Origin: Aurantiacibacter luteus
GTDB lineage: Bacteria > Pseudomonadota > Alphaproteobacteria > Sphingomonadales > Sphingomonadaceae
DNA length: 64,000 bases
Assembly: GCF_001010945.1 (NCBI RefSeq)
Contig: NZ_LBHB01000002.1
Coordinates: 186,001-250,000 of the forward strand
Direction of reading: 5' to 3'
Shown here: in pieces, positions 1-64,000 of the stretch
Layout: the number at the start of each line of letters is the position of its first letter
How positions within the stretch are numbered: the stretch's first letter is position 1
Position numbers and translations under genes: made by a program
The notes under the pieces: generated by a model
Told to the model about the DNA's origin: nothing
What the model saw: only the letters and a program-made list of their open reading frames with translations
The model's database searches: none

Positions 1-681
1 AGTCTAGCTGAGCTTCGGGAGGAACTAGAAGAAGAAGATGATCCCCGCGCGCCGCTTCTCGAAATCGCCAACCAGATCAAAAAAACCAAGAGCGTGCTTC
101 AGCGTCTCCTGAGGGCGCAAACAGCGACCGAGGACCGCCGCACGCGTAAGCGGCATGCGGATCCCAACTCGCCAGAGAGCCGGGCGACCGACGTCACTAA
201 CCAGCGTAAGGACGAAGGCCACTACGGCCAGAGCGATGACGACGAAAATCTTCCTCAGGATCAGAGGAAGGACGAAATCGAGCATGAGCTCGAGAGCCAA
301 GGAATGTCGGAAGACGCTGCGAAGGAACTAGCTGCGCGCACTATTTCCGATGGCTTAAAATACGTTTTTGCAGAAGCCGACTTAGAGTCTCCAGCCTTTT
401 TCTCTGTGAAGCAGAAAGGGGGCTCCATCATCATCACCTTGAACACCTCCCATCCAGCGTACGACTCATTGGTCGAGGTCCTAGAGCGCGAAGATCCCGA
501 CGAAACAGCAGAGGGGCTCCGGGCACGTCTACATTCTGCGGAAGACGGCCTAAAGCTGCTACTGATGGCCTGGGCTCGGTATGAGGACGAACAGCCAGAT
601 GGGATGCGGCGCGAGCGGGCGCAGGAAACCCGCCTCGATTGGGGCCGTCTCGCCCGGCAGTTCCTTCGTAGCGAAGGATAA
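1..681 (+). CDS. C-terminal part of an unidentified large protein (5' end outside the window)
   Basis: The frame is open from base 1, so at least 226 residues are the C-terminal part of a longer protein. A GTG at position 94 is not needed as a start. The first half is highly charged (runs of E, K, R, D). The last ~110 residues look folded: a GGSIIITLN segment followed by NTSHPAY, then a helix GLKLLLMAWARYEDEQ and a final DWGRLARQFL. From memory this ending resembles the C-terminus of GHKL/HSP90-like ATPases found beside phospholipase-D-fold proteins in defence islands, but no ATPase motif is inside the window, so that is only inference. The next gene starts six bases after the stop, which indicates an operon. 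Confidence 0.6.
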   Translation, partial: SLAELREELEEEDDPRAPLLEIANQIKKTKSVLQRLLRAQTATEDRRTRKRHADPNSPESRATDVTNQRKDEGHYGQSDDDENLPQDQRKDEIEHELESQGMSEDAAKELAARTISDGLKYVFAEADLESPAFFSVKQKGGSIIITLNTSHPAYDSLVEVLEREDPDETAEGLRARLHSAEDGLKLLLMAWARYEDEQPDGMRRERAQETRLDWGRLARQFLRSEG

Positions 682-686
682 CTAAA

Positions 687-1613
687 ATGAACTCGCTCGG
701 CGATGAACTCGTCGAGATCGTAAGAGGAGCTCGCCAAGAATGTCTTCTGGCGGCTCCTTACATCAAGCGCGATACATTGGACCGGCTTCTTGCCGCGATC
801 CCGGTGTCTTGCGTCGTTCGCGTTGTGACCCGATGGCGCATTGATGAGATCGCCATGGGCGTAAGCGATCTCGAAGTTTGGAACAGCGTCGTAGAGCGTG
901 GGAATGCCGAGCTCTGGCTCCAGCCGACGTTGCACGCCAAATACTATCGCGCCGACGACCGCGTCGCGATTGGCTCAGCCAATCTCACGAACTCGGCCCT
1001 TGGCTGGCGTCCAAACGCCAACTTGGAAATTCTCCACGATATGGGTGAATGTTACTCGCCGCGCGAAGCATTCGAAGGGGCGCTGTTCGATCGGAGTACG
1101 AAGGTCGATTCAGCTCTGCACGAGAGCTTTGTCGCAGCGCTAGAGGCATTCCCTCGGGCGCCGCGCCCTCCCTCATCTGACGAGATCGATCTTTTCGAAG
1201 ATCGGGGAGATTGGCGGCCGGTTCTCCGCTTTCCGGAGAATCTCTTCATGCTTTATGCCGGTGACGATCAGGATCTTTCAACGGCGGCCCGTGACGCAGC
1301 GGCGTTGGATCTCGCAGCCCTAGATCCGCCCGCGGGCTTATTCGAGGAACAGTTCAAGAGGTGGGTCGGCCTCGCTCTGCTCCAGCACCCGGAATTTCGA
1401 GCCATCGACAAGTTTGTGATCACCTCGCGTCGCTTCGGAGAGATGCGGGATTTACTCTCCGAACGAGGCGCTGCAGACGCAAATAGGGCGTGGCAAACCT
1501 GGATGCGCTGGATCCTTCATTTCGTCCCAGAAAGGCTGAGCTTTCACACCGCCAACTACTCGGAAATCGTTTCGCGCAGTTCTACATCCGTGCAATCTCA
1601 AGGAGGTCGTTGA
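687..1613 (+). CDS. phospholipase D-like (HKD) domain protein, possible nuclease
   Basis: A 308-residue protein with one HKD motif near residues 83-103: HAKYYRADDRVAIGSANLTN has the H-x-K-(x)4-D spacing followed by G-S-x-N. The N-terminal half fits a PLDc_2-type fold and the C-terminal ~170 residues are unrecognised. Single-HKD proteins normally dimerise to form the active site and act as nucleases or phosphodiesterases; similar proteins (for example DrmC of DISARM) sit in phage-defence operons. It lies six bases after the preceding gene. A role in defence is inferred from fold and island context; no substrate can be read from the sequence. Confidence 0.75.
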   Translation: MNSLGDELVEIVRGARQECLLAAPYIKRDTLDRLLAAIPVSCVVRVVTRWRIDEIAMGVSDLEVWNSVVERGNAELWLQPTLHAKYYRADDRVAIGSANLTNSALGWRPNANLEILHDMGECYSPREAFEGALFDRSTKVDSALHESFVAALEAFPRAPRPPSSDEIDLFEDRGDWRPVLRFPENLFMLYAGDDQDLSTAARDAAALDLAALDPPAGLFEEQFKRWVGLALLQHPEFRAIDKFVITSRRFGEMRDLLSERGAADANRAWQTWMRWILHFVPERLSFHTANYSEIVSRSSTSVQSQGGR

Positions 1614-1678
1614 TGCCATGCAGAAGCACGATGGCCGCCGGTCTCTTTCGCCATCGATGCCAATGAAGAGGGAAACGA

Positions 1679-1948
1679 ATGAGCGCTGACAAGAGTGCCG
1701 GTCTACACGCATTTGTGACGCGCGGCCCTCGGGCCGGAACGCTGCTCTTTCCGCACAAGCACCGAGACGGCAGCTACGTCGTCTCGATGACACGATTCGA
1801 AAAGGACTATGTTTACATCACCGATCCCACCGACCTGCTCGGTTGGTTGGAGAAGGGATATCGACTGCGCATGTCGAATAGGGACGGCGGCGTCGCTTCG
1901 CCCAGCCTGATCGAACCGGGCAAGATCTATCGGCCAGTGCAGTTATGA
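1679..1948 (+). CDS. hypothetical protein, 89 residues
   Basis: No family recognised. The start ATG is preceded by a purine-rich GAGGGAAACG, a good ribosome site. The protein is small and mixed alpha/beta in character, with a central DGSYVVSMTRFEKDYVYITD stretch that looks like a beta-hairpin, and a WLEKGYRLRMSN helix-turn. It follows the phospholipase-D-like gene by 65 bases and is followed 18 bases later by the 317-residue gene, so it is probably the third member of the same plus-strand operon. Confidence 0.6.
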   Translation: MSADKSAGLHAFVTRGPRAGTLLFPHKHRDGSYVVSMTRFEKDYVYITDPTDLLGWLEKGYRLRMSNRDGGVASPSLIEPGKIYRPVQL

Positions 1949-1966
1949 TCCCCCGGTGAGTTAAAG

Positions 1967-2920
1967 GTGGTCAGGCAGCCCGATCCTCCAAAGAACCCGT
2001 TCGCGAAGCTGCTCGAACTCGAAGTCACGCGACTTGGAGTCACGCGCCCTTCACCCGTCCGCCAGGAAGCTAGATCTCGTAAGGCTGAGCCAGCGAAACC
2101 AGCTCCGGACAAGACCATGCCCAGGCAAAGTGGAAAGGGTTCCAAGAAGCCGAAGAAGGCTAAGACCTCTACATCAAGTCAGAGCTTTAGGAGTTCGCTT
2201 CCCAAAGCCCAGAACCTCACCGCTGCTGGAACAAAAAGACCCCCACCCTATCGAGATGTAAGGCCAAGAAGGCCTGATCCGAGCAAGCCGAGCGCGCCTA
2301 AGCCATCTCAGAAACCTGAACCTCCCAAGCTGGTCATCCGGGTCGATGCCCTGGTCGAGGCATTACCCCAGCGCACGATGCAAGAACTTCAAGGGCAATG
2401 GCTCAACTGCCTCCGCCTGCTAGGAGATGCGAGCAAAGGAAAACGACAAGCCGCGCGTAAATTTCGTGCTGCGGTCCTTTTTGAATGGGAGCGCCGCTGC
2501 AAATTAGCCCTCTCAGACCCTGACTATTTCGATTGGCCAAGCACACAGGCCGATCTCGGAGACCGTTCTCAGCGCTTCGATACGTGGAACCAGGAAGGCG
2601 TGCTCAAATACATGGGGTACGAGGTAGGAAGGACCAAAGGGCTGGCAGATCATTCACGGCGGGAGATTCTCGATGCCGTATTCAGCTCGGTGCTCCCGCC
2701 AGTGAATAGCCCCGACTACGTGAAGAAATGGGGACTGCCAGGCAGTGCACCACGGCTCGAGCGCCTTGCCAATGAGCTGGCGCGGTTCGCACGAAACGCG
2801 AAGCGCAACAGGACGGCAGATTACTCTGCGGCAGTGGCTGACTGGGAAGCCGATCTGAAGTACCTGCACCGCATGTACTATATCGGAAAATTTCGGTTCG
2901 GCTGGCCATCCATCGGATAA
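1967..2920 (+). CDS. basic-tailed hypothetical protein, possible defence-module component
   Basis: 317 residues from a GTG start; the preceding gene's stop lies upstream in the same frame, so the start cannot be far off. Residues ~1-125 are a disordered, very basic Pro/Lys/Ser-rich tail. Residues ~125-317 look globular and end in a block (DWEADLKYLHRMYYIGKF then a final FGWPS) that has the regular W-DL-L-YY-F-WP pattern of a conserved domain. I recall similar endings in proteins next to helicase/ATPase/phospholipase-D defence clusters, but I cannot name the family. The basic tail suggests nucleic-acid or partner binding. Last gene of the plus-strand operon. Confidence 0.6.
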   Translation: MVRQPDPPKNPFAKLLELEVTRLGVTRPSPVRQEARSRKAEPAKPAPDKTMPRQSGKGSKKPKKAKTSTSSQSFRSSLPKAQNLTAAGTKRPPPYRDVRPRRPDPSKPSAPKPSQKPEPPKLVIRVDALVEALPQRTMQELQGQWLNCLRLLGDASKGKRQAARKFRAAVLFEWERRCKLALSDPDYFDWPSTQADLGDRSQRFDTWNQEGVLKYMGYEVGRTKGLADHSRREILDAVFSSVLPPVNSPDYVKKWGLPGSAPRLERLANELARFARNAKRNRTADYSAAVADWEADLKYLHRMYYIGKFRFGWPSIG

Positions 2921-3091
2921 GATGTTTGCCAGTTGCGGCTGGCTCTTTCCATTCACCCCCCTCAGGCTCGAACCTGGTTTAACATGATATCACTTGGCGT
3001 CCTGTTGAGGGACCGGCGCTCGCGACCGAAAAGTCTCGTGGATGCCGAGAGGGGCCCCCACCAGAGCCCCTCATCGCCTTCGGAATTCCCG

Positions 3092-3793
3092 TTAGTTCGC
3101 CTTCGGGGCGTGGCGCGCAGAGTAATAGCGGGTCTGCAGCTCGCCGGTCTCCGCGTTGACCTCTTGAACCGCGGTAAGCTTGCCCTCTTCCACCAGCTCA
3201 TCCATCACGGCCTTGATTTCGTCCTTCGTCGGCGGGCAGTCGGCTTCCACGTCATCGGGACGGGTGAGTTCGGAAAGCTCATCAACCCGGTCGTGGATCT
3301 TGCCTGAAATCAAGTAAGGCAAGGCTGCGTTGTAGCGCTCGATTTGCTGGGCCAACTTGTCGATGTTGGCCTGGTACTGGGAGATCGCCTGGCTCATTTG
3401 GCCGAATGCTTCGCCCTCGGAGCATCCAGGAAAGCGCCCTGTAACGGTCAGGCTATCCTTGGTGACGCCTTTTTCGAAATAGACCGGTTCGGCAATGTCG
3501 GGCGGGTTGATCAATGACGCGAGGCTGTCGGGATCGTCGAGGGGCACGTCGATGATGACGATGTGTCCGCCCAGATGATCCAAGACCTTCTCGGAAGAAC
3601 GCTCGGCGATCATTCGGGGAGCCTGCAAGTGGAGCTCCGCGCCGAGGGACGAAACGAGTGCTGCACACGAGGAACAGACTTCCGACATGCTGAGATCGGC
3701 CACAACTTCTGCGATCAAGTCTTCTGCCAGGCGCTTCAGGCCATCGGCGTCAAAGGGAGGAATCCGGTGGACGAGATTGGGTTCAATCGGCAT
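3092..3793 (-). CDS. hypothetical protein of the recombinase cassette
   Basis: 233 residues, no family recognised. A CSSC pair near residue 42 could bind metal or form a disulfide. Residues ~135-155 form an amphipathic helix with coiled-coil character (AISQYQANIDKLAQQIERYN). The C-terminal third (DEIKAVMDELVEEGKLTAVQ and onward) resembles a winged-helix segment. It starts two bases after the stop of the tyrosine recombinase (3796-4911), so it is the last gene of a three-gene cassette and may be an accessory factor for that recombinase. This functional link is inference from position. Confidence 0.6.
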   Translation of the reverse strand: MPIEPNLVHRIPPFDADGLKRLAEDLIAEVVADLSMSEVCSSCAALVSSLGAELHLQAPRMIAERSSEKVLDHLGGHIVIIDVPLDDPDSLASLINPPDIAEPVYFEKGVTKDSLTVTGRFPGCSEGEAFGQMSQAISQYQANIDKLAQQIERYNAALPYLISGKIHDRVDELSELTRPDDVEADCPPTKDEIKAVMDELVEEGKLTAVQEVNAETGELQTRYYSARHAPKAN

Positions 3794-3795
3794 GT

Positions 3796-4911
3796 TTACT
3801 TCTCCTTGTTTATTGCGTTGATGAAGGCTTGGATGCCCGGCTTGCTGAGCATTTCCTCAAACTGGCGGAGATCCGATGTTTCGTCCGCGGGCGGATCAGC
3901 CTTGAGCCGGGCGAGAATGTCCGCCTGCTGCTGCAGCGGCACTGCGCCGTAGCCGAAGGTCGTCATCAACTCGTCGTGGCCGAGGTTTTGCGACCACGCT
4001 TTCAGCTCTTCGGGCGTCCGGCATACCCGCTCGCCCAGTCGGGCAAGGGTCCGCCTGAGCGAATGCGGCGTGTGGTACGGAACTCCGGCGGCCTCGAACG
4101 TCCGCTTGAAGATCTGGCGCACGGGGTGCGACGTCTTCCAGTGTTCTTTCGACAAGCCGACCGGCTTCAGGGAGCGCTGCTCGTCAAGCGCCTGTCGGGT
4201 GCTCGGGAAGAGCGGATCGTCCTCTCCCCACAACAGGTTCGTCCGTAGGTGGCTGACATAGGCCTCGAAAATCTCCCGAATGTCGGTGCCGACTGGGAAA
4301 AAGTAGGTCGTCTGCATCTTAGCGAACTTGGTCCTGACCTCGTTTGCGTCTTGGAAAATGCTGTCATCGGGGCGGACATGCTTAAGCTTGAGCGTAATCG
4401 CTGCCGTGACCCTGATGCCGGTCAAAAGAATCAGGGCGATGAGCGCGCGGTTGCGCAACTCGATGTCCGTGCCGGACGGTGTCGACAAAACTACGTGGCG
4501 CACCTGTTCGGGCGTCGGGGCCGGCTTGAGCGGTCGTTGAGCGGCGATCCGCTTGTCACGATTCGAGAGGTTGAAGTACTTCGGGTCCGCGTAGCTGATC
4601 CGCGATTTGAAGCCGGGCTGCTTCGACAGCCATGTGAAGAACTTCTGCACCTGCACGAGCTTGGTACGGACGGTGGAGCGGTTGCTCAGCTGGCTCTTGC
4701 GCTTGCCACCTGCTGCCAACAAGTGCTTGCGATAGCCGCTAGCGTCGCTCGCGCGGAAGCGCTTGAAGTCGGCCCAGTCGGTGAAACGCTCAAAATCTGC
4801 AATCGCTCGGGCAGCGTGATCAATGGTGACCTCCGCCAGGCCGTTTGCTTCGCGAAGCTCGTGGAAGTATCGGCGCTTGATGCGCTCGTTGTCGGGATTG
4901 ACGCGCATCAC
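3796..4911 (-). CDS. tyrosine recombinase (phage-integrase family)
   Basis: 371 residues. The N-terminal ~150 residues fit a SAM-like core-binding domain (HAARAIADFERFTDW; RTKLVQVQKFFTWLSKQPG). The catalytic domain shows box I TGIRVTAA with the first Arg, the HSLRRT box II, LGHDELMTT and a Tyr in FGYG, i.e. the R..H-x-x-R..H..Y set of tyrosine recombinases. It overlaps the upstream 158-residue gene by ATGA and is followed two bases later by the 233-residue gene, so the three are translationally linked. It is not closely similar to the P4-type integrase 1.2 kb away and may define a separate unit nested in the island. Confidence 0.88.
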   Translation of the reverse strand: MMRVNPDNERIKRRYFHELREANGLAEVTIDHAARAIADFERFTDWADFKRFRASDASGYRKHLLAAGGKRKSQLSNRSTVRTKLVQVQKFFTWLSKQPGFKSRISYADPKYFNLSNRDKRIAAQRPLKPAPTPEQVRHVVLSTPSGTDIELRNRALIALILLTGIRVTAAITLKLKHVRPDDSIFQDANEVRTKFAKMQTTYFFPVGTDIREIFEAYVSHLRTNLLWGEDDPLFPSTRQALDEQRSLKPVGLSKEHWKTSHPVRQIFKRTFEAAGVPYHTPHSLRRTLARLGERVCRTPEELKAWSQNLGHDELMTTFGYGAVPLQQQADILARLKADPPADETSDLRQFEEMLSKPGIQAFINAINKEK

Positions 4912-5384
4912 GACCCCTCCTCGTCAGAAGGCTCGGTACGAAGAGGCTCAGCTTCAGCGCATACAGGTACGTCGGCGTCTTCGTAGCGAACCGTGAGGTT
5001 GCTAAACTTGCGGGCAATCTCGTTTTTGCGAATTCGCTGGAAGATGCGCCGCGAGCACTTCGGGCAACGGCCAACGATGTTGCCGTTGGTCGGGCTGAGA
5101 GGAAAAAAATCGGCCACGGCCCCGGCAGGCTCGGTCGGCCGCTTGCAGGCAACGCAGAAGATCTCGCCAAAGCCTGTGGGCTGGCGGGGCTTGTTATGGT
5201 CCTTCAGGAATTTGCGGACGTCACCACCCGCGAACAGGTAGGGCCGTCGCTCGTCGATCGGCCGCAGGCCTTTCTTCATCCACGACCAAATGGTCGTAAG
5301 AGCGACATCAAATGTCTCAGCAAGCTGCTCCCGAGTGTAGCTCAGGTGTGGCAGTGCACGGCGAGGATCGTATCGACGGGTCAT
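4908..5384 (-). CDS. HTH and zinc-ribbon protein preceding a tyrosine recombinase
   Basis: 158 residues. Residues ~14-40 (SYTREQLAETFDVALTTIWS then WMKKGLRP) fit a helix-turn-helix of the excisionase/MerR kind. CVAC near residue 77 and CPKC near residue 108 make a likely zinc ribbon. The stop overlaps the recombinase start by four bases (ATGA). A DNA-binding accessory or directionality factor for the recombinase is plausible, but the family is not one I can name. Confidence 0.65.
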   Translation of the reverse strand: MTRRYDPRRALPHLSYTREQLAETFDVALTTIWSWMKKGLRPIDERRPYLFAGGDVRKFLKDHNKPRQPTGFGEIFCVACKRPTEPAGAVADFFPLSPTNGNIVGRCPKCSRRIFQRIRKNEIARKFSNLTVRYEDADVPVCAEAEPLRTEPSDEEGS

Positions 5385-5430
5385 GGCAACGAGCGCCCGC
5401 CGATCACGACGGGCCAGCTATGTGCGCTGA

Positions 5431-5607
5431 TTAGTCGGCAGCGGCGATCAGGGCGCGGATCGAGTCCGCCAGCACAAGCGTGCGGCGTCCGATGCGCTTC
5501 ACCTTCAGGTCGCCGGAATTGCAGAGTTCGTAGACCCGGGTTTTTCCGAGGCCTAAGAGGTTGCAGGTTTCCTTGATGGAGTAGGCCAAGCGGCCGGTGT
5601 CGTGCAT
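5431..5607 (-). CDS. small excisionase-like HTH protein
   Basis: A 58-residue frame: it starts MHDTGRLAYSIKETCNLLGL, continues GKTRVYELCNSGDLKVKRIG and ends with an arginine-led RRTLVLADSIRALIAAAD. This is the usual layout of helix_turn_helix_17 / AlpA-type proteins: recognition helix, then a G-x-L-x-x-x-R-I-G-R-R wing. A GGGAG ribosome site sits eight bases before the ATG. It lies between the P4-type integrase gene and the recombinase cassette, on the same strand, the usual place for the excisionase or AlpA activator of such elements. Confidence 0.8.
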   Translation of the reverse strand: MHDTGRLAYSIKETCNLLGLGKTRVYELCNSGDLKVKRIGRRTLVLADSIRALIAAAD

Positions 5608-5708
5608 GGTGGGATGCTCCCGTTCGTGGTGGACCGGGAAGTTTATGTGTGCGCAAAAGCGACGATGCTCAAAGGGTATTCCGCGCCTTTCTGAGGGCGC
5701 TCAGAAAG

Positions 5709-6170
5709 TCACTTTCGCCTCGCTCTCTGTTCAAGATACTTGGTCAGATCAGCGAAACGCTGGTCCTTTCGATGCGGTCGCACCAACTTCTCGACCGTTT
5801 TTCCCGACATTTTGGGCGATTGGTTCTGGCCAACCTCGTGGCATACTCGCGCATACATGCCACGGCGAAATCCACCTTTGCGCGCGACCTCCTTGGCCAA
5901 TTCATAGTCGCGCTTAACTGTCTCGCGCAGGGGCATCTGCTTAGGGTTCAGCTTCGGGCTGCGTCTCCATTTTAATCGGTGCGTTCGATGGGTGCCGTCG
6001 AGTAACTGCAAGATTGTCTCCCCTGCGACCGGATGGACCCAACCCTCGTTCCTGCGAATATACTCCGCGAGACCCTCGACATTGCCCATCTGGATGTCGA
6101 AATCGACCTGCACCGCCTCTTCGAGACCGTCACCCCAGAAGTCTACTATGGACCTGTGCCACATTGGCAT
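5709..6170 (-). CDS. hypothetical island protein overlapping the integrase 3' end
   Basis: 153 residues, no family recognised. The protein is basic, especially after residue 60 (many K/R). From the first ATG the gene overlaps the integrase 3' end by 41 bases; a start at Met28 (near 6089) would remove the overlap. It is on the integrase strand and would be co-transcribed. Confidence 0.5.
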   Translation of the reverse strand: MPMWHRSIVDFWGDGLEEAVQVDFDIQMGNVEGLAEYIRRNEGWVHPVAGETILQLLDGTHRTHRLKWRRSPKLNPKQMPLRETVKRDYELAKEVARKGGFRRGMYARVCHEVGQNQSPKMSGKTVEKLVRPHRKDQRFADLTKYLEQRARRK

Positions 6171-7377
6171 GCGCTTCTCTGCTCCTCTCGGGGCCTCTCT
6201 TCAGCGCATCGAGGTAATCGCTCCACCACTGCGCCATCTGCACGCGCTCTTCCCAGTGCTGGCCCCGATGGTAGATGCCGCGGACCACGTTAGAGTCCTG
6301 GTGGGCCAATGCGCGTTCGATCGCGTCGTGGCTCCATAGCCCTGACTCGTTAAGCAAAGTCGAAGCGGTGGCTCGCAAGCCGTGCGCGGTCATCTCGTCC
6401 CCCGTGTAACCCATGCGCCTAAGCGCACCGTTGACCGTGTTCTCGCTCATCGGGCGGCCGCGGGCATGGAGCGAGCGGAAGATATACCGAGACCCGCCGT
6501 TGATCCCTCGCGCCTCCTCGAGAATGGCAACTACTTGCCGCGATAGTGGCACAGCGTGCGGACGACGCGACTTCATCTTGCCAGCTGGGATGCGCCATAC
6601 CGCGGCCTCCCAATCCACTTCGTCCCATTCTGCGTGTCGCAGCTCACCCGGGCGCACGAACACGTGGGGCGAGATTTGGAGCGCGAAGCGGGTTGATGGA
6701 TAGCCCTCGTACACGTCGATAGCCCGCAGCAATCCACCAAGTTCGACCGGGTCGGTGATGGCCGCGTAGTGTTTGGCCTTGGGTGAGATCAGCGCTCCCC
6801 TGAGCGGTGAGCAGGGGTCGTGCTCAGCGCGCAGCGTGGAGACGGCGTAGCGGAACACGCGGGAGGCGAAGCTACGTAGGCGCTTCGCCTTCTCGTAGGT
6901 GCCATCGCGCTCGTACTTCTTCAGCACGGCGAGCATCTCGTGCGGCGTGATCTCGGCGATAGGCCGATGGCCGATCGACTTGCACAGCACGCTCGCGAGC
7001 CAATTCGACTTGACCAGCGTCGCCATCGCCAGGCCCTCAGCCTCACGCTTAGCGATAAATTCGAAGGCAACGGATTCGAACGTGTCACCCGCGCGGATAT
7101 AGGCGGCTATCCTTTCCTCGCGTTTGCGCCGTGCTGGATCGCCGCCGCGGCCGATCTCCACGCGGGCCTCGTCGCGTCGCAAGCGCGCTTCTTTGAGCCC
7201 GACCTCGGGATAGCTCCCGAACGACAACTTCTTTTCCTTGCCGAAGTGGCGATACTTCATCCGCCACAGCTTCGAGCCGTTTGGCCGCACCAAGAGGTAT
7301 AGGCCGCCGCCATCGGAAATTTTCCAGTCACGCTCGCGCGGGCTCGCTTGCTTCACCTGTAGGTCAGATAGCGCCAT
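6130..7377 (-). CDS. P4-type tyrosine integrase
   Basis: 415 residues. The N-terminus is a DUF4102 integrase arm-binding domain (GGGLYLLVRPNGSKLWRMKY and LSFGSYPEVGLKEAR). The middle is the core-binding SAM-like domain. The C-terminal catalytic domain has VRPGELRHAEW (box I Arg), HGLRATASTLLNE (H-x-x-R), ALAHQD and RGIYHRG with the nucleophilic Tyr. The gene lies 185 bases from tRNA-Leu and reads away from it. Integrases of this type catalyse site-specific recombination between an element and a tRNA 3' end, so this one is the best candidate for the recombinase that placed the island. Confidence 0.93.
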   Translation of the reverse strand: MALSDLQVKQASPRERDWKISDGGGLYLLVRPNGSKLWRMKYRHFGKEKKLSFGSYPEVGLKEARLRRDEARVEIGRGGDPARRKREERIAAYIRAGDTFESVAFEFIAKREAEGLAMATLVKSNWLASVLCKSIGHRPIAEITPHEMLAVLKKYERDGTYEKAKRLRSFASRVFRYAVSTLRAEHDPCSPLRGALISPKAKHYAAITDPVELGGLLRAIDVYEGYPSTRFALQISPHVFVRPGELRHAEWDEVDWEAAVWRIPAGKMKSRRPHAVPLSRQVVAILEEARGINGGSRYIFRSLHARGRPMSENTVNGALRRMGYTGDEMTAHGLRATASTLLNESGLWSHDAIERALAHQDSNVVRGIYHRGQHWEERVQMAQWWSDYLDALKRGPERSREAHANVAQVHSRLLG

Positions 7378-7562
7378 GGGGCCTCACCTCCAAAAGTGGC
7401 GAGTAAAGATCCGTTTTCGAAGGGGGCCTCGGGGAAAGAAAGGCCCCCGAGGCCCCCAGGCCGAAAACGATCTTCAGCGATCGCCAGCGGTCAACACTGG
7501 CGATTTTATACGCTATTTCAGTAGGTTTGAAAATCTCCCGCGAGCCTTGGCGGAAGAACAAA

Positions 7563-7649
7563 TGGTGCCCAGAAGAGGACTCGAACCTCCACGCCCTTGC
7601 GAGCGCCGCCACCTGAAGACGGTGCGTCTACCAATTCCGCCATCTGGGC
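7563..7649 (-). tRNA. tRNA-Leu(CAG)
   Basis: Read on the minus strand, the 87 bases give a seven-base acceptor stem GCCCAGA pairing with TCTGGGC, a long class-II variable arm (GGCGCTCGCAAGGGCGT), the T-loop GTTCGAGTC and an encoded CCA. The anticodon loop TTCAGGT gives anticodon CAG. It is the insertion target of the neighbouring island, which adjoins its 3' end. Confidence 0.96.
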
Positions 7650-7851
7650 ACCGGAGCGCGCCGGTCTTCGAAGTCCGGCGCGGGGTAGGGGCGCGCGATT
7701 AGGACAGGCTTGGGCGCGAGTCAACGCGGGTTGTGGCCATGGCGGAAGGAAAATCGCGCCCTTGGCTTGTGCGCGGCATTGCCGGGGACGCGCGGGTTGT
7801 GCCAAGGCGACGGGAAAGACCCGCCCCACCACGACGCCAAGGACCTCGCCG

Positions 7852-8796
7852 ATGACCAAGCCCTCTCCGCTCGCCGACAAGCTCGTCGTCCTCGTCGGGG
7901 GCAGCGGGTTCATCGGCTCGCACTTGGCGCAGGAATTGCTGGCGCGCGGGGCGCGGGTGCGAATTGCCGCGCGCGAGCCGGAAAAGGCCTTTCGCCTGAA
8001 GCCGCTCGCCAACCTCGGCCAGTTGCAGTTCGCCCGCTGCAACGCGAAGGACGCGCGCAGCATCGCGGCCTGCGTCGCCGGGGCGGACGCGGTGGTCTGG
8101 CTAGTCGGCACCTTCGGCGCGGACCAAAAGGCGCTGCAGGCGATCGGCCCCGGCATCGCGGCAGAGGCAGCGCGCGAGACCGGCGCGCGGGGCTTTGTCT
8201 ACCTCTCGGCCATCGGCGCCGATGCGAGCAAGGAGACGGGCTACTATCGCACCAAGGGCGAAGGCGAGGCGCTGGTGCGCGAGGCCTTTCCGCAGGCCAC
8301 GATCGTCCGGCCCTCGGCGGTGTTCGGCGAGGAAGACGGCTTCGTGCCGATGTTCGCCGACCTCGTCGCCAAGCTGCCCGTGCTGCCGGTATTCGGCGCG
8401 CAGTCGAAGTTGCAGCCGGTGTGGGTGGACGACCTTGCCGAGGCCGTCGCCAACGCCTTGGAGAACCCCGGCGCGCATGGCGGCAAGACCTACGAGGCCG
8501 CGGGGCCCGAGGCGCTGACGATGATCGAGATCAACGAGATGATCGGCGCGGCACAGGGGCGCGAGCGCAGCTTCTTCGCGATGCCCGATCCGCTCGCCAA
8601 GCTGGTCGCCGCAATGCCGCTGACACCCATCAATTCCGACCAGTACGCCATGCTGGAACAGGGCAGCACGGCCACGCCCGGCATGCCGCAGATCGACGAG
8701 CTCGGCGTCACCCCTCGCCCGCTTTCGCTGTTCATCGACAAGTGGATGGTGCGCTACCGCAAGCACGGCCGGTTCAGCGAGAAGCGGGCGGTCTAG
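7852..8796 (+). CDS. NAD(P)-binding protein of the complex I NDUFA9 / atypical SDR family
   Basis: 314 residues with the Rossmann motif GGSGFIGSHLAQEL near residue 17 and an N-terminal strand LVVLVGG. YLSAIGADASKETGYYRTKG places Y-x-x-x-K in the atypical SDR position, and RPSAVFGEEDGFV is typical of NDUFA9-like proteins. In alphaproteobacteria this protein is usually annotated as a complex I NDUFA9 homologue with an uncertain role in quinone or respiratory complex stability. The ATG at 7852 is chosen because it gives the usual N-terminus; the open frame extends further up into the tRNA region without need. Confidence 0.85.
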   Translation: MTKPSPLADKLVVLVGGSGFIGSHLAQELLARGARVRIAAREPEKAFRLKPLANLGQLQFARCNAKDARSIAACVAGADAVVWLVGTFGADQKALQAIGPGIAAEAARETGARGFVYLSAIGADASKETGYYRTKGEGEALVREAFPQATIVRPSAVFGEEDGFVPMFADLVAKLPVLPVFGAQSKLQPVWVDDLAEAVANALENPGAHGGKTYEAAGPEALTMIEINEMIGAAQGRERSFFAMPDPLAKLVAAMPLTPINSDQYAMLEQGSTATPGMPQIDELGVTPRPLSLFIDKWMVRYRKHGRFSEKRAV

Positions 8797-8862
8797 ATTT
8801 TTTCGGAGCCCGCCCTCGCGGGCTCATCTCGCTAGACGCACCCCGCTGCGGGCGGACGGTTG
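8797..8862. repeat. intergenic palindromic repeat, copy 1 (second copy at 48403)
   Basis: After the stop there is a T run, then a perfect 8-bp hairpin GAGCCCGC-CCTC-GCGGGCTC (8806-8825), then CTCGCTAGACGCAC (8828-8841) and CCGCTGCGGGCGG. The same order (T run, hairpin with different stem bases, identical CTCGCTAGACGCAC, CGCTGCGGGCGG) occurs at 48403-48480. The stem sequences differ but keep pairing, so it is a conserved structure rather than a chance match. It also sits where a terminator for the preceding gene is expected. Confidence 0.7.
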
Positions 8863-8932
8863 CCTTTGCGAACCCGCGTTTCGGATGCGCGGCCACGACG
8901 AATGGCTCATCATCAATCGGCACGCCGTTTGA

Positions 8933-9385
8933 TTAGGGTGATGACATCCGCTCCACCAGCAGGATCGCGCCATCGCTGCCGGTCACGCGCACGCGATCGC
9001 CCGGCGCGCAGTCGGGGCCGCGGGCCAGCCATTCGCTGTCGCCCAGCCTGATGCGGCCCTCTCCGCCGGAAAAGGCGACGACGGCGGTGCCGACCTCGCC
9101 CACCAACCGCGCGCCACGGCGGTTGAGCATGGGGTCGGGCTCGGCGATGGGGTTGGCGCGCACGTAATTGCGCCCGATGTAGACCGCCACCACCGACAGC
9201 ACGGCAAAGGCCAGCACCTGCATCGGCACGCCGATGGGCAGCACCCAAGCAACCACGCCGGTGACGAGCGCAGCCACGCCGAGCCAGATGAGGAAGACGC
9301 CGGGCGCGACGATCTCCGCCGCAGCGAGAAGCAGCCCGAGCGCCAGCCACAACCAGTGCGGGGCGATGCCGGAAAGCCAGTCCAC
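8933..9385 (-). CDS. NfeD-family membrane protein
   Basis: 150 residues from a GTG start at 9385, five bases after the stomatin stop. Residues ~10-75 are hydrophobic and form two to three transmembrane helices; residues ~90-150 form the NfeD OB-fold (GRIRLGDSEWLARGPDCAPG, then GDRVRV and ILLVE). This is the short NfeD form that partners a stomatin/prohibitin-like protein at the membrane. A longer upstream reading of the frame overlaps the stomatin gene and is rejected. Confidence 0.88.
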   Translation of the reverse strand: MDWLSGIAPHWLWLALGLLLAAAEIVAPGVFLIWLGVAALVTGVVAWVLPIGVPMQVLAFAVLSVVAVYIGRNYVRANPIAEPDPMLNRRGARLVGEVGTAVVAFSGGEGRIRLGDSEWLARGPDCAPGDRVRVTGSDGAILLVERMSSP

Positions 9386-9389
9386 CAGC

Positions 9390-10331
9390 CTAGCCCTGCC
9401 GCTCGCCGCGCGCGGCCGCTTCGCCGGCGGGGCCGATGGCCTCGCGCACCAGTTCGCCCACGCCGCCCAGCGAGCCGATGAGCTGCGTCGCCTCGACCGG
9501 GAACAGGATGGTCTTGGCGTTGGGGCTGGTGGCGAACTTGCCCACGGCCTCGGTGTATTTCTGCGCCACGAAGTAGTTGAGCGCCTGCGTGCCCGAGGCT
9601 GCGATGGCATCGGAGACGACGCGCGTTGCCTCGGCCTCGGCCTGGGCCTCGCGCTCGCGCGCCTCGGCATCGCGGAAGGCGGCCTCGCGCCGGCCCTCGG
9701 CCTCGAGGATGGCACTCTGCTTTTCGCCCTCGGCGCGCAGGATGGCGCTGGCGCGCGCACCCTCGGCATCGAGGATCTCGGCGCGCTTCAATCGTTCGGC
9801 CTTCATCTGCCGCGCCATGGCCTCGGAAATGTCGAGCGGCGGGCGGATGTCCTTGATCTCGACACGGGTGATCTTCACCCCCCACGGGCTGGTGGCGTGG
9901 TCGACCACGCTGAGCAGCCGCGCATTGATCTCGTCGCGCTTGGACAGAGTCTCGTCGAGGTCCATGCTGCCCATCACCGTCCTCAGGTTGGTCGTCGTCA
10001 GCGCCATGATCGCGGCATAAAGGTTGGAGACCTCGTAGGCCGCCTTGCCCGCGTCCAGCACCTGGAAGAACACAACCGCATCCACGCCAACCATGGCGTT
10101 GTCCTTGGTGATGATTTCCTGCCCGGGGATGTCGAGCACCTGCTCCATCATGTTCACCTTCTGCCCGATGCGGTCGAAAAAGGGCATGATGACGAGGAGG
10201 CCCGGATCGGCGGCCTTGGTGTATTTGCCGAAGCGTTCGACGGTATAGACATAGCCTTGGCGCACGGTCTTCACCGCCATCACCACGAACACCACTACCA
10301 GCACCACTATCGCCAGCAGGACAGGACCCAT
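9390..10331 (-). CDS. stomatin/prohibitin-family (SPFH) membrane protein
   Basis: 313 residues. A single N-terminal transmembrane helix (LLAIVVLVVVFVVMAVK) is followed by an SPFH domain (VERFGKYTKAADPGLLVIMP; DIPGQEIITKDNAMVGVDAV) and an Ala/Glu-rich coiled coil (~residues 185-265). It is equivalent to E. coli QmcA/YbbK, which works with an NfeD partner at membrane microdomains. The ATG at 10331 has a strong GGGGGAG ribosome site. The NfeD gene follows directly. Confidence 0.92.
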   Translation of the reverse strand: MGPVLLAIVVLVVVFVVMAVKTVRQGYVYTVERFGKYTKAADPGLLVIMPFFDRIGQKVNMMEQVLDIPGQEIITKDNAMVGVDAVVFFQVLDAGKAAYEVSNLYAAIMALTTTNLRTVMGSMDLDETLSKRDEINARLLSVVDHATSPWGVKITRVEIKDIRPPLDISEAMARQMKAERLKRAEILDAEGARASAILRAEGEKQSAILEAEGRREAAFRDAEAREREAQAEAEATRVVSDAIAASGTQALNYFVAQKYTEAVGKFATSPNAKTILFPVEATQLIGSLGGVGELVREAIGPAGEAAARGERQG

Positions 10332-10554
10332 CGCGAAACTCCCCCTTGTTGCTTCACTGGCCAGCCTAGCGCGCAGGGCTGGCGGGGCAAGGCGAAAGGG
10401 GTCACGGAGCGGCGTCCTCACCCCCATCGGTGCGCGAACAATGCTGCAAGCCCGCGCCTTCTCCACCGCTGGCGGCCCCGACGTGCGCAACATTTGACTC
10501 GGGCCGCTGCTCCCTGCGAAGGCATCGGGACACCCGAATCCAGCAGGAAGACCC

Positions 10555-11745
10555 ATGACCAAGAACGTGCTCGAGAAGCTCCAAGACACCAATCCCGATT
10601 GCGAGATCTGGTGGGACAGCTCGCCGCTGGTCTATCCCAGCTGGAAGGACGAGACGCTGGCCGCCGCGCCGGAGGGCGAGCGCGCCGAGTGGAAAGCGCA
10701 GTTCATCCGGCTGTACGATCCGGCCGACCCCGCCAATATGGGCTTTCGCGGGGTGACCACCAATCCGCCGCTGTCCTTGCAGGCGGTGCAGCTCGATCCG
10801 CAGGGCTGGACGCAGCTCGTCAGGGACGTGGCCGCGCGCGACCGGCATCTCGATGTCGAGGGCGTCTACTGGCAGATGTATCTCGAGCTGGTGAGGCGCG
10901 GAGCCGATGCCATCCGCCCGCTGTGGCAAGCCTCGGGCCACCGCTACGGCCTGCTCTCGGGCCAGGTCGATCCGCGCTTCGTGACCGACGGCGAGGCCAT
11001 GCTGGAACAGGGCCTGTCGATCGCCGCCATGGGCGAGAATGTCATGGTCAAGCTGCCGGGCTCCAAGGAAGGCTACGAGGTGCTGGAGGAGCTGACCGCG
11101 CGCGGCATCGCCACCAACAACACCAGCAGTTTCACCGTGGCCCAGTACCAGCGTTGCCGCGCCGCGGTGAGCGCGGGCCTCCTGCGCGCCGAGGCGGCGG
11201 GCGTGGACCTGTCGAGATGGCGCAGCGTCATCACCCACATGGCGAGCCGGCTGGGCGAGAAGAGCGATTGGAAAGCCGAAGCCAAGCTGCGCGGCATCGA
11301 GCTGTCGCTGGGCGAGATCCGCGACGGCGAGGAAGCCGTTCTGAAGCGCGCCTACTGGCAGGGAAAGAACACCGGCCATCCGTCCAAGATGCTGCAATGC
11401 TCGCTGCGCATCGAACAGAACGCGGCCGGCAATACCGTCACGCGCCAGCTGCAGGATTTTGCCGGCAGCGACATGGTCTACACCCTGCCGCCGGCTTATA
11501 TCCGCCAGCTGATGGAGAAGGAGCACGAGCTCGCCCCCTTCGACCCGCACGCCATCGAGCGCGAGCCGAACCCTGCCAGCGTGGAAAAGCTGTTGAAGCT
11601 GCCGAGCTTCCGCCAGGCCTACGAGTTCGAGGGGATGAAGCCGCACGAGTTCGTGCAGTTCGGCAGTTTCCAGGCGACGTCGTTCGAATTCGCCACCGCC
11701 ACCCGCGCGACGGTGGATTTCGTGCGGAGCGTGATGGAGGGCTAG
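10555..11745 (+). CDS. transaldolase-family protein
   Basis: 396 residues. FRGVTTNPPLSLQAV matches the transaldolase signature near the N-terminus, and MVKLPGSKEGYEVLEELTAR carries the Schiff-base Lys in the V-K-L-P context, followed by GIATNNTSSFTVAQY. The length exceeds that of classical TalB (~317). Two insertions of W/R-rich sequence (WWDSSPLVYPSWK near the start and a 245-300 segment) make it a divergent subgroup. Transaldolases transfer dihydroxyacetone units between sugar phosphates; the substrate of this subgroup is not evident. The 3' end overlaps a convergent PfkB kinase by four bases. Confidence 0.75.
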   Translation: MTKNVLEKLQDTNPDCEIWWDSSPLVYPSWKDETLAAAPEGERAEWKAQFIRLYDPADPANMGFRGVTTNPPLSLQAVQLDPQGWTQLVRDVAARDRHLDVEGVYWQMYLELVRRGADAIRPLWQASGHRYGLLSGQVDPRFVTDGEAMLEQGLSIAAMGENVMVKLPGSKEGYEVLEELTARGIATNNTSSFTVAQYQRCRAAVSAGLLRAEAAGVDLSRWRSVITHMASRLGEKSDWKAEAKLRGIELSLGEIRDGEEAVLKRAYWQGKNTGHPSKMLQCSLRIEQNAAGNTVTRQLQDFAGSDMVYTLPPAYIRQLMEKEHELAPFDPHAIEREPNPASVEKLLKLPSFRQAYEFEGMKPHEFVQFGSFQATSFEFATATRATVDFVRSVMEG

Positions 11746-12590
11746 GTCTGGATCCAGCCGCGCGTGCCGAGATAGCGGCAACTTTCGGCTGCCACGATCG
11801 CGGCGCCCTGCAGGGCATCTTCGGGTGCGCGGCCGCGCTCGAGGAAATGGCAGTAGGCGCCGTGGAACACGTCGCCCGCGCCCAGCGTGTCGATGGCTTC
11901 GATGCGCGGCGGTTCGATCTGGCCGCCCGCGCCATCCCCCTGCCAGGCAATCGGGCCCGGCCCGCGCGTGATGGCCGCCACCGACGGGCCGAGCGCGCGG
12001 ACCGCCTCGAGAATGTCCGGGCCTTTCGCACCCGGCACGGCAAACCGCTCCGACACGATGGCGTGATCGACATGGGCGATCAGCTCGGCGGTCCACGGCT
12101 TCCACGATCCGCCGTCGAGCACCACCGGTATGCCCCGAGCCCGCGCCGACCTCGCCAGAGGCACCGCGAGTTCGGGCAGGAAACCATCGCAGTAGAGCAC
12201 GCTCACGCCGTCCAGCGCCTCATCGCCGGGTAGGTTGCTGGCGACCGACTGCGCGGGCTGCTGGTCGACGATCGTGCGCGTACCTTGGCCCGGCACGACG
12301 ACGATGCTGGAGACCGGCAGCAGGTCATGCTCCGGATCGGCGAAGTCCTCGAAGGGCACGTCGAAGCGGGCCAGTTCGCCCCGCACCGCCTGTGCGAAAT
12401 GGCCTGCGCCCAGCAGCGTGAAGAGCCGCACCTCGCTCCCCAGCGCGCGGGCCGTCACCGCGCCGTTCAGCGCCGATCCGCCCGCGCCCGACCAGAAATG
12501 CCGGGCCGTAGTCTTGCCGTCCTCCGCGGGAAACGCGTCGCAGGCGTAGCCGAGGTCGAATGTCGCGCGGCCGACGCAGAGGATTGTCAT
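11742..12590 (-). CDS. PfkB-family sugar kinase
   Basis: 282 residues. The ribokinase fold is shown by GAGGSALNGAVTARALG near residue 35 and the C-terminal signature IDTLGAGDVFHGAYCHFLE, where the Asp of GAGD is the catalytic base. It phosphorylates a sugar or nucleoside using ATP; the substrate cannot be assigned. It converges on the transaldolase-family gene, an arrangement that may mean shared sugar-phosphate metabolism, although the two are not co-transcribed. Confidence 0.85.
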   Translation of the reverse strand: MTILCVGRATFDLGYACDAFPAEDGKTTARHFWSGAGGSALNGAVTARALGSEVRLFTLLGAGHFAQAVRGELARFDVPFEDFADPEHDLLPVSSIVVVPGQGTRTIVDQQPAQSVASNLPGDEALDGVSVLYCDGFLPELAVPLARSARARGIPVVLDGGSWKPWTAELIAHVDHAIVSERFAVPGAKGPDILEAVRALGPSVAAITRGPGPIAWQGDGAGGQIEPPRIEAIDTLGAGDVFHGAYCHFLERGRAPEDALQGAAIVAAESCRYLGTRGWIQT

Positions 12591-12620
12591 CGCGGCCCTT
12601 CCCGCCCACACTGCGCACCC

Positions 12621-12791
12621 ATGCAGACCGTCATCGAGTTCCTCGTCAGCTTCATGATCGCGCTCACCGGCGCGCTCGGGGTGGCGACGGTGTGGGTGGG
12701 CGGTATGGTCTTCCTCGGCGGCTGCGGCGTGCTGGGCAGCCATTGGTGCTGGCGGGCCTGGCGACGGAGCATCCGCGACAGGCTGCGCTAG
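12621..12791 (+). CDS. small membrane protein, 56 residues
   Basis: Starts MQTVIEFLVSFMIALTGALG and continues through a second hydrophobic part (VATVWVGGMVFLGGCGVLG) before a basic end (WRAWRRSIRDRLR). This gives one or two transmembrane helices with a cytoplasmic basic tail. The ribosome site is weak. The 3' end overlaps the convergent acyl-CoA synthetase gene by four bases. No family recognised. Confidence 0.4.
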   Translation: MQTVIEFLVSFMIALTGALGVATVWVGGMVFLGGCGVLGSHWCWRAWRRSIRDRLR

Positions 12792-14383
12792 TTGGCGGGG
12801 CTCCAGCCTTCTACCAGCTTGAATTTCTGGATCTTGCCCGATCCGGTCAGCGGCCATTCGGTAACCTGCTGCCAGTGTGCCGGGCATTTCTGCGGCGCAA
12901 TTTCGCTGCGGACGTGCGCGCGCAGGGCATCGGGGTCGAAGCTCTCGCCCTCGGCCACGCGGACCCATGCCGCCACCGCCTCGCCCAGCACCGGATCGGG
13001 CACGCCCGCCACTGCGCACTCGGCGACGCTCGGATGCTCGAGCAGCACGTTCTCGATCTCGGCGGGAAACAGGTTCTCGCCGCCGCGGATGATCATGTCG
13101 CGCACGCGGCCGGTGATGCGGACGTAGCCCTCGGCGTCCATCGTGCCGAGGTCGCCGGTGCACAGCCAGCCGTCGGAGGTAACGGCCTCCGCCGTCGCCT
13201 CGGGGTTCTCATGATAACCGAGCATGGTCGAAGCCGAGCGCGAGCGAATTTCGCCTACGGTACCCACGGGCACGACCTCGCCGCTCGCCGGGTCGACGAT
13301 CGCCACCTCGCAGCCCGCCGCGGGCTGGCCGATGGTGGTGGTGATGCGCTCCACGCTGTCGCCGGGGCGGCCGGTGGTGATAAGCGGCGAGCTCTCGGTC
13401 TGACCGTAGGCGACGAGTGCCTGCGCGCCCAGCACCGCCTCCACGTTGCGCGCCAGTTCGGGCGCGACCATTGCCCCGCCCATGCCGATGCGCTTCAGGG
13501 ACGAGAGATCACGCGGCTTCGCCTTCTGCGCCGCCACCATGGCGACCGCCATTGTCGGCACGCAGATGGTCCAGGTCACCTTCTCGCGCTCGATCAGGTC
13601 GAGCGCGGCATTGGGATCGAAGGCCACGAGCGGGCAGTAGGCCGTCGCGCTCTGCAAGGCGCCCAGCACGCCCATCGAGCAGCCCATGGTGTGGAACAGC
13701 GGGGTGAGGCCCAGCGTCACTTGCTTGTCGCCCATCTCGCCCACCTGGATAAACAGGCGCGCGTTGTTGGTGAGGTTGCGGTGCGAGAGGACCACGCCCT
13801 TGGGAAAGCCGGTGGTGCCGCTGGTGTACTGAATCTGCGCCGCATCGTTGGTGCCGACATCGGGCAAGGTGCCGGTGGGATCGGTGAACAGCGCGGCCTC
13901 GTCCTGCAGGTCGACCACTTCGCGTAAAGTATCGATGCCCTCCGCCACGCCGGCGGCAATCTCGGCCATCGGGTTGCCGCGGAACTCCTTGACGATAAAC
14001 AGCCCGGCGCTGCCGGACTGGCGCAGCACGTAGTCCAGCTCGCGCTTCTGGTAGGCGGGGTTAACCGTCACCAGCACCAGGCCCGCCAGCGCGGCGGCGT
14101 GTTCGAGCAGTACCCATTCGGGAATGTTCGGCCCCCAGGCGGCAATCCGCTCGCCCGGCTGGAAGCGCGTGGCAAGCCCCTTGGCCAGCCGCTCGGCATC
14201 GGCGAGCAGCTCGCCATAGGTCCAGCGGCGGCCGCTGGTACCGTCGGCCAGCCCCTCGATCAGGGCTTCCGCATCGCCGTTGTCGCGCGCCTGTGCGCGC
14301 AGCAGCCCGCCGATCGTGGTATCGAGCACCTCAACGTCCGCAAACCAGTCGCAATAGGACTTTTCGAGCCGTCGCTCGGTCAT
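12788..14383 (-). CDS. AMP-forming acyl-CoA synthetase linked to the lig operon
   Basis: 531 residues from the second ATG (14383), chosen because GGGAG lies six bases before it; an ATG six bases further up is the alternative. ANL-superfamily motifs are all present: YTSGTTGFPKGVVLSHRN (P-loop-like), TMLGYHENPEATAEA, CTGDLGTMDAEGYVRITGR, DMIIRGGENLFPAEIEN and the catalytic Lys of TGSGKIQKFK. It activates a carboxylic acid to an acyl-CoA using ATP, most like medium/long-chain fatty-acyl-CoA ligases. It starts 43 bases after the ligI stop on the same strand, so it is probably the fourth gene of the ligK-ligU-ligI transcript, and its substrate could be an aromatic or side-chain acid. Confidence 0.88.
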   Translation of the reverse strand: MTERRLEKSYCDWFADVEVLDTTIGGLLRAQARDNGDAEALIEGLADGTSGRRWTYGELLADAERLAKGLATRFQPGERIAAWGPNIPEWVLLEHAAALAGLVLVTVNPAYQKRELDYVLRQSGSAGLFIVKEFRGNPMAEIAAGVAEGIDTLREVVDLQDEAALFTDPTGTLPDVGTNDAAQIQYTSGTTGFPKGVVLSHRNLTNNARLFIQVGEMGDKQVTLGLTPLFHTMGCSMGVLGALQSATAYCPLVAFDPNAALDLIEREKVTWTICVPTMAVAMVAAQKAKPRDLSSLKRIGMGGAMVAPELARNVEAVLGAQALVAYGQTESSPLITTGRPGDSVERITTTIGQPAAGCEVAIVDPASGEVVPVGTVGEIRSRSASTMLGYHENPEATAEAVTSDGWLCTGDLGTMDAEGYVRITGRVRDMIIRGGENLFPAEIENVLLEHPSVAECAVAGVPDPVLGEAVAAWVRVAEGESFDPDALRAHVRSEIAPQKCPAHWQQVTEWPLTGSGKIQKFKLVEGWSPAN

Positions 14384-14426
14384 CTCCATCTCCCACCGCG
14401 GCGCTCCTCCGTGGCGGGAGCGCCTG

Positions 14427-15317
<891 letters not shown>

Positions 15318-15330
15318 TCACGTCCCCCAC

Positions 15331-15421
15331 CCGCTCACCCTGAGCTTGTCGAAGGGTCGTCCTTTCTTTTGCTGGCAGCGACGAGGCGAAAGCGATCCTT
15401 CGACAGGCTCAGGATGAGCGG
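15331..15421. repeat. long inverted repeat between ligU and ligI
   Basis: Left arm CCGCTCACCCTGAGCTTGTC (continuing GAAGG, 15331-15355) pairs with the right arm around 15396-15420 (CCTTCGACAGGCTCAGG then ATGAGCG). The stem is about 22 bp with few mismatches and a ~40-base loop. This CTGAGCTTGTCGAAGG / CCTTCGACAGGCTCAG type is, from memory, a widespread intergenic element in sphingomonads. It lies inside the ligK-ligU-ligI transcript and could stabilise or partly terminate it. Confidence 0.75.
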
Positions 15422-15439
15422 TGGAGGGGGTGGCGGGTG

Positions 15440-16498
15440 CTACGCAAAGACGATACCATCCATCAACTTGCGCGCGGTCCTCAACAGGGCCGCGCTGACG
15501 ACCTCTCCCGCTGCGTCCACCTTGAGCACGCAGGTCGTCTCGCCGCTCGGATGTTCGATGCTCAGCGTCTTTTCCGCGCCTTCGGGCACATGGGCCACCG
15601 CGGCGGCGGTAGAGCCTTCGACCAGCGCCGCGGTCGCCGCGGTCACCGCGCCGAGCACGCCGATGGAGGCATGGGCGCGGTGGGGAATGAACACGCGCGT
15701 GGTCAGCGCGCCGCCATTCTTCGGCGGGGCGACGAGCGTCATCTTCGGCACCGACTTTTCCCCCACGTCGCCAAGGTTCATCAGCGGCCCGGCCTTCAGG
15801 CGGATGGCTTCGATCTTCGCGCGGATGGGGGCATAGGCCTCGCTCTCCAGCTCCTCGCGGCTCTCGTACCCGGTCGCGCCCACGGCATCGGCGGCAAAGA
15901 CCACGCAGGGCATGCCGTTGTCGATCAGCGTGCAGGGGATACCCTCGATCTCGTCGGAGGCATTGCCCGTCGGCAGCAGCGCGCCGCAGCTGGAGCCGGC
16001 GGTGTCGCGGAATTCAAGCGGCACGGGCGCGTGGCTGCCGGGCACGCCGTCGATCCTTGCATCACCCGCGTAGTTTACCACTCTGCCGGGCGTCTCCACC
16101 GTGGCGACGGCGATCTGGCCGGTGTTCTCCATGAAGATGGTTACATCGGTGCGCTCGCCCGAAGTCGTGACAAGCCCGCGCTCGATGGCGAAGGGGCCCA
16201 CGCCTGCAAGGATGTTGCCGCAGTTCTGCGCGTCGGAAACCAGCGCCTGGTCGACGAAGACCTGCAGGAAAAGGTAGTCGACATCGACCCCCTCGCGCGC
16301 CGACTTGCGCACCACCGCGACCTTGCTGGTCAGCGGATCGGCACCGCCCATGCCGTCGATCTGGCGCGGGTCGGGGCTGCCCATCGCGGCGAGCAGGAAT
16401 GCGTCACGCTCCTCCAAGCTGTCCGGCAGGTCGTCGGCGAGAAAGTAGCCGCCCTTCGACGTGCCGCCGCGCATCCACATGACAGGAGCGCTCTTCAA
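15440..16498 (-). CDS. ligU: 4-oxalomesaconate tautomerase (PrpF family)
   Basis: 352 residues from a TTG start that overlaps the ligK stop. The signature [19 protein letters not shown] opens the protein; [38 protein letters not shown] and [16 protein letters not shown] are PrpF-family blocks. LigU shifts the double bond of (4E)-oxalomesaconate by a 1,3-allylic isomerisation to give the LigJ substrate. An ATG at 16480 would start directly at MWMRGG, but PrpF proteins usually have several residues forming a strand before this motif (here SAPV), so the TTG is preferred. Placed between ligK and ligI, as in SYK-6. Confidence 0.88.
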
Positions 16499-17166
16499 AC
16501 CCACTTCAGCCCCATGTCGGTCAGCTTCTGGCGGAAGCCGTACATGTCTAGGCCCAGCTCGCCACTCGCCAGCCGCTTGCGCTTGTCCTCCTCGTTCGCC
16601 TCGCGCGCCTGCGCCTTTTCGAGCACGCTCGCCGCGTCCTCGCGCCGGACCACGCAGACCCCGTCGTCGTCCGCCACGATCACGTCGCCCGCGCGAATGA
16701 AGGCGCCCGCGCACACCACATCGACGTTCACGCTGCCGAGGCTCGCCTTGATCGTCCCTTGCGCGAAGACGCGCTTCGCCCAGACGGGGAAGTCCATCTC
16801 GGTCAGGTCGCGCACGTCGCGGATGCCCGCATCGATTATCAGCCCGCGCACCCCGCGTGCCTGCGCGCTGGTGGCGAGGAGGTCGCCGAAGTAGCCGTCC
16901 TCGCACGGGCTCGTCGGCGCGATCACCAGCACGTCGCCTTCTTGGCACTGCTCGATCGCGGCGTGGACCATGTAGTTGTCGCCCGGCGGCACGCTGATCG
17001 TGATCGCAGAGGCACCGATGCGCGCGCCGGGATAGATCGGGCGCATGTAGCTGGCGAGCAGGCCCGTGCGCCCCTGCGCCTCGTGCACGGTGGCGACCCC
17101 GCACTTGCCGAGCGTCTCGACCACCTGCGGGTCGGCCCGTTCGATGTTCTGGACGACGACGCCCAT
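16495..17166 (-). CDS. ligK: 4-carboxy-4-hydroxy-2-oxoadipate aldolase / oxaloacetate decarboxylase
   Basis: 223 residues, RraA/HMG-aldolase fold. It cleaves CHA to pyruvate and oxaloacetate, the last step of the pathway, and also decarboxylates oxaloacetate. [20 protein letters not shown] and [14 protein letters not shown] hold the conserved Arg and Asp that bind pyruvate and the divalent metal. The start has a GAGGAGA ribosome site eight bases upstream. It is the first gene of the minus-strand lig operon and diverges from the ligJABC-side operon across a 114-base promoter region. Confidence 0.93.
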
Positions 17167-17236
17167 CGGCTGTTCTCCTCTCTTGCGTCACCCGCGTGAC
17201 TCGCCGCGCGGACGCGGTCAAGCGACTGCGGCAAAC

Positions 17237-17255
17237 TTGTAAGCACTACTTACAA
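17237..17255. promoter_or_regulatory. palindromic operator in the divergent lig promoter
   Basis: TTGTAAG-CACTA-CTTACAA is a perfect 7-bp inverted repeat with a 5-bp spacer, 25 bases before the plus-strand start at 17281 and 70 bases before the ligK start. A near-identical palindrome lies before ligM (31340-31358), and the flanks match too (AAC on the left, TT on the right). The size and symmetry fit a dimeric MarR-, GntR- or LysR-type regulator. Sharing by both lig promoters is the main evidence that it is functional. Confidence 0.75.
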
Positions 17256-17280
17256 TTGGTAGAAGCCTTCGTCGAGAGCG

Positions 17281-18102
17281 ATGGCTGTGTCAGATTCGAA
17301 AACTTCCGGCCCCCGGGTGGCACTGATCGGCTTCGGCGAGGCGGGCGAGAGCTTCGCGCGCGCTGCGGCATGGACAGGCCGTGCGCGCGGCTGGGACCTG
17401 CTCGAACGTCGCCGCGCGGCGATGGCGGATTGCGGCGTGCAGGCCGGATGCGACGCCGCCTACGCGCTCGCCGGGGCCGATGCCGCGCTCAGCCTTGTAA
17501 CCGCCGACCAGGCACTGGCCGCTGCGCGCGACTACGCGGCCTTGGTCGCGCCGGGCGCGCTGTGGCTGGACATGAACTCCGTCGCCCCCGCCACCAAGCG
17601 CACTGCCGCCGGGGCGGTGAATGCGGCGGGCGCGCGCTATGTCGATGTCGCGGTCATGGCCCCGGTCGAACAGCGGCTCGGCGTGCCGCTGCTGGTTTCC
17701 GGCCCGGATGCCGAGGAGGGGGCCGCGTTACTCCAGTCGATCGGCTTCACCAAAGTCCGCGTCGTCGGCGACGCCGTCGGCCGGGCGAGCGCGATCAAGC
17801 TGTGCCGCTCGGTCATGGTGAAAGGTCTCGAAGCCCTCTCCGCCGAATGCGCCGCCGCCGCCGAGGCCGAGGGCGTGCTGGACGAGGTCATGGCCTCGCT
17901 CGACGCCAGCGAGAAACCCGCGCCATGGATGGCGCGGATCGCCTACAATCGTGAGCGCATGGCCACCCACGGAACCAGAAGGGCCGCCGAAATGGACGAG
18001 GCCTGCGCCATGCTTGAAAGCCTCGGCGTGGAACCCGTCATGAGCCGGGGCACTGTCCAATTACAGCGCGCCGCCGCCAGCAAGGAACCTGCATGTCTCT
18101 GA
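17281..18102 (+). CDS. NAD(P)-dependent dehydrogenase of the 6PGDH/3-HIBADH type with DUF1932
   Basis: 273 residues. The N-terminal Rossmann motif VALIGFGEAGESFARAAA is followed by a WLDMNSVAPATKR segment typical of beta-hydroxyacid dehydrogenases, an IKLCRSVMVKGLEALSAEC helix with the catalytic Lys position (GRASAIKLCRS), and a C-terminal DUF1932 helical domain. It would oxidise or reduce a hydroxy/keto acid. It is first in the ligJ-ligA-ligB-ligC operon and overlaps ligJ by ten bases, so it probably acts on a pathway intermediate or side product; the actual reaction is unknown. Confidence 0.8.
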   Translation: MAVSDSKTSGPRVALIGFGEAGESFARAAAWTGRARGWDLLERRRAAMADCGVQAGCDAAYALAGADAALSLVTADQALAAARDYAALVAPGALWLDMNSVAPATKRTAAGAVNAAGARYVDVAVMAPVEQRLGVPLLVSGPDAEEGAALLQSIGFTKVRVVGDAVGRASAIKLCRSVMVKGLEALSAECAAAAEAEGVLDEVMASLDASEKPAPWMARIAYNRERMATHGTRRAAEMDEACAMLESLGVEPVMSRGTVQLQRAAASKEPACL

Positions 18103-19118
18103 TCATCGACTGCCACGGCCACTACACGGTGCTCCCCAAGGGGCACGATGCCTGGCGCGAGGAGCAGAAGGCGGCCTTTAAGGCAGGCACCCAGCCGCCG
18201 CCCTACCCCGACATCTCCGACGACGAGATCCGCCAGACGATCGAGGACAACCAGCTGAAGCTGGTGCAGGAACGCGGCGCCGACTTCACCATCTTTTCCC
18301 CCCGCGCCAGCGCCATGGCCCCGCACGTGGGCGACCAGGCGGTGGCAAGCGAATGGGCGCGGCGGTGCAACGACCTCATCTACCGCGTCACCCAGCTCTT
18401 CCCCGACACCTTCATCGGCGGCTGCATGCTGCCGCAGAGCCCGAAGGCGGACCTCAGCGAAAGCGTCAAAGAACTGCGCCGATGCGTCGAGGAGCTAGAT
18501 TTCGTCGTCTGCAACCTCAACCCCGATCCGGGCGGCGGGCATTTCGAGCATCCGCCGCTGACCGACGAATACTGGTTCCCTATCTACGAGGCGATGTGCG
18601 AACTGCAGGTGCCGGCGATGATCCACGTGTCGGGCAGCTGCAACCCGGCCATGCACGCGACGGGCGGATACTACCTCGCGGCGGATACGGTCGCCTTCAT
18701 GCAGCTCTTGGAGGGCGACCTTTTCAGCCGCTTCCCGGACCTCAAACTCATCATCCCCCACGGCGGCGGGGCGGTGCCCTACCACTGGGGCCGCTACCGG
18801 GGGCTCGCCGACATGCTCAAGCAGCCGGACATCGAGCAGCACCTGATGAACAACGTGTTCTTCGACACCTGCGTCTATCATCAGCCCGGCATCGACCTGC
18901 TCGCCGACGTCATCGCCAACAAGAACATCCTGTTCGGCAGCGAGATGGTGGGCGCGGTGCGCGGCATCGATCCGCAGACCGGCCATTATTTCGACGACAC
19001 CAAACGCTACGTCGACGCGCTCGATATCTCGGACGAGGAGCGGCACATGATCTTCGAGGGCAATGCCCGCCGCGTCTATCCGCGCCTCGACGCCATCCTG
19101 AAGGCGCGCGGGCTGTGA
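18093..19118 (+). CDS. ligJ: 4-oxalomesaconate hydratase
   Basis: 341 residues, amidohydrolase superfamily. It hydrates the LigU product to 4-carboxy-4-hydroxy-2-oxoadipate. The N-terminal DCHGHYTV supplies two metal ligands; MIHVSGSCNP, IIPHGGGAVPYHWGR and ILFGSEMVGAVRGIDPQTG are LigJ-specific blocks, with Glu of GSEM in the zinc-site/catalytic area. It overlaps the preceding gene by ten bases and the following DUF2218 gene by a GTGA, so translation is coupled. Confidence 0.93.
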   Translation: MSLIIDCHGHYTVLPKGHDAWREEQKAAFKAGTQPPPYPDISDDEIRQTIEDNQLKLVQERGADFTIFSPRASAMAPHVGDQAVASEWARRCNDLIYRVTQLFPDTFIGGCMLPQSPKADLSESVKELRRCVEELDFVVCNLNPDPGGGHFEHPPLTDEYWFPIYEAMCELQVPAMIHVSGSCNPAMHATGGYYLAADTVAFMQLLEGDLFSRFPDLKLIIPHGGGAVPYHWGRYRGLADMLKQPDIEQHLMNNVFFDTCVYHQPGIDLLADVIANKNILFGSEMVGAVRGIDPQTGHYFDDTKRYVDALDISDEERHMIFEGNARRVYPRLDAILKARGL

Positions 19119-19423
19119 CCGACACGCCCGTCATCGCCCACGGCCTCGCACGGTGCGAGAAGCCGGAGAAGTACATCCAGCAACTCGTCAAGCACTGGGG
19201 TCACAAGATGGCCACCGCCTACGACGAGGGAGATGGCATGGGCACCTTTCCTTTTTCCGACACGACAAGCGCGGTGATGACCGCCCGCCCGGAAGGTATC
19301 GCCATCACCCTCACCACCGCGGATGCAGAGAGCAATGTCCACATGCGCGGCGTGATCGAGCGCCACATCGACCGCTTCGCCTTTCGCGAAGCCCCGCTGA
19401 CATACGAATGGAGCGAACAATGA
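19115..19423 (+). CDS. DUF2218 protein inside the lig operon
   Basis: 102 residues from a GTG that overlaps the ligJ stop. The pattern RCEKPEKYIQQLVKHWGHKM, then F-S-D-T-T and a VIERHIDRFAFRE ending matches DUF2218, a small alpha/beta family often next to siderophore or metal genes. Its stop overlaps the ligA start (ATGA). It sits directly before the iron-dependent LigAB dioxygenase, so a role in iron supply or protection of that enzyme is a reasonable guess but unproven. Confidence 0.8.
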   Translation: MTDTPVIAHGLARCEKPEKYIQQLVKHWGHKMATAYDEGDGMGTFPFSDTTSAVMTARPEGIAITLTTADAESNVHMRGVIERHIDRFAFREAPLTYEWSEQ

Positions 19424-19869
19424 CCGAGCCGAAGAAGGAGCGGATCGACATCCACGCCTACCTGGCGGAGATGGAGGACATCCCCGGCACCCGCGTGTTC
19501 ACTGCGCAACGTGCGCGCAAGGGATACCACCTCAACCAGTTCGCCATGAGCCTGATGAAGGCCGAGAACCGCGAACGCTTCCTCGCCGACGAGGACGCCT
19601 ACATGGCCGACTGGAAGCTGACCGACGCAGCGAAGAAGGCGATCAGGGCGCGCGACTACAACGGCATGATCGACGAGGGCGGCAACATCTACTTCCTCGC
19701 CAAGCTGTTCAGCACCGACAGGAAGAGCTTTCAGTTCGCCGCCGGGTCGATGACCGGCATGACGCAGGAAGAATATGCCGAGATGATGCTGAAGGGCGGC
19801 CGCTCGCCCGAAGGTCAGCGCTCGCACCGCGAAAACGAGGCGGCTCGCTCCGCCAAGGAAGGGAACTGA
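19420..19869 (+). CDS. ligA: protocatechuate 4,5-dioxygenase, alpha subunit
   Basis: 149 residues; the SYK-6 subunit is ~139. The helical LigA fold is recognised from IPGTRVFTAQRARKGYHLNQ, FAMSLMKAENRERFLADE and the late GGNIYFLAKLFSTDRKSFQF block. The alpha subunit covers the active site of the beta subunit and has no iron of its own. It overlaps DUF2218 by four bases and is separated from ligB by three bases, ensuring equal synthesis of both subunits. Confidence 0.94.
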   Translation: MTEPKKERIDIHAYLAEMEDIPGTRVFTAQRARKGYHLNQFAMSLMKAENRERFLADEDAYMADWKLTDAAKKAIRARDYNGMIDEGGNIYFLAKLFSTDRKSFQFAAGSMTGMTQEEYAEMMLKGGRSPEGQRSHRENEAARSAKEGN

Positions 19870-20784
<915 letters not shown>

Positions 20785-20788
20785 GCAT

Positions 20789-20884
20789 CTCCCCTCCCGC
20801 CTGCGGGAGGGGCCGGGGGTGGGCCCAAGCAGGTGCCACCCTATGACAAACCCACCCCTAGCCCCTCCCGCAAGCGGGAGGGGG
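20789..20884. repeat. composite hairpin repeat within the lig operon (related copy at 56838)
   Basis: Two hairpins, CCCCTCCCGC-CT-GCGGGAGGGG (20791-20812) and CCCCTCCCGC-AA-GCGGGAGGGG (20862-20883), are followed and preceded respectively by GGGGGTGGG and CCCACCCC, so the two half-units face each other. The same half-units occur in the opposite arrangement at 56838-56924. Located between ligB and ligC, it may attenuate or stabilise the operon transcript. Confidence 0.8.
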
Positions 20885-20901
20885 ACTGACTGGAGCACAC
20901 A

Positions 20902-21864
20902 ATGAAGATCGCACTCGCCGGTGGCGGCGCATTCGGAGAAAAGCACCTCGACGGGCTGAAGAACATCGACGGGGTGGAAGTCACCGCGCTCGTCGGGCGG
21001 CAGCAGGAGCCGACGCAGGCCATGGCCGACAAGTACGGCATCGGCTTTGCCACCACCGACTACGAAGCGATGCTGGAGCGCGACGATGTCGACGCCGTGA
21101 TCCTGTGCACGCCCACGCAGATGCACGCCGACCAGGCGATCAAGGCGATGGATGCGGGCAAGCACGTCGAGGTGGAAATCCCGCTCGCCGACAGCCTCGC
21201 CGATGCCGAGGCGGTGCTGGCCAAGAGCCAAGAGACCGGCCTCGTCTGCATGGCCGGGCACACGCGCCGCTTCAATCCCAGCCACCAGTGGGTGAAGCAG
21301 CAGATCGACGCCGGGAACCTCAATATCCTCGCGATGGACGTGGAGACCTATTTCTTCCGCCGCGAGAACAAGAACGCCAAGGGCGAGCCGCGTTCATGGA
21401 CCGACCACCTGCTCTGGCACCACAGCGCGCACACCATCGACATCTTCCAGTACATGACCGGCGCCAAGGTGGTGAAGGCAAACATCCTGCAGGGGCCGAA
21501 GCACCCGCAGCTGGGCATCGCCATGGACCAGTCGATCCAGATGAAAACCGACAAGGGCCAGATCCTGACCCTGTCGCTCAGCTTCAACAACGAAGGGCCG
21601 TTCGGCACCTTCTTCCGCTACATCGGCGACACCGGCACCTATCTCGCGCGGTACGACGACCTCTTCAACGGCAAGGACGAGCCCATCGACCTGTCGGGCA
21701 TGGACGTACCCTCGACCAACGGCATCGAGCTGCAGGACCGCGAATTCATCGCCGCCATCCGAGAAGGGCGCGAGCCGAACAGCTCGGTCGCCGACACCAT
21801 CGAATGCTATCGCACCATCGGCGCGCTGGCGGCGAGCCTGGAAGATCAGGACGGCTGGTCCTGA
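20902..21864 (+). CDS. ligC: 4-carboxy-2-hydroxymuconate-6-semialdehyde dehydrogenase
   Basis: 320 residues, Gfo/Idh/MocA fold. It oxidises the hemiacetal form of CHMS to 2-pyrone-4,6-dicarboxylate with NADP+. The Rossmann motif ALAGGGAFGEKHLDGLK opens the protein; CTPTQMHADQAIKAMDAGKH, VEIPLADSLADA (EIP in place of the usual EKP), GHTRRFNPSHQW and LLWHHSAHTIDIFQYMTG are typical LigC blocks. It is separated from ligB by 117 bases holding the hairpin repeat and overlaps the next gene by one base. Confidence 0.94.
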   Translation: MKIALAGGGAFGEKHLDGLKNIDGVEVTALVGRQQEPTQAMADKYGIGFATTDYEAMLERDDVDAVILCTPTQMHADQAIKAMDAGKHVEVEIPLADSLADAEAVLAKSQETGLVCMAGHTRRFNPSHQWVKQQIDAGNLNILAMDVETYFFRRENKNAKGEPRSWTDHLLWHHSAHTIDIFQYMTGAKVVKANILQGPKHPQLGIAMDQSIQMKTDKGQILTLSLSFNNEGPFGTFFRYIGDTGTYLARYDDLFNGKDEPIDLSGMDVPSTNGIELQDREFIAAIREGREPNSSVADTIECYRTIGALAASLEDQDGWS

Positions 21865-22859
21865 TGGCTATCGGCAAGCGGACGATCGCCGGGCGCGCGC
21901 TGCACCCGGTGGGGCTCGGCTGCATGAACCTGTCGTGGGCCTACGCCGCCCCGCCCCCGCGCGAGGAGGCACTGCGGCTGCTCAACAGTGCGCTGGATCT
22001 CGGCTACGACCACTTCGACACCGCCAACATCTACGGCCTCGGCAAGAACGAGGAGCTGCTGGCGGAGGTGCTGCGCTATCGCCGCGGCGAGGTATTCCTC
22101 GCCAGCAAGTGCGGCATCGTGGTCGAGGGGCCGGATCGCGGCGTGAACTGCCGGCCAGAGGCCATCGCCGCCAATCTCGATGCCAGCCTGCAGCGGCTCG
22201 GCGTGGATCACCTCGACCTCTATTACATGCACCGCTTCGATCCCAAGGTGCCCATCGCCGACAGCGTGGGGGCGATGGCGCGGGCGATCGAGGCGGGCAA
22301 GATCGGGGCATACGGCGTTTCCGAATGGAGCGCGGCGCACATCCGCGAGGCGTACGCCGTCCATCCGCTCGGCGCGGTGCAGACCGAATATTCGCTGTGG
22401 ACCCGCAACGTGGAACTGGGCGTGCTCGAGACCACGCGCGAGCTCGGCGTGGCGCTGGTCGCCTTCAGCAGCACCGGGCGCGGGGCCTTCGGCGGCGTGC
22501 TGCGCGATCCTTCGACGCTCGAGGAAAGCGATCTCAGGCGCAAGATGCCGCGCTTCGATGCGGAAAACTGGCCGAAGAACCTCGCCGTGATCGAGCGGTT
22601 CGAAGCGCTGGCGGCGGAGGCTGGCGTGACCCCCGCCCAGCTCGCCAATCGCTGGGTGCTTGAACAGGGCGAGCACCTGCACGTCATCCCCGGCACCACC
22701 AGCATGGCGCACATGCAGGACAACTTCGCCGCCGCCACACTCGACATTCCGGCCGAGGTAATTGCCCGCGCGGGCGATTTGGTGAACCACGCGAACGTCC
22801 ACGGCCACCGCTACCACGACGCCATCAGGCCGACGATCGACACCGAGGAGCTCGCCTGA
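21864..22859 (+). CDS. aldo/keto reductase at the end of the lig operon
   Basis: 331 residues, TIM-barrel AKR. GLGCMNLSWAY, the catalytic FDTANIYG (Asp and Tyr), ASKCG (Lys) and LYYMHRFD (His) make the full tetrad; the C-terminal VIPGTTSMAHMQDNF binds NADP(H). It reduces a carbonyl compound; the closest general group is the AKR family that includes pyridoxal and aromatic-aldehyde reductases. Its ATG overlaps the ligC stop (TGATG), so it is part of the operon. It may act on an aldehyde or semialdehyde in the pathway, but no specific substrate is known. Confidence 0.85.
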   Translation: MAIGKRTIAGRALHPVGLGCMNLSWAYAAPPPREEALRLLNSALDLGYDHFDTANIYGLGKNEELLAEVLRYRRGEVFLASKCGIVVEGPDRGVNCRPEAIAANLDASLQRLGVDHLDLYYMHRFDPKVPIADSVGAMARAIEAGKIGAYGVSEWSAAHIREAYAVHPLGAVQTEYSLWTRNVELGVLETTRELGVALVAFSSTGRGAFGGVLRDPSTLEESDLRRKMPRFDAENWPKNLAVIERFEALAAEAGVTPAQLANRWVLEQGEHLHVIPGTTSMAHMQDNFAAATLDIPAEVIARAGDLVNHANVHGHRYHDAIRPTIDTEELA

Positions 22860-22873
22860 AGCCGACGCGATAA

Positions 22874-22903
22874 GGGCTCCGGCAACTTTCGCCACCGGAG
22901 CCC
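22874..22903 (+). terminator. hairpin terminator of the lig operon
   Basis: GGGCTCCGG (22874-22882) pairs with CCGGAGCCC (22895-22903) around a 12-base loop, 15 bases after the aldo/keto reductase stop. No U run follows, so it may act with Rho or in both directions, since a convergent gene ends at 22941. Confidence 0.6.
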
Positions 22904-22940
22904 GTCGTGCCGGGCGTTGGGGCGCCCGGTTGTCCTGAGA

Positions 22941-23321
22941 TCAGCTGTTGTCGTTATTTCCGGCAGCCTGCGCCCGCGCGCCGAGCGCCAGCTGCACGCG
23001 CTGCGCCACGGCCGGGTCAGCCTGCATGGCCGTGCCGATGGCATTGTAGGTCTCGGCCTCGATCCCGGCCTCGGCCAGCACCTCGAGCGCCTTCGCCTGC
23101 CGCGCCTCTGCGGTCACGGTAGTATCCGCCGCAATCTCCGCCTGGGCCGCGCGCATCGCGATGGCCGCCTCGACGAAGCTGGCGATCTGCTCGTCGGTAA
23201 AGGCCGTAGACGTCGCCTCGGCGGTGACGGCATCCTCGGTCTGAGCCGGCAGTTCCTGCGCCATGGCGGCACCGGCCAGCAGCAGCGAACCCGCCGCGCC
23301 CAGCACTGCAAAAGTCTTCAT
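22941..23321 (-). CDS. exported DUF4168-like protein
   Basis: 126 residues with a clear signal peptide (MKTFAVLGAAGSLLLAGAAM, cleavage after AMA). The mature part has the DUF4168 pattern: FTDEQIASFVEAAIAMRAAQ, a helical middle, then EAETYNAIGTAMQADPAVAQ and an Asn-rich end. The periplasmic function is unknown. It converges on the lig operon and is not obviously related to it. Confidence 0.8.
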   Translation of the reverse strand: MKTFAVLGAAGSLLLAGAAMAQELPAQTEDAVTAEATSTAFTDEQIASFVEAAIAMRAAQAEIAADTTVTAEARQAKALEVLAEAGIEAETYNAIGTAMQADPAVAQRVQLALGARAQAAGNNDNS

Positions 23322-23548
23322 TCGTCCAACTCCGTATCCAATCGTGGACCCCCGTGGCCGCGCTGATGCGGGCCTGCGGGCGGACGGACAATCCGCCATG
23401 AGACGAACCGCACCCTTTGCAGGGACGAGATTGCGGCACCCGTGCCCCAGCCGCGACGGGCGGAGAGGAAAGAATACCGGTCCCTCCGACTGCTCGGTTT
23501 ATTGGATGACACGAAACCGCGACTCTGCACGGCTGCGATGTCGGGAGT

Positions 23549-23806
23549 CTATTTTTCGCGTCGCCCGTCACCATGCCACAGGCGTTTGATCAGCCCCGCC
23601 ATTAGCCAAGAAGCGGCCACAAAGGCAGCCAGCAGCCCGATCGCAAGAAGCGTGCCCCCGGCTATGCCGAAAAGCTTGCTGTCATCGACCAGCAACAGGA
23701 GCATCGCGAGTCCGAGAAAAAGCGAAGCACAGTTGGCCAACAATTTCCCGTCGCGTTGAAGCAATTGCCGACGACCGGTCCGCAGGTTCGGCCGCGTCAG
23801 CCTCAC
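23549..23806 (-). CDS. small two-helix membrane protein
   Basis: 85 residues from a GTG that overlaps the stop of the dienelactone-hydrolase-like gene (GTGA). A basic N-terminus is followed by two hydrophobic helices (LANCASLFLGLAMLLLLVDD and FGIAGGTLLAIGLLAAFVAA) and a basic tail RLWHGDGRREK. No family recognised. It is translationally coupled to the upstream hydrolase gene. Confidence 0.65.
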   Translation of the reverse strand: MRLTRPNLRTGRRQLLQRDGKLLANCASLFLGLAMLLLLVDDSKLFGIAGGTLLAIGLLAAFVAASWLMAGLIKRLWHGDGRREK

Positions 23807-24663
23807 AGTTTCTCGCGGTAGAGATCGAGCATGGCCGCCCGGGCGCGCTCGGCCTCCGCCTGGTTGTAGACCGGGCTGTCGAGCACGGTCCAGCCGTGGT
23901 CGCCAGCGTAGACTTCCACCTCGATGTCCGCCTGTGCTGCCTCGGCGGCGGCGCGCAGGGCGACCTTGTCGTTGGGGGCGGAGGCATCGTCGTTTTGCGC
24001 GATGGCGATCAGAGCGCCTGCATCGGCGGCCATGCGCGAGAGCTGGTTTACCGGGGCCAGCGGATTTTCCCCCACCAGCCCGCCGCCGTGGAAGCTGGCC
24101 GCAGCCTTGATGCGGCCCGGCACAGCGGCGGCCGACAGGATCGTCCAGCTGCCCGTCATGCAGTAGCCCTGATTGCCGATGCCCTTGCCCGTATCAACCG
24201 CGGCCTGCGCGTCGAGCCAGCCGACAACGCTGCGCGCCGTCGCCATCACCGCCTCGGGCGTGTTGCGTTCCCGCCAAGGCTGGGTCGCCTGCATGCCGCC
24301 GTTTCGCCAGGCGTCGAAGTCGGCGAACTGCTGCCCGGCGACCGAACGATAGTAGGGATTGGCGACGAGGACGGCATAGCCTTCAGCCGCCAGCCGCCGT
24401 CCCATCTCGACCTTGGCGGGGCGCAGGCCGGCGATGTCGGGCCACAGGATCACGCCCGGGTGCCGCCCGCTCGCCGGGTGGATGAACACGCCGTCCATCG
24501 TCCCCCCGTCGGCGGCGAAGCTGACGTTCGACTGCGTCAGCCCGCCCGCGGTGCCCGAGCCCTCCATCGAAGTGCAGGCGGCGAGCGCGCCCATTCCCGC
24601 CAGCGCGCCGAAGCTGCGGCGGCTCAACGCGGGCATGGTGCTGAGGTGGTCGGTTTCGCACAT
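23803..24663 (-). CDS. dienelactone-hydrolase-family lipoprotein with a Tat signal
   Basis: 286 residues from the ATG with a GAGAGGA ribosome site. LSRRSFGALAGMGALAACTS is a twin-arginine signal ending in a lipobox Cys. The alpha/beta-hydrolase domain has the Cys nucleophile in GNQGYCMTGSW and the His in AGDHGWTVLD, as in dienelactone hydrolases. The start of the mature protein (GVFIHPASGRHPGVILWPDI) is also typical of the family. Tat export means it acts in the periplasm on an unknown ester or lactone. Confidence 0.85.
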   Translation of the reverse strand: MCETDHLSTMPALSRRSFGALAGMGALAACTSMEGSGTAGGLTQSNVSFAADGGTMDGVFIHPASGRHPGVILWPDIAGLRPAKVEMGRRLAAEGYAVLVANPYYRSVAGQQFADFDAWRNGGMQATQPWRERNTPEAVMATARSVVGWLDAQAAVDTGKGIGNQGYCMTGSWTILSAAAVPGRIKAAASFHGGGLVGENPLAPVNQLSRMAADAGALIAIAQNDDASAPNDKVALRAAAEAAQADIEVEVYAGDHGWTVLDSPVYNQAEAERARAAMLDLYREKL

Positions 24664-24747
24664 GGTCGTCGGTCCTCTCGTATTGTCTGGACCCAAGACT
24701 AGCAGGATCGGCGCGGCGCGAAAGTGGGCCTTGGCCCTATGCCGACC

Positions 24748-24888
24748 CTACCAACGGCGCGAGCGGCGACGGCCGAAGCGCATTCGGCGATCTTTAGCCC
24801 GGCGGCGCAACCATACAGCCATGCCCAATCCGACGACGATGACCGCGATCACTATAATCACATAGGCCAATTCGGTTCGCAGTGTCAT
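24748..24888 (-). CDS. small single-span membrane protein, 46 residues
   Basis: Starts MTLRTELAYVIIVIAVIVVG, continues LGMAVWLRRR and ends in a very basic tail (KDRRMRFGRRRSRRW). GGAG sits seven bases before the ATG. One transmembrane helix with a cytoplasmic Arg-rich tail. No family recognised. It stands between the hydrolase gene and an AT-rich spacer without other genes. Confidence 0.6.
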   Translation of the reverse strand: MTLRTELAYVIIVIAVIVVGLGMAVWLRRRAKDRRMRFGRRRSRRW

Positions 24889-25075
24889 CGTTATCTCCGG
24901 CGGCCGCGGACGCGCTTCATGTTGCAATGCAGCACGATGACAGATTTTTGCATAATTCCAAGCAAAACACGCAAATTACATTATTTTTCAAACGACCTGC
25001 CCATATCGTCCGGGGCCGGCACGGACCGGAGCATACGCTTTTGCCCATGAAGAGCCTAGAGCGAGGAGCACCGAC

Positions 25076-26356
25076 CTAGTCCGCCAGCGCGCGCCCGCGC
25101 GCCATGGCCCAGTCGACCTCCTCCAGCAGCGCCGCGTTCTCCAGCGGGTTGCCGTCCAGCGCGATCATGTCCGCCGAGTAACCGGGCGCGAGGCGGCCGA
25201 TCTCGTTTTCCATGTGCAGCACCCGCGCGGCGACCGTGGTGGCGCTCGCCACCGCCTCGCGGTCGCTCATGCCCGCCTGCACCAGCAGCGCGAACTCGCC
25301 GGCGTTGCGGCCATGCTCGAACACGCCTGCATCGGTGCCGAAGGCGATGGTGATGCCGCGCCGGTGCGCCTCGCGCACCTGCTGGCCGACGATCTCGGCC
25401 ACCTGGCGGATCTTGGCCTCGACGGTAGGGGTGTAGACCCCGGTGCCCAGGCGCTCGATCACGCCCTGGAAGGCCATCAGCGTGGGGACGAGCACGGTGT
25501 CGTGCGCCTGCATGGCGTCGAGCGCGCCGCGATCGAGGTAGGTGCCGTGCTCGATGGTGCGGATGCCGGCATTGGCCGCCGCCTCGATCCCGCGCGCGCC
25601 GTGGGCGTGGGCGGCGACCTCGAGGCCGAGCGCGCTGGCCGCCTCGACGATGGCTTCCATCTCGGGCCGGGTAAAGTGCGCCTCGAGCCCTCGGCCCTGC
25701 TGGCTGAGCACGCCGCCGGTCGCGGTGATCTTGATCCAGTCCGACCCGTTCTGCGCCGCCTGCCGCACACGCGCGGCGCACTCGGCGGGGCCGGTACAGG
25801 TGAATCCGGTGTCGAGCGCGTCGTTCACCTCGGGCCGGAAGCCGGAGACGTCGCCGTGCCCGCCGATGATGGCGAGCGGCGGGCCGGAGGCGAGGATGCG
25901 CGGTCCGGGAAAGGCGGCCTCTGCCACGGCGCGGCGCACGGCGAACATCGACTGCGGATAGCTGCCCACGTCGCGCACCGTGGTGAAGCCCGCCGCCAGC
26001 GTGGTGCGCGCATTGACCGCGCCGGTCAGCGTCGCCCACTCGTCGCTCTCCACCGCCGCGTCGCGGAAGTCGCCGCCGGGGTTGCCGTCGAGATGGACGT
26101 GGAGGTCAATGAGGCCGGGCATGACGGTCTTGCCCGACAGGTCGATAAGCTCGGCCCCGGCGGGCACCGGCTGCCACCCGTCTTCGATGGCGACGATACG
26201 GCCGTTCTCCACGGTGATCGTCGCCGGTCCGTCGAACCCGGAATCCACGTCGCGGATTACGTGCCCGGCATGGATGACCTGACGGACCTCCTGCGCCAGC
26301 GAGGGAACGGCGAGCACCAGCGTGGACACGGCGGCGAGAATGGCGGCGATTTTCAT
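25076..26356 (-). CDS. exported amidohydrolase-family protein (imidazolonepropionase/prolidase-like)
   Basis: 426 residues with a signal peptide (MKIAAILAAVSTLVLAVPSL, cleavage after LAQ). PGLIDLHVHLDG supplies the first two metal-binding His, WIKITATGG the carboxylated Lys, AAHAHG and EHGTY the next His, and AFGTDAGVF the catalytic Asp; the C-terminal LAPGYSADMIALDGNPLEN is the usual end of this group. Such enzymes hydrolyse amide or dipeptide bonds (Xaa-Pro or similar) in the periplasm. It is not evidently part of the aromatic pathway despite its location. Confidence 0.87.
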   Translation of the reverse strand: MKIAAILAAVSTLVLAVPSLAQEVRQVIHAGHVIRDVDSGFDGPATITVENGRIVAIEDGWQPVPAGAELIDLSGKTVMPGLIDLHVHLDGNPGGDFRDAAVESDEWATLTGAVNARTTLAAGFTTVRDVGSYPQSMFAVRRAVAEAAFPGPRILASGPPLAIIGGHGDVSGFRPEVNDALDTGFTCTGPAECAARVRQAAQNGSDWIKITATGGVLSQQGRGLEAHFTRPEMEAIVEAASALGLEVAAHAHGARGIEAAANAGIRTIEHGTYLDRGALDAMQAHDTVLVPTLMAFQGVIERLGTGVYTPTVEAKIRQVAEIVGQQVREAHRRGITIAFGTDAGVFEHGRNAGEFALLVQAGMSDREAVASATTVAARVLHMENEIGRLAPGYSADMIALDGNPLENAALLEEVDWAMARGRALAD

Positions 26357-26474
26357 GGCTTTCGGGCTCCCCTTGTTCGTTGCGCCCTGTGTGTCGCCGA
26401 ATGCCGCCACGCGCAAATGCAAAAAGGGCGGCAGGATCGCTCCCGCCGCCCCCTTGTTCGTATCTGCCGGGAAA

Positions 26475-27584
26475 TCAGCCCCAGACTTCCTCGGCCACCT
26501 CCACGCACAGGCGGATCTTGGCGGCCTGCTGCTGGGTGGTGATGTCGTTGCCGTGGACGGTGCTGGCAAAGCCGCACTGCGGGCTCAGCGCCAGCTGGTC
26601 GAGGTCGGCATACTGCGCCGCCTGGTCGATGCGGCGCTTGATGTCGTCCTTCGTCTCCATCTCGCCGAGCTTGGTCGATACCAGGCCGAGCACCACGGTC
26701 TTGCCCTTGGGCAGGTGCGCCAGCGGCGAGAAGTCGCCCGAGCGGGCATCGTCGTATTCGAGGAAGAAGGCGTCGATGTCGCACTCGTTGAACATCACCT
26801 CTGCCACCGGCTCGTAACCGCCCTCGGCCGCCCAGCTCGACCGGAAGTTGCCGCGGCACAGGTGCATGGCCTTGACCATGTCGGCCGGCGCATCGCGGAA
26901 GCTGGCGTTGATGAGGCGGGCATATTCATGCGTGACCGAATCGGGGTCCATCCCGCGCTTCTGCGCGTCCTCGCGGTGGCCGGTGTCGCACAGGTAGGCG
27001 AGGTTGGTGTCGTCGATCTGGATATACCGGCAGCCCGCGTCGGCGAGGTCGGCGATCTCGGCGCGGTAGGCCGCGGCGACATCGTCGTAGAAGCCCTGCA
27101 TGTCGGGATAGGCATCCTCGGGAATGCCCTCGCGCCCGGCGCGAAAGTGCAGCATGGTGGGGCTGGGAATGGAGACCTTGGGCGTCTGGGTGACGACCTT
27201 CTTCAGCGCCTCGAAATCGGCGCGCTGGATCGGCTTCTCGTGCGCGACCTTGCCGGTGATGATCATCTTGGGCGGCGCGAATTCCACGTCGACGCCCTTG
27301 TCGTTCTTGAACGCCTTCTTGATGCCGCCTGTCTCCTCGACGCCCGAGAGCTGGAGCAGGAAGTCGGTGTGGAAGAACTTGCGGCGATATTCGCCGTCGG
27401 TGATGGCTTTCAGGCCCAGGCTCTCCTCCCAGCGGGCGAGCTCGGCGATGGCCTCGTCCTCGATCTGGCGCAGGGCGGCGGCATCGATGTCGCCCGCGGC
27501 GAACCGCTCGCGCGCCTCGATCACGGAGCGCGGACGCAGGAAGGAGCCGACGTGGTCGGCGCGCGAAGGTAGCTTGAATGTCAT
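26475..27584 (-). CDS. core-type cobalamin-independent methionine synthase homologue
   Basis: 369 residues equal to the catalytic C-terminal barrel of MetE, without the N-terminal half. The zinc ligands are visible: His241 and Cys243 (MHLCRGN), Glu276 (FFLEYDD) and Cys337 (LSPQCGF), the H-C-E-C set of MetE. RADHVGSFLRP is the standard opening of core MetE proteins. Full MetE moves the methyl group of 5-methyl-tetrahydropteroyl-triglutamate to homocysteine; core forms studied elsewhere use a methyl-corrinoid donor. It lies between the lig operon and ligM, whose product releases 5-methyl-tetrahydrofolate, so this protein may take up or recycle that methyl group. Confidence 0.85.
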   Translation of the reverse strand: MTFKLPSRADHVGSFLRPRSVIEARERFAAGDIDAAALRQIEDEAIAELARWEESLGLKAITDGEYRRKFFHTDFLLQLSGVEETGGIKKAFKNDKGVDVEFAPPKMIITGKVAHEKPIQRADFEALKKVVTQTPKVSIPSPTMLHFRAGREGIPEDAYPDMQGFYDDVAAAYRAEIADLADAGCRYIQIDDTNLAYLCDTGHREDAQKRGMDPDSVTHEYARLINASFRDAPADMVKAMHLCRGNFRSSWAAEGGYEPVAEVMFNECDIDAFFLEYDDARSGDFSPLAHLPKGKTVVLGLVSTKLGEMETKDDIKRRIDQAAQYADLDQLALSPQCGFASTVHGNDITTQQQAAKIRLCVEVAEEVWG

Positions 27585-27785
27585 GGCATGGGTCCAATCG
27601 GCTAGGTTAGCGGCTGCTGTTCCAGCGTCACTGCGCGGGCTCGCGCTCGACTGACGATGCGCGCCTAAGCACCGATTCCGGACATTCGCAACACACATCT
27701 GGCGCGCGAATTGAGTCGCGCACGGGCGGACCGAATGTTATCGCCTAAAACAATTGCCAATTCATCGGGACAGGAGCACCAGGCC

Positions 27786-29303
27786 ATGAACGAACAGACC
27801 GCCATCGATCGCACCCAGCGTGACTACTCCGCCGCCGTGAAGAAGGCGCTGGAACGCAAGCCCCAGCTCTACATCGACGGCGCTTGGGTGGATTCCTCGG
27901 GCGGCGAGACCATCGAGGTGGAGGACCCCTCCTCGGGCAAGATCGTGTCGCGTTTCGTGGAGGCCACCGACAAGGACATCGACCGCGCCGTCGCCGCCGC
28001 GCGCACTGCCTTCGACGATGGCCGGTGGCGCAACATGCCCCCGGTCATGCGCGAGAAGATCATGCACAAGCTCGCCGACCTCATCGAGGAGCACGCGGAT
28101 GAGCTGGCCGAACTCGAAGCCATCGACGTGGGCAAGCCCAAGGGCATGGCCGCCGCGGTCGACGTGCCGGGCGCGGCCAGCCACATCCGCTTCTGCGCCA
28201 GCTGGGCGAGCAAGATCACCGGCGAGACCGTCGCCCCCTACACCATGCCCGGCGGCATGCTGTTCGCCTACACGCTGAAGGAGCCCGTCGGCGTCTGCGC
28301 GCAGATCGTGCCGTGGAACTTCCCCCTGCTGATGGCCTGTCTCAAGATCGGCCCGGCACTGGGCGCGGGTTGCACCACGATCCTGAAGCCCGCCGAGCAG
28401 ACCAGCCTCACCGCGCTGCGCCTGGCGGACCTCGTGCACGAGGCGGGCGTGCCTGCGGGCGTGTTCAACCTCGTCACCGGCTACGGCCACACCGGCGGCG
28501 ACCGGCTGGTGAAGCACCCCGACGTCGACAAGGTGGCCTTCACCGGCTCGACCGAGATCGGCAAGCTCATCAACAAGAACGCCACCGACACGCTCAAGCA
28601 CGTGACGCTGGAACTGGGCGGCAAGAGCCCGGTCGTGGTCATGCCCGACGTCGACGTCGCTTCCACCGGACCGGGCGTGGCGGGCGCGATCTTCTTCAAC
28701 TCCGGGCAGGTCTGCGTCGCGGGCAGCCGCCTTTACGCGCACAAGAGCGTGTTCGACGACGTGATCGAGGGGATGCACCAGACAAAGGACTTCTGGGCCC
28801 CGCGCCCCAGCCTCGACCCCGACGCGCACATGGGCCCGCTCGTCAGCAAGGAACAGCACGAGCGGGTGATGAACTACATCGAAGCCGGCAAGCGTGACGG
28901 CGCCGCCGTGCTGATGGGCGGCGATGCGCCCTCCAGCGATGGCGGCTACTACGTCAACCCGACCATCCTCACCGACGTAAACCCGCAGATGAGCGTGGTG
29001 CGCGAGGAGATCTTCGGCCCCGTCGTGGTCGCCCAGCGCTTCGAGGACCTCGACGACGTCGTGCGCGATGCCAACGACACGCAATACGGCCTCGCTGCGG
29101 GCGTGTGGACCAAGAACCTCGCCGCCGCCCACCAGATCGCCGCGAAGCTGCAGGCGGGCACGGTGTGGGTCAACACCCACGCCATGATCGACGTCGCCAT
29201 CCCCTTCGGCGGCTACAAGGAAAGCGGCGTGGGCCGCGAACAGGGGCGCGAGGGGATCGAGGCCTACCTGCAGACCAAGTCGGTCGTGATGAAGATGGAT
29301 TGA
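27786..29303 (+). CDS. NAD(P)-dependent aldehyde dehydrogenase
   Basis: 505 residues. VPWNFPLLMACLKIGPALGA (cofactor and Asn site), FTGSTEIGKLI, the general base in VTLELGGKSPVV, the nucleophilic Cys in NSGQVCVAGSR and EEIFGPVV are all present. It resembles the phenylacetaldehyde/betaine-aldehyde dehydrogenase group. AGGAG lies before the ATG. Position between core metE and ligM and next to a LigI/LigJ-like amidohydrolase suggests an aromatic aldehyde (for example vanillin, protocatechualdehyde) as substrate, but the vanillin dehydrogenase name LigV cannot be given from sequence alone. Confidence 0.9.
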   Translation: MNEQTAIDRTQRDYSAAVKKALERKPQLYIDGAWVDSSGGETIEVEDPSSGKIVSRFVEATDKDIDRAVAAARTAFDDGRWRNMPPVMREKIMHKLADLIEEHADELAELEAIDVGKPKGMAAAVDVPGAASHIRFCASWASKITGETVAPYTMPGGMLFAYTLKEPVGVCAQIVPWNFPLLMACLKIGPALGAGCTTILKPAEQTSLTALRLADLVHEAGVPAGVFNLVTGYGHTGGDRLVKHPDVDKVAFTGSTEIGKLINKNATDTLKHVTLELGGKSPVVVMPDVDVASTGPGVAGAIFFNSGQVCVAGSRLYAHKSVFDDVIEGMHQTKDFWAPRPSLDPDAHMGPLVSKEQHERVMNYIEAGKRDGAAVLMGGDAPSSDGGYYVNPTILTDVNPQMSVVREEIFGPVVVAQRFEDLDDVVRDANDTQYGLAAGVWTKNLAAAHQIAAKLQAGTVWVNTHAMIDVAIPFGGYKESGVGREQGREGIEAYLQTKSVVMKMD

Positions 29304-30233
29304 TTGGATGCGGGGGAGGAGCTCGGTCTTCTTCCCCCCTTCCCTTCGGGAGACACGCACATTCCCATAGACCTGAACAAAGTCCGCGCCATCGACGTGC
29401 ACGTGCACGCCGAGGTGTCCTGCCACGACCCGGAAGACCCGGTGATGGGCAAGTTCTTCGATGCCGCCAGCGCCTATTTCAAGGCGCCGCGCGAGCGTCC
29501 GAAGATGCCCGAGATCATCGAGCTCTACCGCGAGACGAACATCGCCTTCTGCCTGTTCACCGTCGATGCCGAGAGCGGCATGGGGGCCAAGCGCGTCTCC
29601 AACTACGAAGTCGCCGAGCTGGCGAACAGGAACGACGACATCTGCATCCCCTTCGCCAGCATCGATCCGCACAAGGGGAAGTACGGCGCACGCGAGGCGC
29701 TGGACCTCATCGAGAACCACGGGGTCAGGGGCTTCAAGTTTCACGGCATCGCGCAGAACGCCCACCCGGCGGACCCGGTCGGCTACCCGATCTACGAGGT
29801 CATCAACGAATACAAGCTGCCCGCCATCTTCCACACCGGCCATTCGGGCATGGGCACGGGGATGCGCGGCGGCGGGGGTCTGAGGCTCAAGTACGGCGAG
29901 CCCATGCTGGTGGACGATGTCGCGGTGGACTTTCCCGACATGAAGATCATCCTCGCCCACCCCAGCTGGCCGTGGGTGGACCAGAGCCTGTCGATGGCGC
30001 TGCACAAGGACAACGTCTTCATCGACCTGTCGGGCTGGTCGCCCAAGTATTTCCCGGAAGCGGTCATTCGCTACGCAAACACCCAGCTCAAGCACAAGGT
30101 GCTGTTCGGCAGCGACTTCCCCCTGATCCATCCCGACAAGTGGATCGCCGCCGCGAAGGAGGTCGGCTTCCGCGACGAGGTGATGCCCGGGATCATGAAG
30201 GACAACGCCGCGCGGGTGCTGGGGCTGGCCTAG
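29304..30233 (+). CDS. amidohydrolase-family protein (LigI/LigJ/ACMSD-like), start uncertain
   Basis: Up to 309 residues. IDVHVHAEVS (two metal His), GFKFHGIAQNAHP, IFHTGHSG, ILAHPSWPW and FGSDFPLIHPDKW (final Asp) define the superfamily; homologues include decarboxylases and beta-ketoacyl-CoA or ring-fission hydrolases of aromatic pathways. It directly follows the aldehyde dehydrogenase. The start is doubtful: a TTG at 29304 has no ribosome site, whereas GGGAG (29348-29352) is eight bases before an ATT at 29361, which gives the N-terminus expected from the homologues (IPIDLNKVRAIDVHVH). The ATT would be a rare start codon. Confidence 0.82.
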   Translation: MDAGEELGLLPPFPSGDTHIPIDLNKVRAIDVHVHAEVSCHDPEDPVMGKFFDAASAYFKAPRERPKMPEIIELYRETNIAFCLFTVDAESGMGAKRVSNYEVAELANRNDDICIPFASIDPHKGKYGAREALDLIENHGVRGFKFHGIAQNAHPADPVGYPIYEVINEYKLPAIFHTGHSGMGTGMRGGGGLRLKYGEPMLVDDVAVDFPDMKIILAHPSWPWVDQSLSMALHKDNVFIDLSGWSPKYFPEAVIRYANTQLKHKVLFGSDFPLIHPDKWIAAAKEVGFRDEVMPGIMKDNAARVLGLA

Positions 30234-30259
30234 GTCCTGCTCAAAGGAGCGAGGGGCTT

Positions 30260-30601
30260 TTGACGTTCGAAGACACGACGTCATCGTCACCGGCGCATCC
30301 ACCGGCATCGGCGGCGACACCGTGTGTACGAACACCGCGCTCGCCATCCAGCACCTCTCCCAAAACCTACCGCTGCATGCTCCGTCCCCAGCGCGTCCAC
30401 AGGAGCGCGCGCAATAGCGTCGCGACACGGAGCCTGCGGCGCAAGGGCTGGGCCGTCAGCTTCGGCGACCCGGCCAAGCACGAGCAGAGCATGGTCTGCC
30501 TGTGGGACAATGCCGCCACCATGCACCTCGGACCCAACGACTACGACGGGTTCCGGCGCGAGATGTACCGGACCACCACGGCGGGCGGGGTGCCGGTTTG
30601 A
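30260..30601 (+). pseudogene. remnant of a TauD/TfdA-family dioxygenase gene
   Basis: Two pieces in different frames resemble separate parts of a 2-oxoglutarate-dependent dioxygenase. Around 30311-30360 one frame gives GGDTVCTNTALAIQHLS, as in the GGDT-x-x-x-N block of TfdA proteins. Around 30490-30598 another frame gives MVCLWDNAATMHLGPNDY and REMYRTTTAGG, the usual C-terminal W-D-N-x-x-x-x-H ... RTT-x-AG block. The middle, including most of the core, is missing and there are stops between the parts. The gene is therefore dead. Confidence 0.65.
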
Positions 30602-30686
30602 TGCAGCGGTCAATCCCGGGCATTTGCAAGCTGTCTGCCGGATGTGGCATCATGGATCGGCGGGACCTCCCGCGGAGGCACCTGCA

Positions 30687-30878
30687 ATGACGACACCCAC
30701 CGAAGCCAAGCTGAAGCATGAACTGGGCAATGCCCAACAGAAGGCACAGGCGCTCGAGGGCATGGTCAAGCGCGCCGCCGACCAGCTCGATGCCCTGGCC
30801 GATGCCGACTGCGAGGCCTCCGCCAAGGACAAGGCGCATCAGCAGGCCGAACGAATGCGCAAGATCATCGAGAGCTGA
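30687..30878 (+). CDS. small helical hypothetical protein, 63 residues
   Basis: Starts MTTPTEAKLKHELGNAQQKA; nearly all of the protein is predicted helix with heptad-like spacing (QALEGMVKRAADQLDALAD; HQQAERMRKIIES). GGAGG lies nine bases before the ATG. No family recognised. A short coiled-coil or helical hairpin protein is likely. Confidence 0.6.
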   Translation: MTTPTEAKLKHELGNAQQKAQALEGMVKRAADQLDALADADCEASAKDKAHQQAERMRKIIES

Positions 30879-30884
30879 CCGCCC

Positions 30885-31286
30885 TCACCCGGCGAAGAAA
30901 TTCAGTTCCAGCAGGACATTGTTGGGGTCTGCGGTAAAGATCTGCCGCAGGTTTATCGCCGCCACCAGGTTCTCCTGATAGTCGGCCCCCGCGGCATCCA
31001 GCCGTGCCTTCATCTCTTCGTAGCCGGTCATCTTCAGCGCCACGTGGTGCAGGGCGCCGGTCAGCGCGCCGGGCTGGACCTCGCGGTCGTAGGTACGCGC
31101 GCAGTCGGCGGAGTTGATGTGGACGATGGCCCGTCCGTCAGCGTCGTGCATCCACTGCGCCGTCTGCGGCGTCAGCGGCGGCGGGCCGTCGCGCCGCGCC
31201 AGACCGAGTATGGCCGCGTACCATTGCGCCGTTTCCTCCAGCCGGTCGGTGATGATGTTCACGTGATCGAGAGCTTCGACTTTCAT
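30885..31286 (-). CDS. VOC (glyoxalase/extradiol dioxygenase fold) protein
   Basis: 133 residues. The paired beta-alpha-beta-beta-beta units start ALDHVNIITDRLEETAQWYA and LHHVALKMTGYEEMKARLDA; the metal-ligand positions His (DHVN), His (HHVA) and Glu (LLELNFF) are filled, so a metal-dependent enzyme is possible. The substrate is unknown. It diverges from ligM across a 116-base region carrying the palindromic operator, so it may be under the same control. Confidence 0.85.
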   Translation of the reverse strand: MKVEALDHVNIITDRLEETAQWYAAILGLARRDGPPPLTPQTAQWMHDADGRAIVHINSADCARTYDREVQPGALTGALHHVALKMTGYEEMKARLDAAGADYQENLVAAINLRQIFTADPNNVLLELNFFAG

Positions 31287-31339
31287 GCGTCACCTCCTGC
31301 TGCGCCACACGGTATGGGCCTTGCCTCCCTAGCCGAAAC

Positions 31340-31358
31340 TTGTATGCGTTACATACAA
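31340..31358. promoter_or_regulatory. palindromic operator before ligM
   Basis: TTGTATG-CGTTA-CATACAA is a perfect 7-bp inverted repeat with a 5-bp spacer, 44 bases before the ligM start and 53 before the divergent VOC gene. It matches the palindrome at 17237-17255 in size, spacer length, flanks (AAC and TT) and all but one pair of arm bases. A common regulator for ligM and the ring-cleavage operons is the simplest reading; in SYK-6 ligM is repressed by the MarR-type DesR, which binds inverted repeats. Confidence 0.75.
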
Positions 31359-31372
31359 TTTCGCATACGTGA

Positions 31373-32815
<1,443 letters not shown>

Positions 32816-32839
32816 GTCTTTTCGCTTTGGCATTGACGG

Positions 32840-32867
32840 AAGGGGCTGCCGCAAGGCGGCCCCTTTC
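32840..32867 (+). terminator. intrinsic terminator after ligM
   Basis: AAGGGGCTGCC (32840-32850) pairs over 11 bp (one G-U) with GGCGGCCCCTT (32855-32865) around a GCAA tetraloop and runs into a short T tract. It lies 25 bases after the ligM stop, before a convergent gene. Confidence 0.85.
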
Positions 32868-32877
32868 GCGTTGCGGG

Positions 32878-34176
32878 CTAGCGCTCCACCAACACCAGTG
32901 TACCGTCTGCGCCGCGGCTCAGGATCCGGTCGAAGGCTCGCCAGTGCAACGCGCCGCCGGCCATCGGCGTAAGATAGAACGACCAGTAGGCGGCCCGCTC
33001 GGGAAAGGTCAGCCGCATTCCCCGACCGCTTGCATCGAGCCTGATGGCGATGCGGCCGAAGCCCTCGGCCATGTGCTCTCCTGCCAGCGAGCGGTGCTCC
33101 GCGCCGAGCGGCACGTCGGCCGGACGCATGGCGGGAACGGGCGGCCCCTCGCCCGCCACTAGCGCGCGCAAAGTCCGGCCCATGTCGAGCACGGGAAAGC
33201 TGAAAAGGTTGCCGGCATAGGCCACCGCCGGCCCGCCGCGCCAGGCGATGGCATTGGCCGAATAGCCCGGCAGCGTGCCCTGGATGGAAACATACTCGCC
33301 GCCCGCGTCGGTGCCCCGGTCGATGGAGCCGAACGGATCGTCCGGGGCGAACAATTCCGGCCAGGCCCCGTCCGCCAGCGCCCGGGCCCAGCGGATCAGG
33401 TCACTTGCCGTAGTGACGAGGCCCGACGAGCCGAACTCCAGCGGCGCGGGGACGGGCGTTTCCACCAGTTGCGGCGCGGGGCCCGCGGTGTAGGGCAAGG
33501 CGCCTCCGACCGCGTCCGCCGCGATACCGGGCAGCACGGCGCTGGCCGTCATGCCCGCTGGAGCCACGACCAGTTCTCCCACCACGTCGGCGAAGGCGCG
33601 TCCCGTGGATGCCGCGATAACCTCGGCCAGCAGCCCATAGCCGACATTGGAATAACTTTCCTCCCCCACCGGCCCGACCCCCGCGCGGTTGGCGGCGAGC
33701 CAGGCGGAGGCACTGGCGCGCACCGGGTCGTAATCGTCCGGAAAGTCGCGCGGCAGACCGGCGCGGTGCGAGAGCACAGCCTCGAGCGACATCGCCGGGA
33801 AAGCGGCGAGCGCGGGCATCCAGCGCGATACGGGATCGGTCAGCATCATGTTGCCTGCGCGCACTAGCGCCACCAACGCGGCGGCTGTCACGCCCTTCGT
33901 CACGGAAGCGGCGCTGAAGCGGGTCTCGCCGGTGTGGCGGAAGCGACCTTGCCAGTCGGCGTAGCCCCAGCTGCGCTCGAGAGGCGGCTTACCCGGCCGC
34001 TCCACCCGCAGCACGCCTGAAACATCGCGCGTCGCCGCAAGCGGGGCGAAGTGTGCATCGATGCGTGCGCCGAGGGGATCGGGCGCGGAGGGCGGAAGGC
34101 TGGTGCATCCGGCTAGCGCCACCGCGCCGGTGCCGAACATGGCCTGTCGGCGCGTGGTATTCGTTGCAAGGGTCAT
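32878..34176 (-). CDS. class-C beta-lactamase-like serine hydrolase, lipoprotein
   Basis: 432 residues from the ATG at 34176. The N-terminus TTRRQAMFGTGAVALAGCTS has a Tat-like twin Arg and a lipobox Cys. FSAASVTKGVTAAAL contains the S-x-x-K active site and ESYSNVGYGLL the Y-x-N element; a third HxG/KTG motif is not obvious (GTLPGYSAN at the expected position). Proteins of this type are periplasmic esterases, D-alanyl peptidases or beta-lactamases; resistance should not be assumed. Confidence 0.85.
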   Translation of the reverse strand: MTLATNTTRRQAMFGTGAVALAGCTSLPPSAPDPLGARIDAHFAPLAATRDVSGVLRVERPGKPPLERSWGYADWQGRFRHTGETRFSAASVTKGVTAAALVALVRAGNMMLTDPVSRWMPALAAFPAMSLEAVLSHRAGLPRDFPDDYDPVRASASAWLAANRAGVGPVGEESYSNVGYGLLAEVIAASTGRAFADVVGELVVAPAGMTASAVLPGIAADAVGGALPYTAGPAPQLVETPVPAPLEFGSSGLVTTASDLIRWARALADGAWPELFAPDDPFGSIDRGTDAGGEYVSIQGTLPGYSANAIAWRGGPAVAYAGNLFSFPVLDMGRTLRALVAGEGPPVPAMRPADVPLGAEHRSLAGEHMAEGFGRIAIRLDASGRGMRLTFPERAAYWSFYLTPMAGGALHWRAFDRILSRGADGTLVLVER

Positions 34177-34279
34177 GCTGTCACGCGTGCCAGCTTCGGC
34201 CTCGCTGCACCAATCCGCGATTGGCGAGCGGTGCACGCGGCGCTACCAACGACTTCACCGCTGCCACAGGAGCGCTGCA

Positions 34280-34960
34280 ATGACCGACTACGTCCTCGTC
34301 CACGGCGCATGGGGCGGCGCGCACACCTGGGGCGAGGTGCCCGCCATGCTGGAGGCGCTGGGCCACCGCGTCCTCGTCGCCACCCTGCCCGGCCTCGGCT
34401 CGCGGCAGGACGAGCTTCACCCCGGCATGACGCTGACCGACCACGTCGCCGACGTGGAGCGGCAGGTGGCGGATAGCGGCTTCGACCGCTTCGTGCTGGC
34501 GGGCCACAGCTACGGCGGCATGGTCGTGACCGGCCTCGCCGCGCGGCTCGGCAGCCGGATCGATGCGCTCGCCTACATCGACGCCTTCGTGCCGCAGCCG
34601 GGCGAGAGCCTGTGGGACATCACCGGCGAGGCCGAGCACGACTGGTATATCGACACCCAGAAACACAAGCCGGGCATGGTCGACCCCATCGGCGCGCTCG
34701 ATTTCAAGCTGGTGCCGGGCGTGGTCGGCTACCAGCCGTTGCTGACCCTGCTGGAAGCGGTCGAGGGGCCGGGCGAGGCCGAGGCGATCCCCCGCCGCGC
34801 CTACCTCTACGCCACCGGCTGGAACCCCACCCCCTTCACCCGCTTCGCCGAGAAAGCCCGCGCCGACGGCTGGGACTACCACGAGGTCGCCACCGATCAC
34901 TTCGTGATGACCGGCGATGCGGAAGGGACGGTGCGGGTGCTGGCGGGGTTGGGGGGTTAG
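34280..34960 (+). CDS. alpha/beta hydrolase (salicylate-esterase-like)
   Basis: 226 residues. YVLVHGAWGGAHTWGEVP is the oxyanion-hole region, LAGHSYGGMV the nucleophile elbow, and EVATDHFVMTGDAEG provides the catalytic His; an acid residue lies around ALAYIDAFVP/W-N-P. The pattern matches the small hydrolases related to plant methyl-salicylate esterases (AB_hydrolase_6). AGGAG precedes the ATG. The 3' end overlaps the convergent immunity-protein gene by four bases. Confidence 0.87.
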   Translation: MTDYVLVHGAWGGAHTWGEVPAMLEALGHRVLVATLPGLGSRQDELHPGMTLTDHVADVERQVADSGFDRFVLAGHSYGGMVVTGLAARLGSRIDALAYIDAFVPQPGESLWDITGEAEHDWYIDTQKHKPGMVDPIGALDFKLVPGVVGYQPLLTLLEAVEGPGEAEAIPRRAYLYATGWNPTPFTRFAEKARADGWDYHEVATDHFVMTGDAEGTVRVLAGLGG

Positions 34961-35358
34961 AACCGGACCAAGCTTTTGCGGAAGGCGAAATTTGTGTCCT
35001 CGCCAGCAGCCAGCGCACGCTTTTCCAAGGCCGCCAATTCTGCCTCGTATTCGGGTCGGTCGATCCAGATTTCCGGTGGACTGCGTAGCAGATCGGAAAG
35101 CACATCGCCCGGGTAGTAGCCGCCGTCGAACAGCGGGTCAGCACGAAGCTTGGGCATCACTAGATCGAGGACGATGGGAAAGCCGTCGCGCTGCACAACG
35201 AGCTTTCCCAACTCCTCGGGCGTGAGGTCGGAAATGGGCTTCTTCCACGACCGCCAGATGTCCCCGATCATTGAAGTTGGAGCATCTTCGGGATCGCCGA
35301 CTTCGTACCCGAACAACTGCTCGAGCGTACGATCCAATTTTTGCTTACTGAGAGGCAT
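34957..35358 (-). CDS. CdiI-type contact-dependent inhibition immunity protein, orphan
   Basis: 133 residues. The central block LTPEELGKLVVQRDGFPIVL, then DLVMPKLRADPLFDGGYYPG and DVLSDLL matches the CdiI_3 immunity family as I remember it. Such proteins bind and neutralise a CdiA toxin domain. No cdiA, cdiB or toxin fragment is present. It starts directly after the stop of the nitronate monooxygenase gene and is probably co-transcribed with it; its codon use is less GC-rich than the neighbours. Confidence 0.7.
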   Translation of the reverse strand: MPLSKQKLDRTLEQLFGYEVGDPEDAPTSMIGDIWRSWKKPISDLTPEELGKLVVQRDGFPIVLDLVMPKLRADPLFDGGYYPGDVLSDLLRSPPEIWIDRPEYEAELAALEKRALAAGEDTNFAFRKSLVRF

Positions 35359-36369
35359 TCACCGCCGCGCCAGCGCATCCTCGCACTGCCGCATCAGCGC
35401 GGCGATGATGTCCGCGGCGGGCTCCTCCTGCGTCACCATTCCCACGCTTTGCCCGGCCATCAGGCTGCCGTTCTCGACATCGCCATCGATCACCGCGCGG
35501 CGCAGGGCGCCGGCCCAGTAGTGCTCGATCTGCAATTGCGCCTCGAGCATCTCGATCGAGCCGGTATCGAGAATGCCCGCTACTTCGCGCTGCTTGGCGG
35601 TAAAGGCGTCGGTGCCCTTGTTCTTGAGCGCGCGGACCGGGATCACCGGCAGGCGCGGGTCGACCTGCACGCTCGCCTCGGCATCGCGGGCCTTGGCGCG
35701 GAAGAAGGCCTTCTTGAAATCCGGGTGTGCGATGCTCTCGGTGGCGCAGGCGAAGCGGGTGCCGAGTTGCACGCCGCTCGCGCCCATTTCGAGGTATCCG
35801 GCGATTGCTTCGCCTCTGCCGATGCCGCCGGCGACGAAGACGACGTAATCCTCGGCCAGTTCCGGCAGGAACTCCTGCGCCAGCACACTGGTGGAAACCG
35901 GCCCGATATGGCCACCCGCCTCCATCCCCTCGATCACCAGCGCATCCGCCCCGCTCCGCAGCAGCTTTTTCGCCAGCGCCAGCGTCGGCGCGAAGACGAT
36001 GACCTTGGCATCGAAGGCCTTGATCGCCTCGACGCTGCCCTTGGGCGGGATGCCGCCCGCCAGCACGACGTGGCCGACGCCGTGCCGCCCGCAGACCTTG
36101 ATCAGGTCGAACAGCTGGGGGTGCATGGTGATGAGGTTCACGCCGAAGGGCTTGTCTGTCATCGCCTTGGTCGCGGCGATCTCGGCATCGAGCAGTTCGG
36201 GCGTCATGGCCCCGCAGGCGATAACGCCGAAGCCGCCGGCATTGCTGATGGCGGAGACGAGGTTGCGCTCCGACACCCAGCTCATCGCGCCGCACAGTAT
36301 GGCGTGATCGGTGCCGAGGAAGTCGCGGCCGCGCGCCATCAGCGCGTCTGTCTTGGGATAGCTGGTCAT
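35359..36369 (-). CDS. nitronate monooxygenase family flavoprotein
   Basis: 336 residues from the ATG at 36369. The FMN barrel is shown by ILCGAMSWVSERNLVSAISN, AGGFGVIACGAMTPE, ALVIEGMEAGGHIGPVSTSV, VVFVAGGIGRGEAIAGYLEM and GASGVQLGTRF. These enzymes oxidise nitronates with FMN and O2; the GMEAGGHIG block holds the phosphate and catalytic-His region. The gene is upstream of the immunity protein with zero spacing. Confidence 0.9.
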   Translation of the reverse strand: MTSYPKTDALMARGRDFLGTDHAILCGAMSWVSERNLVSAISNAGGFGVIACGAMTPELLDAEIAATKAMTDKPFGVNLITMHPQLFDLIKVCGRHGVGHVVLAGGIPPKGSVEAIKAFDAKVIVFAPTLALAKKLLRSGADALVIEGMEAGGHIGPVSTSVLAQEFLPELAEDYVVFVAGGIGRGEAIAGYLEMGASGVQLGTRFACATESIAHPDFKKAFFRAKARDAEASVQVDPRLPVIPVRALKNKGTDAFTAKQREVAGILDTGSIEMLEAQLQIEHYWAGALRRAVIDGDVENGSLMAGQSVGMVTQEEPAADIIAALMRQCEDALARR

Positions 36370-36511
36370 GCGCCCGCCCTTAGGCAGGCGGCCCGCGCTC
36401 GACAAGAAAAACGGCTTTCGATGCCGGCGTGCATCCAGAAGGCAACCGGGTCCGTAGCTTCCCTGACACACGGCCGGCTTCCTCCCCTCCCCGGGCCGGG
36501 CGTCACGCGTA

Positions 36512-36544
36512 CGGGCTCGCCTTCAGGGGGAAGGCGGGCCCGTA
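36512..36544 (-). terminator. hairpin after lysC
   Basis: ACGGGCTCGCCTTC (36512-36525) pairs over 14 bp (one G-U) with GAAGGCGGGCCCGT (36531-36544) around a five-base loop, starting 13 bases beyond the lysC stop. There is no T run on the lysC strand, but the stem is very stable. Confidence 0.65.
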
Positions 36545-36557
36545 TTGCTTCCGGGAA

Positions 36558-37838
36558 TCAGGCCGGAGCCAGTTCGCTGTCGAGCCCGTAGGCGGTGTGC
36601 AGCACGCGCACGGCGAGCTCGGTCTCGTCCTCGTCGATCAGCACGCTGACCTTGATCTCGCTGGTCGAGATCGCCTGCACGTTGATGCCGCGGTCCGCCA
36701 GCGACTTGAACATCGTGGCGGCGACGCCCGCGTGGCTCTTCATGCCCATGCCCACGACGCTGATCTTGGCGACGCGCGCATCGGTGATCAGGCGGTTGAA
36801 GCCGATGGCCTCCCGCTTGTCCTCCAGCAGCGCCTGCGCGCGGGCGAGCTCGGCCTGCGGCACGGTGAAGGTCACGTCGGTCTCGCCCTTGTCGCGGCCC
36901 ACGTTCTGGATGATCATGTCCACGTTGATGCCGGCATCGCCCAGCGGGGTGAAGATCTGCGCGACGGCGCCCGGCTTGTCGGGCACACGGGTGAGCACCA
37001 CGCGCGCCTCGTTCTTGTCGTGCGCGATGCCGGTGACGGTCTGGCGTTCCACTTGGCCTTCCTCCAGAAGTTTCTGCATCTCCGCCTCGGAGACGATCAT
37101 GGTGCCGGGCAGGCTGTCGGCGGGCGGCGCGCCGTCGTCGACGAAGCTGCTCAGCACCTGCACCCGCACGTCGTGCTTCATGGCGAGGCTGACGCTGCGG
37201 GTTTGCAGCACCTTGGCCCCGACGCTGGCGAGTTCCAGCATCTCCTCGAACGCGATGTGCTTGATCTTGCGCGCGCGCGCCACGATGCGCGGGTCGGTGG
37301 TGTAGACCCCGTCGACGTCGGTGTAGATGTCGCAGCGGTCCGCCTTCAGCGCCGCCGCGATGGCGACGGCCGAGGTGTCGGACCCGCCGCGGCCCATGGT
37401 GGTGATGCGCTGCTCGTCGCTGACGCCCTGGAAGCCGGGGATGACGGCGATCTCGCCCTCGGCCATGGCGGCGAGCAGGCGCTCGGCCTCGATATCGCCC
37501 ACACGGGCATTGGCATGGGCCGAGAACGTGCGGACGGGCAGCTGCCAGCCGAGCCAGCTGCGCGCCCGGCAGCCCATGGCCTGGAGGGTCAGCGCGAGGA
37601 GGCCCGCGGTCACCTGCTCGCCGCTTGCCACCACCACGTCGTATTCGGCCGGATCGTAGAGCGGATTGGCCTCGCGGCAGAAGTTCACCAGCCGGTCGGT
37701 CTCGCCCGCCATGGCGCTGACGACCACGGCGACCTGGTTGCCGCCCGCGGCCTGCGCCCTCACGATGTTGGCGACGCGGCGAATGCGCTCAGTGCCTGCC
37801 ACCGAGGTGCCGCCGAATTTCATCACGATGCGCGCCAC
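36558..37838 (-). CDS. lysC: aspartate kinase
   Basis: 426 residues, monofunctional aspartokinase with two ACT domains. VMKFGGTSVAGTERIRRVAN is the substrate/ATP signature, GRGGSDTSAVAIAAALKADR and CDIYTDVDGVYTTDPR complete the kinase site. The C-terminal part (GIAHDKNEARVVLTRVPDKP; ISVVGMGMKSHAGVAATMFK) holds the ACT domains that bind lysine/threonine. It makes aspartyl-phosphate at the start of Lys/Thr/Met synthesis. The divergent ubiG start is 61 bases away. Confidence 0.96.
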   Translation of the reverse strand: MARIVMKFGGTSVAGTERIRRVANIVRAQAAGGNQVAVVVSAMAGETDRLVNFCREANPLYDPAEYDVVVASGEQVTAGLLALTLQAMGCRARSWLGWQLPVRTFSAHANARVGDIEAERLLAAMAEGEIAVIPGFQGVSDEQRITTMGRGGSDTSAVAIAAALKADRCDIYTDVDGVYTTDPRIVARARKIKHIAFEEMLELASVGAKVLQTRSVSLAMKHDVRVQVLSSFVDDGAPPADSLPGTMIVSEAEMQKLLEEGQVERQTVTGIAHDKNEARVVLTRVPDKPGAVAQIFTPLGDAGINVDMIIQNVGRDKGETDVTFTVPQAELARAQALLEDKREAIGFNRLITDARVAKISVVGMGMKSHAGVAATMFKSLADRGINVQAISTSEIKVSVLIDEDETELAVRVLHTAYGLDSELAPA

Positions 37839-37899
37839 TGCCGTCTTCCGCCCGTCCGTATCTCTGGCTGATTGCCCCGGCGGCTGTTAGGGGGGCGGC

Positions 37900-38637
37900 A
37901 TGAGCGATGCAACTGTCACATCCGTAACTATCCGGCCCGAGGAGGCCGCCCATTTCGGCAAGCTGGCGCGCGACTGGTGGGACCCGAAGGGATCGTCCGC
38001 CATGCTGCACAAGCTGAACCCGGTGCGGCTGAAGTTCGTGCGCGAGGCGGTGGACATGCACTGGGCCGGCGATATCGAAAGCGTGCGTCCGCTGGCGGGC
38101 AAGACCGCGCTCGATGTCGGCTGCGGCGCGGGGCTGCTGTGCGAGCCGCTGGCGCGGCTGGGGGCCGAGGTGACGGGCGTGGACGCCGCGTTCGAAAACG
38201 TCGCCGCCGCGCGCACCCATGCCGAGGGCGCAGGGCTCGCCATCGACTATCGCGCGGGCGAACTGGGCTCGCTGGGGCTCGGCCGCTTCGATCTCGTCAC
38301 CAGCATGGAGGTACTGGAGCACGTGTCCGACAAGCAGGGCTTCGTCGTGCAGCTGGCGGCGCATCTGGCCGATGGCGGGCTGATGGTTTTGTCGACCCCC
38401 AATCGCACTCCGATGAGCCGCGCGCTGCTGGTGGAGGGCGCGGAAATGCTCGGAATGGTCCCGCGCGGCACGCACCACTGGGACGACTTCGTGACACCCG
38501 ATGAACTGCGCGATCTGCTGCAGCATGCGGGGCTGGAGATGGGAGAGCCCAAGGGGATCGCTTTCTCTCCGATGAAGGGATTGCACCTGTCGAGCGACCT
38601 GTCGCTCAACTTCATAGTGACGGCGCGCGCTGCGTAA
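37900..38637 (+). CDS. ubiG: ubiquinone biosynthesis O-methyltransferase
   Basis: 245 residues, SAM-dependent. AHFGKLARDWWDPKGSSAML and LHKLNPVRLKFV are UbiG-specific N-terminal blocks; ALDVGCGAGLLCEPLARLGA is motif I, SMEVLEHVSDKQGFV motif II, and HHWDDFVTPDELRDLL a late conserved block. It methylates both hydroxyl groups during ubiquinone synthesis. Confidence 0.95.
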   Translation: MSDATVTSVTIRPEEAAHFGKLARDWWDPKGSSAMLHKLNPVRLKFVREAVDMHWAGDIESVRPLAGKTALDVGCGAGLLCEPLARLGAEVTGVDAAFENVAAARTHAEGAGLAIDYRAGELGSLGLGRFDLVTSMEVLEHVSDKQGFVVQLAAHLADGGLMVLSTPNRTPMSRALLVEGAEMLGMVPRGTHHWDDFVTPDELRDLLQHAGLEMGEPKGIAFSPMKGLHLSSDLSLNFIVTARAA

Positions 38638-38688
38638 TCGTGCTGCACCCATGCTGCGCGGTAAACCGCTGCAATTACTTAGAAAACT

Positions 38689-39039
38689 CTAGGTAAGCGC
38701 GTTTTCCCACTCGCTCTGCGCGAAGCCCACCAACACCCGCTCGCTATCCTCCTGCGTGACGACCGGGCGCTTTATCATGCTGGGGTATTTCACCATCAGT
38801 GAGATCGCCTTCTCGCGGTCGAGATCCCGCTTGTCCGCATCGTCCAGCTTGCGGAACGTGGTGCCGGAACGGTTGAGCAGGACCTGCCATCCTACCGCGT
38901 CCGCCCAAGCGCCGAGCAGGCCGGCATCGGCCCCCTCCTTCTTGTAGTCGTGGAAGGTGTAGTCGAGTCCCTGCCCGTCCAGCCAGCGCCGCGCCTTCTT
39001 CACCGTGTCGCAGTTGGGAATGCCGTAGAGGTGGATCAT
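38689..39039 (-). CDS. ArsC/Spx-family protein (YffB-like)
   Basis: 116 residues. MIHLYGIPNCDTVKKARRWL has the thioredoxin-like strand and single Cys of the family; LLNRSGTTFRKLDD and YPSMIKRPVV (with the conserved R-P) fit. This group resembles arsenate reductase but lacks arsenic-operon context, so it is better seen as a YffB-like thiol protein. It starts five bases after the stop of the monooxygenase-like gene. Confidence 0.85.
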   Translation of the reverse strand: MIHLYGIPNCDTVKKARRWLDGQGLDYTFHDYKKEGADAGLLGAWADAVGWQVLLNRSGTTFRKLDDADKRDLDREKAISLMVKYPSMIKRPVVTQEDSERVLVGFAQSEWENALT

Positions 39040-39043
39040 GCGC

Positions 39044-39352
39044 TCAACCTTTCGCGGTAAAACTGTGGATGCGGGCGACGTCCGCCATGGCGATGGAATA
39101 TTCGGCGTACCAGCGCGCGCGCCCGTCGGCCTGCGCCTCGCGGTGTTCGGCCATGCGGCCCCAGGCGCGGGCGTGCGCCTCGCTTTCCCATTCGGAGATC
39201 GCGACGACTTCGCCGTCGTCGGCGGAGAAGCTCTTGAAGGCGAGGAAGCCAGGCTGCGCGCGCGCCGTGGCCTCCATCGCCTCGGCCTGCGCTTCGTAGG
39301 CGGCGCGGTCGATGTCGGCGCGCTTGCGGTTGCGGAAGACCACAATGAACAT
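39044..39352 (-). CDS. ABM-domain (antibiotic biosynthesis monooxygenase-like) protein
   Basis: 102 residues. MFIVVFRNRKRADIDRAAYE, ARAQPGFLAFKSFSADDGEV and VAISEWESEAHARAWGRMAE form the dimeric alpha/beta ferredoxin-like barrel of ABM proteins. The usual roles are cofactor-free oxygenation or heme handling; the substrate is unknown. First gene of a pair with the ArsC-like gene. Confidence 0.8.
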   Translation of the reverse strand: MFIVVFRNRKRADIDRAAYEAQAEAMEATARAQPGFLAFKSFSADDGEVVAISEWESEAHARAWGRMAEHREAQADGRARWYAEYSIAMADVARIHSFTAKG

Positions 39353-39419
39353 GGCCGCCGGAGTTACCCCCGGCGGCCACGCTGTCAATCGGCCCTTGTC
39401 GGTCGCCAGGCGCCGGCGA

Positions 39420-39770
39420 TCAGCCGGTACGGAAGTCGACGATGCGACCGTCGCTGCGGAAGGTGCAGGTGAATTCGTCGTTGCGCGTGTCGCGCGTGTT
39501 GATCCGGCCCTGGACGCGCACCGTGTCGCGCGTATCCTGCTGGACCGCGGTGATCTCGACACCGCCGTAGCGCTGCGCCTCGCGGCCGCAGGCTTCGAGC
39601 GCGGCGCGTTCGAACTGCGAGAGGTTGTTGTTGTTGTTGTAGCCGCCGCCGTAGCCGCCGCCACCCAGGATGCCGCCCAGGATGCCGCCGAGAGGGTCGC
39701 CGCCGTAGGCCGTGCAGCCGCCGAGCAGGATGGAACCGGCCGCCATGGCCGCAACGATTGTCTTGCGCAT
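39420..39770 (-). CDS. small lipoprotein with Gly/Asn-rich linker
   Basis: 116 residues. MRKTIVAAMAAGSILLGGCT is a lipoprotein signal. A Gly-rich segment (GGILGGILGGGGYGGGY) and five Asn encoded by repeated GTTGTT on the plus strand precede a C-terminal domain (AQRYGGVEITAVQQDTRDTV; FTCTFRSDGRIVDFRTG) that looks like a small beta-rich fold common in sphingomonad secreted proteins. The simple repeats (AAC and GGC codons) may vary in length between strains. Confidence 0.75.
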   Translation of the reverse strand: MRKTIVAAMAAGSILLGGCTAYGGDPLGGILGGILGGGGYGGGYNNNNNLSQFERAALEACGREAQRYGGVEITAVQQDTRDTVRVQGRINTRDTRNDEFTCTFRSDGRIVDFRTG

Positions 39771-39850
39771 TTCAGGTCTCCTTCATGGCCCGACACGCCC
39801 TGCCGCGTCGCGATGGGAGAACTACGCTGCAAGCAAGACCTTGTTCCGAT

Positions 39851-40327
39851 TCACCTAATATCGCGGCCGAGATGCGCGTCGGCGATGGCCACGGCAAGCG
39901 CGTCGGCGGCATCCGCGCCCTCGACCCGCACGCCGGGCAGCAGCACCTTGAGCATGGCCTGCACCTGCGCCTTTTCCGCCGCGCCCGTGCCCACCAACGC
40001 CTTCTTCACCAGCCGCGCGGCGTGCTCGTGCACGTCCAGCCCGGCAGAGCCGCAAGCGGCCAGCACCGCCCCGCGAGCCTGCGCGAGCTTGAGCGTGGAC
40101 TGCGGGTTCTTGTTGGCGAAGACTTCCTCACACGCAGCCCGGTCCGGCCCGTGCGCGCCGATTACCGCGGCGACGGCGGCGTGGAGGTGATCGAGCCGCG
40201 CTGCCATCGGGGCGGCGGGATCGGTCTTCACCTGTCCGTTGGCGACGTGGACGATGCGGCTGCCCTCGGCCCGGATCACGCCCCAGCCGGTACAGCTCAG
40301 CGAGGGGTCGAGGCCGAGGATCAGCAA
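39851..40327 (-). CDS. ruvC: Holliday junction endonuclease RuvC
   Basis: 158 residues. The acidic active site is complete: Asp7 (LGLDPSL), Glu67/68 (ACEEVFANKNP) and Asp139/Asp142 (GADAADALAVA). It cuts Holliday junctions with RuvAB. The gene follows yebC with a ten-base gap, the normal yebC-ruvC order. Confidence 0.96.
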   Translation of the reverse strand: MLILGLDPSLSCTGWGVIRAEGSRIVHVANGQVKTDPAAPMAARLDHLHAAVAAVIGAHGPDRAACEEVFANKNPQSTLKLAQARGAVLAACGSAGLDVHEHAARLVKKALVGTGAAEKAQVQAMLKVLLPGVRVEGADAADALAVAIADAHLGRDIR

Positions 40328-40337
40328 GCGCGGGGCC

Positions 40338-41081
40338 TCAGCCCAGCTTCTCCATCACCTCGTCCGGGATATCGTAGTTGCCCCACACGGTCTGCACGTC
40401 GTCGTCGTCGTCGAGCGCGTCGATCAGCTTCATCAGGGTGCCCGCGCTCCCCTCGTCCATGGCGACGGTGATGTTAGGCTTCCACGCGAGCTTGACGCTC
40501 TCGGCCTCGCCCAGCGCGTTTTCCATCGCGCCTGCAACCTCGTGCAGGGCGGTGGGATCGGTCCAGATGGTGTGCCCGTCATCGGAGCTTTCGATGTCGT
40601 CGGCGCCGGCTTCCATCGCGGCCATCAGCACCGTCTCCTCGTCACCCGCGCCTGCCGGATACTCGATCAGCCCCTTGCGCTCGAACCCGTGGGCGACGCT
40701 GCCCTCGGTGCCCATGTTGCCGCCGTTCTTGGCGAAGCAGTTGCGCACGTTGGTGGCGGTGCGGTTGCGATTGTCGGTCAGCGCCTCCACGATGATCGCG
40801 CTGCCGCCCGGGCCATAGCCCTCGTAGCGGACCTCCTGGTAATCCTCGGCATCGCCGCCGCTCGCCTTTTCGATGGCGCGCTGGATGTTGTCCTTGGGCA
40901 TGGACTGCGCCTTGGCCGCGTTGACGGCGAGGCGCAGTCGCGGGTTCATGTCGGGATCGGGCATGCCCATCTTGGCCGCCACGGTGATCTCGCGCGAAAG
41001 CTTGGAGAAGAGGTTGGAGCGCTTCTTGTCCTGCGCACCCTTGCGGTGCATGATGTTCTTGAATTTGGAATGGCCTGCCAT
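40338..41081 (-). CDS. yebC: YebC/PmpR-family protein (TACO1 type)
   Basis: 247 residues. [20 protein letters not shown] is the diagnostic N-terminus; [40 protein letters not shown] and the acidic end [16 protein letters not shown] are typical. The family is described as transcription regulators and, more recently, ribosome-associated translation factors. A 9-bp leader hairpin lies 24 bases upstream. Confidence 0.96.
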
Positions 41082-41104
41082 GGGTTACGCTTTTCTGGTG
41101 GGAA

Positions 41105-41125
41105 GCGGCCTCGCTGCGAGGCCGC
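41105..41125 (-). promoter_or_regulatory. leader hairpin before yebC
   Basis: GCGGCCTCG (41105-41113) pairs perfectly with CGAGGCCGC (41117-41125) around a three-base loop, 24-44 bases upstream of the yebC start. It may be a 5'-UTR structure; there is no other gene between it and the convergent or divergent neighbours. Confidence 0.4.
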
Positions 41126-41202
41126 CGGGAATGGCGTGACGCTAAGCCACATCCGGCGGCTTTTCTCAAGTGGTGCAGCCGTAACCGGACGGGGCGCGAC
41201 TT

Positions 41203-42501
41203 GTGAAACCGGTTTCCCATTACGTGGCGATGCACCGTGCGGACTGCGCAACGCTTACCTGCGCGCCCGAATTTTCCGAATGGCTCTCGCTGCTGATTTT
41301 CGCGAGCTATCCGATCGCGATCGGCGCTGCCTTCGCACTTTTCCATGTCACCGGGCTTTCGCGGCGATTGTCGGGCCGGCTGGAAGCGACTGGCTGGCGC
41401 GGCTTCGTACAGGACGGTCTCTATGGCGCCGCGCTGGCGGCGTTCGTCTGGCTGGCCTGCTTGCCCGTCGGCTACTGGCGGCGGTTCGTGCTCGACAATC
41501 CCGGTATAAAGGTCACCTTCAATGGCCCAATGCCCGAGGGAAATCGCGAGCCTTCGCTGGCTGAGAGGCATTGGTACTGGATTACAGAACAGCTCGCAGA
41601 CGTGCCGATGTTCGTGATCGGCGCCGCTATTGCCGCGCCGATCCTGCTGGCCATCATGCGCCGCGTGCCGCGCCATTACTGGCTGCTGCCCGCGCTGGGT
41701 CTTGCAGCGGCGGTGGCCGTCGACAGTTACAGCCACGTTTTCGACACGGTGCGCCCCCTGCCCGAAGGCCCGCTGGCGCAGGACATTGCCGACATCGCCG
41801 AGGCCGCCGGCCTCGCAGCGGACCGCGTGTATCTCGGTGAAGCGCAACCGATGCTCGGCCTCGACATCGCGCAGGCACGCTGGCTGGGTGGGAGGCAGGT
41901 GGCGATAATCGGCGAACCTTTCTTCAACACCCTCAGGATTTCGCCCGAAGCCTATTCGCCGCGCTACCGGCCGGTGACGGCAGCCGAAGTCCGCGCCGTT
42001 GCCGCGCACGAGATCGCGCATGTGAAGCACGACCACGCCGTGCTGTTGCCGCTACTTCTCACGCTTGCCGCGATCCTGTTTGCCTGGCTGGCGGCACTGC
42101 TGCTGCGGCGGGGCGGGATCGACGTGGCGAAACGGGCGAACCTGCCCCTGGTAGCGCTTGCCTTCGGTGCCATGGCCTGCGCGCTGCTGCCGGTGCGCGC
42201 CAACCTGTGGCGCGTGGCAGAGAACCAGGCCGATGCGACGGGGCTGGACATCGGGCGCGATCCCGAGGGCTTCGCGCTTCTCGCCGTGCGTCTGGCGCGC
42301 GGCGGCCAGCTCGACTGGCAGCCCGTCACCCATGCCTTGCTCGCGACCCACCCGGACCCGCTCGACCGGATCGAGCGCGCCGCCGCATGGAGCCGCGACA
42401 ACGCGGCGGCAGACTGGCGCGCGGAGGGCCTTGCCGGACCGGTACGGATGCGCGTCAGACAGGGCGATTTCACATACTACGACTGGCCGGACGAACCGTG
42501 A
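41203..42501 (+). CDS. M48-family membrane metallopeptidase
   Basis: 432 residues. Several N-terminal transmembrane helices (LLIFASYPIAIGAAFALFHV; LYGAALAAFVWLACLPVGYW; FVIGAAIAAPILLAIM), then the zinc motif AAHEIAHVKHDH (H-E-x-x-H), two further helices and a third ligand region AENQADATGLDIG. This is the CAAX-protease-1/Ste24-like layout. It cleaves membrane or periplasmic proteins. The start is a GTG at 41203; an ATG at 41230 is the alternative. Confidence 0.87.
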   Translation: MKPVSHYVAMHRADCATLTCAPEFSEWLSLLIFASYPIAIGAAFALFHVTGLSRRLSGRLEATGWRGFVQDGLYGAALAAFVWLACLPVGYWRRFVLDNPGIKVTFNGPMPEGNREPSLAERHWYWITEQLADVPMFVIGAAIAAPILLAIMRRVPRHYWLLPALGLAAAVAVDSYSHVFDTVRPLPEGPLAQDIADIAEAAGLAADRVYLGEAQPMLGLDIAQARWLGGRQVAIIGEPFFNTLRISPEAYSPRYRPVTAAEVRAVAAHEIAHVKHDHAVLLPLLLTLAAILFAWLAALLLRRGGIDVAKRANLPLVALAFGAMACALLPVRANLWRVAENQADATGLDIGRDPEGFALLAVRLARGGQLDWQPVTHALLATHPDPLDRIERAAAWSRDNAAADWRAEGLAGPVRMRVRQGDFTYYDWPDEP

Positions 42502-42521
42502 TGCGGGGCCTGGCTGGCGAG

Positions 42522-42711
42522 TCACGCCGTGCTCTCCGCCAGCCGCCGATGCGGTTCCGGACCCGCCGCTTCGAAAGCGATGCGATCGACCGAGCCCGTG
42601 CCTGAAGTGCGCAGCGCCTCGTCGAAGCCTTCGTCACGCAGGCTGCTGCTGCACCCCGCACGGCGCGAGCGCGAGCAGCGAGAGAGCGAGCGGGAAAGCG
42701 CCGCCCGCCAT
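42522..42711 (-). pseudogene. possible frameshifted small lipoprotein gene
   Basis: Eight bases after the gapR stop, an ATG at 42711 begins MAGGAFPLALSLLALAPCGV, a credible lipoprotein signal, but this frame stops at 42634. A second frame continues to 42522 with SLRDEGFDEALRTSGTGSVD and AESTA. One indel near the Cys-Gln run (CAG repeats) would join them. Either a frameshift in a small gene or coincidence. Confidence 0.25.
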
Positions 42712-42715
42712 GGCC

Positions 42716-42952
42716 TCACGCCATCCCGAGCGCGGCCTTGTAGGTGTCAAGAATCATTTCCATCTCGCTGCGGTCGTTCTTGTCCATCTTTCTGAGACGG
42801 ATGATCTGGCGCATGATCTTGGTGTCGTAACCGACGGCCTTGGCCTCGGAATAGACGTCGCGGATGTCGTCGGCGATGCCCTTCTTCTCTTCTTCGAGGC
42901 GTTCGATGCGCTCGATCAGAAGGCGCAGGCGGTCGTCGGTGGCATCGGCCAT
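42716..42952 (-). CDS. gapR: nucleoid-associated protein GapR (DUF2312)
   Basis: 78 residues. [40 protein letters not shown] and [20 protein letters not shown] are the GapR helices. In Caulobacter the tetramer clamps overtwisted DNA ahead of forks and RNA polymerase and aids replication. Length and sequence are typical for alphaproteobacteria. Confidence 0.93.
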
Positions 42953-43048
42953 TTCAGGGTAACTCCGGTGAATGCGAGAATCGGTTCGGCGGCTGGTTAG
43001 CGGCGCGTGAGCCGACGGTGAAGGGCCGTTTCCACAGGTCGGGAAAAG

Positions 43049-43378
43049 TCAGCGCAGGTCGGGTGCGTTCTTCGCCACGCTGGCCTGCATTCGCTCGAGC
43101 TGCTCTGCCGTCGCCTCGCTCTGCCGGGTAGCCTTCCACTGGTCCATCGGCATGCCGTGTATCAGTTCGCGCGCGGCGCCCTTGTCGCCGTCGTAGCCGG
43201 CATCCAAGATCCAGTCGGCGAGGCAATTGCGGCAGAAGCCGGCGAGGCCCATCAGCTCGATGTTCTGCGCGTCGTGGCGATGGCGCAGGTGGCGCACCAG
43301 GCGGCGGAAGGCGGCAGCCGCCACCGCGTCGGGCAGCATGTCGAGCGGGTCGGCCCGGTCGGATCGAGGTTCGGTCAT
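43049..43378 (-). CDS. DUF1244 protein
   Basis: 109 residues. LMGLAGFCRNCLADWILDAG, with the F-C-R-N-C-L-x-x-W core, and PMDQWKATRQSEATAEQLER are diagnostic for DUF1244, a small helical family of unknown function found across proteobacteria. Its start diverges from the pyruvate kinase gene 51 bases away. Confidence 0.88.
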   Translation of the reverse strand: MTEPRSDRADPLDMLPDAVAAAAFRRLVRHLRHRHDAQNIELMGLAGFCRNCLADWILDAGYDGDKGAARELIHGMPMDQWKATRQSEATAEQLERMQASVAKNAPDLR

Positions 43379-43428
43379 GGCAAATGGGTCCTTGTCTTGT
43401 CACCCGCGCCTGCCATAGGCCGCGTCCT

Positions 43429-44904
43429 ATGGCAAAGCTCGAACAATCCAGACTCCAGCCTCGCGGCCGCAAGGTCAAGATCCTCGCCACCACCGGCCCC
43501 GCCACCGCCGATCCGGAAGTGCTGCGCGCCCTGTTCCTGGCAGGCGCTGACGCCTTTCGCGTCAATATGAGCCACGGCGAGCACGCGGTCCATGCGCAGA
43601 CCATCGCCAACATCCGCGCGCTGGAAAAGGAATTTGGCAGGCCCATCGCGATCCTGGCGGACTTGCAGGGCCCGAAGCTGCGCGTGGGCAAGTTCGCCGA
43701 CGGACGCGCCACTATCGCCCACGGGGCCGCCTTCACCTTCGATCGCTCGCCCGAGCCGGGCGATGCCAATCGCGTCGAGCTGCCGCACCCGGAAATCTTC
43801 GACGTCATCGAGCAGGGCCAGCGCCTGCTGGTGAACGACGGCAAGATGCGCTTCCGCGTCACCGAGGTCACTGCCGACAGCATCCGCTGCAAGGCCGAGG
43901 TCGGCGGGGTCATTTCCGACCGCAAGGGCGTGAACGTGCCCGATGCGGAAATCCCCATCCCCGCGCTGACCGACAAGGACCGCCGCGACCTCGCGTTCGC
44001 GCTGGAGCAGGGTGCCGACTGGATCGGTTTGAGCTTCGTCCAGCGGCCCGACGACCTGGCCGAGGCGCGCAAGCTGATGGGCGGGAAAGGCTCGCTCTGC
44101 GCCAAGATCGAGAAGCCGAGCGCCGTGCGTCGCCTGGCCGAGATCATCGAGATGGCCGACGGCATCATGGTCGCGCGCGGCGACCTGGGGGTGGAACTGA
44201 ACCCCGAGGAAGTTCCGCCGCTGCAGAAGAAGATCGTCAACATGACACGCCTCACCGGCAAGCCCGTCATCGTGGCGACGCAGATGCTGGAATCGATGAT
44301 CGAGAGCCCCGCGCCCACCCGCGCCGAGGTCTCCGACGTCGCCAACGCGGTCTACGACGGGGCCGACGCGGTCATGCTCAGCGCCGAGACCGCCGCCGGA
44401 TCGTGGCCCGAGGAAGCCGTGCTGATGATGGCCGCCATCGCCCGGCAGGTGGAGCAGGACGAGGACTACAAGAGCCGCGTGCGCATGCTCGACACGCCGA
44501 GCGAGGCGACCACCGCGGACGCGCTGGCCCACGCGTGCATGACCATTGCCGACACCGTGCGCCTGTCGGCCATCGCAGTATTCACCTTTTCCGGCAGCAG
44601 CGCCCGGCGCGTTGCGCGCGAGCGGCCCGCGGTGCCCGTCATGGTGCTGACCCCGAACATGGAAGTCGCCCGCCGCGTGGCCCTGCTGTGGGGTGCCCAC
44701 CCCGTCGCCACGCGCGACATCGGCAGCTTCGAGGAGATGGTCGCCAAGTGCAAGCGCATGGCCCTGCGCCACGGTTTCGGCGACAAGGGCAGCCGCCTCG
44801 CGGTGATGGCCGGCGTGCCCTTCGGCCAGTCGGGCGCGACCAACCTCGTCCACGTCGTGACCGTGCAGGGTGACGAGCTGGTCGGCTATTCGACCGAGAG
44901 CTGA
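43429..44904 (+). CDS. pyk: pyruvate kinase
   Basis: 491 residues. KILATTGPATADPEVLRALF, AGADAFRVNMSHGEHAVHAQ, SLCAKIEKPSAV (catalytic Lys), GIMVARGDLGVEL and the signature VIVATQMLESMIESPAPTRA are complete. The C-terminal allosteric domain has FTFSGSSARRVARERPAVPV. It turns phosphoenolpyruvate and ADP into pyruvate and ATP. The ATG at 43429 gives the usual N-terminus. Confidence 0.96.
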   Translation: MAKLEQSRLQPRGRKVKILATTGPATADPEVLRALFLAGADAFRVNMSHGEHAVHAQTIANIRALEKEFGRPIAILADLQGPKLRVGKFADGRATIAHGAAFTFDRSPEPGDANRVELPHPEIFDVIEQGQRLLVNDGKMRFRVTEVTADSIRCKAEVGGVISDRKGVNVPDAEIPIPALTDKDRRDLAFALEQGADWIGLSFVQRPDDLAEARKLMGGKGSLCAKIEKPSAVRRLAEIIEMADGIMVARGDLGVELNPEEVPPLQKKIVNMTRLTGKPVIVATQMLESMIESPAPTRAEVSDVANAVYDGADAVMLSAETAAGSWPEEAVLMMAAIARQVEQDEDYKSRVRMLDTPSEATTADALAHACMTIADTVRLSAIAVFTFSGSSARRVARERPAVPVMVLTPNMEVARRVALLWGAHPVATRDIGSFEEMVAKCKRMALRHGFGDKGSRLAVMAGVPFGQSGATNLVHVVTVQGDELVGYSTES

Positions 44905-44923
44905 CGCGACAGATTGGCAATCG

Positions 44924-45967
44924 ATGGCAGTTCAATCCAACGCTTTTTCCAAGGCCTCGACGCCTAACCGTGGTCGTATCGATTGGCTTGATGGCTGGCG
45001 TACGATCGCACTCCTATTCGTAATCGTCGAGCACTGGTATCTTCTCTACCATCCGGAACAGTCGCTGTACGGCAAGGCCGGCGTCTTTATCTTTTTTTCC
45101 ATTAGCGGCTACATCGTAACCCGTTTGCTCATTCGTGAGAAAAGTCGGCAAGGCACGGTAGACTTCAGAGCTTTTTACATTCGCAGGGCAGCGCGCATTC
45201 TGCCGCCCTTGCTAATGTATCTCGGGGGCTGCTTGATTGTGCTGGGATGGGATAATGATCTCGTTGCCAAGTTAGCTCGAGCGGCACTGTTTACGTGCAA
45301 CATCAAATTGGGCGCATCGGATTGCACGTGGATTGTAGGCCACACTTGGTCGCTCGGATTCGAGGAACAATTCTACCTGATACTCCCTTTCGCGTTCGCC
45401 TCTTTCGCTGCCAAACGAACGTGGTTGTTGCTGCTGCCGGCTCTGACGTTGGCCTTGCTGCCAGTTCTATTTCCTCTGCACTGGATCGGTATGGTTGGCT
45501 GGGTGCAGATCTATATGCTGTTAGGTGGCGGCGCTCTGTTGGCGTGGCACGAGGAGCGCCTCATACCCTTTCTCGAACGCATCCCTTGGTACGTTGCGCT
45601 TTCTTCCCTAGCACTCGGTATCGCAATGACTCGCGTTCCAGTCGGGATTGCACAGAAGCTGACTCTTCCCATCGTGCCCCTCACCATTCTGATAGGAGTG
45701 TTTGCTCTGCCAAGTGCTAGTGACAGGGCTCGTCGCTTTCTCGCTTGGAAACCCATGGCGACCTTGGGACTATATTCCTACACTTTGTACCTTTGGCAGC
45801 AACTGGTGCTCATGGACGGCATGTTCGTTCTTTGGTGGAGCCAGACGCTCGCCCTGCTTGCAGCGCTGGCGTTTTCTGCCTTCTCTTTTCGCTTTATCGA
45901 AACGCCGTTTCGCGATCTGGGTCGGCGGCTGAGCGGGCCCCGCGCCAGCGCCCAGCCCGCTACCTGA
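44924..45967 (+). CDS. acyltransferase-3 family membrane protein (OafA/YrhL type)
   Basis: 347 residues with about ten transmembrane helices. IDWLDGWRTIALLFVIVEHW carries the R..H pair of the family, FIFFSISGYIVTRLLIREKS and FRAFYIRRAARILPPLLMYL follow, and WSLGFEEQFYLILPFAF matches the conserved W-S-L-x-x-E-x-x-F-Y block. These proteins acylate surface polysaccharides. The DNA is visibly richer in A/T than its neighbours and rare codons are used, so it was probably acquired. It starts 19 bases after pyk. Confidence 0.88.
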   Translation: MAVQSNAFSKASTPNRGRIDWLDGWRTIALLFVIVEHWYLLYHPEQSLYGKAGVFIFFSISGYIVTRLLIREKSRQGTVDFRAFYIRRAARILPPLLMYLGGCLIVLGWDNDLVAKLARAALFTCNIKLGASDCTWIVGHTWSLGFEEQFYLILPFAFASFAAKRTWLLLLPALTLALLPVLFPLHWIGMVGWVQIYMLLGGGALLAWHEERLIPFLERIPWYVALSSLALGIAMTRVPVGIAQKLTLPIVPLTILIGVFALPSASDRARRFLAWKPMATLGLYSYTLYLWQQLVLMDGMFVLWWSQTLALLAALAFSAFSFRFIETPFRDLGRRLSGPRASAQPAT

Positions 45968-45983
45968 ATCAGCCTGACTTTTC

Positions 45984-46616
45984 TCACTGCGGCGATAGAT
46001 TATCAGCCGCATCGCCGACGGATAGATTGTGCAGCGGCTCCTGCGCCGACCAGCACGGCGCGAGAATCGCCAGGCTTCCCTCCACCCAGTTGGCGAGCGG
46101 CGTATTGACGTTGGATTCGAACACCATGTCGTGCCCGACATAGCTGTCGTAGTGCGAGCTGGCGCGGATGGCATAGCGCACGCCGTCCATCGACAGGATC
46201 ACCGACCCGTCCGGCCGCACCGGGATGCCGGGCACGTGGATGGCGGGCGGCTCGATCTGCGTTGCGGCCACCACCGCGTCGCGCGCGGCGGGGCAGCGGC
46301 GGGTGTCGGTCCAGCTGATTTCGGGAGGGGTTTCGCTGCCGTCCTCGGCGCGCCTGGGCACGGTGCGGCGGAACCAGAACTGCAACCGCCCCTCGCCGCG
46401 CAGCACGCCGATGGCGACGATCTCCGGCTCGCCCACCTGCGAGGGGCTGCGCGAGAATGTCATGAACGGCTCGAAATCCTGGATCGCGAGGTCCTGGGCG
46501 GCCGGATAGGGGGGCGCGAGCATGGCGGCGGCGATGGCGGTGAGGAGCATGGCCGCCGCTGTAGCGCGGATGGGTGAACCGCGCGAGAACGGCGGCGGCC
46601 CGAAGGCCTTTATCAC
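45984..46616 (-). CDS. exported hypothetical protein, start uncertain
   Basis: 210 residues from a GTG at 46616, or 188 from an ATG at 46550. Either way a signal sequence is present (ATAAAMLLTAIAAAMLAPPY). The mature part has two Cys (RRCPAARDA and APCWSAQE) that may form a disulfide. No family recognised. It begins 18 bases downstream of tRNA-Gly on the same strand. Confidence 0.6.
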   Translation of the reverse strand: MIKAFGPPPFSRGSPIRATAAAMLLTAIAAAMLAPPYPAAQDLAIQDFEPFMTFSRSPSQVGEPEIVAIGVLRGEGRLQFWFRRTVPRRAEDGSETPPEISWTDTRRCPAARDAVVAATQIEPPAIHVPGIPVRPDGSVILSMDGVRYAIRASSHYDSYVGHDMVFESNVNTPLANWVEGSLAILAPCWSAQEPLHNLSVGDAADNLSPQ

Positions 46617-46634
46617 GACTGACCGGCTGGAAAA

Positions 46635-46709
46635 TGGAGCGGGCGAGGCGATTCGAACGCCCGACCCTCACCTTGGCAAGGTGATGCTCTACCCCTGAGC
46701 TACGCCCGC
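46635..46709 (-). tRNA. tRNA-Gly(GCC)
   Basis: Minus-strand 75 bases with acceptor stem GCGGGCG / CGCCCGC, D-arm GTAGCTCAGGGGTAGAGC, anticodon stem TCACC/GGTGA with loop TTGCCAA (anticodon GCC), T-arm CGGGCGTTCGAATCGCCT and encoded CCA. Confidence 0.97.
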
Positions 46710-46861
46710 TCACTGGCGCTATCCGAACGGCTGTCCGGATGGGGAGCGGGGCGGTTAGCACCGGGTCCGGATGCCCGCAAGAGGGAATCTTGGCCCTTCA
46801 CAAATCCCCCCGGCACGCCACATTGACTGGCCAGACGTTACCACCGCAGCAGGAGCAGACA

Positions 46862-47788
46862 TTGGCAAGCATGGGCCTCAATCTCGACGAACAGAAGGCC
46901 GTCGAGCGTTTCCGCACCAATGTGGTGGAGCCGAGCCAGACCAAGCTCGTCATCCTCGATTTCTGGGCCGAATGGTGCGGGCCGTGCAAGGCGCTGGGCC
47001 CGGTGCTCGACAAGGTCGCCGCCGACTATGCCGACAAGGGCGTGGTGCTGGCCAAGATCGACGTAGACAAGGAACAGTTCATCGCCGCGCAGTTCCAGGT
47101 GCAGTCGATCCCCACGGTTTATGCCATGTTCCAGGGTCAGCCGGTGGCCGACCTCACGCCGATGCGCAGCGAATCGCAGCTGAAGCAGGCACTCGACCAG
47201 CTATTGTCGCAATTGCCGGTGCAGGCGGGCGCGGGAGGGACCACGGAGGGGCAGCAAGGGCCCGATCTGGATCAGCTGATCGGCATGGGCGAACAGATCC
47301 TGGCCGAGGGCGACGGGGCGCGTGCCGCCAACGTTTTCGCCCAGATCGCCGAGATGGCACCCGGCAACGCGCAGGTGCAGGCGGGCCTCGTGCGCGCGCT
47401 GCTCGCCGCGGGGCAGGCCGAGGAGGCGCAGGCCGCCATCGACGCGCTTTCGCCGGAGATGCAGGCCGATCCGCAGGTGGCGCAGGCCGCCGCCGCGCTC
47501 CAGCTCGCCGCGCCGCAGGTGGACGAAGGCGAGCTGCAGGCGCTGCGTGCCGCCGCCGCCGAGCGTCCCGCCGATACTCAGGCTCAAATCGCTTTTGCCG
47601 AGGCCGCCTTTGCTGCCGGCCAGCGCGACGAGGCCGCCGATACCCTGCTGCGCGCCATCGAGGGCGGCGGCGAGGAAGGCAATGCGGAGGCAAAGGCCAA
47701 GCTGCTGACCATCTTCGAGGCGGTCGGACTAGAAGACCCGTGGGTATCGGCCACCCGCCGCCGCCTCAGCCTGATCCTGTTCGGATGA
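46862..47788 (+). CDS. YbbN-like thioredoxin-TPR protein
   Basis: 308 residues from a TTG at 46862, which has AGGAG six bases upstream; the ATG nine bases later is too far from it. The N-terminal thioredoxin domain has WAEWCGPCKALGPVLDKVAA with an intact CGPC (residues 39-42), and the C-terminal part is TPR-like helices with many Ala/Glu. In E. coli YbbN/CnoX is a co-chaperone that protects proteins from oxidation and hands them to GroEL or DnaK. It overlaps the next gene by ATGA. Confidence 0.9.
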   Translation: MASMGLNLDEQKAVERFRTNVVEPSQTKLVILDFWAEWCGPCKALGPVLDKVAADYADKGVVLAKIDVDKEQFIAAQFQVQSIPTVYAMFQGQPVADLTPMRSESQLKQALDQLLSQLPVQAGAGGTTEGQQGPDLDQLIGMGEQILAEGDGARAANVFAQIAEMAPGNAQVQAGLVRALLAAGQAEEAQAAIDALSPEMQADPQVAQAAAALQLAAPQVDEGELQALRAAAAERPADTQAQIAFAEAAFAAGQRDEAADTLLRAIEGGGEEGNAEAKAKLLTIFEAVGLEDPWVSATRRRLSLILFG

Positions 47789-48399
47789 CGATCTCGCGCC
47801 TCTCGATCTTCCCGCTGACGGGCGCTCTGCTGTTTCCCGGCCTGCAACTGCCGCTGCACATTTTCGAGCCGCGCTACCGGGCGATGGTCGGCGATGCGCT
47901 GGCGCGAGAGCGGCTGATCGGCATGATCCAGCCGGTCGACCAGTCCGACGGCACGGAGCTTTATACCGTCGGCTGCGTGGGCAAGATCGAGGACGTGGAA
48001 ACCAGCGAGGACGGGCGCTACAACATCGTGCTCACCGGCCAGTCGCGCTTTCGCGTGCTGCGCGAACTGGAGGTCGCCACACCCTTCCGGCAGGTCGAGG
48101 CCGAGCTGTTCGACGAGCCGACGAGCGAATACCTGACCCTGGGCGAGCGCGCGGGCTTCGAGCACGAGGCGCGCAAGTTCGCCGACAGCCAGGGATATGC
48201 CATCGACTGGGATTCGGTCGCCCAGCTCGACGACGAGATGCTGATCAATGGCGTCAGCCAGATCGCCCCCTTCGACAGCGCCGCCAAGCAGGCGCTGCTC
48301 GAGGCACGCACCCTGCGCGAGCGATGCGACCTTCTGGTGAGCCTGCTGGAGTTCTTCGGCAAGAGCGATCCAGAGGAAGGGACGGTTACGCTTCAGTAG
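47785..48399 (+). CDS. LON substrate-binding-domain protein
   Basis: 204 residues. ISRLSIFPLTGALLFPGLQL, PLHIFEPRYRAMVGDAL and GCVGKIEDVETSEDGRYNIV match the Lon N-terminal (PUA-like) domain without ATPase or protease. Standalone proteins of this kind are of unclear function. The start overlaps the thioredoxin-TPR gene by four bases, a common pairing in alphaproteobacteria. Confidence 0.9.
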   Translation: MTISRLSIFPLTGALLFPGLQLPLHIFEPRYRAMVGDALARERLIGMIQPVDQSDGTELYTVGCVGKIEDVETSEDGRYNIVLTGQSRFRVLRELEVATPFRQVEAELFDEPTSEYLTLGERAGFEHEARKFADSQGYAIDWDSVAQLDDEMLINGVSQIAPFDSAAKQALLEARTLRERCDLLVSLLEFFGKSDPEEGTVTLQ

Positions 48400-48402
48400 T
48401 TT

Positions 48403-48602
48403 GTTTTTCGAAGCCGCCTCCGCGGCTTCGTCCTCGCTAGACGCACTCCGCTACGCTACGTGCCCGCTGCGGGCGGCCGTTCGGCCTTGCGGTCCTGCGG
48501 ATCGTTCTCAAAAGTCCTTGTCAGCCCGGACTTGTTCCGGGCCAAGGCTGCTTTTCCATTGGCGCGAAGCAAGCACCACCCCGGAACAGGTCCGGGGTGA
48601 CA
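48403..48602. repeat. two intergenic palindromic repeats
   Basis: 48403-48480 is the second copy of the element at 8797: T run, hairpin CGAAGCCGC-CTC-GCGGCTTCG region (48409-48430), the identical CTCGCTAGACGCAC (48433-48446), then CGCTGCGGGCGG with an extra ~15 bases inserted. 48521-48602 is a different element: GTCAGCCCGGACTTGTTCCG and, after ~40 bases, CCCGGAACAGGTCCGGGGTG form a long inverted repeat. No gene is seen in this 210-base gap. Confidence 0.7.
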
Positions 48603-48609
48603 CCACATT

Positions 48610-49233
48610 TCAAACCCCGAACGAGTTTCTGAGTCCGTCGATGACGTATTGCGCGGCCAGCGCCGCCAGCAGCACGCCGAGCAGGCGGGTGATGACCGCT
48701 TCCACCCGCGCGCCGAACAGGCGCATCAGCGGGCTCGCGGCTATAAGCGCCAGCAGGGTGAGCACCATGACGGCGGCGAGCGCGCCCAGCACGACGAGCG
48801 TTTCCGGCGTCCCCTCGGCCTCGTTCTGCAGCAGCATGACCGCCGCGATGGCCCCGGGGCCGGCGAGCATGGGCATGGCCATGGGGAAGACCGAGACATC
48901 CTCCACCTCCGGGGTGGCGGCGACCTTTTCGGCGCGCTCCTCGCGGCGCTGGGTGCGCTTTTCGAACACCATGTCGAGCGCGATCAGGAACAGCATGATG
49001 CCGCCCGCGATGCGAAAGCTGTCGAGCTCGATGTGCAGGGCGCCGAGCAACTGCTGGCCGAACAGCGCGAAGATCAGCAGGATCACGCTGGCGATCAGGC
49101 AGGCGCGCACCGCCATGCTCGTGCGCTGGGCGGCGGTGGCACCCTTGGTCAGCCCGGCGTAGATCGGCGCGCAGCCGGGCGGGTCGATCACCACGAACAG
49201 GGTGATGAAGGCGGAAAGGAACAGCTCGATCAT
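48610..49233 (-). CDS. MarC-family integral membrane protein
   Basis: 207 residues, six transmembrane helices. LFLSAFITLFVVIDPPGCAP is the MarC opening and FPMAMPMLAGPGAIAAVMLL the second conserved block (PLAxPL-x-x-GPG type). The transported substrate is unknown; the old multiple-antibiotic-resistance name is not supported. It overlaps the upstream lipoprotein gene by ATGA. Confidence 0.9.
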   Translation of the reverse strand: MIELFLSAFITLFVVIDPPGCAPIYAGLTKGATAAQRTSMAVRACLIASVILLIFALFGQQLLGALHIELDSFRIAGGIMLFLIALDMVFEKRTQRREERAEKVAATPEVEDVSVFPMAMPMLAGPGAIAAVMLLQNEAEGTPETLVVLGALAAVMVLTLLALIAASPLMRLFGARVEAVITRLLGVLLAALAAQYVIDGLRNSFGV

Positions 49234-50018
49234 TGCGCTGCCGGGGCGGGCAGCCGCAGCCGCGTGGCTTCTTGCCACTCGCCTTCGCGCAGCCACTCGA
49301 CGATGACCTCGCGCGAGCGGTCGGCGGCGACCAGCCGGGTGTAGCGCAGCGTGCCGTCGGAGGAAACCTCGGAAACGCCCCTCACCCCCATCCCGAACGT
49401 CGTCTGCGGCGGCGGCGGAACGCTCTCGCCCGCGCGCGGGCAATCGGCGACGGAGCCCTGCAAGGCCGTCATCCCCGGCACCACGATGGCATCGTCGGGA
49501 ATGTCCTCGCGCGGCACCGGCGCGGGTTGCGGATCGTCGGGCGTGCCGGTGTCGTAGCTCCAGCGGTATTCGTTGTCCGGCTGCAATTCCCAGATCGTGA
49601 TGTAGGTGCCGACCACGCCGTTGGGCCGACGCGAGCGGCCCTCGGAGACGGCCAACCGCCCGTCGCAGCTCGACCACACACGGGTGGGGGCCCACAGGAT
49701 CGGCTCGGCCGGGTCGGGCAGAACTTGCAGCTGGCCCAGCACGCTCGACCAGCCGGAGGGATCATCGTCGTCGTCGAACAGCGCGCCGGGCGCGGCATAG
49801 GCGCGGAAGGCGGTCCAGTTGCCCTCCTCACGCGCCATGCGGGCAAAGGCGAAGTCGGCGGCGGCGACGCGGCCCGGATCGCCGACGCTGCCCTGCCGTT
49901 CGAGGAACGCACTCGCCGCACGCGCCTGCCGCGCCTGCTGCTGCGCCTGCGGACTGGCGCAGGCGGCCAGGGCCAGCGTGGCGAGGCCTAGCGGAAGGAA
50001 ACGCCGCACGCCGTTCAC
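49230..50018 (-). CDS. lipoprotein of unknown function
   Basis: 262 residues from a GTG at 50018, fixed by its GTGA overlap with the YggT-family gene. The signal (FLPLGLATLALAACAS) has a lipobox Cys. The mature part has repeated Trp-rich strands (RVWSSCDGRLAVSEGRSRRP; GTYITIWELQPDNEYRWSYD) and a Pro-rich segment. It is recognisable as a conserved hypothetical of sphingomonads but has no known function. Coupled to both neighbours by four-base overlaps. Confidence 0.75.
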   Translation of the reverse strand: MNGVRRFLPLGLATLALAACASPQAQQQARQARAASAFLERQGSVGDPGRVAAADFAFARMAREEGNWTAFRAYAAPGALFDDDDDPSGWSSVLGQLQVLPDPAEPILWAPTRVWSSCDGRLAVSEGRSRRPNGVVGTYITIWELQPDNEYRWSYDTGTPDDPQPAPVPREDIPDDAIVVPGMTALQGSVADCPRAGESVPPPPQTTFGMGVRGVSEVSSDGTLRYTRLVAADRSREVIVEWLREGEWQEATRLRLPAPAAQ

Positions 50019-50287
50019 AAGCTCGACAGGATGATGATCAGCGCGTTCAGCACCAGGATCAGCACCAGCGGCGAGAAGTCGATCGCGCCCGTGCGTGGCA
50101 GCAAGTTGCGGATCGGCCGCAGCAGCGGCTCGAGCAGCGCGTTGATCGAGTTGTAGACCTGCTGCAGGAAATCGTTGCGCGGGCTGACGACGTTGAAGGC
50201 GAACAGCAGGCCGATCACGAACTGGATGATCACGAGGAACACGATCGCCTGCACGATCATGCCGAGTATGGCGATAAGGGCGGTCAA
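50015..50287 (-). CDS. YggT-family membrane protein
   Basis: 90 residues, two transmembrane helices. FVIGLLFAFNVVSPRNDFLQ and LEPLLRPIRNLLPRTGAIDF, with the P-I-R-x-x-L-P-x-x-G-x-I-D-F-S-P core, are diagnostic. The family takes part in membrane or cell-division processes and osmotic stress, without a clear mechanism. Confidence 0.92.
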   Translation of the reverse strand: MTALIAILGMIVQAIVFLVIIQFVIGLLFAFNVVSPRNDFLQQVYNSINALLEPLLRPIRNLLPRTGAIDFSPLVLILVLNALIIILSSL

Positions 50288-50350
50288 CGACGATCTCCAA
50301 AGGTCCCGGCAGCTATCTAGGCGGCCAGCGCCTCCCGCTCAAGCCGCGTG

Positions 50351-51274
50351 TCAGCCGGCGTGGGCCCCAGCGCCGCCACCGGTGCTCACGAGCGTGCCGG
50401 CGCCCCGGCTGGTGAAGAATTCCAGCAGCATCGCGTGCGGCACCCGGCCGTCGAGCACAACCGCCGCCTCGCATCCCGCCTCGACCGCGTCGACGCAGGT
50501 CTGCAGCTTGGGGATCATGCCGCCGCTGATCGTGCCGTCCGCGCGCAGGGCGGCGATGTCGGCGGGGCTGAGGTCGGTCAGCAGGTTGCCGTCCTTGTCC
50601 AGCACGCCCGCCACGTCGGTCAGCAGGAACAGCCGCGCCGCGCCCAGCGCCGCGGCCAGGGCGCCCGCCATGGTGTCGGCGTTGATGTTGTAGGTGTGAC
50701 CCTCTCCGTCAGCGGCGATGGGGGCGATCACCGGGATCATGCCCGCTGCGCTCACCGTCTCGATCACGCTGGTGTCGACCGCCACCGGCTCGCCCACGAA
50801 GCCGAGGTCGACGACCTGCTCGATCTGGCTGTCGGGATCCTTGCGCGTGCGGGTGACCTTCTGCGCGCGCACGAGCCGCCCGTCCTTGCCGGAAATTCCG
50901 ATGGCATTGCCCCCGGCCCGGGCGATCCAGCCGACCAGTTCCTTGTTGATCGCTCCCGACAGCACCATCTCGGCGACCTCGGCGGTCTGCTTGTCGGTCA
51001 CGCGCAGGCCGTCGACGAAGGTGCTTTCGACCCCCATGTTCTTCAGCATCGCGCCGATCTGCGGCCCGCCGCCGTGGACCACCACGGGATTGATGCCGAC
51101 CGCCTTCAGCAGCACCACGTCCTCGGCAAAGTCCTGCGCCAGTTCCGGATCGCCCATGGCGTGGCCGCCGTATTTCACCACGAAGCTGCGCCCCGCGTAC
51201 CGCTGGAGATAGGGCAGCGCATCGATCAGCGTTTCCGCCTTGGCGAGCATTCGGGGATCGTCGGACCGGATCAT
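50351..51274 (-). CDS. argB: acetylglutamate kinase
   Basis: 307 residues, amino-acid kinase fold. [60 protein letters not shown] and [20 protein letters not shown] are complete, with the N-terminal helix found in arginine-inhibited forms. It phosphorylates N-acetylglutamate in arginine synthesis. Confidence 0.96.
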
Positions 51275-51373
51275 GGTGCCATCGCATAAGGCGTGCGCGG
51301 CCCGCTTGCCAGCTTTTCCGCCCGCCGTGGCGCTCTGCGTGCAGTTCCAAGGACTTGGCCCAAGGCTTAACCC

Positions 51374-51402
51374 GATAGCAACTATTGATAGCGATAACTA
51401 TC
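51374..51402 (+). promoter_or_regulatory. tandem GATAG..CTAT palindromes before small DRR-rich genes
   Basis: GATAG-CAA-CTATT (51374-51386) is followed at once by GATAG-CGATAA-CTATC (51387-51402). Two adjacent copies of the same imperfect palindrome 27 bases before the small-protein gene suggest a regulator site; nothing similar was noticed elsewhere. Confidence 0.4.
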
Positions 51403-51428
51403 GTAAATGGGCCTTTACCTTGAGGCAT

Positions 51429-51605
51429 ATGATGGGGGTTTTCGACATGGCCGAAGGTAACGATCTGCACGAAAAAGACCACGGCGGGCGGCGCTTGGCC
51501 GACCGGCGCGTGGGACAGGCAAATATCGCCCACCCGGATCGGCGCGAGGGCGAGCGTCGCAATGGCGAAGATCGACGGACCACGCCGCGCCAATACGCCC
51601 GCTAA
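51429..51605 (+). CDS. small DRR-rich protein 1, 58 residues
   Basis: Starts MMGVFDMAEGNDLHEKDHGG and continues with RRLADRRVG and DRREGERRNGEDRRTTPRQ. GAGG lies five bases before the first ATG; an ATG three bases later is also possible. The protein is disordered and rich in D-R-R and G-E-R-R motifs shared with the next gene. No family recognised. Confidence 0.55.
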   Translation: MMGVFDMAEGNDLHEKDHGGRRLADRRVGQANIAHPDRREGERRNGEDRRTTPRQYAR

Positions 51606-51629
51606 GAGACGCACGAGGCTGAGACCGCG

Positions 51630-51809
51630 ATGACCGACGACGATCGATCCGCCGAGCGGGGGCACGGCGAGCGCCGCAAGGGCGAGCGCCGGCAGGCGCA
51701 GATGCCCTTCGAGGGGCCCGACCGGCGGCAGACCGGCGACCGGCGCAGCGGCACCGATCGCCGCGCCAACCCGCGGCTGCAGGTGCGTCGCGGCGAGGAC
51801 GACGCCTAG
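51630..51809 (+). CDS. small DRR-rich protein 2, 59 residues
   Basis: Starts MTDDDRSAERGHGERRKGER and continues RQAQMPFEGPDRRQTGDRRS, then GTDRRAN and an acidic end. It repeats the D-R-R / G-E-R-R pattern of the gene 24 bases upstream and is probably a paralogue in the same transcript. Mixed-charge, no hydrophobic core, likely disordered. The ribosome site is weak (GAGAC). Confidence 0.5.
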   Translation: MTDDDRSAERGHGERRKGERRQAQMPFEGPDRRQTGDRRSGTDRRANPRLQVRRGEDDA

Positions 51810-51858
51810 CTCTCTGCTCGCTGGCAATCGCCGCGCATCTGCGGCATCCTGGTGGGCA

Positions 51859-52635
51859 ATGAAGGGCAAGACCTACGAAAAGCTGATGGCTCCGCTGGAG
51901 CTCGAACTCGTGGCGATGGCGCGCTGGGCCAAGGCGACGGGGGAGCGCGTGTGCGTGCTGCTCGAGGGGCGCGACACCGCGGGCAAGGGCGGCACGATCA
52001 ACGCATTGTCCGCCCCGCTCAATCCGCGCCAGTGCCGCGTGGTGGCGCTCGCCAAGCCGACCGAGGCCGAACGCACGCAGTGGTATTTCCAGCGCTATGT
52101 CCAGCACCTGCCCGCCGCGGGCGAGATCGTGCTGTTCGACCGCAGCTGGTACAACCGCGCAGGAGTGGAGCGGGTGATGGGCTTTGCGTCCGAAAGCCAG
52201 GTCGCGGCCTTTTTCGAACAGGTGCCGGTATTCGAGAAAATGCTGGTGGACGACGGCATCCGCCTGTTCAAGTACTGGCTCAGCGCCGACCAGCAGCACC
52301 AGGAGGAACGCTTTGCCGAGCGGCTTTCCGATCCGCTGAAGCGCTGGAAGCTCTCGCCCATCGACGTTGCCAGCCGCACGAAGTTCGCCGAGTATACCGC
52401 GGCGCGGGAGGCCATGTTCGCCGCCACGCACACGCCCCACGCCCCGTGGACAGTGGTGGATTTCAACGACCAGAAGCACGGGCGCCTCACGCTGATCCGC
52501 GACCTGCTGGACCGCCTGCCCGATACCGCCGTGCCCGACGAACCGCTCGACTGGCCCGCGCTCGGCCACGCTCCGCTGGCAGAAGATTTCGGCGTGCTGC
52601 AACCGATCGCGCCGTTTCCTCTGCCCGACGTCTGA
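51859..52635 (+). CDS. ppk2: polyphosphate kinase 2 family protein
   Basis: 258 residues. Walker A EGRDTAGKGGTINAL (residues ~36-50) and the Walker B/lid block FDRSWYNRAGVERVMGF are diagnostic for PPK2; EQVPVFEKMLVDDGIRLFKY and KYWLSADQQHQEERF follow. It transfers phosphate between polyphosphate and nucleoside di- or monophosphates. Single-domain class I/III length. The subclass, and so ADP or GDP preference, cannot be fixed by eye. Confidence 0.92.
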   Translation: MKGKTYEKLMAPLELELVAMARWAKATGERVCVLLEGRDTAGKGGTINALSAPLNPRQCRVVALAKPTEAERTQWYFQRYVQHLPAAGEIVLFDRSWYNRAGVERVMGFASESQVAAFFEQVPVFEKMLVDDGIRLFKYWLSADQQHQEERFAERLSDPLKRWKLSPIDVASRTKFAEYTAAREAMFAATHTPHAPWTVVDFNDQKHGRLTLIRDLLDRLPDTAVPDEPLDWPALGHAPLAEDFGVLQPIAPFPLPDV

Positions 52636-52638
52636 CAC

Positions 52639-53202
52639 GTGCCGCGCAAACCTTATCGAAAGTCACCGCTGAAGCTCGTCTCCAGCCGTCCGGCGCCCCG
52701 TTTCGACGCGAAATGGCAGCGCCGGAAACGCCGCCATGCGGCTTGGCGAAGATGGCGTGCGCGTCTGGCGGTCGCGCTCATCGTCGCAGCGGCCCTGGCG
52801 ACGTACCTGTGGCCGCATCCCGGCGAGTGGAGCCCGATGGCCGCGCCTGCCACCATTTGCGCCATCGAGCGCTCCGCCGTCTGCGTCGTCGACGGCGACA
52901 CGCTGCGCATCGGCGAACGGCGCGTGCGTCTGACGGGATTCGACACACCGGAGATCGAGGGTGCCTGCCCGGCGGAGCGTGTGAAGGCGGTGGAGGCGAG
53001 GGAGGAACTGCTGCGCTGGCTCAATGCCGGCCCCTTCGAGCTGGACGGCGGTGCGGACCCGGAGCGCGACAAGTACGGCCGCGAACTGCGCGCGGCGCGG
53101 CGCGGCAGCGATCTGCTCGCCGACCACATGCTCGCTGCCGGGCTGGCACATGGCGGGGGCTGGGCCGATTGGGGCGAAATCGACTGGTGCGCGGGCACTT
53201 GA
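52639..53202 (+). CDS. membrane-anchored staphylococcal-nuclease-like (SNase) protein
   Basis: 187 residues from a GTG three bases after the ppk2 stop. A basic N-terminus (KWQRRKRRHAAWRRWRARLA) and one transmembrane helix (VALIVAAALATYLW) precede an SNase OB-fold: VVDGDTLRIGERRVRLTGFD, then TPEIEG and RDKYGRELR. The D-x-D-T, R and E-like catalytic positions of thermonucleases are largely conserved. It probably cuts nucleic acid at the periplasmic face. Confidence 0.85.
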   Translation: MPRKPYRKSPLKLVSSRPAPRFDAKWQRRKRRHAAWRRWRARLAVALIVAAALATYLWPHPGEWSPMAAPATICAIERSAVCVVDGDTLRIGERRVRLTGFDTPEIEGACPAERVKAVEAREELLRWLNAGPFELDGGADPERDKYGRELRAARRGSDLLADHMLAAGLAHGGGWADWGEIDWCAGT

Positions 53203-53251
53203 GGTGCTCCACGCGTTGACCTGTGCGGACGGGGCGACACGGAGACAAACG

Positions 53252-53392
53252 ATGGCCGAGAAGAAGGGAAAAGGCAGCGAGGCGGCGCAGCGGGCAAATG
53301 CCAAGGCCGCGAAGGAAGGCGAGAAGAATCCCCGCAAGTCCAGCGCCGCGCAGGCGGAACTGGGCAAGAAGGGCGGCAAGAAAAGCCACTGA
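53252..53392 (+). CDS. small Lys/Ala-rich protein, 46 residues
   Basis: Starts MAEKKGKGSEAAQRANAKAA and ends QAELGKKGGKKSH. GGAG sits eight bases before the ATG. Strongly basic, disordered or helical, similar in kind to small nucleic-acid-associated or stress proteins. No family recognised. Confidence 0.5.
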   Translation: MAEKKGKGSEAAQRANAKAAKEGEKNPRKSSAAQAELGKKGGKKSH

Positions 53393-53460
53393 TCAGCAGG
53401 GATTTGCCAAGGCGTGCGTCATCCGCCTAGTCTCCCTGACCGCGACAGGGAGGCTAGGCG

Positions 53461-53883
53461 ATGGACGACAGCGCAACCGGGCAGAACCGCGACCCCGGCC
53501 CCGCGCCCGGCAACACCACGGGCATCACGCTGAGCCGCGCCATGATCGTGGCGCTGTTGTTCGTCGCGAGCGTTGCCATCAGCGTGACGAGCCTGATCGG
53601 CGTGGTTCTGGCCTACGTCTGGCGCGGCGATGCGGGCACGCAGGACTGGGAGCGCACGCACTTCACCTATCTCATCCGCACGTTCTGGATCGGCCTGGCG
53701 GCAATGGGCCTGATCGTGCTGCTGCTTGTTGGCGGAGTGGCGAGCAATTCCTCCGGAATGCTACTGCTGGGCGCCCTGCCCGCCATCGCCATAGGCATCT
53801 GGGGGCTCGTCCGCTCGGTCGTCTCGCTGGTCAGGGCGAGCAACCGGCAGCCCATGCCCGATCCGCAGACCCTGTGGATCTGA
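53461..53883 (+). CDS. three-helix membrane protein (DUF4870-like)
   Basis: 140 residues. Three hydrophobic helices (IVALLFVASVAISVTSLIGV; FWIGLAAMGLIVLLLVGGVA; GALPAIAIGIWGLVRSVVSL) and a H-F-T-Y-L-I-R-T-F-W motif between the first two, as in DUF4870-like proteins. Function unknown. Confidence 0.7.
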   Translation: MDDSATGQNRDPGPAPGNTTGITLSRAMIVALLFVASVAISVTSLIGVVLAYVWRGDAGTQDWERTHFTYLIRTFWIGLAAMGLIVLLLVGGVASNSSGMLLLGALPAIAIGIWGLVRSVVSLVRASNRQPMPDPQTLWI

Positions 53884-53904
53884 ATTAGCGCCCCGGCGAA
53901 AAGA

Positions 53905-54189
53905 TCACTCGCTCGGCAGCGGATCGACCGCAGGTGCGGGGGGCAGGTCCGAAGGTTCGACCGGGTCCGCATTGCTCGCCTCGCTCAGGCTGTCTCCTTC
54001 GGCGACGTCCTCCAGCGCGGTGTCGGCGGTCGGCTGGCCACCGGCCGGCACGGCGATCGGATCGTCCACGTCGCCATCGCGGTCTCCCGACGGGCTGACC
54101 AGGACGAACACCAGCAGCACCCCGAGCAGGATCACCACCAGCAGCCACAGCCACTTGGTTTTCGAGCCGGAGGGTGCGGGGTCTGCCAT
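53905..54189 (-). CDS. single-span membrane protein with acidic tail
   Basis: 94 residues. A short basic N-terminus, one helix (WLWLLVVILLGVLLVFVLVS) and a Pro/Asp/Glu-rich disordered outside part. No family recognised. Converges on the preceding membrane-protein gene. Confidence 0.6.
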   Translation of the reverse strand: MADPAPSGSKTKWLWLLVVILLGVLLVFVLVSPSGDRDGDVDDPIAVPAGGQPTADTALEDVAEGDSLSEASNADPVEPSDLPPAPAVDPLPSE

Positions 54190-54427
54190 GATCGTGTCCT
54201 TCGTTATCTTGGGTCGGACAGTTAACGACCAGGGCGCAGCCGCGTTCCTTCGCCGGGGCGAGACCCGCTAGTCGAAGATCTCCTCGGAGACGCTCGCCTT
54301 GCGCCTGTGCGGCCTTCCGTGTCCGCGACCACGGGCGGAACGACACTGTCCGCCGTGCCGGGATTGGTCGTGCCGCGCACGAGCCGCCACGCTTGCGGGA
54401 GGCTCACGGCGCGTGCAGACCGGCGCG

Positions 54428-55054
54428 ATGCCCGCCCTGCCCCGCCTCCTCGCCGCCCTTCTGCCCGCCGCGCTTGCCGGATGCGCCACCACCGCACCCG
54501 CCCTCGCGCCGCCGCAGGAGGTCTTCTGGCAGGCGCTGTCCAGCCATTGCGGGCATGCCTACGAGGGCGCGCTCGTCAGCACGCAGGCGGCGGATGCCGA
54601 CATGGCGGGCCGGCCGATGGCGATGCACGTGCGCACCTGTTCCGACACGCGGATCGAGGTGCCCTTCCACGTGGCGCAAGCGGACGGCGCGTGGGACCGC
54701 AGCCGCACCTGGATTTTCACCCGCACGCCTGCGGGCCTCAGGCTGAAGCACGATCACCGCCATGCCGACGGATCGGCGGACGTGCTGACCATGTACGGCG
54801 GCGACACCGCCGCGCCGGGCACGTCGCGGGCGCAGGATTTCCCGGTCGACGGCGAGAGCGTGGCGCTGTTCCTGCGCGAGGAGCGGGCCGTCTCCGTCAC
54901 CAACGTCTGGCGAGTGGAGGTGGACGCGGCGGGCACGCCGGGCGCGCGCTTCGCCTACCAGCTCTCCCGCCCCGCGCCTGATGGCAGGCTGTTCCGCGTG
55001 GAATTCGACGCGGCGCGCCCGGTGCTCCCGCCCCCCGCCCCGTGGGGCTGGTGA
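54428..55054 (+). CDS. lipoprotein, uncharacterised
   Basis: 208 residues from the ATG at 54428. LLAALLPAALAGCATTAPAL is a lipoprotein signal. The mature part (EVFWQALSSHCGHAYEGALV; RTWIFTRTPAGLRLKHDHRH; VTNVWRVEVD) forms a beta-rich domain. I recognise it as a conserved sphingomonad hypothetical without known function. Confidence 0.75.
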   Translation: MPALPRLLAALLPAALAGCATTAPALAPPQEVFWQALSSHCGHAYEGALVSTQAADADMAGRPMAMHVRTCSDTRIEVPFHVAQADGAWDRSRTWIFTRTPAGLRLKHDHRHADGSADVLTMYGGDTAAPGTSRAQDFPVDGESVALFLREERAVSVTNVWRVEVDAAGTPGARFAYQLSRPAPDGRLFRVEFDAARPVLPPPAPWGW

Positions 55055-55091
55055 GCGCCTGCGCGCGTCGATTCGCGGGGCGCCCGCGAAG

Positions 55092-55191
55092 TTGACAGTG
55101 TCAAGCAGCCGCCTTGCGAGAAATCCCGGAATTGCGCGGTTTTCGCGCCCTGGCGAAGTTGACACTTGCGCGTGTGGAGCGCGAAAACCGC
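55092..55191. repeat. intergenic palindromes with TTGACA repeats
   Basis: TTGACAGTGTCAA (55092-55104) is a perfect odd palindrome; GCGAAGTTGACA recurs at 55153-55164. GCGGTTTTCGCGC (55136-55148) and GCGCGAAAACCGC (55179-55191) are perfect 13-bp inverted repeats flanking the second copy. No gene is seen in this 220-base gap. Confidence 0.6.
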
Positions 55192-55274
55192 CGGAAGGAT
55201 CGCTCGGGCTGAACACGCACCCCGCTGCACCGGGGGCCAGGCTGTAGGAAAGCGCGAAAGGTCGCTCGCTGCGC

Positions 55275-55547
55275 TCAGGGCCTCGGCTCGCAGGCCACGC
55301 CGTCGCCATCGCCGTCCATGTGCGGGCCGTAGCCCGGCTCTCCGGCGTAGATCGGATCGCGACCGAGCGCGCGCACCTCGTTGCACCCTGCAAAGGTGAC
55401 GCTGGTCTCGATGGCGTGGCGCTCTTCGGGCGACAGCATGGCGACCTCCACCCGGTCTGCCAGCCACCAGGTGCCGCCAACGGCCATGGCGGCGTAGACC
55501 GCGATCTCGGTGAGGCCTAGCGACCCGGAATTTCGATAACGCGCCAT
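55275..55547 (-). CDS. excalibur-domain membrane protein
   Basis: 90 residues. One N-terminal transmembrane helix (LTEIAVYAAMAVGGTWWLAD), then the excalibur calcium-binding domain: FAGCNEVRALG, GEPGYGPHMDGDGDGVACEP with the D-x-D-x-D-G-x-x-C core. Extracytoplasmic. Confidence 0.88.
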   Translation of the reverse strand: MARYRNSGSLGLTEIAVYAAMAVGGTWWLADRVEVAMLSPEERHAIETSVTFAGCNEVRALGRDPIYAGEPGYGPHMDGDGDGVACEPRP

Positions 55548-55629
55548 CGATCGCAGGCGTAGCGCGAAGAGACTTTCGCAGCGGTAAACAGCGGGATGAG
55601 GGCCGGATGCGGGGGCGAGCGCGAGTTGC

Positions 55630-55914
55630 TCAGGCCGGAAACCAGAAGACCACGGCGAAGGCCAGCAACAGGCCCTGCACCACGGCGATGCGGTGGAGCC
55701 GGCTCGAGAAGGGCTGCTTGCGGGTCTTGTGCCGGAACAGGCGGCGCCCGGCATAGGCGCCCGGCGTGCCGCCGATCAGCGCCCAGCCGAGCAGCCGCCC
55801 CTCGCTCACCCGCCGCCGGCCATTCTCGGCCAGCGCCTTGTCGATGCCGAAAGCGCAGAAGGCGACGAGGTTGATGGCGATGAGGTAATAGGCGAGGAGT
55901 TCGGGCAGGCGCAT
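55630..55914 (-). CDS. DUF1294 membrane protein
   Basis: 94 residues. YYLIAINLVAFCAFGIDKAL, GRLLGWALIGGTPGAYAGRR and the HKTRKQPF block are diagnostic for DUF1294. Its start overlaps the upstream gene's stop (TGATG). Confidence 0.9.
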   Translation of the reverse strand: MRLPELLAYYLIAINLVAFCAFGIDKALAENGRRRVSEGRLLGWALIGGTPGAYAGRRLFRHKTRKQPFSSRLHRIAVVQGLLLAFAVVFWFPA

Positions 55915-56747
55915 CAGCGGCGGGGTTCGAGCTCGTCCGCGTTCACGCACGAGTCGAGCTCGGTCGTGCCGGCGAGCGACTGGCCGTCCTCGCCCTCCAT
56001 CACCGCCACCGCGCAGCCGACCTCGGTTGCGGCTTGGGCGTTCGCCATGGCATCGGCAGAGGCGCCCACCTCGGCTGACAAGAGATCGTCCTCCATCATC
56101 TCGTGCAAGGGGCGGTTCGGCCCTGCGCGCTGGCGGGCTATGTCGGCGGCCATCAGGCGCGCGACGGGATCGTTGGCGAGCGCGGCGTAGCGGGCTTCCT
56201 CGGCCCGGAGCATGGCATCGCGCTCGCCCTCGGGCGCGGCGACGACCTCGGCGTAGAAGCGCACCAGCCGCAGCCAGGGTGCATCGGACGTCAGCACGTC
56301 CTCGGACGAGCGGGCGAAGGGCGCGCCGAGCGGACGCAATCCGTCGCCCTCGCGCTCGAGGAAGAACAGGACCGTGCTGCCCGCCGGAAAGGTGTAGCGG
56401 GTGCAACTGCCGCTGCCGGCCTCGGGATGGGCGTGCTGCACCTCGTAGGGATTGCTGAGGGTGACGAAATCATCTGCGGCGATCGTCATCTCCGCCAGCA
56501 GCAATGGGCTTTCCGGCAGCTCGCCCTGCAGCGCCTCGATCGGCTCGACGATGAGGGCGACGTCCCACGGCTGCTCCCCCGTCACCCGCTGCCCGTCCAC
56601 CCGCCCGAGCACGATGACATCCGCCTGCTCCACCAGCTCGAGATTGGTCGGCACGCGGTAGGTCGACACGACCGAGCAGGCGGAGGCTGGCGAGGCCGCG
56701 AGGCCGAGCAAGAGGGCGCAGGCGGCGGGGAGGGGGTGGGGTTTCAT
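55914..56747 (-). CDS. exported hypothetical protein
   Basis: 277 residues with a signal peptide (MKPHPLPAACALLLGLAASP, cleavage after ASA). The mature start CSVVSTYRVPTNLELVEQAD, with VIVLGRVDG, resembles secreted TIMP-like OB-fold proteins that begin with a Cys after the signal. CTRYTFPAGSTVLFFLERE supports this. Function unknown. Confidence 0.7.
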   Translation of the reverse strand: MKPHPLPAACALLLGLAASPASACSVVSTYRVPTNLELVEQADVIVLGRVDGQRVTGEQPWDVALIVEPIEALQGELPESPLLLAEMTIAADDFVTLSNPYEVQHAHPEAGSGSCTRYTFPAGSTVLFFLEREGDGLRPLGAPFARSSEDVLTSDAPWLRLVRFYAEVVAAPEGERDAMLRAEEARYAALANDPVARLMAADIARQRAGPNRPLHEMMEDDLLSAEVGASADAMANAQAATEVGCAVAVMEGEDGQSLAGTTELDSCVNADELEPRR

Positions 56748-56837
56748 GAAGGAGAGGTGAGGCCAGGGGGGTGGTTGGGGGAAGGGGTTGGTGGGAACGT
56801 GGCGGCAAAACTCGGCGAAACCCGAGAGATTGCAGGC

Positions 56838-56924
56838 CCACCCCCGGCCCCTCCCGCAAGCGGGAGGGGAGAGCAATAGCGCGGCCGAATCCCCCTCCCG
56901 CTTGCGGGAGGGGTTAGGGGTGGG
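56838..56924. repeat. composite hairpin repeat (related copy at 20789)
   Basis: CCCACCCCCGGCCCCTCCCG continues into AAGCGGGAGGGG, and after ~20 bases CCCCTCCCGCTTGCGGGAGG continues GGTTAGGGGTGGG. Each half is a hairpin plus a C- or G-rich arm, and the halves face the other way compared with the copy between ligB and ligC. Confidence 0.8.
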
Positions 56925-56939
56925 CATGAACTCAGCACA

Positions 56940-57341
56940 ATGCCTGAATTCAAACCCCGCAACACCCCCCGCGCCCGCAGCCTCCGCAACACCGCCACCC
57001 CGGCCGAGCGCCTGCTCTGGCAACACCTTGCCCGCAGCCAGCAAGGCGCGAAGTTCAGCCGCCAGATGCCGCTCGGCCCGTTCTACGCCGACTTCCTCTG
57101 CCGCAGCCTGAAACTGGTGATCGAATGCGACGGCATCAGCCACGACCGCACCCCCGAAGCCGACGCGCGGCGCGATGCGTGGATGCGGGGCGAGGGCTAC
57201 ACCGTGCTGCGCTTCACCAACGCCGATGTGCTGGGGAATACGGAGGGCGTGGTCGCCACGATCCGCGCAGAGGTGGAGCGGTTGCAGAGTCACCCCTTAC
57301 CCCTCCCGGAAGCGGAAGTTCAAAGCGGAAATAACGATTAG
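56940..57341 (+). CDS. DUF559 / Vsr-like endonuclease-fold protein
   Basis: 133 residues. RNTATPAERLLWQHLARSQQ, GAKFSRQMPLGPFYADFLCR and LKLVIECDGISH form the DUF559 core, with D (YADF), E and D (IECDG) as the likely PD-(D/E)xK metal site. Widespread in bacteria; cellular role unknown. Confidence 0.87.
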   Translation: MPEFKPRNTPRARSLRNTATPAERLLWQHLARSQQGAKFSRQMPLGPFYADFLCRSLKLVIECDGISHDRTPEADARRDAWMRGEGYTVLRFTNADVLGNTEGVVATIRAEVERLQSHPLPLPEAEVQSGNND

Positions 57342-57399
57342 ATAACAAGAGCAAAGAATTTGATTGCCAGAATTTTTAAAAGACGCGAAAGGCGTCACT

Positions 57400-58392
57400 T
57401 CATAGGTTTTTCATTTTCGACAAATATGTAAATGGGCTTTTTGTTGCGTTCATCTTCGTCTCTCTTTTCATTTTCACAAATTCAATGCCGATCTGACTCC
57501 CTAGTAATAACAGGCCCCCTATCGCCAATGGTATTGGTCCGCCAACCGCGAATCCCAACGCTCCTCCAATTGCCGTAGAAGCGATGCCTTCTTTTGTTGA
57601 TAATAAAGAAAAAGATCGATCAGCGAATTCAAGCCCCCATGAATTGGCTGCTTTCTCATGCTCATACAAATCAGAGAGTAGACGATCCTCAATCTCGGCC
57701 TGGGATTGCCCTCCGAAATTCTCGGAGAACGATAGCCTGAACTTGCGCAAGGCGTGTCGCGAATCTTCGTCTTTGCGAAACTCAACAAGCTGTTCCCAAC
57801 TCACGGCACGAGGATCCACGAGCTTCAGATTTTTTAATGTTAGTGCATAATCGATATCGTTTACATCATCGCTTTTGGAAGCCGGCTTGAAGCTCAGAGC
57901 TTGATCCCAAATTGGTGCGGTTTCGAACCCTGCATCTTCGACAATTTTTCCAATAAGATCGGCTTGTGCATCTGAATACTTTCGCGGGTCAAATTCGCCT
58001 TGATCGATTAAAGTGCGAAGCTGCTTGTAGGTTATCCCACCCGGTGCAAGGAGGTCATCCAATTGCCCATCAGTGAATTTGCTTGCCAATCTATCGCTGT
58101 CGGTAGCACCAAGTTTAGAAATTGAAATTGAAGTTAACAACCAATTAGCCGTGCGCCATTGCCGCCAATAGTAATCCAGCGCATCATCGTGATTCGGCAA
58201 AAGGGATCGAAGCACCTCGACCAATTCATCCATATTGTCAATCGGTAGGTGCAAAGATGGATCAAATATTTCGTTTTTATCTCCAGAGTAAAATTGAGCG
58301 TATAAAGAGGTCGAAAAGTCCATAGGCAATACTTCATCGAAGTACAACGCAGCCTCCTTGGGAGGCCCCACCGCCACTACGCTCTTGGCCAT
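57400..58392 (-). CDS. AT-rich orphan gene, hypothetical protein
   Basis: 330 residues, no family recognised. Mostly hydrophilic helices, then near the C-terminus two Gly-rich hydrophobic segments (GIASTAIGGALGFAVGGPIP; LAIGGLLLLGSQIGIEFV) that could form a membrane hairpin, and a basic end. The DNA is clearly richer in A/T than both neighbours and uses codons rare in the rest of the window, so it was probably acquired recently. It lies between the DUF559 gene and nrdB. Confidence 0.65.
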   Translation of the reverse strand: MAKSVVAVGPPKEAALYFDEVLPMDFSTSLYAQFYSGDKNEIFDPSLHLPIDNMDELVEVLRSLLPNHDDALDYYWRQWRTANWLLTSISISKLGATDSDRLASKFTDGQLDDLLAPGGITYKQLRTLIDQGEFDPRKYSDAQADLIGKIVEDAGFETAPIWDQALSFKPASKSDDVNDIDYALTLKNLKLVDPRAVSWEQLVEFRKDEDSRHALRKFRLSFSENFGGQSQAEIEDRLLSDLYEHEKAANSWGLEFADRSFSLLSTKEGIASTAIGGALGFAVGGPIPLAIGGLLLLGSQIGIEFVKMKRETKMNATKSPFTYLSKMKNL

Positions 58393-58421
58393 TCAATTCG
58401 CCTCCATGAATCGGAGTAGCT

Positions 58422-59495
58422 TTACTCCGCCGCCACACCCCGCGCACCAGCACCGGAGGTGTCGCCAAACATATCCGGCCCCTCGTCCTCACCCGCCTCG
58501 TTCGCCGCCACGGCCTTGGCCTTCTGGCGCGAGTCGAAGCTCGACCAGACGTCGTTCCAGTTGCCCTTCGTCGCGGCCTTGGAATACTCGGTGGCGCGGG
58601 TTTCGAAGAAGTTGGCGTGCTCCACGCCGTTCAGCAGCGGGGCGAGCCAGGGCAGGGGGTGGTCCTCGACCATGTAGATCGAGGGCAGGCCGAGCTGGCC
58701 CAGGCGCCAGTCGGCGATGTAGCGGATGTACTTCTTGATCTCCTTCGCCGTCATGCCGGGCACCGGGCCCATCTCGAAGGCGAGGTCGATGAAGGCATCC
58801 TCCAGCCGCACGGTCTTCTGGCACATGTCCATGATGTCTTCCTTCACCGACTTGGTGAGGCAGCCGCGCTCCTGGCAGAAGGCGTGGAACAGGCGGGTGA
58901 TGCCCTCGCAGTGCAGGCTCTCGTCGCGCACCGACCAGCTGACGATCTGGCCCATGCCCTTCATCTTGTTGAAGCGCGGGAAGTTCATCAGCATGGCGAA
59001 GCTGGCGAACAGCTGCAGCCCCTCGGTAAAGCCGCCAAACATGGCGAGCGTGCGGGCGATGTCCTCGTCGGTGTCGACGCCGAAGTCCTGCAGGTAGTCG
59101 TGCTTGTCCTTCATCTCCTGGTATTCCAGGAACATGCCGTATTCGCTTTCGGGCATGCCGATGGTGTCGAGCAGGTGCGAGTAGGCGGCGATGTGGACCG
59201 TTTCCATGTTGCTGAACGCGGCCAGCATCATCTTGACCTCGGTCGGCTTGAACACGCGGCCGTATTTCTCGTGGTAGCAGTCCTGCACCTCGACGTCGGC
59301 CTGGGTGAAGAAGCGGAAGATCTGCGTCAGCAGGTTGCGCTCGTGCTCGGTCAGGTTCTGCGCCCAGTCGCGGCAATCCTCGCCCAGCGGCACTTCCTCG
59401 GGCATCCAGTGCACCTGCTGCTGGCGCTTCCAGAACTCGTAGGCCCACGGATATTCGAACGGCTTGTAGGTCTTGCGGGCTTCGAGAAGGGACAT
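58422..59495 (-). CDS. nrdB: ribonucleoside-diphosphate reductase, beta subunit
   Basis: 357 residues, class I. The di-iron ligands include Asp67 (TQADVEVQD), Glu98 and His101 (NMETVHIAAYSHLL) and later WSVRDESLHCEG with Glu and His; Tyr105 is the radical site. FGDTSGAGARGVAAE is the flexible tail that docks on the alpha subunit. It makes deoxyribonucleotides with NrdA, whose 3' end lies 3.9 kb upstream on the same strand. Confidence 0.95.
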   Translation of the reverse strand: MSLLEARKTYKPFEYPWAYEFWKRQQQVHWMPEEVPLGEDCRDWAQNLTEHERNLLTQIFRFFTQADVEVQDCYHEKYGRVFKPTEVKMMLAAFSNMETVHIAAYSHLLDTIGMPESEYGMFLEYQEMKDKHDYLQDFGVDTDEDIARTLAMFGGFTEGLQLFASFAMLMNFPRFNKMKGMGQIVSWSVRDESLHCEGITRLFHAFCQERGCLTKSVKEDIMDMCQKTVRLEDAFIDLAFEMGPVPGMTAKEIKKYIRYIADWRLGQLGLPSIYMVEDHPLPWLAPLLNGVEHANFFETRATEYSKAATKGNWNDVWSSFDSRQKAKAVAANEAGEDEGPDMFGDTSGAGARGVAAE

Positions 59496-59567
59496 TCGAG
59501 GTTCCTCGTTTGGTACTGGGCGTGGTGTTCGGGCGGGAAGTCTAGTGGGTCTTGCGGGCTACGGGCA

Positions 59568-59582
59568 ACCACATCTTGTGGT
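59568..59582. promoter_or_regulatory. palindrome in the nrdB upstream region, NrdR-like
   Basis: ACCACATCTTGTGGT is a perfect 6-bp inverted repeat with a three-base centre, 73 bases before the nrdB start. About 35 bases further up, ATATAGTGA (59608-59616) matches a right half of the NrdR box. NrdR normally binds two boxes about three helical turns apart before nrd genes. The fit is partial, so this is a candidate only. Confidence 0.4.
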
Positions 59583-59769
59583 CCCCCGGTTTGAATGCGA
59601 ACGACTCATATAGTGAATCATGGCGCGCTTTTGGAGACAAGCTTTCCGATTGCGTGGGGATAAGCGCGTGGACAGGCGTGGCTTTCGTGGAACGATCTTT
59701 CGCGGAACAGGGCGGGCGCGGCGCGCGTTCGATGAGGCAGTACCCCTCTGTATTTGAAGGAGCCTCGTC

Positions 59770-59964
59770 ATGGGCGAATACGAACCCGAAGATTCCCGCG
59801 CCGTCACCCACTCGGCCAAGCCCGATGCCGCCGGCCTCGTTGCCACGGGCGCGAAGGAAGATGCTGCGCGCGACGAGGCGTTGAAGCGCAAGGAGAAGCT
59901 GACCGAGGACGAGCAGCCCGCCGTCGGCTACGGCGACCGGGCAAAGGAAGCCGGTAAGGACTGA
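59770..59964 (+). CDS. small hydrophilic protein, 64 residues
   Basis: Starts MGEYEPEDSRAVTHSAKPDA and ends VGYGDRAKEAGKD. GAAGGAG lies seven bases before the ATG. Charged, disordered or helical; no family recognised. It resembles stress-related hydrophilic proteins of sphingomonads. Confidence 0.6.
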   Translation: MGEYEPEDSRAVTHSAKPDAAGLVATGAKEDAARDEALKRKEKLTEDEQPAVGYGDRAKEAGKD

Positions 59965-60097
59965 TTGCCCGCCATCGACGGGTGCGATCGGCGCAAGCGC
60001 GCCTCGCCCCGTCGAATTGCCGTCCAAGGCGCGGGAACCGGCGAGCGTTCGCAAGTTTTCTTTGCCATGCAAATCAAGCGCATGGGAGAGATGTGCG

Positions 60098-60613
60098 ATG
60101 TCCGTTTTCGACGATGAATTTATCGCCGCGCGCCAGGTTCCGTTGCGCGACCAGCAGCCCGCGCCGCTCGGCTATGTCGGAGAGGTCATGGAGCAGAGGC
60201 AGCAACGCGGCGTGCAGACGCAGGGCCAATCTCAGGACCAGTCGTCGCAGGGTCCCGAACAGCGCGGCGAGGATCTCACCCCCGGTCCCGAACCGGTGCA
60301 GGCGGGAGAAGGCCCGCTCGCCGACGACCGCGACGCCGGTTCGCCCCGCCCCGTCTACGACCAGTACGAGGTCAACACACCGCAGACCATGCACCAGGAC
60401 GAGGCGACAGAGGCCATGAAGCGCGAACAGGCCGGATCGAATGACGGCGCGGCGGGCGGCGATGCTCGCGGCAAGCCGGAGGACAACCCCGATGGCAAGG
60501 CCCGCAACGCCGACGGCTCACAGGGCTTGGGTTACGGTGCCGAGGACGGCGAGGAAATGGCCGATGCGCCCGATGTCACTCGCCCCAAGCCGGGTGACGA
60601 AGCGTCGGAGTAG
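60098..60613 (+). CDS. disordered acidic Gln/Gly/Asp-rich protein
   Basis: 171 residues. The start MSVFDDEFIAARQVPLRDQQ is followed by long low-complexity parts rich in Q, G, D, E and P. GGGAGAG lies six to eight bases before the ATG. No fold or family recognised; similar overall character to the preceding small protein, so perhaps a desiccation or osmotic-stress protein. Confidence 0.6.
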   Translation: MSVFDDEFIAARQVPLRDQQPAPLGYVGEVMEQRQQRGVQTQGQSQDQSSQGPEQRGEDLTPGPEPVQAGEGPLADDRDAGSPRPVYDQYEVNTPQTMHQDEATEAMKREQAGSNDGAAGGDARGKPEDNPDGKARNADGSQGLGYGAEDGEEMADAPDVTRPKPGDEASE

Positions 60614-60617
60614 GCGG

Positions 60618-60920
60618 TCAGGGCGCGTCCTTGCCCATGCGGCGCGACACTTCGAGCGCGACCAGGATCGGCGTCGCCCACAGCCAGGTCAGCAGCGATG
60701 CCTCGCGCCAGCCGCCGTTCTCGGGCAGGCGCATCGAACAGCCGTAGATCTCGATGAGGTTGGCAGGCGTGCAGGTCGAGGGCCAGTAGGCGTGCATGTA
60801 GAGATAGGCACCCAATCCCAGCCACGCCGCCTGCGCCAGATACAGCGCAAAAAAGCGCGACAGACCGAGCTCGCCGTAGCCGTGGTGCGTCGGAAAACGA
60901 TTTCTGGCCTTGCTACCCAT
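60618..60920 (-). CDS. two-helix membrane protein, hypothetical
   Basis: 100 residues. Helices at LSRFFALYLAQAAWLGLGAY and SLLTWLWATPILVALEVSRR; a C-T-P ... I-Y-G-C-S pair of Cys lies in the loop between them, probably outside the membrane. No family recognised. A GTG six bases upstream is an alternative start. Confidence 0.6.
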   Translation of the reverse strand: MGSKARNRFPTHHGYGELGLSRFFALYLAQAAWLGLGAYLYMHAYWPSTCTPANLIEIYGCSMRLPENGGWREASLLTWLWATPILVALEVSRRMGKDAP

Positions 60921-60982
60921 GCGCACGTCCTAGGCCGGCGATGGTAAAGATTGTCTGACCGCAGGGGTCGATTTCGCCTCGG

Positions 60983-61372
60983 CTAGCGCCAGAAGGCGCC
61001 GCCCTTGAGGCCTTTGGCGCGGCGGTTGCGCCACATGGCGACGTACATCCACAGGCCGGAAACCGAGAAGAACACCAGGGCGAGGCCGGACAGCATCACC
61101 ACGATTGCGCCCCACAGGCCGCCTTCCTCGCCGCTGTGCAGGTGGTGGATGAGACCGAGGCTCGAGCGCAGGCCGTCTTCGGCTCGCGGCGGAGTGCAGC
61201 GCCAGCCCTCCGGGCAGACGAAATCCGCCGGCGGCGTCTGTGCGGCCAGGGCCTCGGCGCTCGGCGGGGCGGACGGCCACCATACGGCGACGTAGTGCAG
61301 CAGGCCCGTGACCGCGACGAACAGGAGGACGACGGCGAAGAAAACGGACAGCCAGCGATGCCATTTGCGCAT
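60983..61372 (-). CDS. PepSY-associated transmembrane protein
   Basis: 129 residues from the ATG with TAGGGG upstream. MRKWHRWLSVFFAVVLLFVA is the PepSY_TM opening (K-W-H-R-W), and LIHHLHSGEEGGLWGAIVVM with LALVFFSVSGLWMY the second part. Such proteins accompany siderophore-receptor and iron-uptake genes. A Fur-like box overlaps its upstream region, supporting iron control. Confidence 0.85.
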   Translation of the reverse strand: MRKWHRWLSVFFAVVLLFVAVTGLLHYVAVWWPSAPPSAEALAAQTPPADFVCPEGWRCTPPRAEDGLRSSLGLIHHLHSGEEGGLWGAIVVMLSGLALVFFSVSGLWMYVAMWRNRRAKGLKGGAFWR

Positions 61373-61394
61373 TGATCGAACCCCTAAATGCTGT

Positions 61395-61409
61395 TGCAAA
61401 TCATTCGCG
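61395..61409 (-). promoter_or_regulatory. Fur-like box before the PepSY protein
   Basis: TGCAAATCATTCGCG has the 7-1-7 form of the alphaproteobacterial Fur site (TGC-x-A-A-T-x-A-T-T-x-GCA) with five of seven arm pairs matching. It is 23-37 bases upstream of the PepSY-protein start. Confidence 0.5.
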
Positions 61410-61502
61410 ATAAACGCCTAGCCCGAAGCCTCCGCGATGCAAGTCGCAAGTTGTTGCAAATGACATTGAACACGGGCGCGCGATGCGCCAATTCTCGAGT
61501 CG

Positions 61503-62360
61503 ATGACCCGGCTCGACGCCTATCTCAATCGCATCGGGATCGCCCGCCCGTCCGAGCTCGACGCCGCAGGTCTGCTTGCCGTGCAGGCGGCGCACCGGCA
61601 GGCGATCCCGTTCGAGAATATCGACGTTCGCCTGCGCCAGGCCATCCCCACCGAATCGCAGGCCGTGTTCGACAAGCTCGTCACGCAGCGGCGCGGGGGC
61701 TTCTGCTTCGAGCACAACCGGCTGCTTTCCGACATGCTGGCTGCGATGGGCATGGCGAATCGTGTGCTGCTGGCGCGCGTCACGTTCGGCGATCCGCCCG
61801 CGCTTCCCCCGCTCACCCATTGCCTGCTTCTCGTCACCCTGCCCGATGGCCAGCGGATGATCGCCGACGGCGGTTTCGGCGGCACCTACTGCCCGCCCTT
61901 GCCGCTGGCAGACGGGGCCGAGGCGACGAGCGGCGACGGCGCGCGCCATCGGCTCACCCAAATCGGCGCACCCGGCACGCTGCCGGGCGAATGGCTGCTC
62001 GAACGCATGGGCCCGCCCGAGACCAGCGACGGGCGCGGGCGCGACCATGCCGCGTGGGAACAGCAATACGCCTTCGAACTTGCCGACACCGCACCCGCCG
62101 ATCTTGTGATGGGCAGCCATTTCGCCAGCACCCACCCGAGCGCGCGGCACGTCAACTGCCACGTCGCCAGCCGTGTGCTGCCCGATGGCTTCGTCAGCCT
62201 GCTGGAAAGGCAGTTCAGCCGCTACCGCGCCGGGCACCCGGTCGAGCGGCGCGAGGTGGCGGACGTGGCCGAATACCGCGACCTGCTCGCGCGCGAGATC
62301 GGCGTCGATCTGCCGGTCGAAACGCTCGACCGCCTGCCGCTCTGGGCCGGGGCGGACTAG
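61503..62360 (+). CDS. nat: arylamine N-acetyltransferase
   Basis: 285 residues. The catalytic triad is complete: Cys in RRGGFCFEHN, His in PLTHCLLLV and Asp in MIADGGFGG. IPFENIDVRLRQ is the usual N-terminal block. It moves acetyl groups from acetyl-CoA to aromatic amines or hydrazines. Confidence 0.93.
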   Translation: MTRLDAYLNRIGIARPSELDAAGLLAVQAAHRQAIPFENIDVRLRQAIPTESQAVFDKLVTQRRGGFCFEHNRLLSDMLAAMGMANRVLLARVTFGDPPALPPLTHCLLLVTLPDGQRMIADGGFGGTYCPPLPLADGAEATSGDGARHRLTQIGAPGTLPGEWLLERMGPPETSDGRGRDHAAWEQQYAFELADTAPADLVMGSHFASTHPSARHVNCHVASRVLPDGFVSLLERQFSRYRAGHPVERREVADVAEYRDLLAREIGVDLPVETLDRLPLWAGAD

Positions 62361-62477
62361 GACGGCTCCGACCGGCGCGGGCGCGGCGCGCCCTGCCTCC
62401 CCGGCCCGCTTCGCTACGAACCGTTCCGGCTTTCGTGCGTTGAGGGGACAAGCGAAACCAACAGAGGAGAAATTCGC

Positions 62478-62738
62478 ATGTCCCACCACGACCAGATCAA
62501 GGAACACATGGAAGTCATCGGCGCCGATGGCGTGCACGTCGGCACCGTCGACGGCATCGAGGGCGACCGCATCAAGCTGACGAAGAAGGACTCGAGCGCG
62601 CAGGTCGAAGGCGGCCATGGCGAGCACGAAGGCCACCACCATTTCATCTCGCTGGGCCTCGTCGCCGGCGTCGAAGGCGACAAGGTGCGCCTCAGCACCA
62701 CCGGCGCGAACGCGCAGACCTTCGAGGAAGAGGAGTAA
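62478..62738 (+). CDS. DUF2171 protein
   Basis: 86 residues. KEHMEVIGADGVHVGTVDGI, EGDRIKLTKKD and the His-rich GEHEGHHHFISLGLVAGVEG match DUF2171 (PRC-barrel-like). GAGGAG precedes the ATG. Function unknown, common in sphingomonads. Confidence 0.88.
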   Translation: MSHHDQIKEHMEVIGADGVHVGTVDGIEGDRIKLTKKDSSAQVEGGHGEHEGHHHFISLGLVAGVEGDKVRLSTTGANAQTFEEEE

Positions 62739-62809
62739 GTTTCGGCGATCACCTGATCCTACGCAGCCGCTTAAGAGCTGCTATAATAGAATTAAGTAAA
62801 TCTACAGTA

Positions 62810-62843
62810 AAAGAGCGAGGTGTAATTTTACACCTCGCTCTTT
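62810..62843. terminator. bidirectional intrinsic terminator
   Basis: AAAGAGCGAGGTGTAA (62810-62825) pairs perfectly with TTACACCTCGCTCTTT (62828-62843); an A run precedes and a T run follows. It serves DUF2171 on the plus strand and the GIY-YIG gene on the minus strand, seven bases from the latter's stop. Confidence 0.93.
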
Positions 62844-62849
62844 ATATCC

Positions 62850-63185
62850 TTAACAGATTTTATGGGTTAAGTTTAAGGGTGGCTGATGAGCCAAGATAAG
62901 ATCTCGCTCTATGCTGTCGGCTTCTTGATCATTTGCACAGGCCAATTGACCAAGCGTGGTCATCCCCTGCTTCAGCGCGGGGTTAAATTTCTCGTGACGG
63001 ATCGTTAGTCGATCACGTAGCCTCGAAGCACGACCGATATAAAGGACATCATAAAACCCGTCCGGACGTATCCTGCTGAAAAGATAGACCCCGCAACAAT
63101 CATTTGCTGCAGTCGGCAAGTGGTTCATCCCGAACTGGTACCAGCGGCCGCTAAATCCTTGAAATTTATGTGGTATCGAAAACAT
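62850..63185 (-). CDS. GIY-YIG nuclease-domain protein
   Basis: 111 residues from the ATG with GGAGAG upstream. CGVYLFSRIRPDGFYDVLYI then GRASRLRDRL shows the family layout: G-V-Y ... Y-I-G-R-A with Arg following, and an E-x-D-L-I-L-A-H-Q-P-P-L-N end. The DNA is richer in A/T than its surroundings, suggesting acquisition. It sits between nrdA and nrdB on their strand but has its own terminator. Confidence 0.82.
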   Translation of the reverse strand: MFSIPHKFQGFSGRWYQFGMNHLPTAANDCCGVYLFSRIRPDGFYDVLYIGRASRLRDRLTIRHEKFNPALKQGMTTLGQLACANDQEADSIERDLILAHQPPLNLTHKIC

Positions 63186-63281
63186 ATTGCACTCTCCAAG
63201 AATCTCAGAGAGCTTGACTGGCGCACAGAGCCGAAGCAATGTGAGCTTGCATTGGCAGTCGACCTCCGAGGTTGACGTCAC

Positions 63282-63316
63282 GAGGCCCGGATCCAGCGCA
63301 AACTGGTCCGGGCCTC
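63282..63316. terminator. hairpin downstream of nrdA
   Basis: GAGGCCCGGA (63282-63291) pairs with TCCGGGCCTC (63307-63316), with CCAG/CTGG extending the stem past a one-base bulge. It lies 44 bases beyond the nrdA stop. A TTTT follows on the plus strand only. Confidence 0.6.
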
Positions 63317-63359
63317 ATCTTTTCCGCCCGGATGAGACGGAAACTCTGCAATTTGTTGC

Positions 63360-64000
63360 CTACTGACAAGCCAGACACTCGTCGTAGTCCGTCGTCGGCA
63401 GTTCGTACTTCGCCGCCTCGGCCGTGTTGTCGGCCTCCACGCCGCCGGCGAACCCCGCGCGCTGCACGCTCTTGGACCGCAGGTAGTAGAGCGACTTGAT
63501 GCCCTTCTCCCACGCCTGGAAGTGCAGCATGGCGAGGTCCCACTTGTCGACATCGGCGGGGATGAAAAGGTTGAGGCTCTGCGCCTGGTCGATGAAGGGC
63601 GCGCGGTCGGCGGCGAATTCGAGCAGCCAGCGCTGGTCGATCTCGAAGCTGGTCTTGTAGGCGGCCTTTTCCTCCGGCGTCAGGAAGTCGAGGTGCTGGA
63701 CGCTGCCGCCCTTCTCCAGGATCGAGTTCCACACCGCGGTCGAGTTCTTGCTCTTCGCGTCGAGGATCTTTTCCAGGTACGGGTTCTTCACCACGAAGCT
63801 GCCCGAGAGCGTCTTGTGGGTGTAGATGTTGGCCGGGATCGGCTCGATGCAGGCGCTGGTGCCGCCGCAGATGATGCTGATCGAGGCGGTCGGGGCGATC
63901 GCCATCTTGCAGCTGAACCGCTCCATCGCGCCCATGTCGGCCGCGTCGGGGCAGGGTCCGCGCTCCTCGGCCAGCAGCATGCTCGCCTCGTCCGCCTTGG
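63360..64000 (-). CDS. nrdA: ribonucleoside-diphosphate reductase, alpha subunit, C-terminal part
   Basis: The frame is open to the window edge, so 213 C-terminal residues are present and the rest lies beyond 64000. IAPTASISIICGGTSACIEP is the conserved P-T-A-S block, followed by PANIYTHKTLSG, DQRWLLEFAADRAPFIDQAQ and YYLRSKSVQR (the Tyr pair of the radical path). The end DYDECLACQ has the redox C-x-x-C tail that is re-reduced by thioredoxin. Partner of nrdB at 58422-59495. Confidence 0.95.
   Translation of the reverse strand, partial: KADEASMLLAEERGPCPDAADMGAMERFSCKMAIAPTASISIICGGTSACIEPIPANIYTHKTLSGSFVVKNPYLEKILDAKSKNSTAVWNSILEKGGSVQHLDFLTPEEKAAYKTSFEIDQRWLLEFAADRAPFIDQAQSLNLFIPADVDKWDLAMLHFQAWEKGIKSLYYLRSKSVQRAGFAGGVEADNTAEAAKYELPTTDYDECLACQ

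What the first reader, a model, noticed from the sequence alone, without database searches (positions are those of the whole stretch)
17237..31358. Two near-identical palindromic operators link the lig ring-cleavage promoter and the ligM promoter
TTGTAAG-N5-CTTACAA at 17237-17255 and TTGTATG-N5-CATACAA at 31340-31358 have the same arm length, spacer length and flanking AAC/TT, and differ in one compensating arm pair. One lies between ligK and the ligJABC-side operon, the other between the VOC gene and ligM. I found no third copy in the window. In SYK-6 ligM is under DesR (MarR type) and the ligK/ligJABC promoters under LigR (LysR type), so a single shared site would be a different wiring: O-demethylation and ring cleavage under one switch.
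Basis: partly seen in the sequence, partly recalled or inferred. Interest (0 to 1): 0.7.

Follow-up and report, generated by a model that had tools for sequence, protein, structure and literature searches.

The report
DesR repressor sites replace LigR control
Two matching DNA sites let one repressor, related to the vanillate sensor DesR, probably control both the enzyme that strips methyl groups from lignin acids and the enzymes that open the ring, in bacteria that have lost the activator that normally runs ring opening.

Summary
The two palindromes are real and exact at the stated coordinates. The 2.89-Mb genome holds one more copy within one mismatch, 24 nt before a MarR gene (contig C11:777860-777878). 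That MarR is the reciprocal best match (65% identity) of the DesR of a genome taken to be SYK-6. Published DesR operators share the GTNNG-N5-CNTAC layout. So site B (ligM) is a conserved DesR operator, known in kind. Site A is the new part. The usual LysR gene ligR is missing between ligK and the SARO_RS14280-like/ligJABC operon, and no LigR ortholog was found in the genome. In 83 ligK junctions of the family, a DesR-type box (<=1 mismatch) occurs in 24 of 28 without adjacent ligR, and in 0 of 55 with it (<=2 mismatches). The published LigR box shows the reverse (2 of 28 against 51 of 55). All 24 boxed genomes carry a close DesR ortholog; the 4 with neither adjacent ligR nor box do not. Best reading: DesR took over the ring-cleavage promoters where LigR was lost, probably several times, so O-demethylation and ring cleavage share one repressor. 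Binding, repression and inducer are inferred. Two pobA genes and no pcaH match argue against a strictly vanillate-only gate.

The parts
17237..17255 (.). Site A: DesR-type operator TTGTAAG-CACTA-CTTACAA in the divergent ligK | SARO_RS14280-like gap
   Evidence: Exact match; box in 24 of 28 family junctions lacking adjacent LigR, 0 of 55 with LigR
17237..17265 (+). Promoter-like arrangement for the rightward operon: TTGTAA (left arm) - 17 nt - TAGAAG
   Evidence: TA at this spacing in 23 of 24 boxed junctions; weak: the sigma-70 consensus scan found nothing. Inferred
31340..31358 (.). Site B: DesR-type operator TTGTATG-CGTTA-CATACAA, 44 bp before the ligM ATG
   Evidence: Exact match; box with <=2 mismatches before ligM in 30 of 30 loci examined; same layout as SYK-6 IR-M
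31403..32815 (+). ligM, vanillate/3-O-methylgallate O-demethylase
   Evidence: NF047885, 845.7 bits, cut-off 580
30885..31286 (-). VOC-type gene divergent from ligM
   Evidence: NCBIfam hit below cut-off; next to ligM in many of the boxed loci
16495..17166 (-). ligK, 4-carboxy-4-hydroxy-2-oxoadipate aldolase
   Evidence: TIGR02798, 375.1 bits, cut-off 304.5
14427..15311 (-). ligI-like hydrolase on the ligK side
   Evidence: Gene order as in ligKUI (PMC12710314); NCBIfam hit only below cut-off
17281..18102 (+). SARO_RS14280-like dehydrogenase gene, first gene of the rightward operon
   Evidence: NCBIfam hits below cut-off; synteny. The RS14280 name rests on gene order in PMC12710314
18093..19118 (+). 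ligJ-like gene
   Evidence: Synteny with relatives; no NCBIfam hit
19423..19869 (+). stretch holding ligA, protocatechuate 4,5-dioxygenase alpha subunit
   Evidence: TIGR02792, 204.1 bits, cut-off 108.6
19873..20784 (+). ligB, protocatechuate 4,5-dioxygenase beta subunit
   Evidence: NF009903, 483.8 bits, cut-off 317
20902..21864 (+). ligC-like dehydrogenase
   Evidence: NCBIfam hits below cut-off; synteny

Best explanation
Sites A and B, with a third site outside the window (contig C11:777860-777878), are operators of one MarR-family repressor, the ortholog of SYK-6 DesR, encoded at C11:777383-777835 on the minus strand. A DesR dimer would sit on the palindromes: over a -35-like element of the rightward SARO_RS14280-like/ligJABC promoter and beside the divergent ligK promoter; upstream of ligM; and before its own gene, which is followed by an aromatic-acid transporter-like gene. 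An aromatic acid, vanillate or syringate in SYK-6, would release DesR, so that O-demethylation and ring cleavage (and perhaps uptake) switch on together. Shown here: the sites, their conservation, DesR orthology, no LigR and no LigR box found, and co-occurrence. Inferred: binding by this protein, repression, ligand, promoter positions, operon extents.
For: Only three sites at <=1 mismatch in the genome, one before a MarR gene. SYK-6 DesR boxes IR-B, IR-M and IR-R have the same GTNNG-N5-CNTAC layout (PMC6888825). The MarR and the DesR of G144 (taken to be SYK-6) are reciprocal best matches at 65%, next best 33%, and both exceed the NF053777 cut-off. Box with <=2 mismatches within 250 bp upstream of desR orthologs in 38 of 40 loci, reversed control 1 of 40, and before ligM in 30 of 30. 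Junction census: box <=1 mismatch in 24 of 28 without adjacent LigR, 0 of 55 with LigR at <=2 mismatches; the reversed control reached no fewer than 3 mismatches in any of the 83; Fisher p 4e-17, not corrected for relatedness. LigR box <=1 mismatch in 2 of 28 against 51 of 55, reversed control 1 of 28 and 3 of 55. Close DesR ortholog (>=57%) in 24 of 24 boxed genomes, 0 of 4 with neither box nor adjacent LigR, 16 of 52 with LigR. LigR not found in this genome; at E<=1e-20 not found in 23 of 24 boxed genomes, while 4 of 4 control genomes gave it.
Against: No binding or expression data. The genome has two pobA matches and no pcaH match, and 22 of 24 boxed genomes have a pobA match (those of G232 are partial), so protocatechuate also arises from 4-hydroxybenzoate; a gate opened only by vanillate would block that route. 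In SYK-6, growth with PCA did not raise expression of ligM or desB. No clear group-specific change in DesR that would point to a new ligand was found. Three short-gap junctions without LigR have no good box (L160, L164, L192). G102 has both a box at ligK and a 44% LigR match on another contig. Related genomes are not independent: the tree forces only 5 changes on well-supported branches and the sign test gives p 0.125. The sigma-70 scan found no promoter at the gap. Exact copies of the pattern elsewhere in the family are only about twice the reversed control, 72 against 32 places in 298 genomes (hand tally).
Confidence: 0.85

Rival explanations
1. Site A is bound by a different MarR or other regulator with a similar half-site, and only site B and the desR site belong to DesR.
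For: Three other, weaker MarR-like matches exist in the genome (33% identity or less). Genus g45 (G045, G183) suggests that other control at this junction is possible.
Against: A close DesR ortholog is present in 24 of 24 boxed genomes and not found in the 3 short-gap genomes without a good box. The same layout lies before desR itself. None of the other genome sites at <=1 mismatch lies before another regulator: there are only the three.
Confidence: 0.08
2. The palindromes are chance or structural features without regulatory role.
For: Across 298 family genomes the exact pattern occurs at 72 places and the reversed control at 32 (hand tally), so isolated hits elsewhere may often be chance.
Against: Conservation at three defined promoters while the surrounding gap sequence varies; presence tracks DesR and absence of adjacent LigR.
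Confidence: 0.02
3. DesR binds site A but only tunes it, or activates there, with another factor giving the main induction by protocatechuate.
For: pobA without a pcaH match in this genome suggests that induction without vanillate is needed; LigR, the usual regulator, is an activator (PMC12710314).
Against: The left arm coincides with a -35-like TTGTAW, 17 nt before TA in 23 of 24 boxed junctions, a repressor position; DesR represses desB, ligM and desR in SYK-6 (PMC6888825).
Confidence: 0.15

Closest known systems
DesR regulon of Sphingobium sp. SYK-6 (desB, ligM, desR; PMC6888825)
   Same: MarR regulator family, operator layout GTNNG-N5-CNTAC, operators at ligM and at desR, and control of a ring-cleavage gene (desB, gallate dioxygenase) together with ligM
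   Different: In the genome taken to be SYK-6 the ligK junction has LigR and no DesR box (L226, L293); here the box stands at the ligK/ligJABC junction and LigR was not found
LigR regulon of Novosphingobium aromaticivorans and SYK-6 (PMC12710314)
   Same: Same divergent target operons, ligKUI and SARO_RS14280-ligJABC
   Different: The LysR activator gene and its TT-N-GC-N6-TTAT box were not found here; a MarR-type palindrome stands in their place
Saro_0803 of N. aromaticivorans (NCBIfam NF053777; PMC10046596)
   Same: The window's DesR ortholog and the DesR of G144 both exceed this model's cut-off
   Different: Saro_0803 was studied as a resveratrol-responsive repressor of nov1 with an inverted repeat GCAATA-N6-TATTGC; whether it is the DesR ortholog of that strain was not tested

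Membership tests
DesR-type MarR repressor | Sequence family membership | tested here: met
   NF053777, 247 bits, cut-off 200; DesR of G144 237.7 bits; reciprocal best match at 65%
DesR-type MarR repressor | Operator of the GTNNG-N5-CNTAC type before its own gene | tested here: met
   C11:777860-777878, 24 nt before the TTG start; 38 of 40 ortholog loci. The own-genome box departs at one position (TTGTTAG)
DesR-type MarR repressor | Operator before ligM | tested here: met
   Site B; 30 of 30 loci
DesR-type MarR repressor | DNA binding, repression, and release by vanillate or syringate | not testable with these tools
   Needs purified protein and mutants
LigR-controlled lig cluster | LysR gene ligR between ligK and the SARO_RS14280-like gene | tested here: not met
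   114-bp gap without LysR; no LigR ortholog found in the genome, best 28% over 166 aa
LigR-controlled lig cluster | LigR box TT-N-GC-N6-TTAT upstream of ligK | tested here: not met
   Best match within 130 bp upstream of ligK has 3 mismatches, as in the reversed control

The most novel reading that the evidence does not exclude
At one divergent catabolic promoter, a dedicated LysR activator has been lost repeatedly and replaced by operators of a pre-existing MarR repressor that senses the upstream methoxylated acid. This would turn local induction of ring cleavage into feed-forward control of O-demethylation and ring cleavage by one switch. It implies either that ring cleavage is opened in advance of protocatechuate, or that DesR in these lineages also answers to protocatechuate or 4-hydroxybenzoate.
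Probability: 0.55. Interest if true: 0.68.

Novelty: new variant of a known kind. Interest (0 to 1): 0.6.

Why it matters
LigR is described as the coordinator of protocatechuate ring cleavage in lignin-degrading sphingomonads (PMC12710314). Here a set of relatives appears to run the same operons without it, through DesR. The exchange is seen within a single genus (G014 has LigR at the junction; G000, G103, G165 and G285 have the box), which gives matched strains for testing how an activator is swapped for a repressor at one promoter. It also matters for engineering aromatic funnelling: one repressor deletion might deregulate O-demethylation and ring cleavage together.

Tried and rejected
Tried without gain: a LysR signature regex found no LysR in any of the 80 named loci, although LigR reading frames were then found by translation in 8 of 9 of these looked at, so it was dropped for tblastn with real LigR sequences. 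A box before the metE-like/aldehyde dehydrogenase pair in the window: only 5-mismatch sites. Genome hits at 2 mismatches: rejected as noise, 13 against 19 in the control. The idea that boxed genomes lack other sources of protocatechuate was tested with pobA and failed: 22 of 24 have a match. A search for group-specific DesR residues (24 boxed against 16 others) gave three partial differences and no argument. Named loci L015 and L074 have short gaps and boxes, but DesR was not sought in those genomes. The Fisher p values ignore relatedness. The draft also counted three named loci as repeats of census genomes; contig lengths support two (L006, L008).

Rows left out: 8 of the 91 LigK places were not fetched (two of G270, two of G117, G034, G281, and the second places of G138 and G273). 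The DesR, LigM and PobA searches covered 80 of the 82 census genomes (G025 and G273, both with LigR, left out because of the 80-handle limit). The search for LigR elsewhere covered 31 genomes; besides the four controls and G102 it gave a 29% match in G278. The tree used 82 of 87 rows (L213, L219, L229 without a SARO_RS14280 match; two too short). The ligM promoter count used the 30 best LigM places, for which loci were given, out of 44 places.
Full report
Observation. The two palindromes are exactly as described and are the only matches with fewer than three mismatches in the window. Searching the whole 2.89-Mb genome with TTGTANG-N5-CNTACAA gives three places at <=1 mismatch (reversed control 1): the two in the window and TTGTTAGTATAGCATACAA at C11:777860-777878. 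At <=2 mismatches there are 13 against 19 for the reversed pattern, so nothing beyond these three stands out.

The regulator. The third site lies 24 nt before the TTG start of a MarR-family gene on the minus strand. Next comes a gene of the aromatic acid/H+ symporter type (TIGR00895, below its cut-off), then S-(hydroxymethyl)glutathione dehydrogenase (TIGR02818, 595.7 bits, cut-off 543.95). The MarR passes NF053777, the Saro_0803 family (247 bits, cut-off 200). In the DesR paper (PMC6888825; abstract, outline and found passages seen) the operators are IR-B GTTTGTGTCACATAC, IR-M GTTTGTGTAACATAC and IR-R GTATGCTACGCTTAC, the same GTNNG-N5-CNTAC layout as here. I take it to be SYK-6. Its DesR and the window genome's MarR are reciprocal best matches (65%, next 33%). 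A core of the DNA-binding part, DRAT-M---NR, is shared by over 95% of 40 orthologs.

Site B is a conserved DesR operator. A box with at most two mismatches lies within 300 bp before ligM in 30 of 30 loci examined, its end 39 to 98 bp upstream of the start (the reversed control reached 2 mismatches in 3 of the 30). It lies within 250 bp before desR in 38 of 40 loci (exceptions L264 and L285; reversed control 1 of 40). All 38 genomes with LigM at 67% identity or more, of 80 searched, have a close DesR ortholog; two genomes have DesR without such a LigM (G185, G057).

Site A marks a change of regulator. In N. aromaticivorans, LigR (LysR) is encoded between ligK and SARO_RS14280-ligJA1B1C and activates both (PMC12710314; abstract, found passages and sections 10 and 12 seen). 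In the window this gap is 114 bp with no gene. No LigR ortholog was found in the genome (best 28% over 166 aa). I examined the ligK upstream region at 83 of the 91 LigK places found in 298 family genomes (the window and two earlier loci included). Without adjacent LigR: 28 junctions, box with <=1 mismatch in 24. With LigR: 55 junctions, box with <=2 mismatches in none. The reversed pattern never came below 3 mismatches. The published LigR box TT-N-GC-N6-TTAT, within 130 bp upstream of ligK and <=1 mismatch, is in 51 of 55 LigR junctions and 2 of 28 others; reversed control 3 of 55 and 1 of 28. Among the 80 named ligK loci, all six with a short divergent gap (L005, L006, L007, L008, L015, L074) have a box (L074 with 2 mismatches) and no other has one at <=2 mismatches.

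Co-occurrence. A close DesR ortholog (57% or more) is present in 24 of 24 genomes with a box at ligK, in 16 of 52 with LigR, and in 0 of 4 with neither (G045, G183, G278, G217). These four also gave no LigM match at the threshold. G183 keeps one intact half of the box, as expected for an operator decaying after loss of its regulator; that is an interpretation. At E<=1e-20, LigR was not found anywhere in 23 of the 24 boxed genomes; G102 has a 44% match on another contig. Four of four control genomes gave a match, and G278 gave a 29% match.

Evolution. On a quick tree of 82 SARO_RS14280-like proteins the LigR state changes at least 10 times, at least 5 of them forced by well-supported branches. 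The box goes the same way in about 4 of 5 independent pairs and never the other way, p 0.125. Within the window's own genus, G014 has LigR and no box at ligK but has a box at ligM, while G000, G103, G165 and G285 have the box and no adjacent LigR. This is a gene tree from a short search; transfer of the cluster is not excluded, and relatedness inflates the simple counts.

How it would work. The box arm TTGTAW is followed after 17 nt by TA in 23 of 24 boxed junctions, so DesR would cover the -35 region of the rightward operon. This is inference; the consensus scan found no sigma-70 site in the gap. DesR released by vanillate or syringate, as in SYK-6, would open ligM, ligK and ligJABC together, and its own gene with the transporter-like gene behind it. 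Against a strictly vanillate-only gate: two pobA matches and no pcaH match in this genome, and pobA in 22 of 24 boxed genomes. Leaky repression, a broader ligand or an extra regulator could resolve this; none was shown.

Literature. The listings of searches in the held library showed no paper about DesR control of ligK/ligJABC or about loss of LigR with a DesR box; the papers listed were not all opened. The second DesR paper (doi 10.1128/AEM.01712-20, DesX) is not held and was not read. The LigR paper reports that of 82 genomes with the full ligR arrangement 77 are Sphingomonadaceae and 5 Erythrobacteraceae; the seen text does not say how many Erythrobacteraceae were examined. SYK-6 DesR already couples ligM with the ring-cleavage gene desB, so one switch for both steps has a precedent; extension to protocatechuate cleavage in place of LigR is the new part.

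Noticed in passing
L160 (G045) and L164 (G183), ligK | SARO_RS14280-like gap: Both genomes gave no LigR, DesR or LigM match, and share a different element (TTTGCTATA ... ATTGCAATA in L164, TTTGCTATA ... AATGCAATA in L160) in the gap; perhaps yet another regulator at the same promoter.
   Followed up: partly
L089, L092, L093, L124, L128, L129: In these relatives an exact DesR-type box lies before a homolog of the window's metE-like methyltransferase gene (26475-27584, minus; NF005085 above cut-off), which would link methyl-group handling to O-demethylation. The window has no such box there.
   Followed up: partly
L143 and L146: In two genomes an exact box lies between the DesR-linked transporter-like gene and the S-(hydroxymethyl)glutathione dehydrogenase gene, suggesting formaldehyde handling under the same control.
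   Followed up: no
L109 and L150: Exact boxes before a LigB-like gene (40% identity, possibly a gallate dioxygenase) and before a LigM-like gene (49%, possibly a syringate demethylase).
   Followed up: no
window 3796-7377: Integrase-like reading frames (one at 6130-7377, minus) at the left of the window, not far from the lig cluster, may be the edge of a genomic island; judged from translation only.
   Followed up: no
window 62816-62837: Perfect palindrome with 10-bp arms and 2-nt spacer between two convergent reading frames, possibly a terminator hairpin.
   Followed up: no
G000 C11:820508-821674 and C1:1246976-1248139: Two pobA-type matches (NF006091, above cut-off) in the window's genome, and no pcaH match.
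   Followed up: partly
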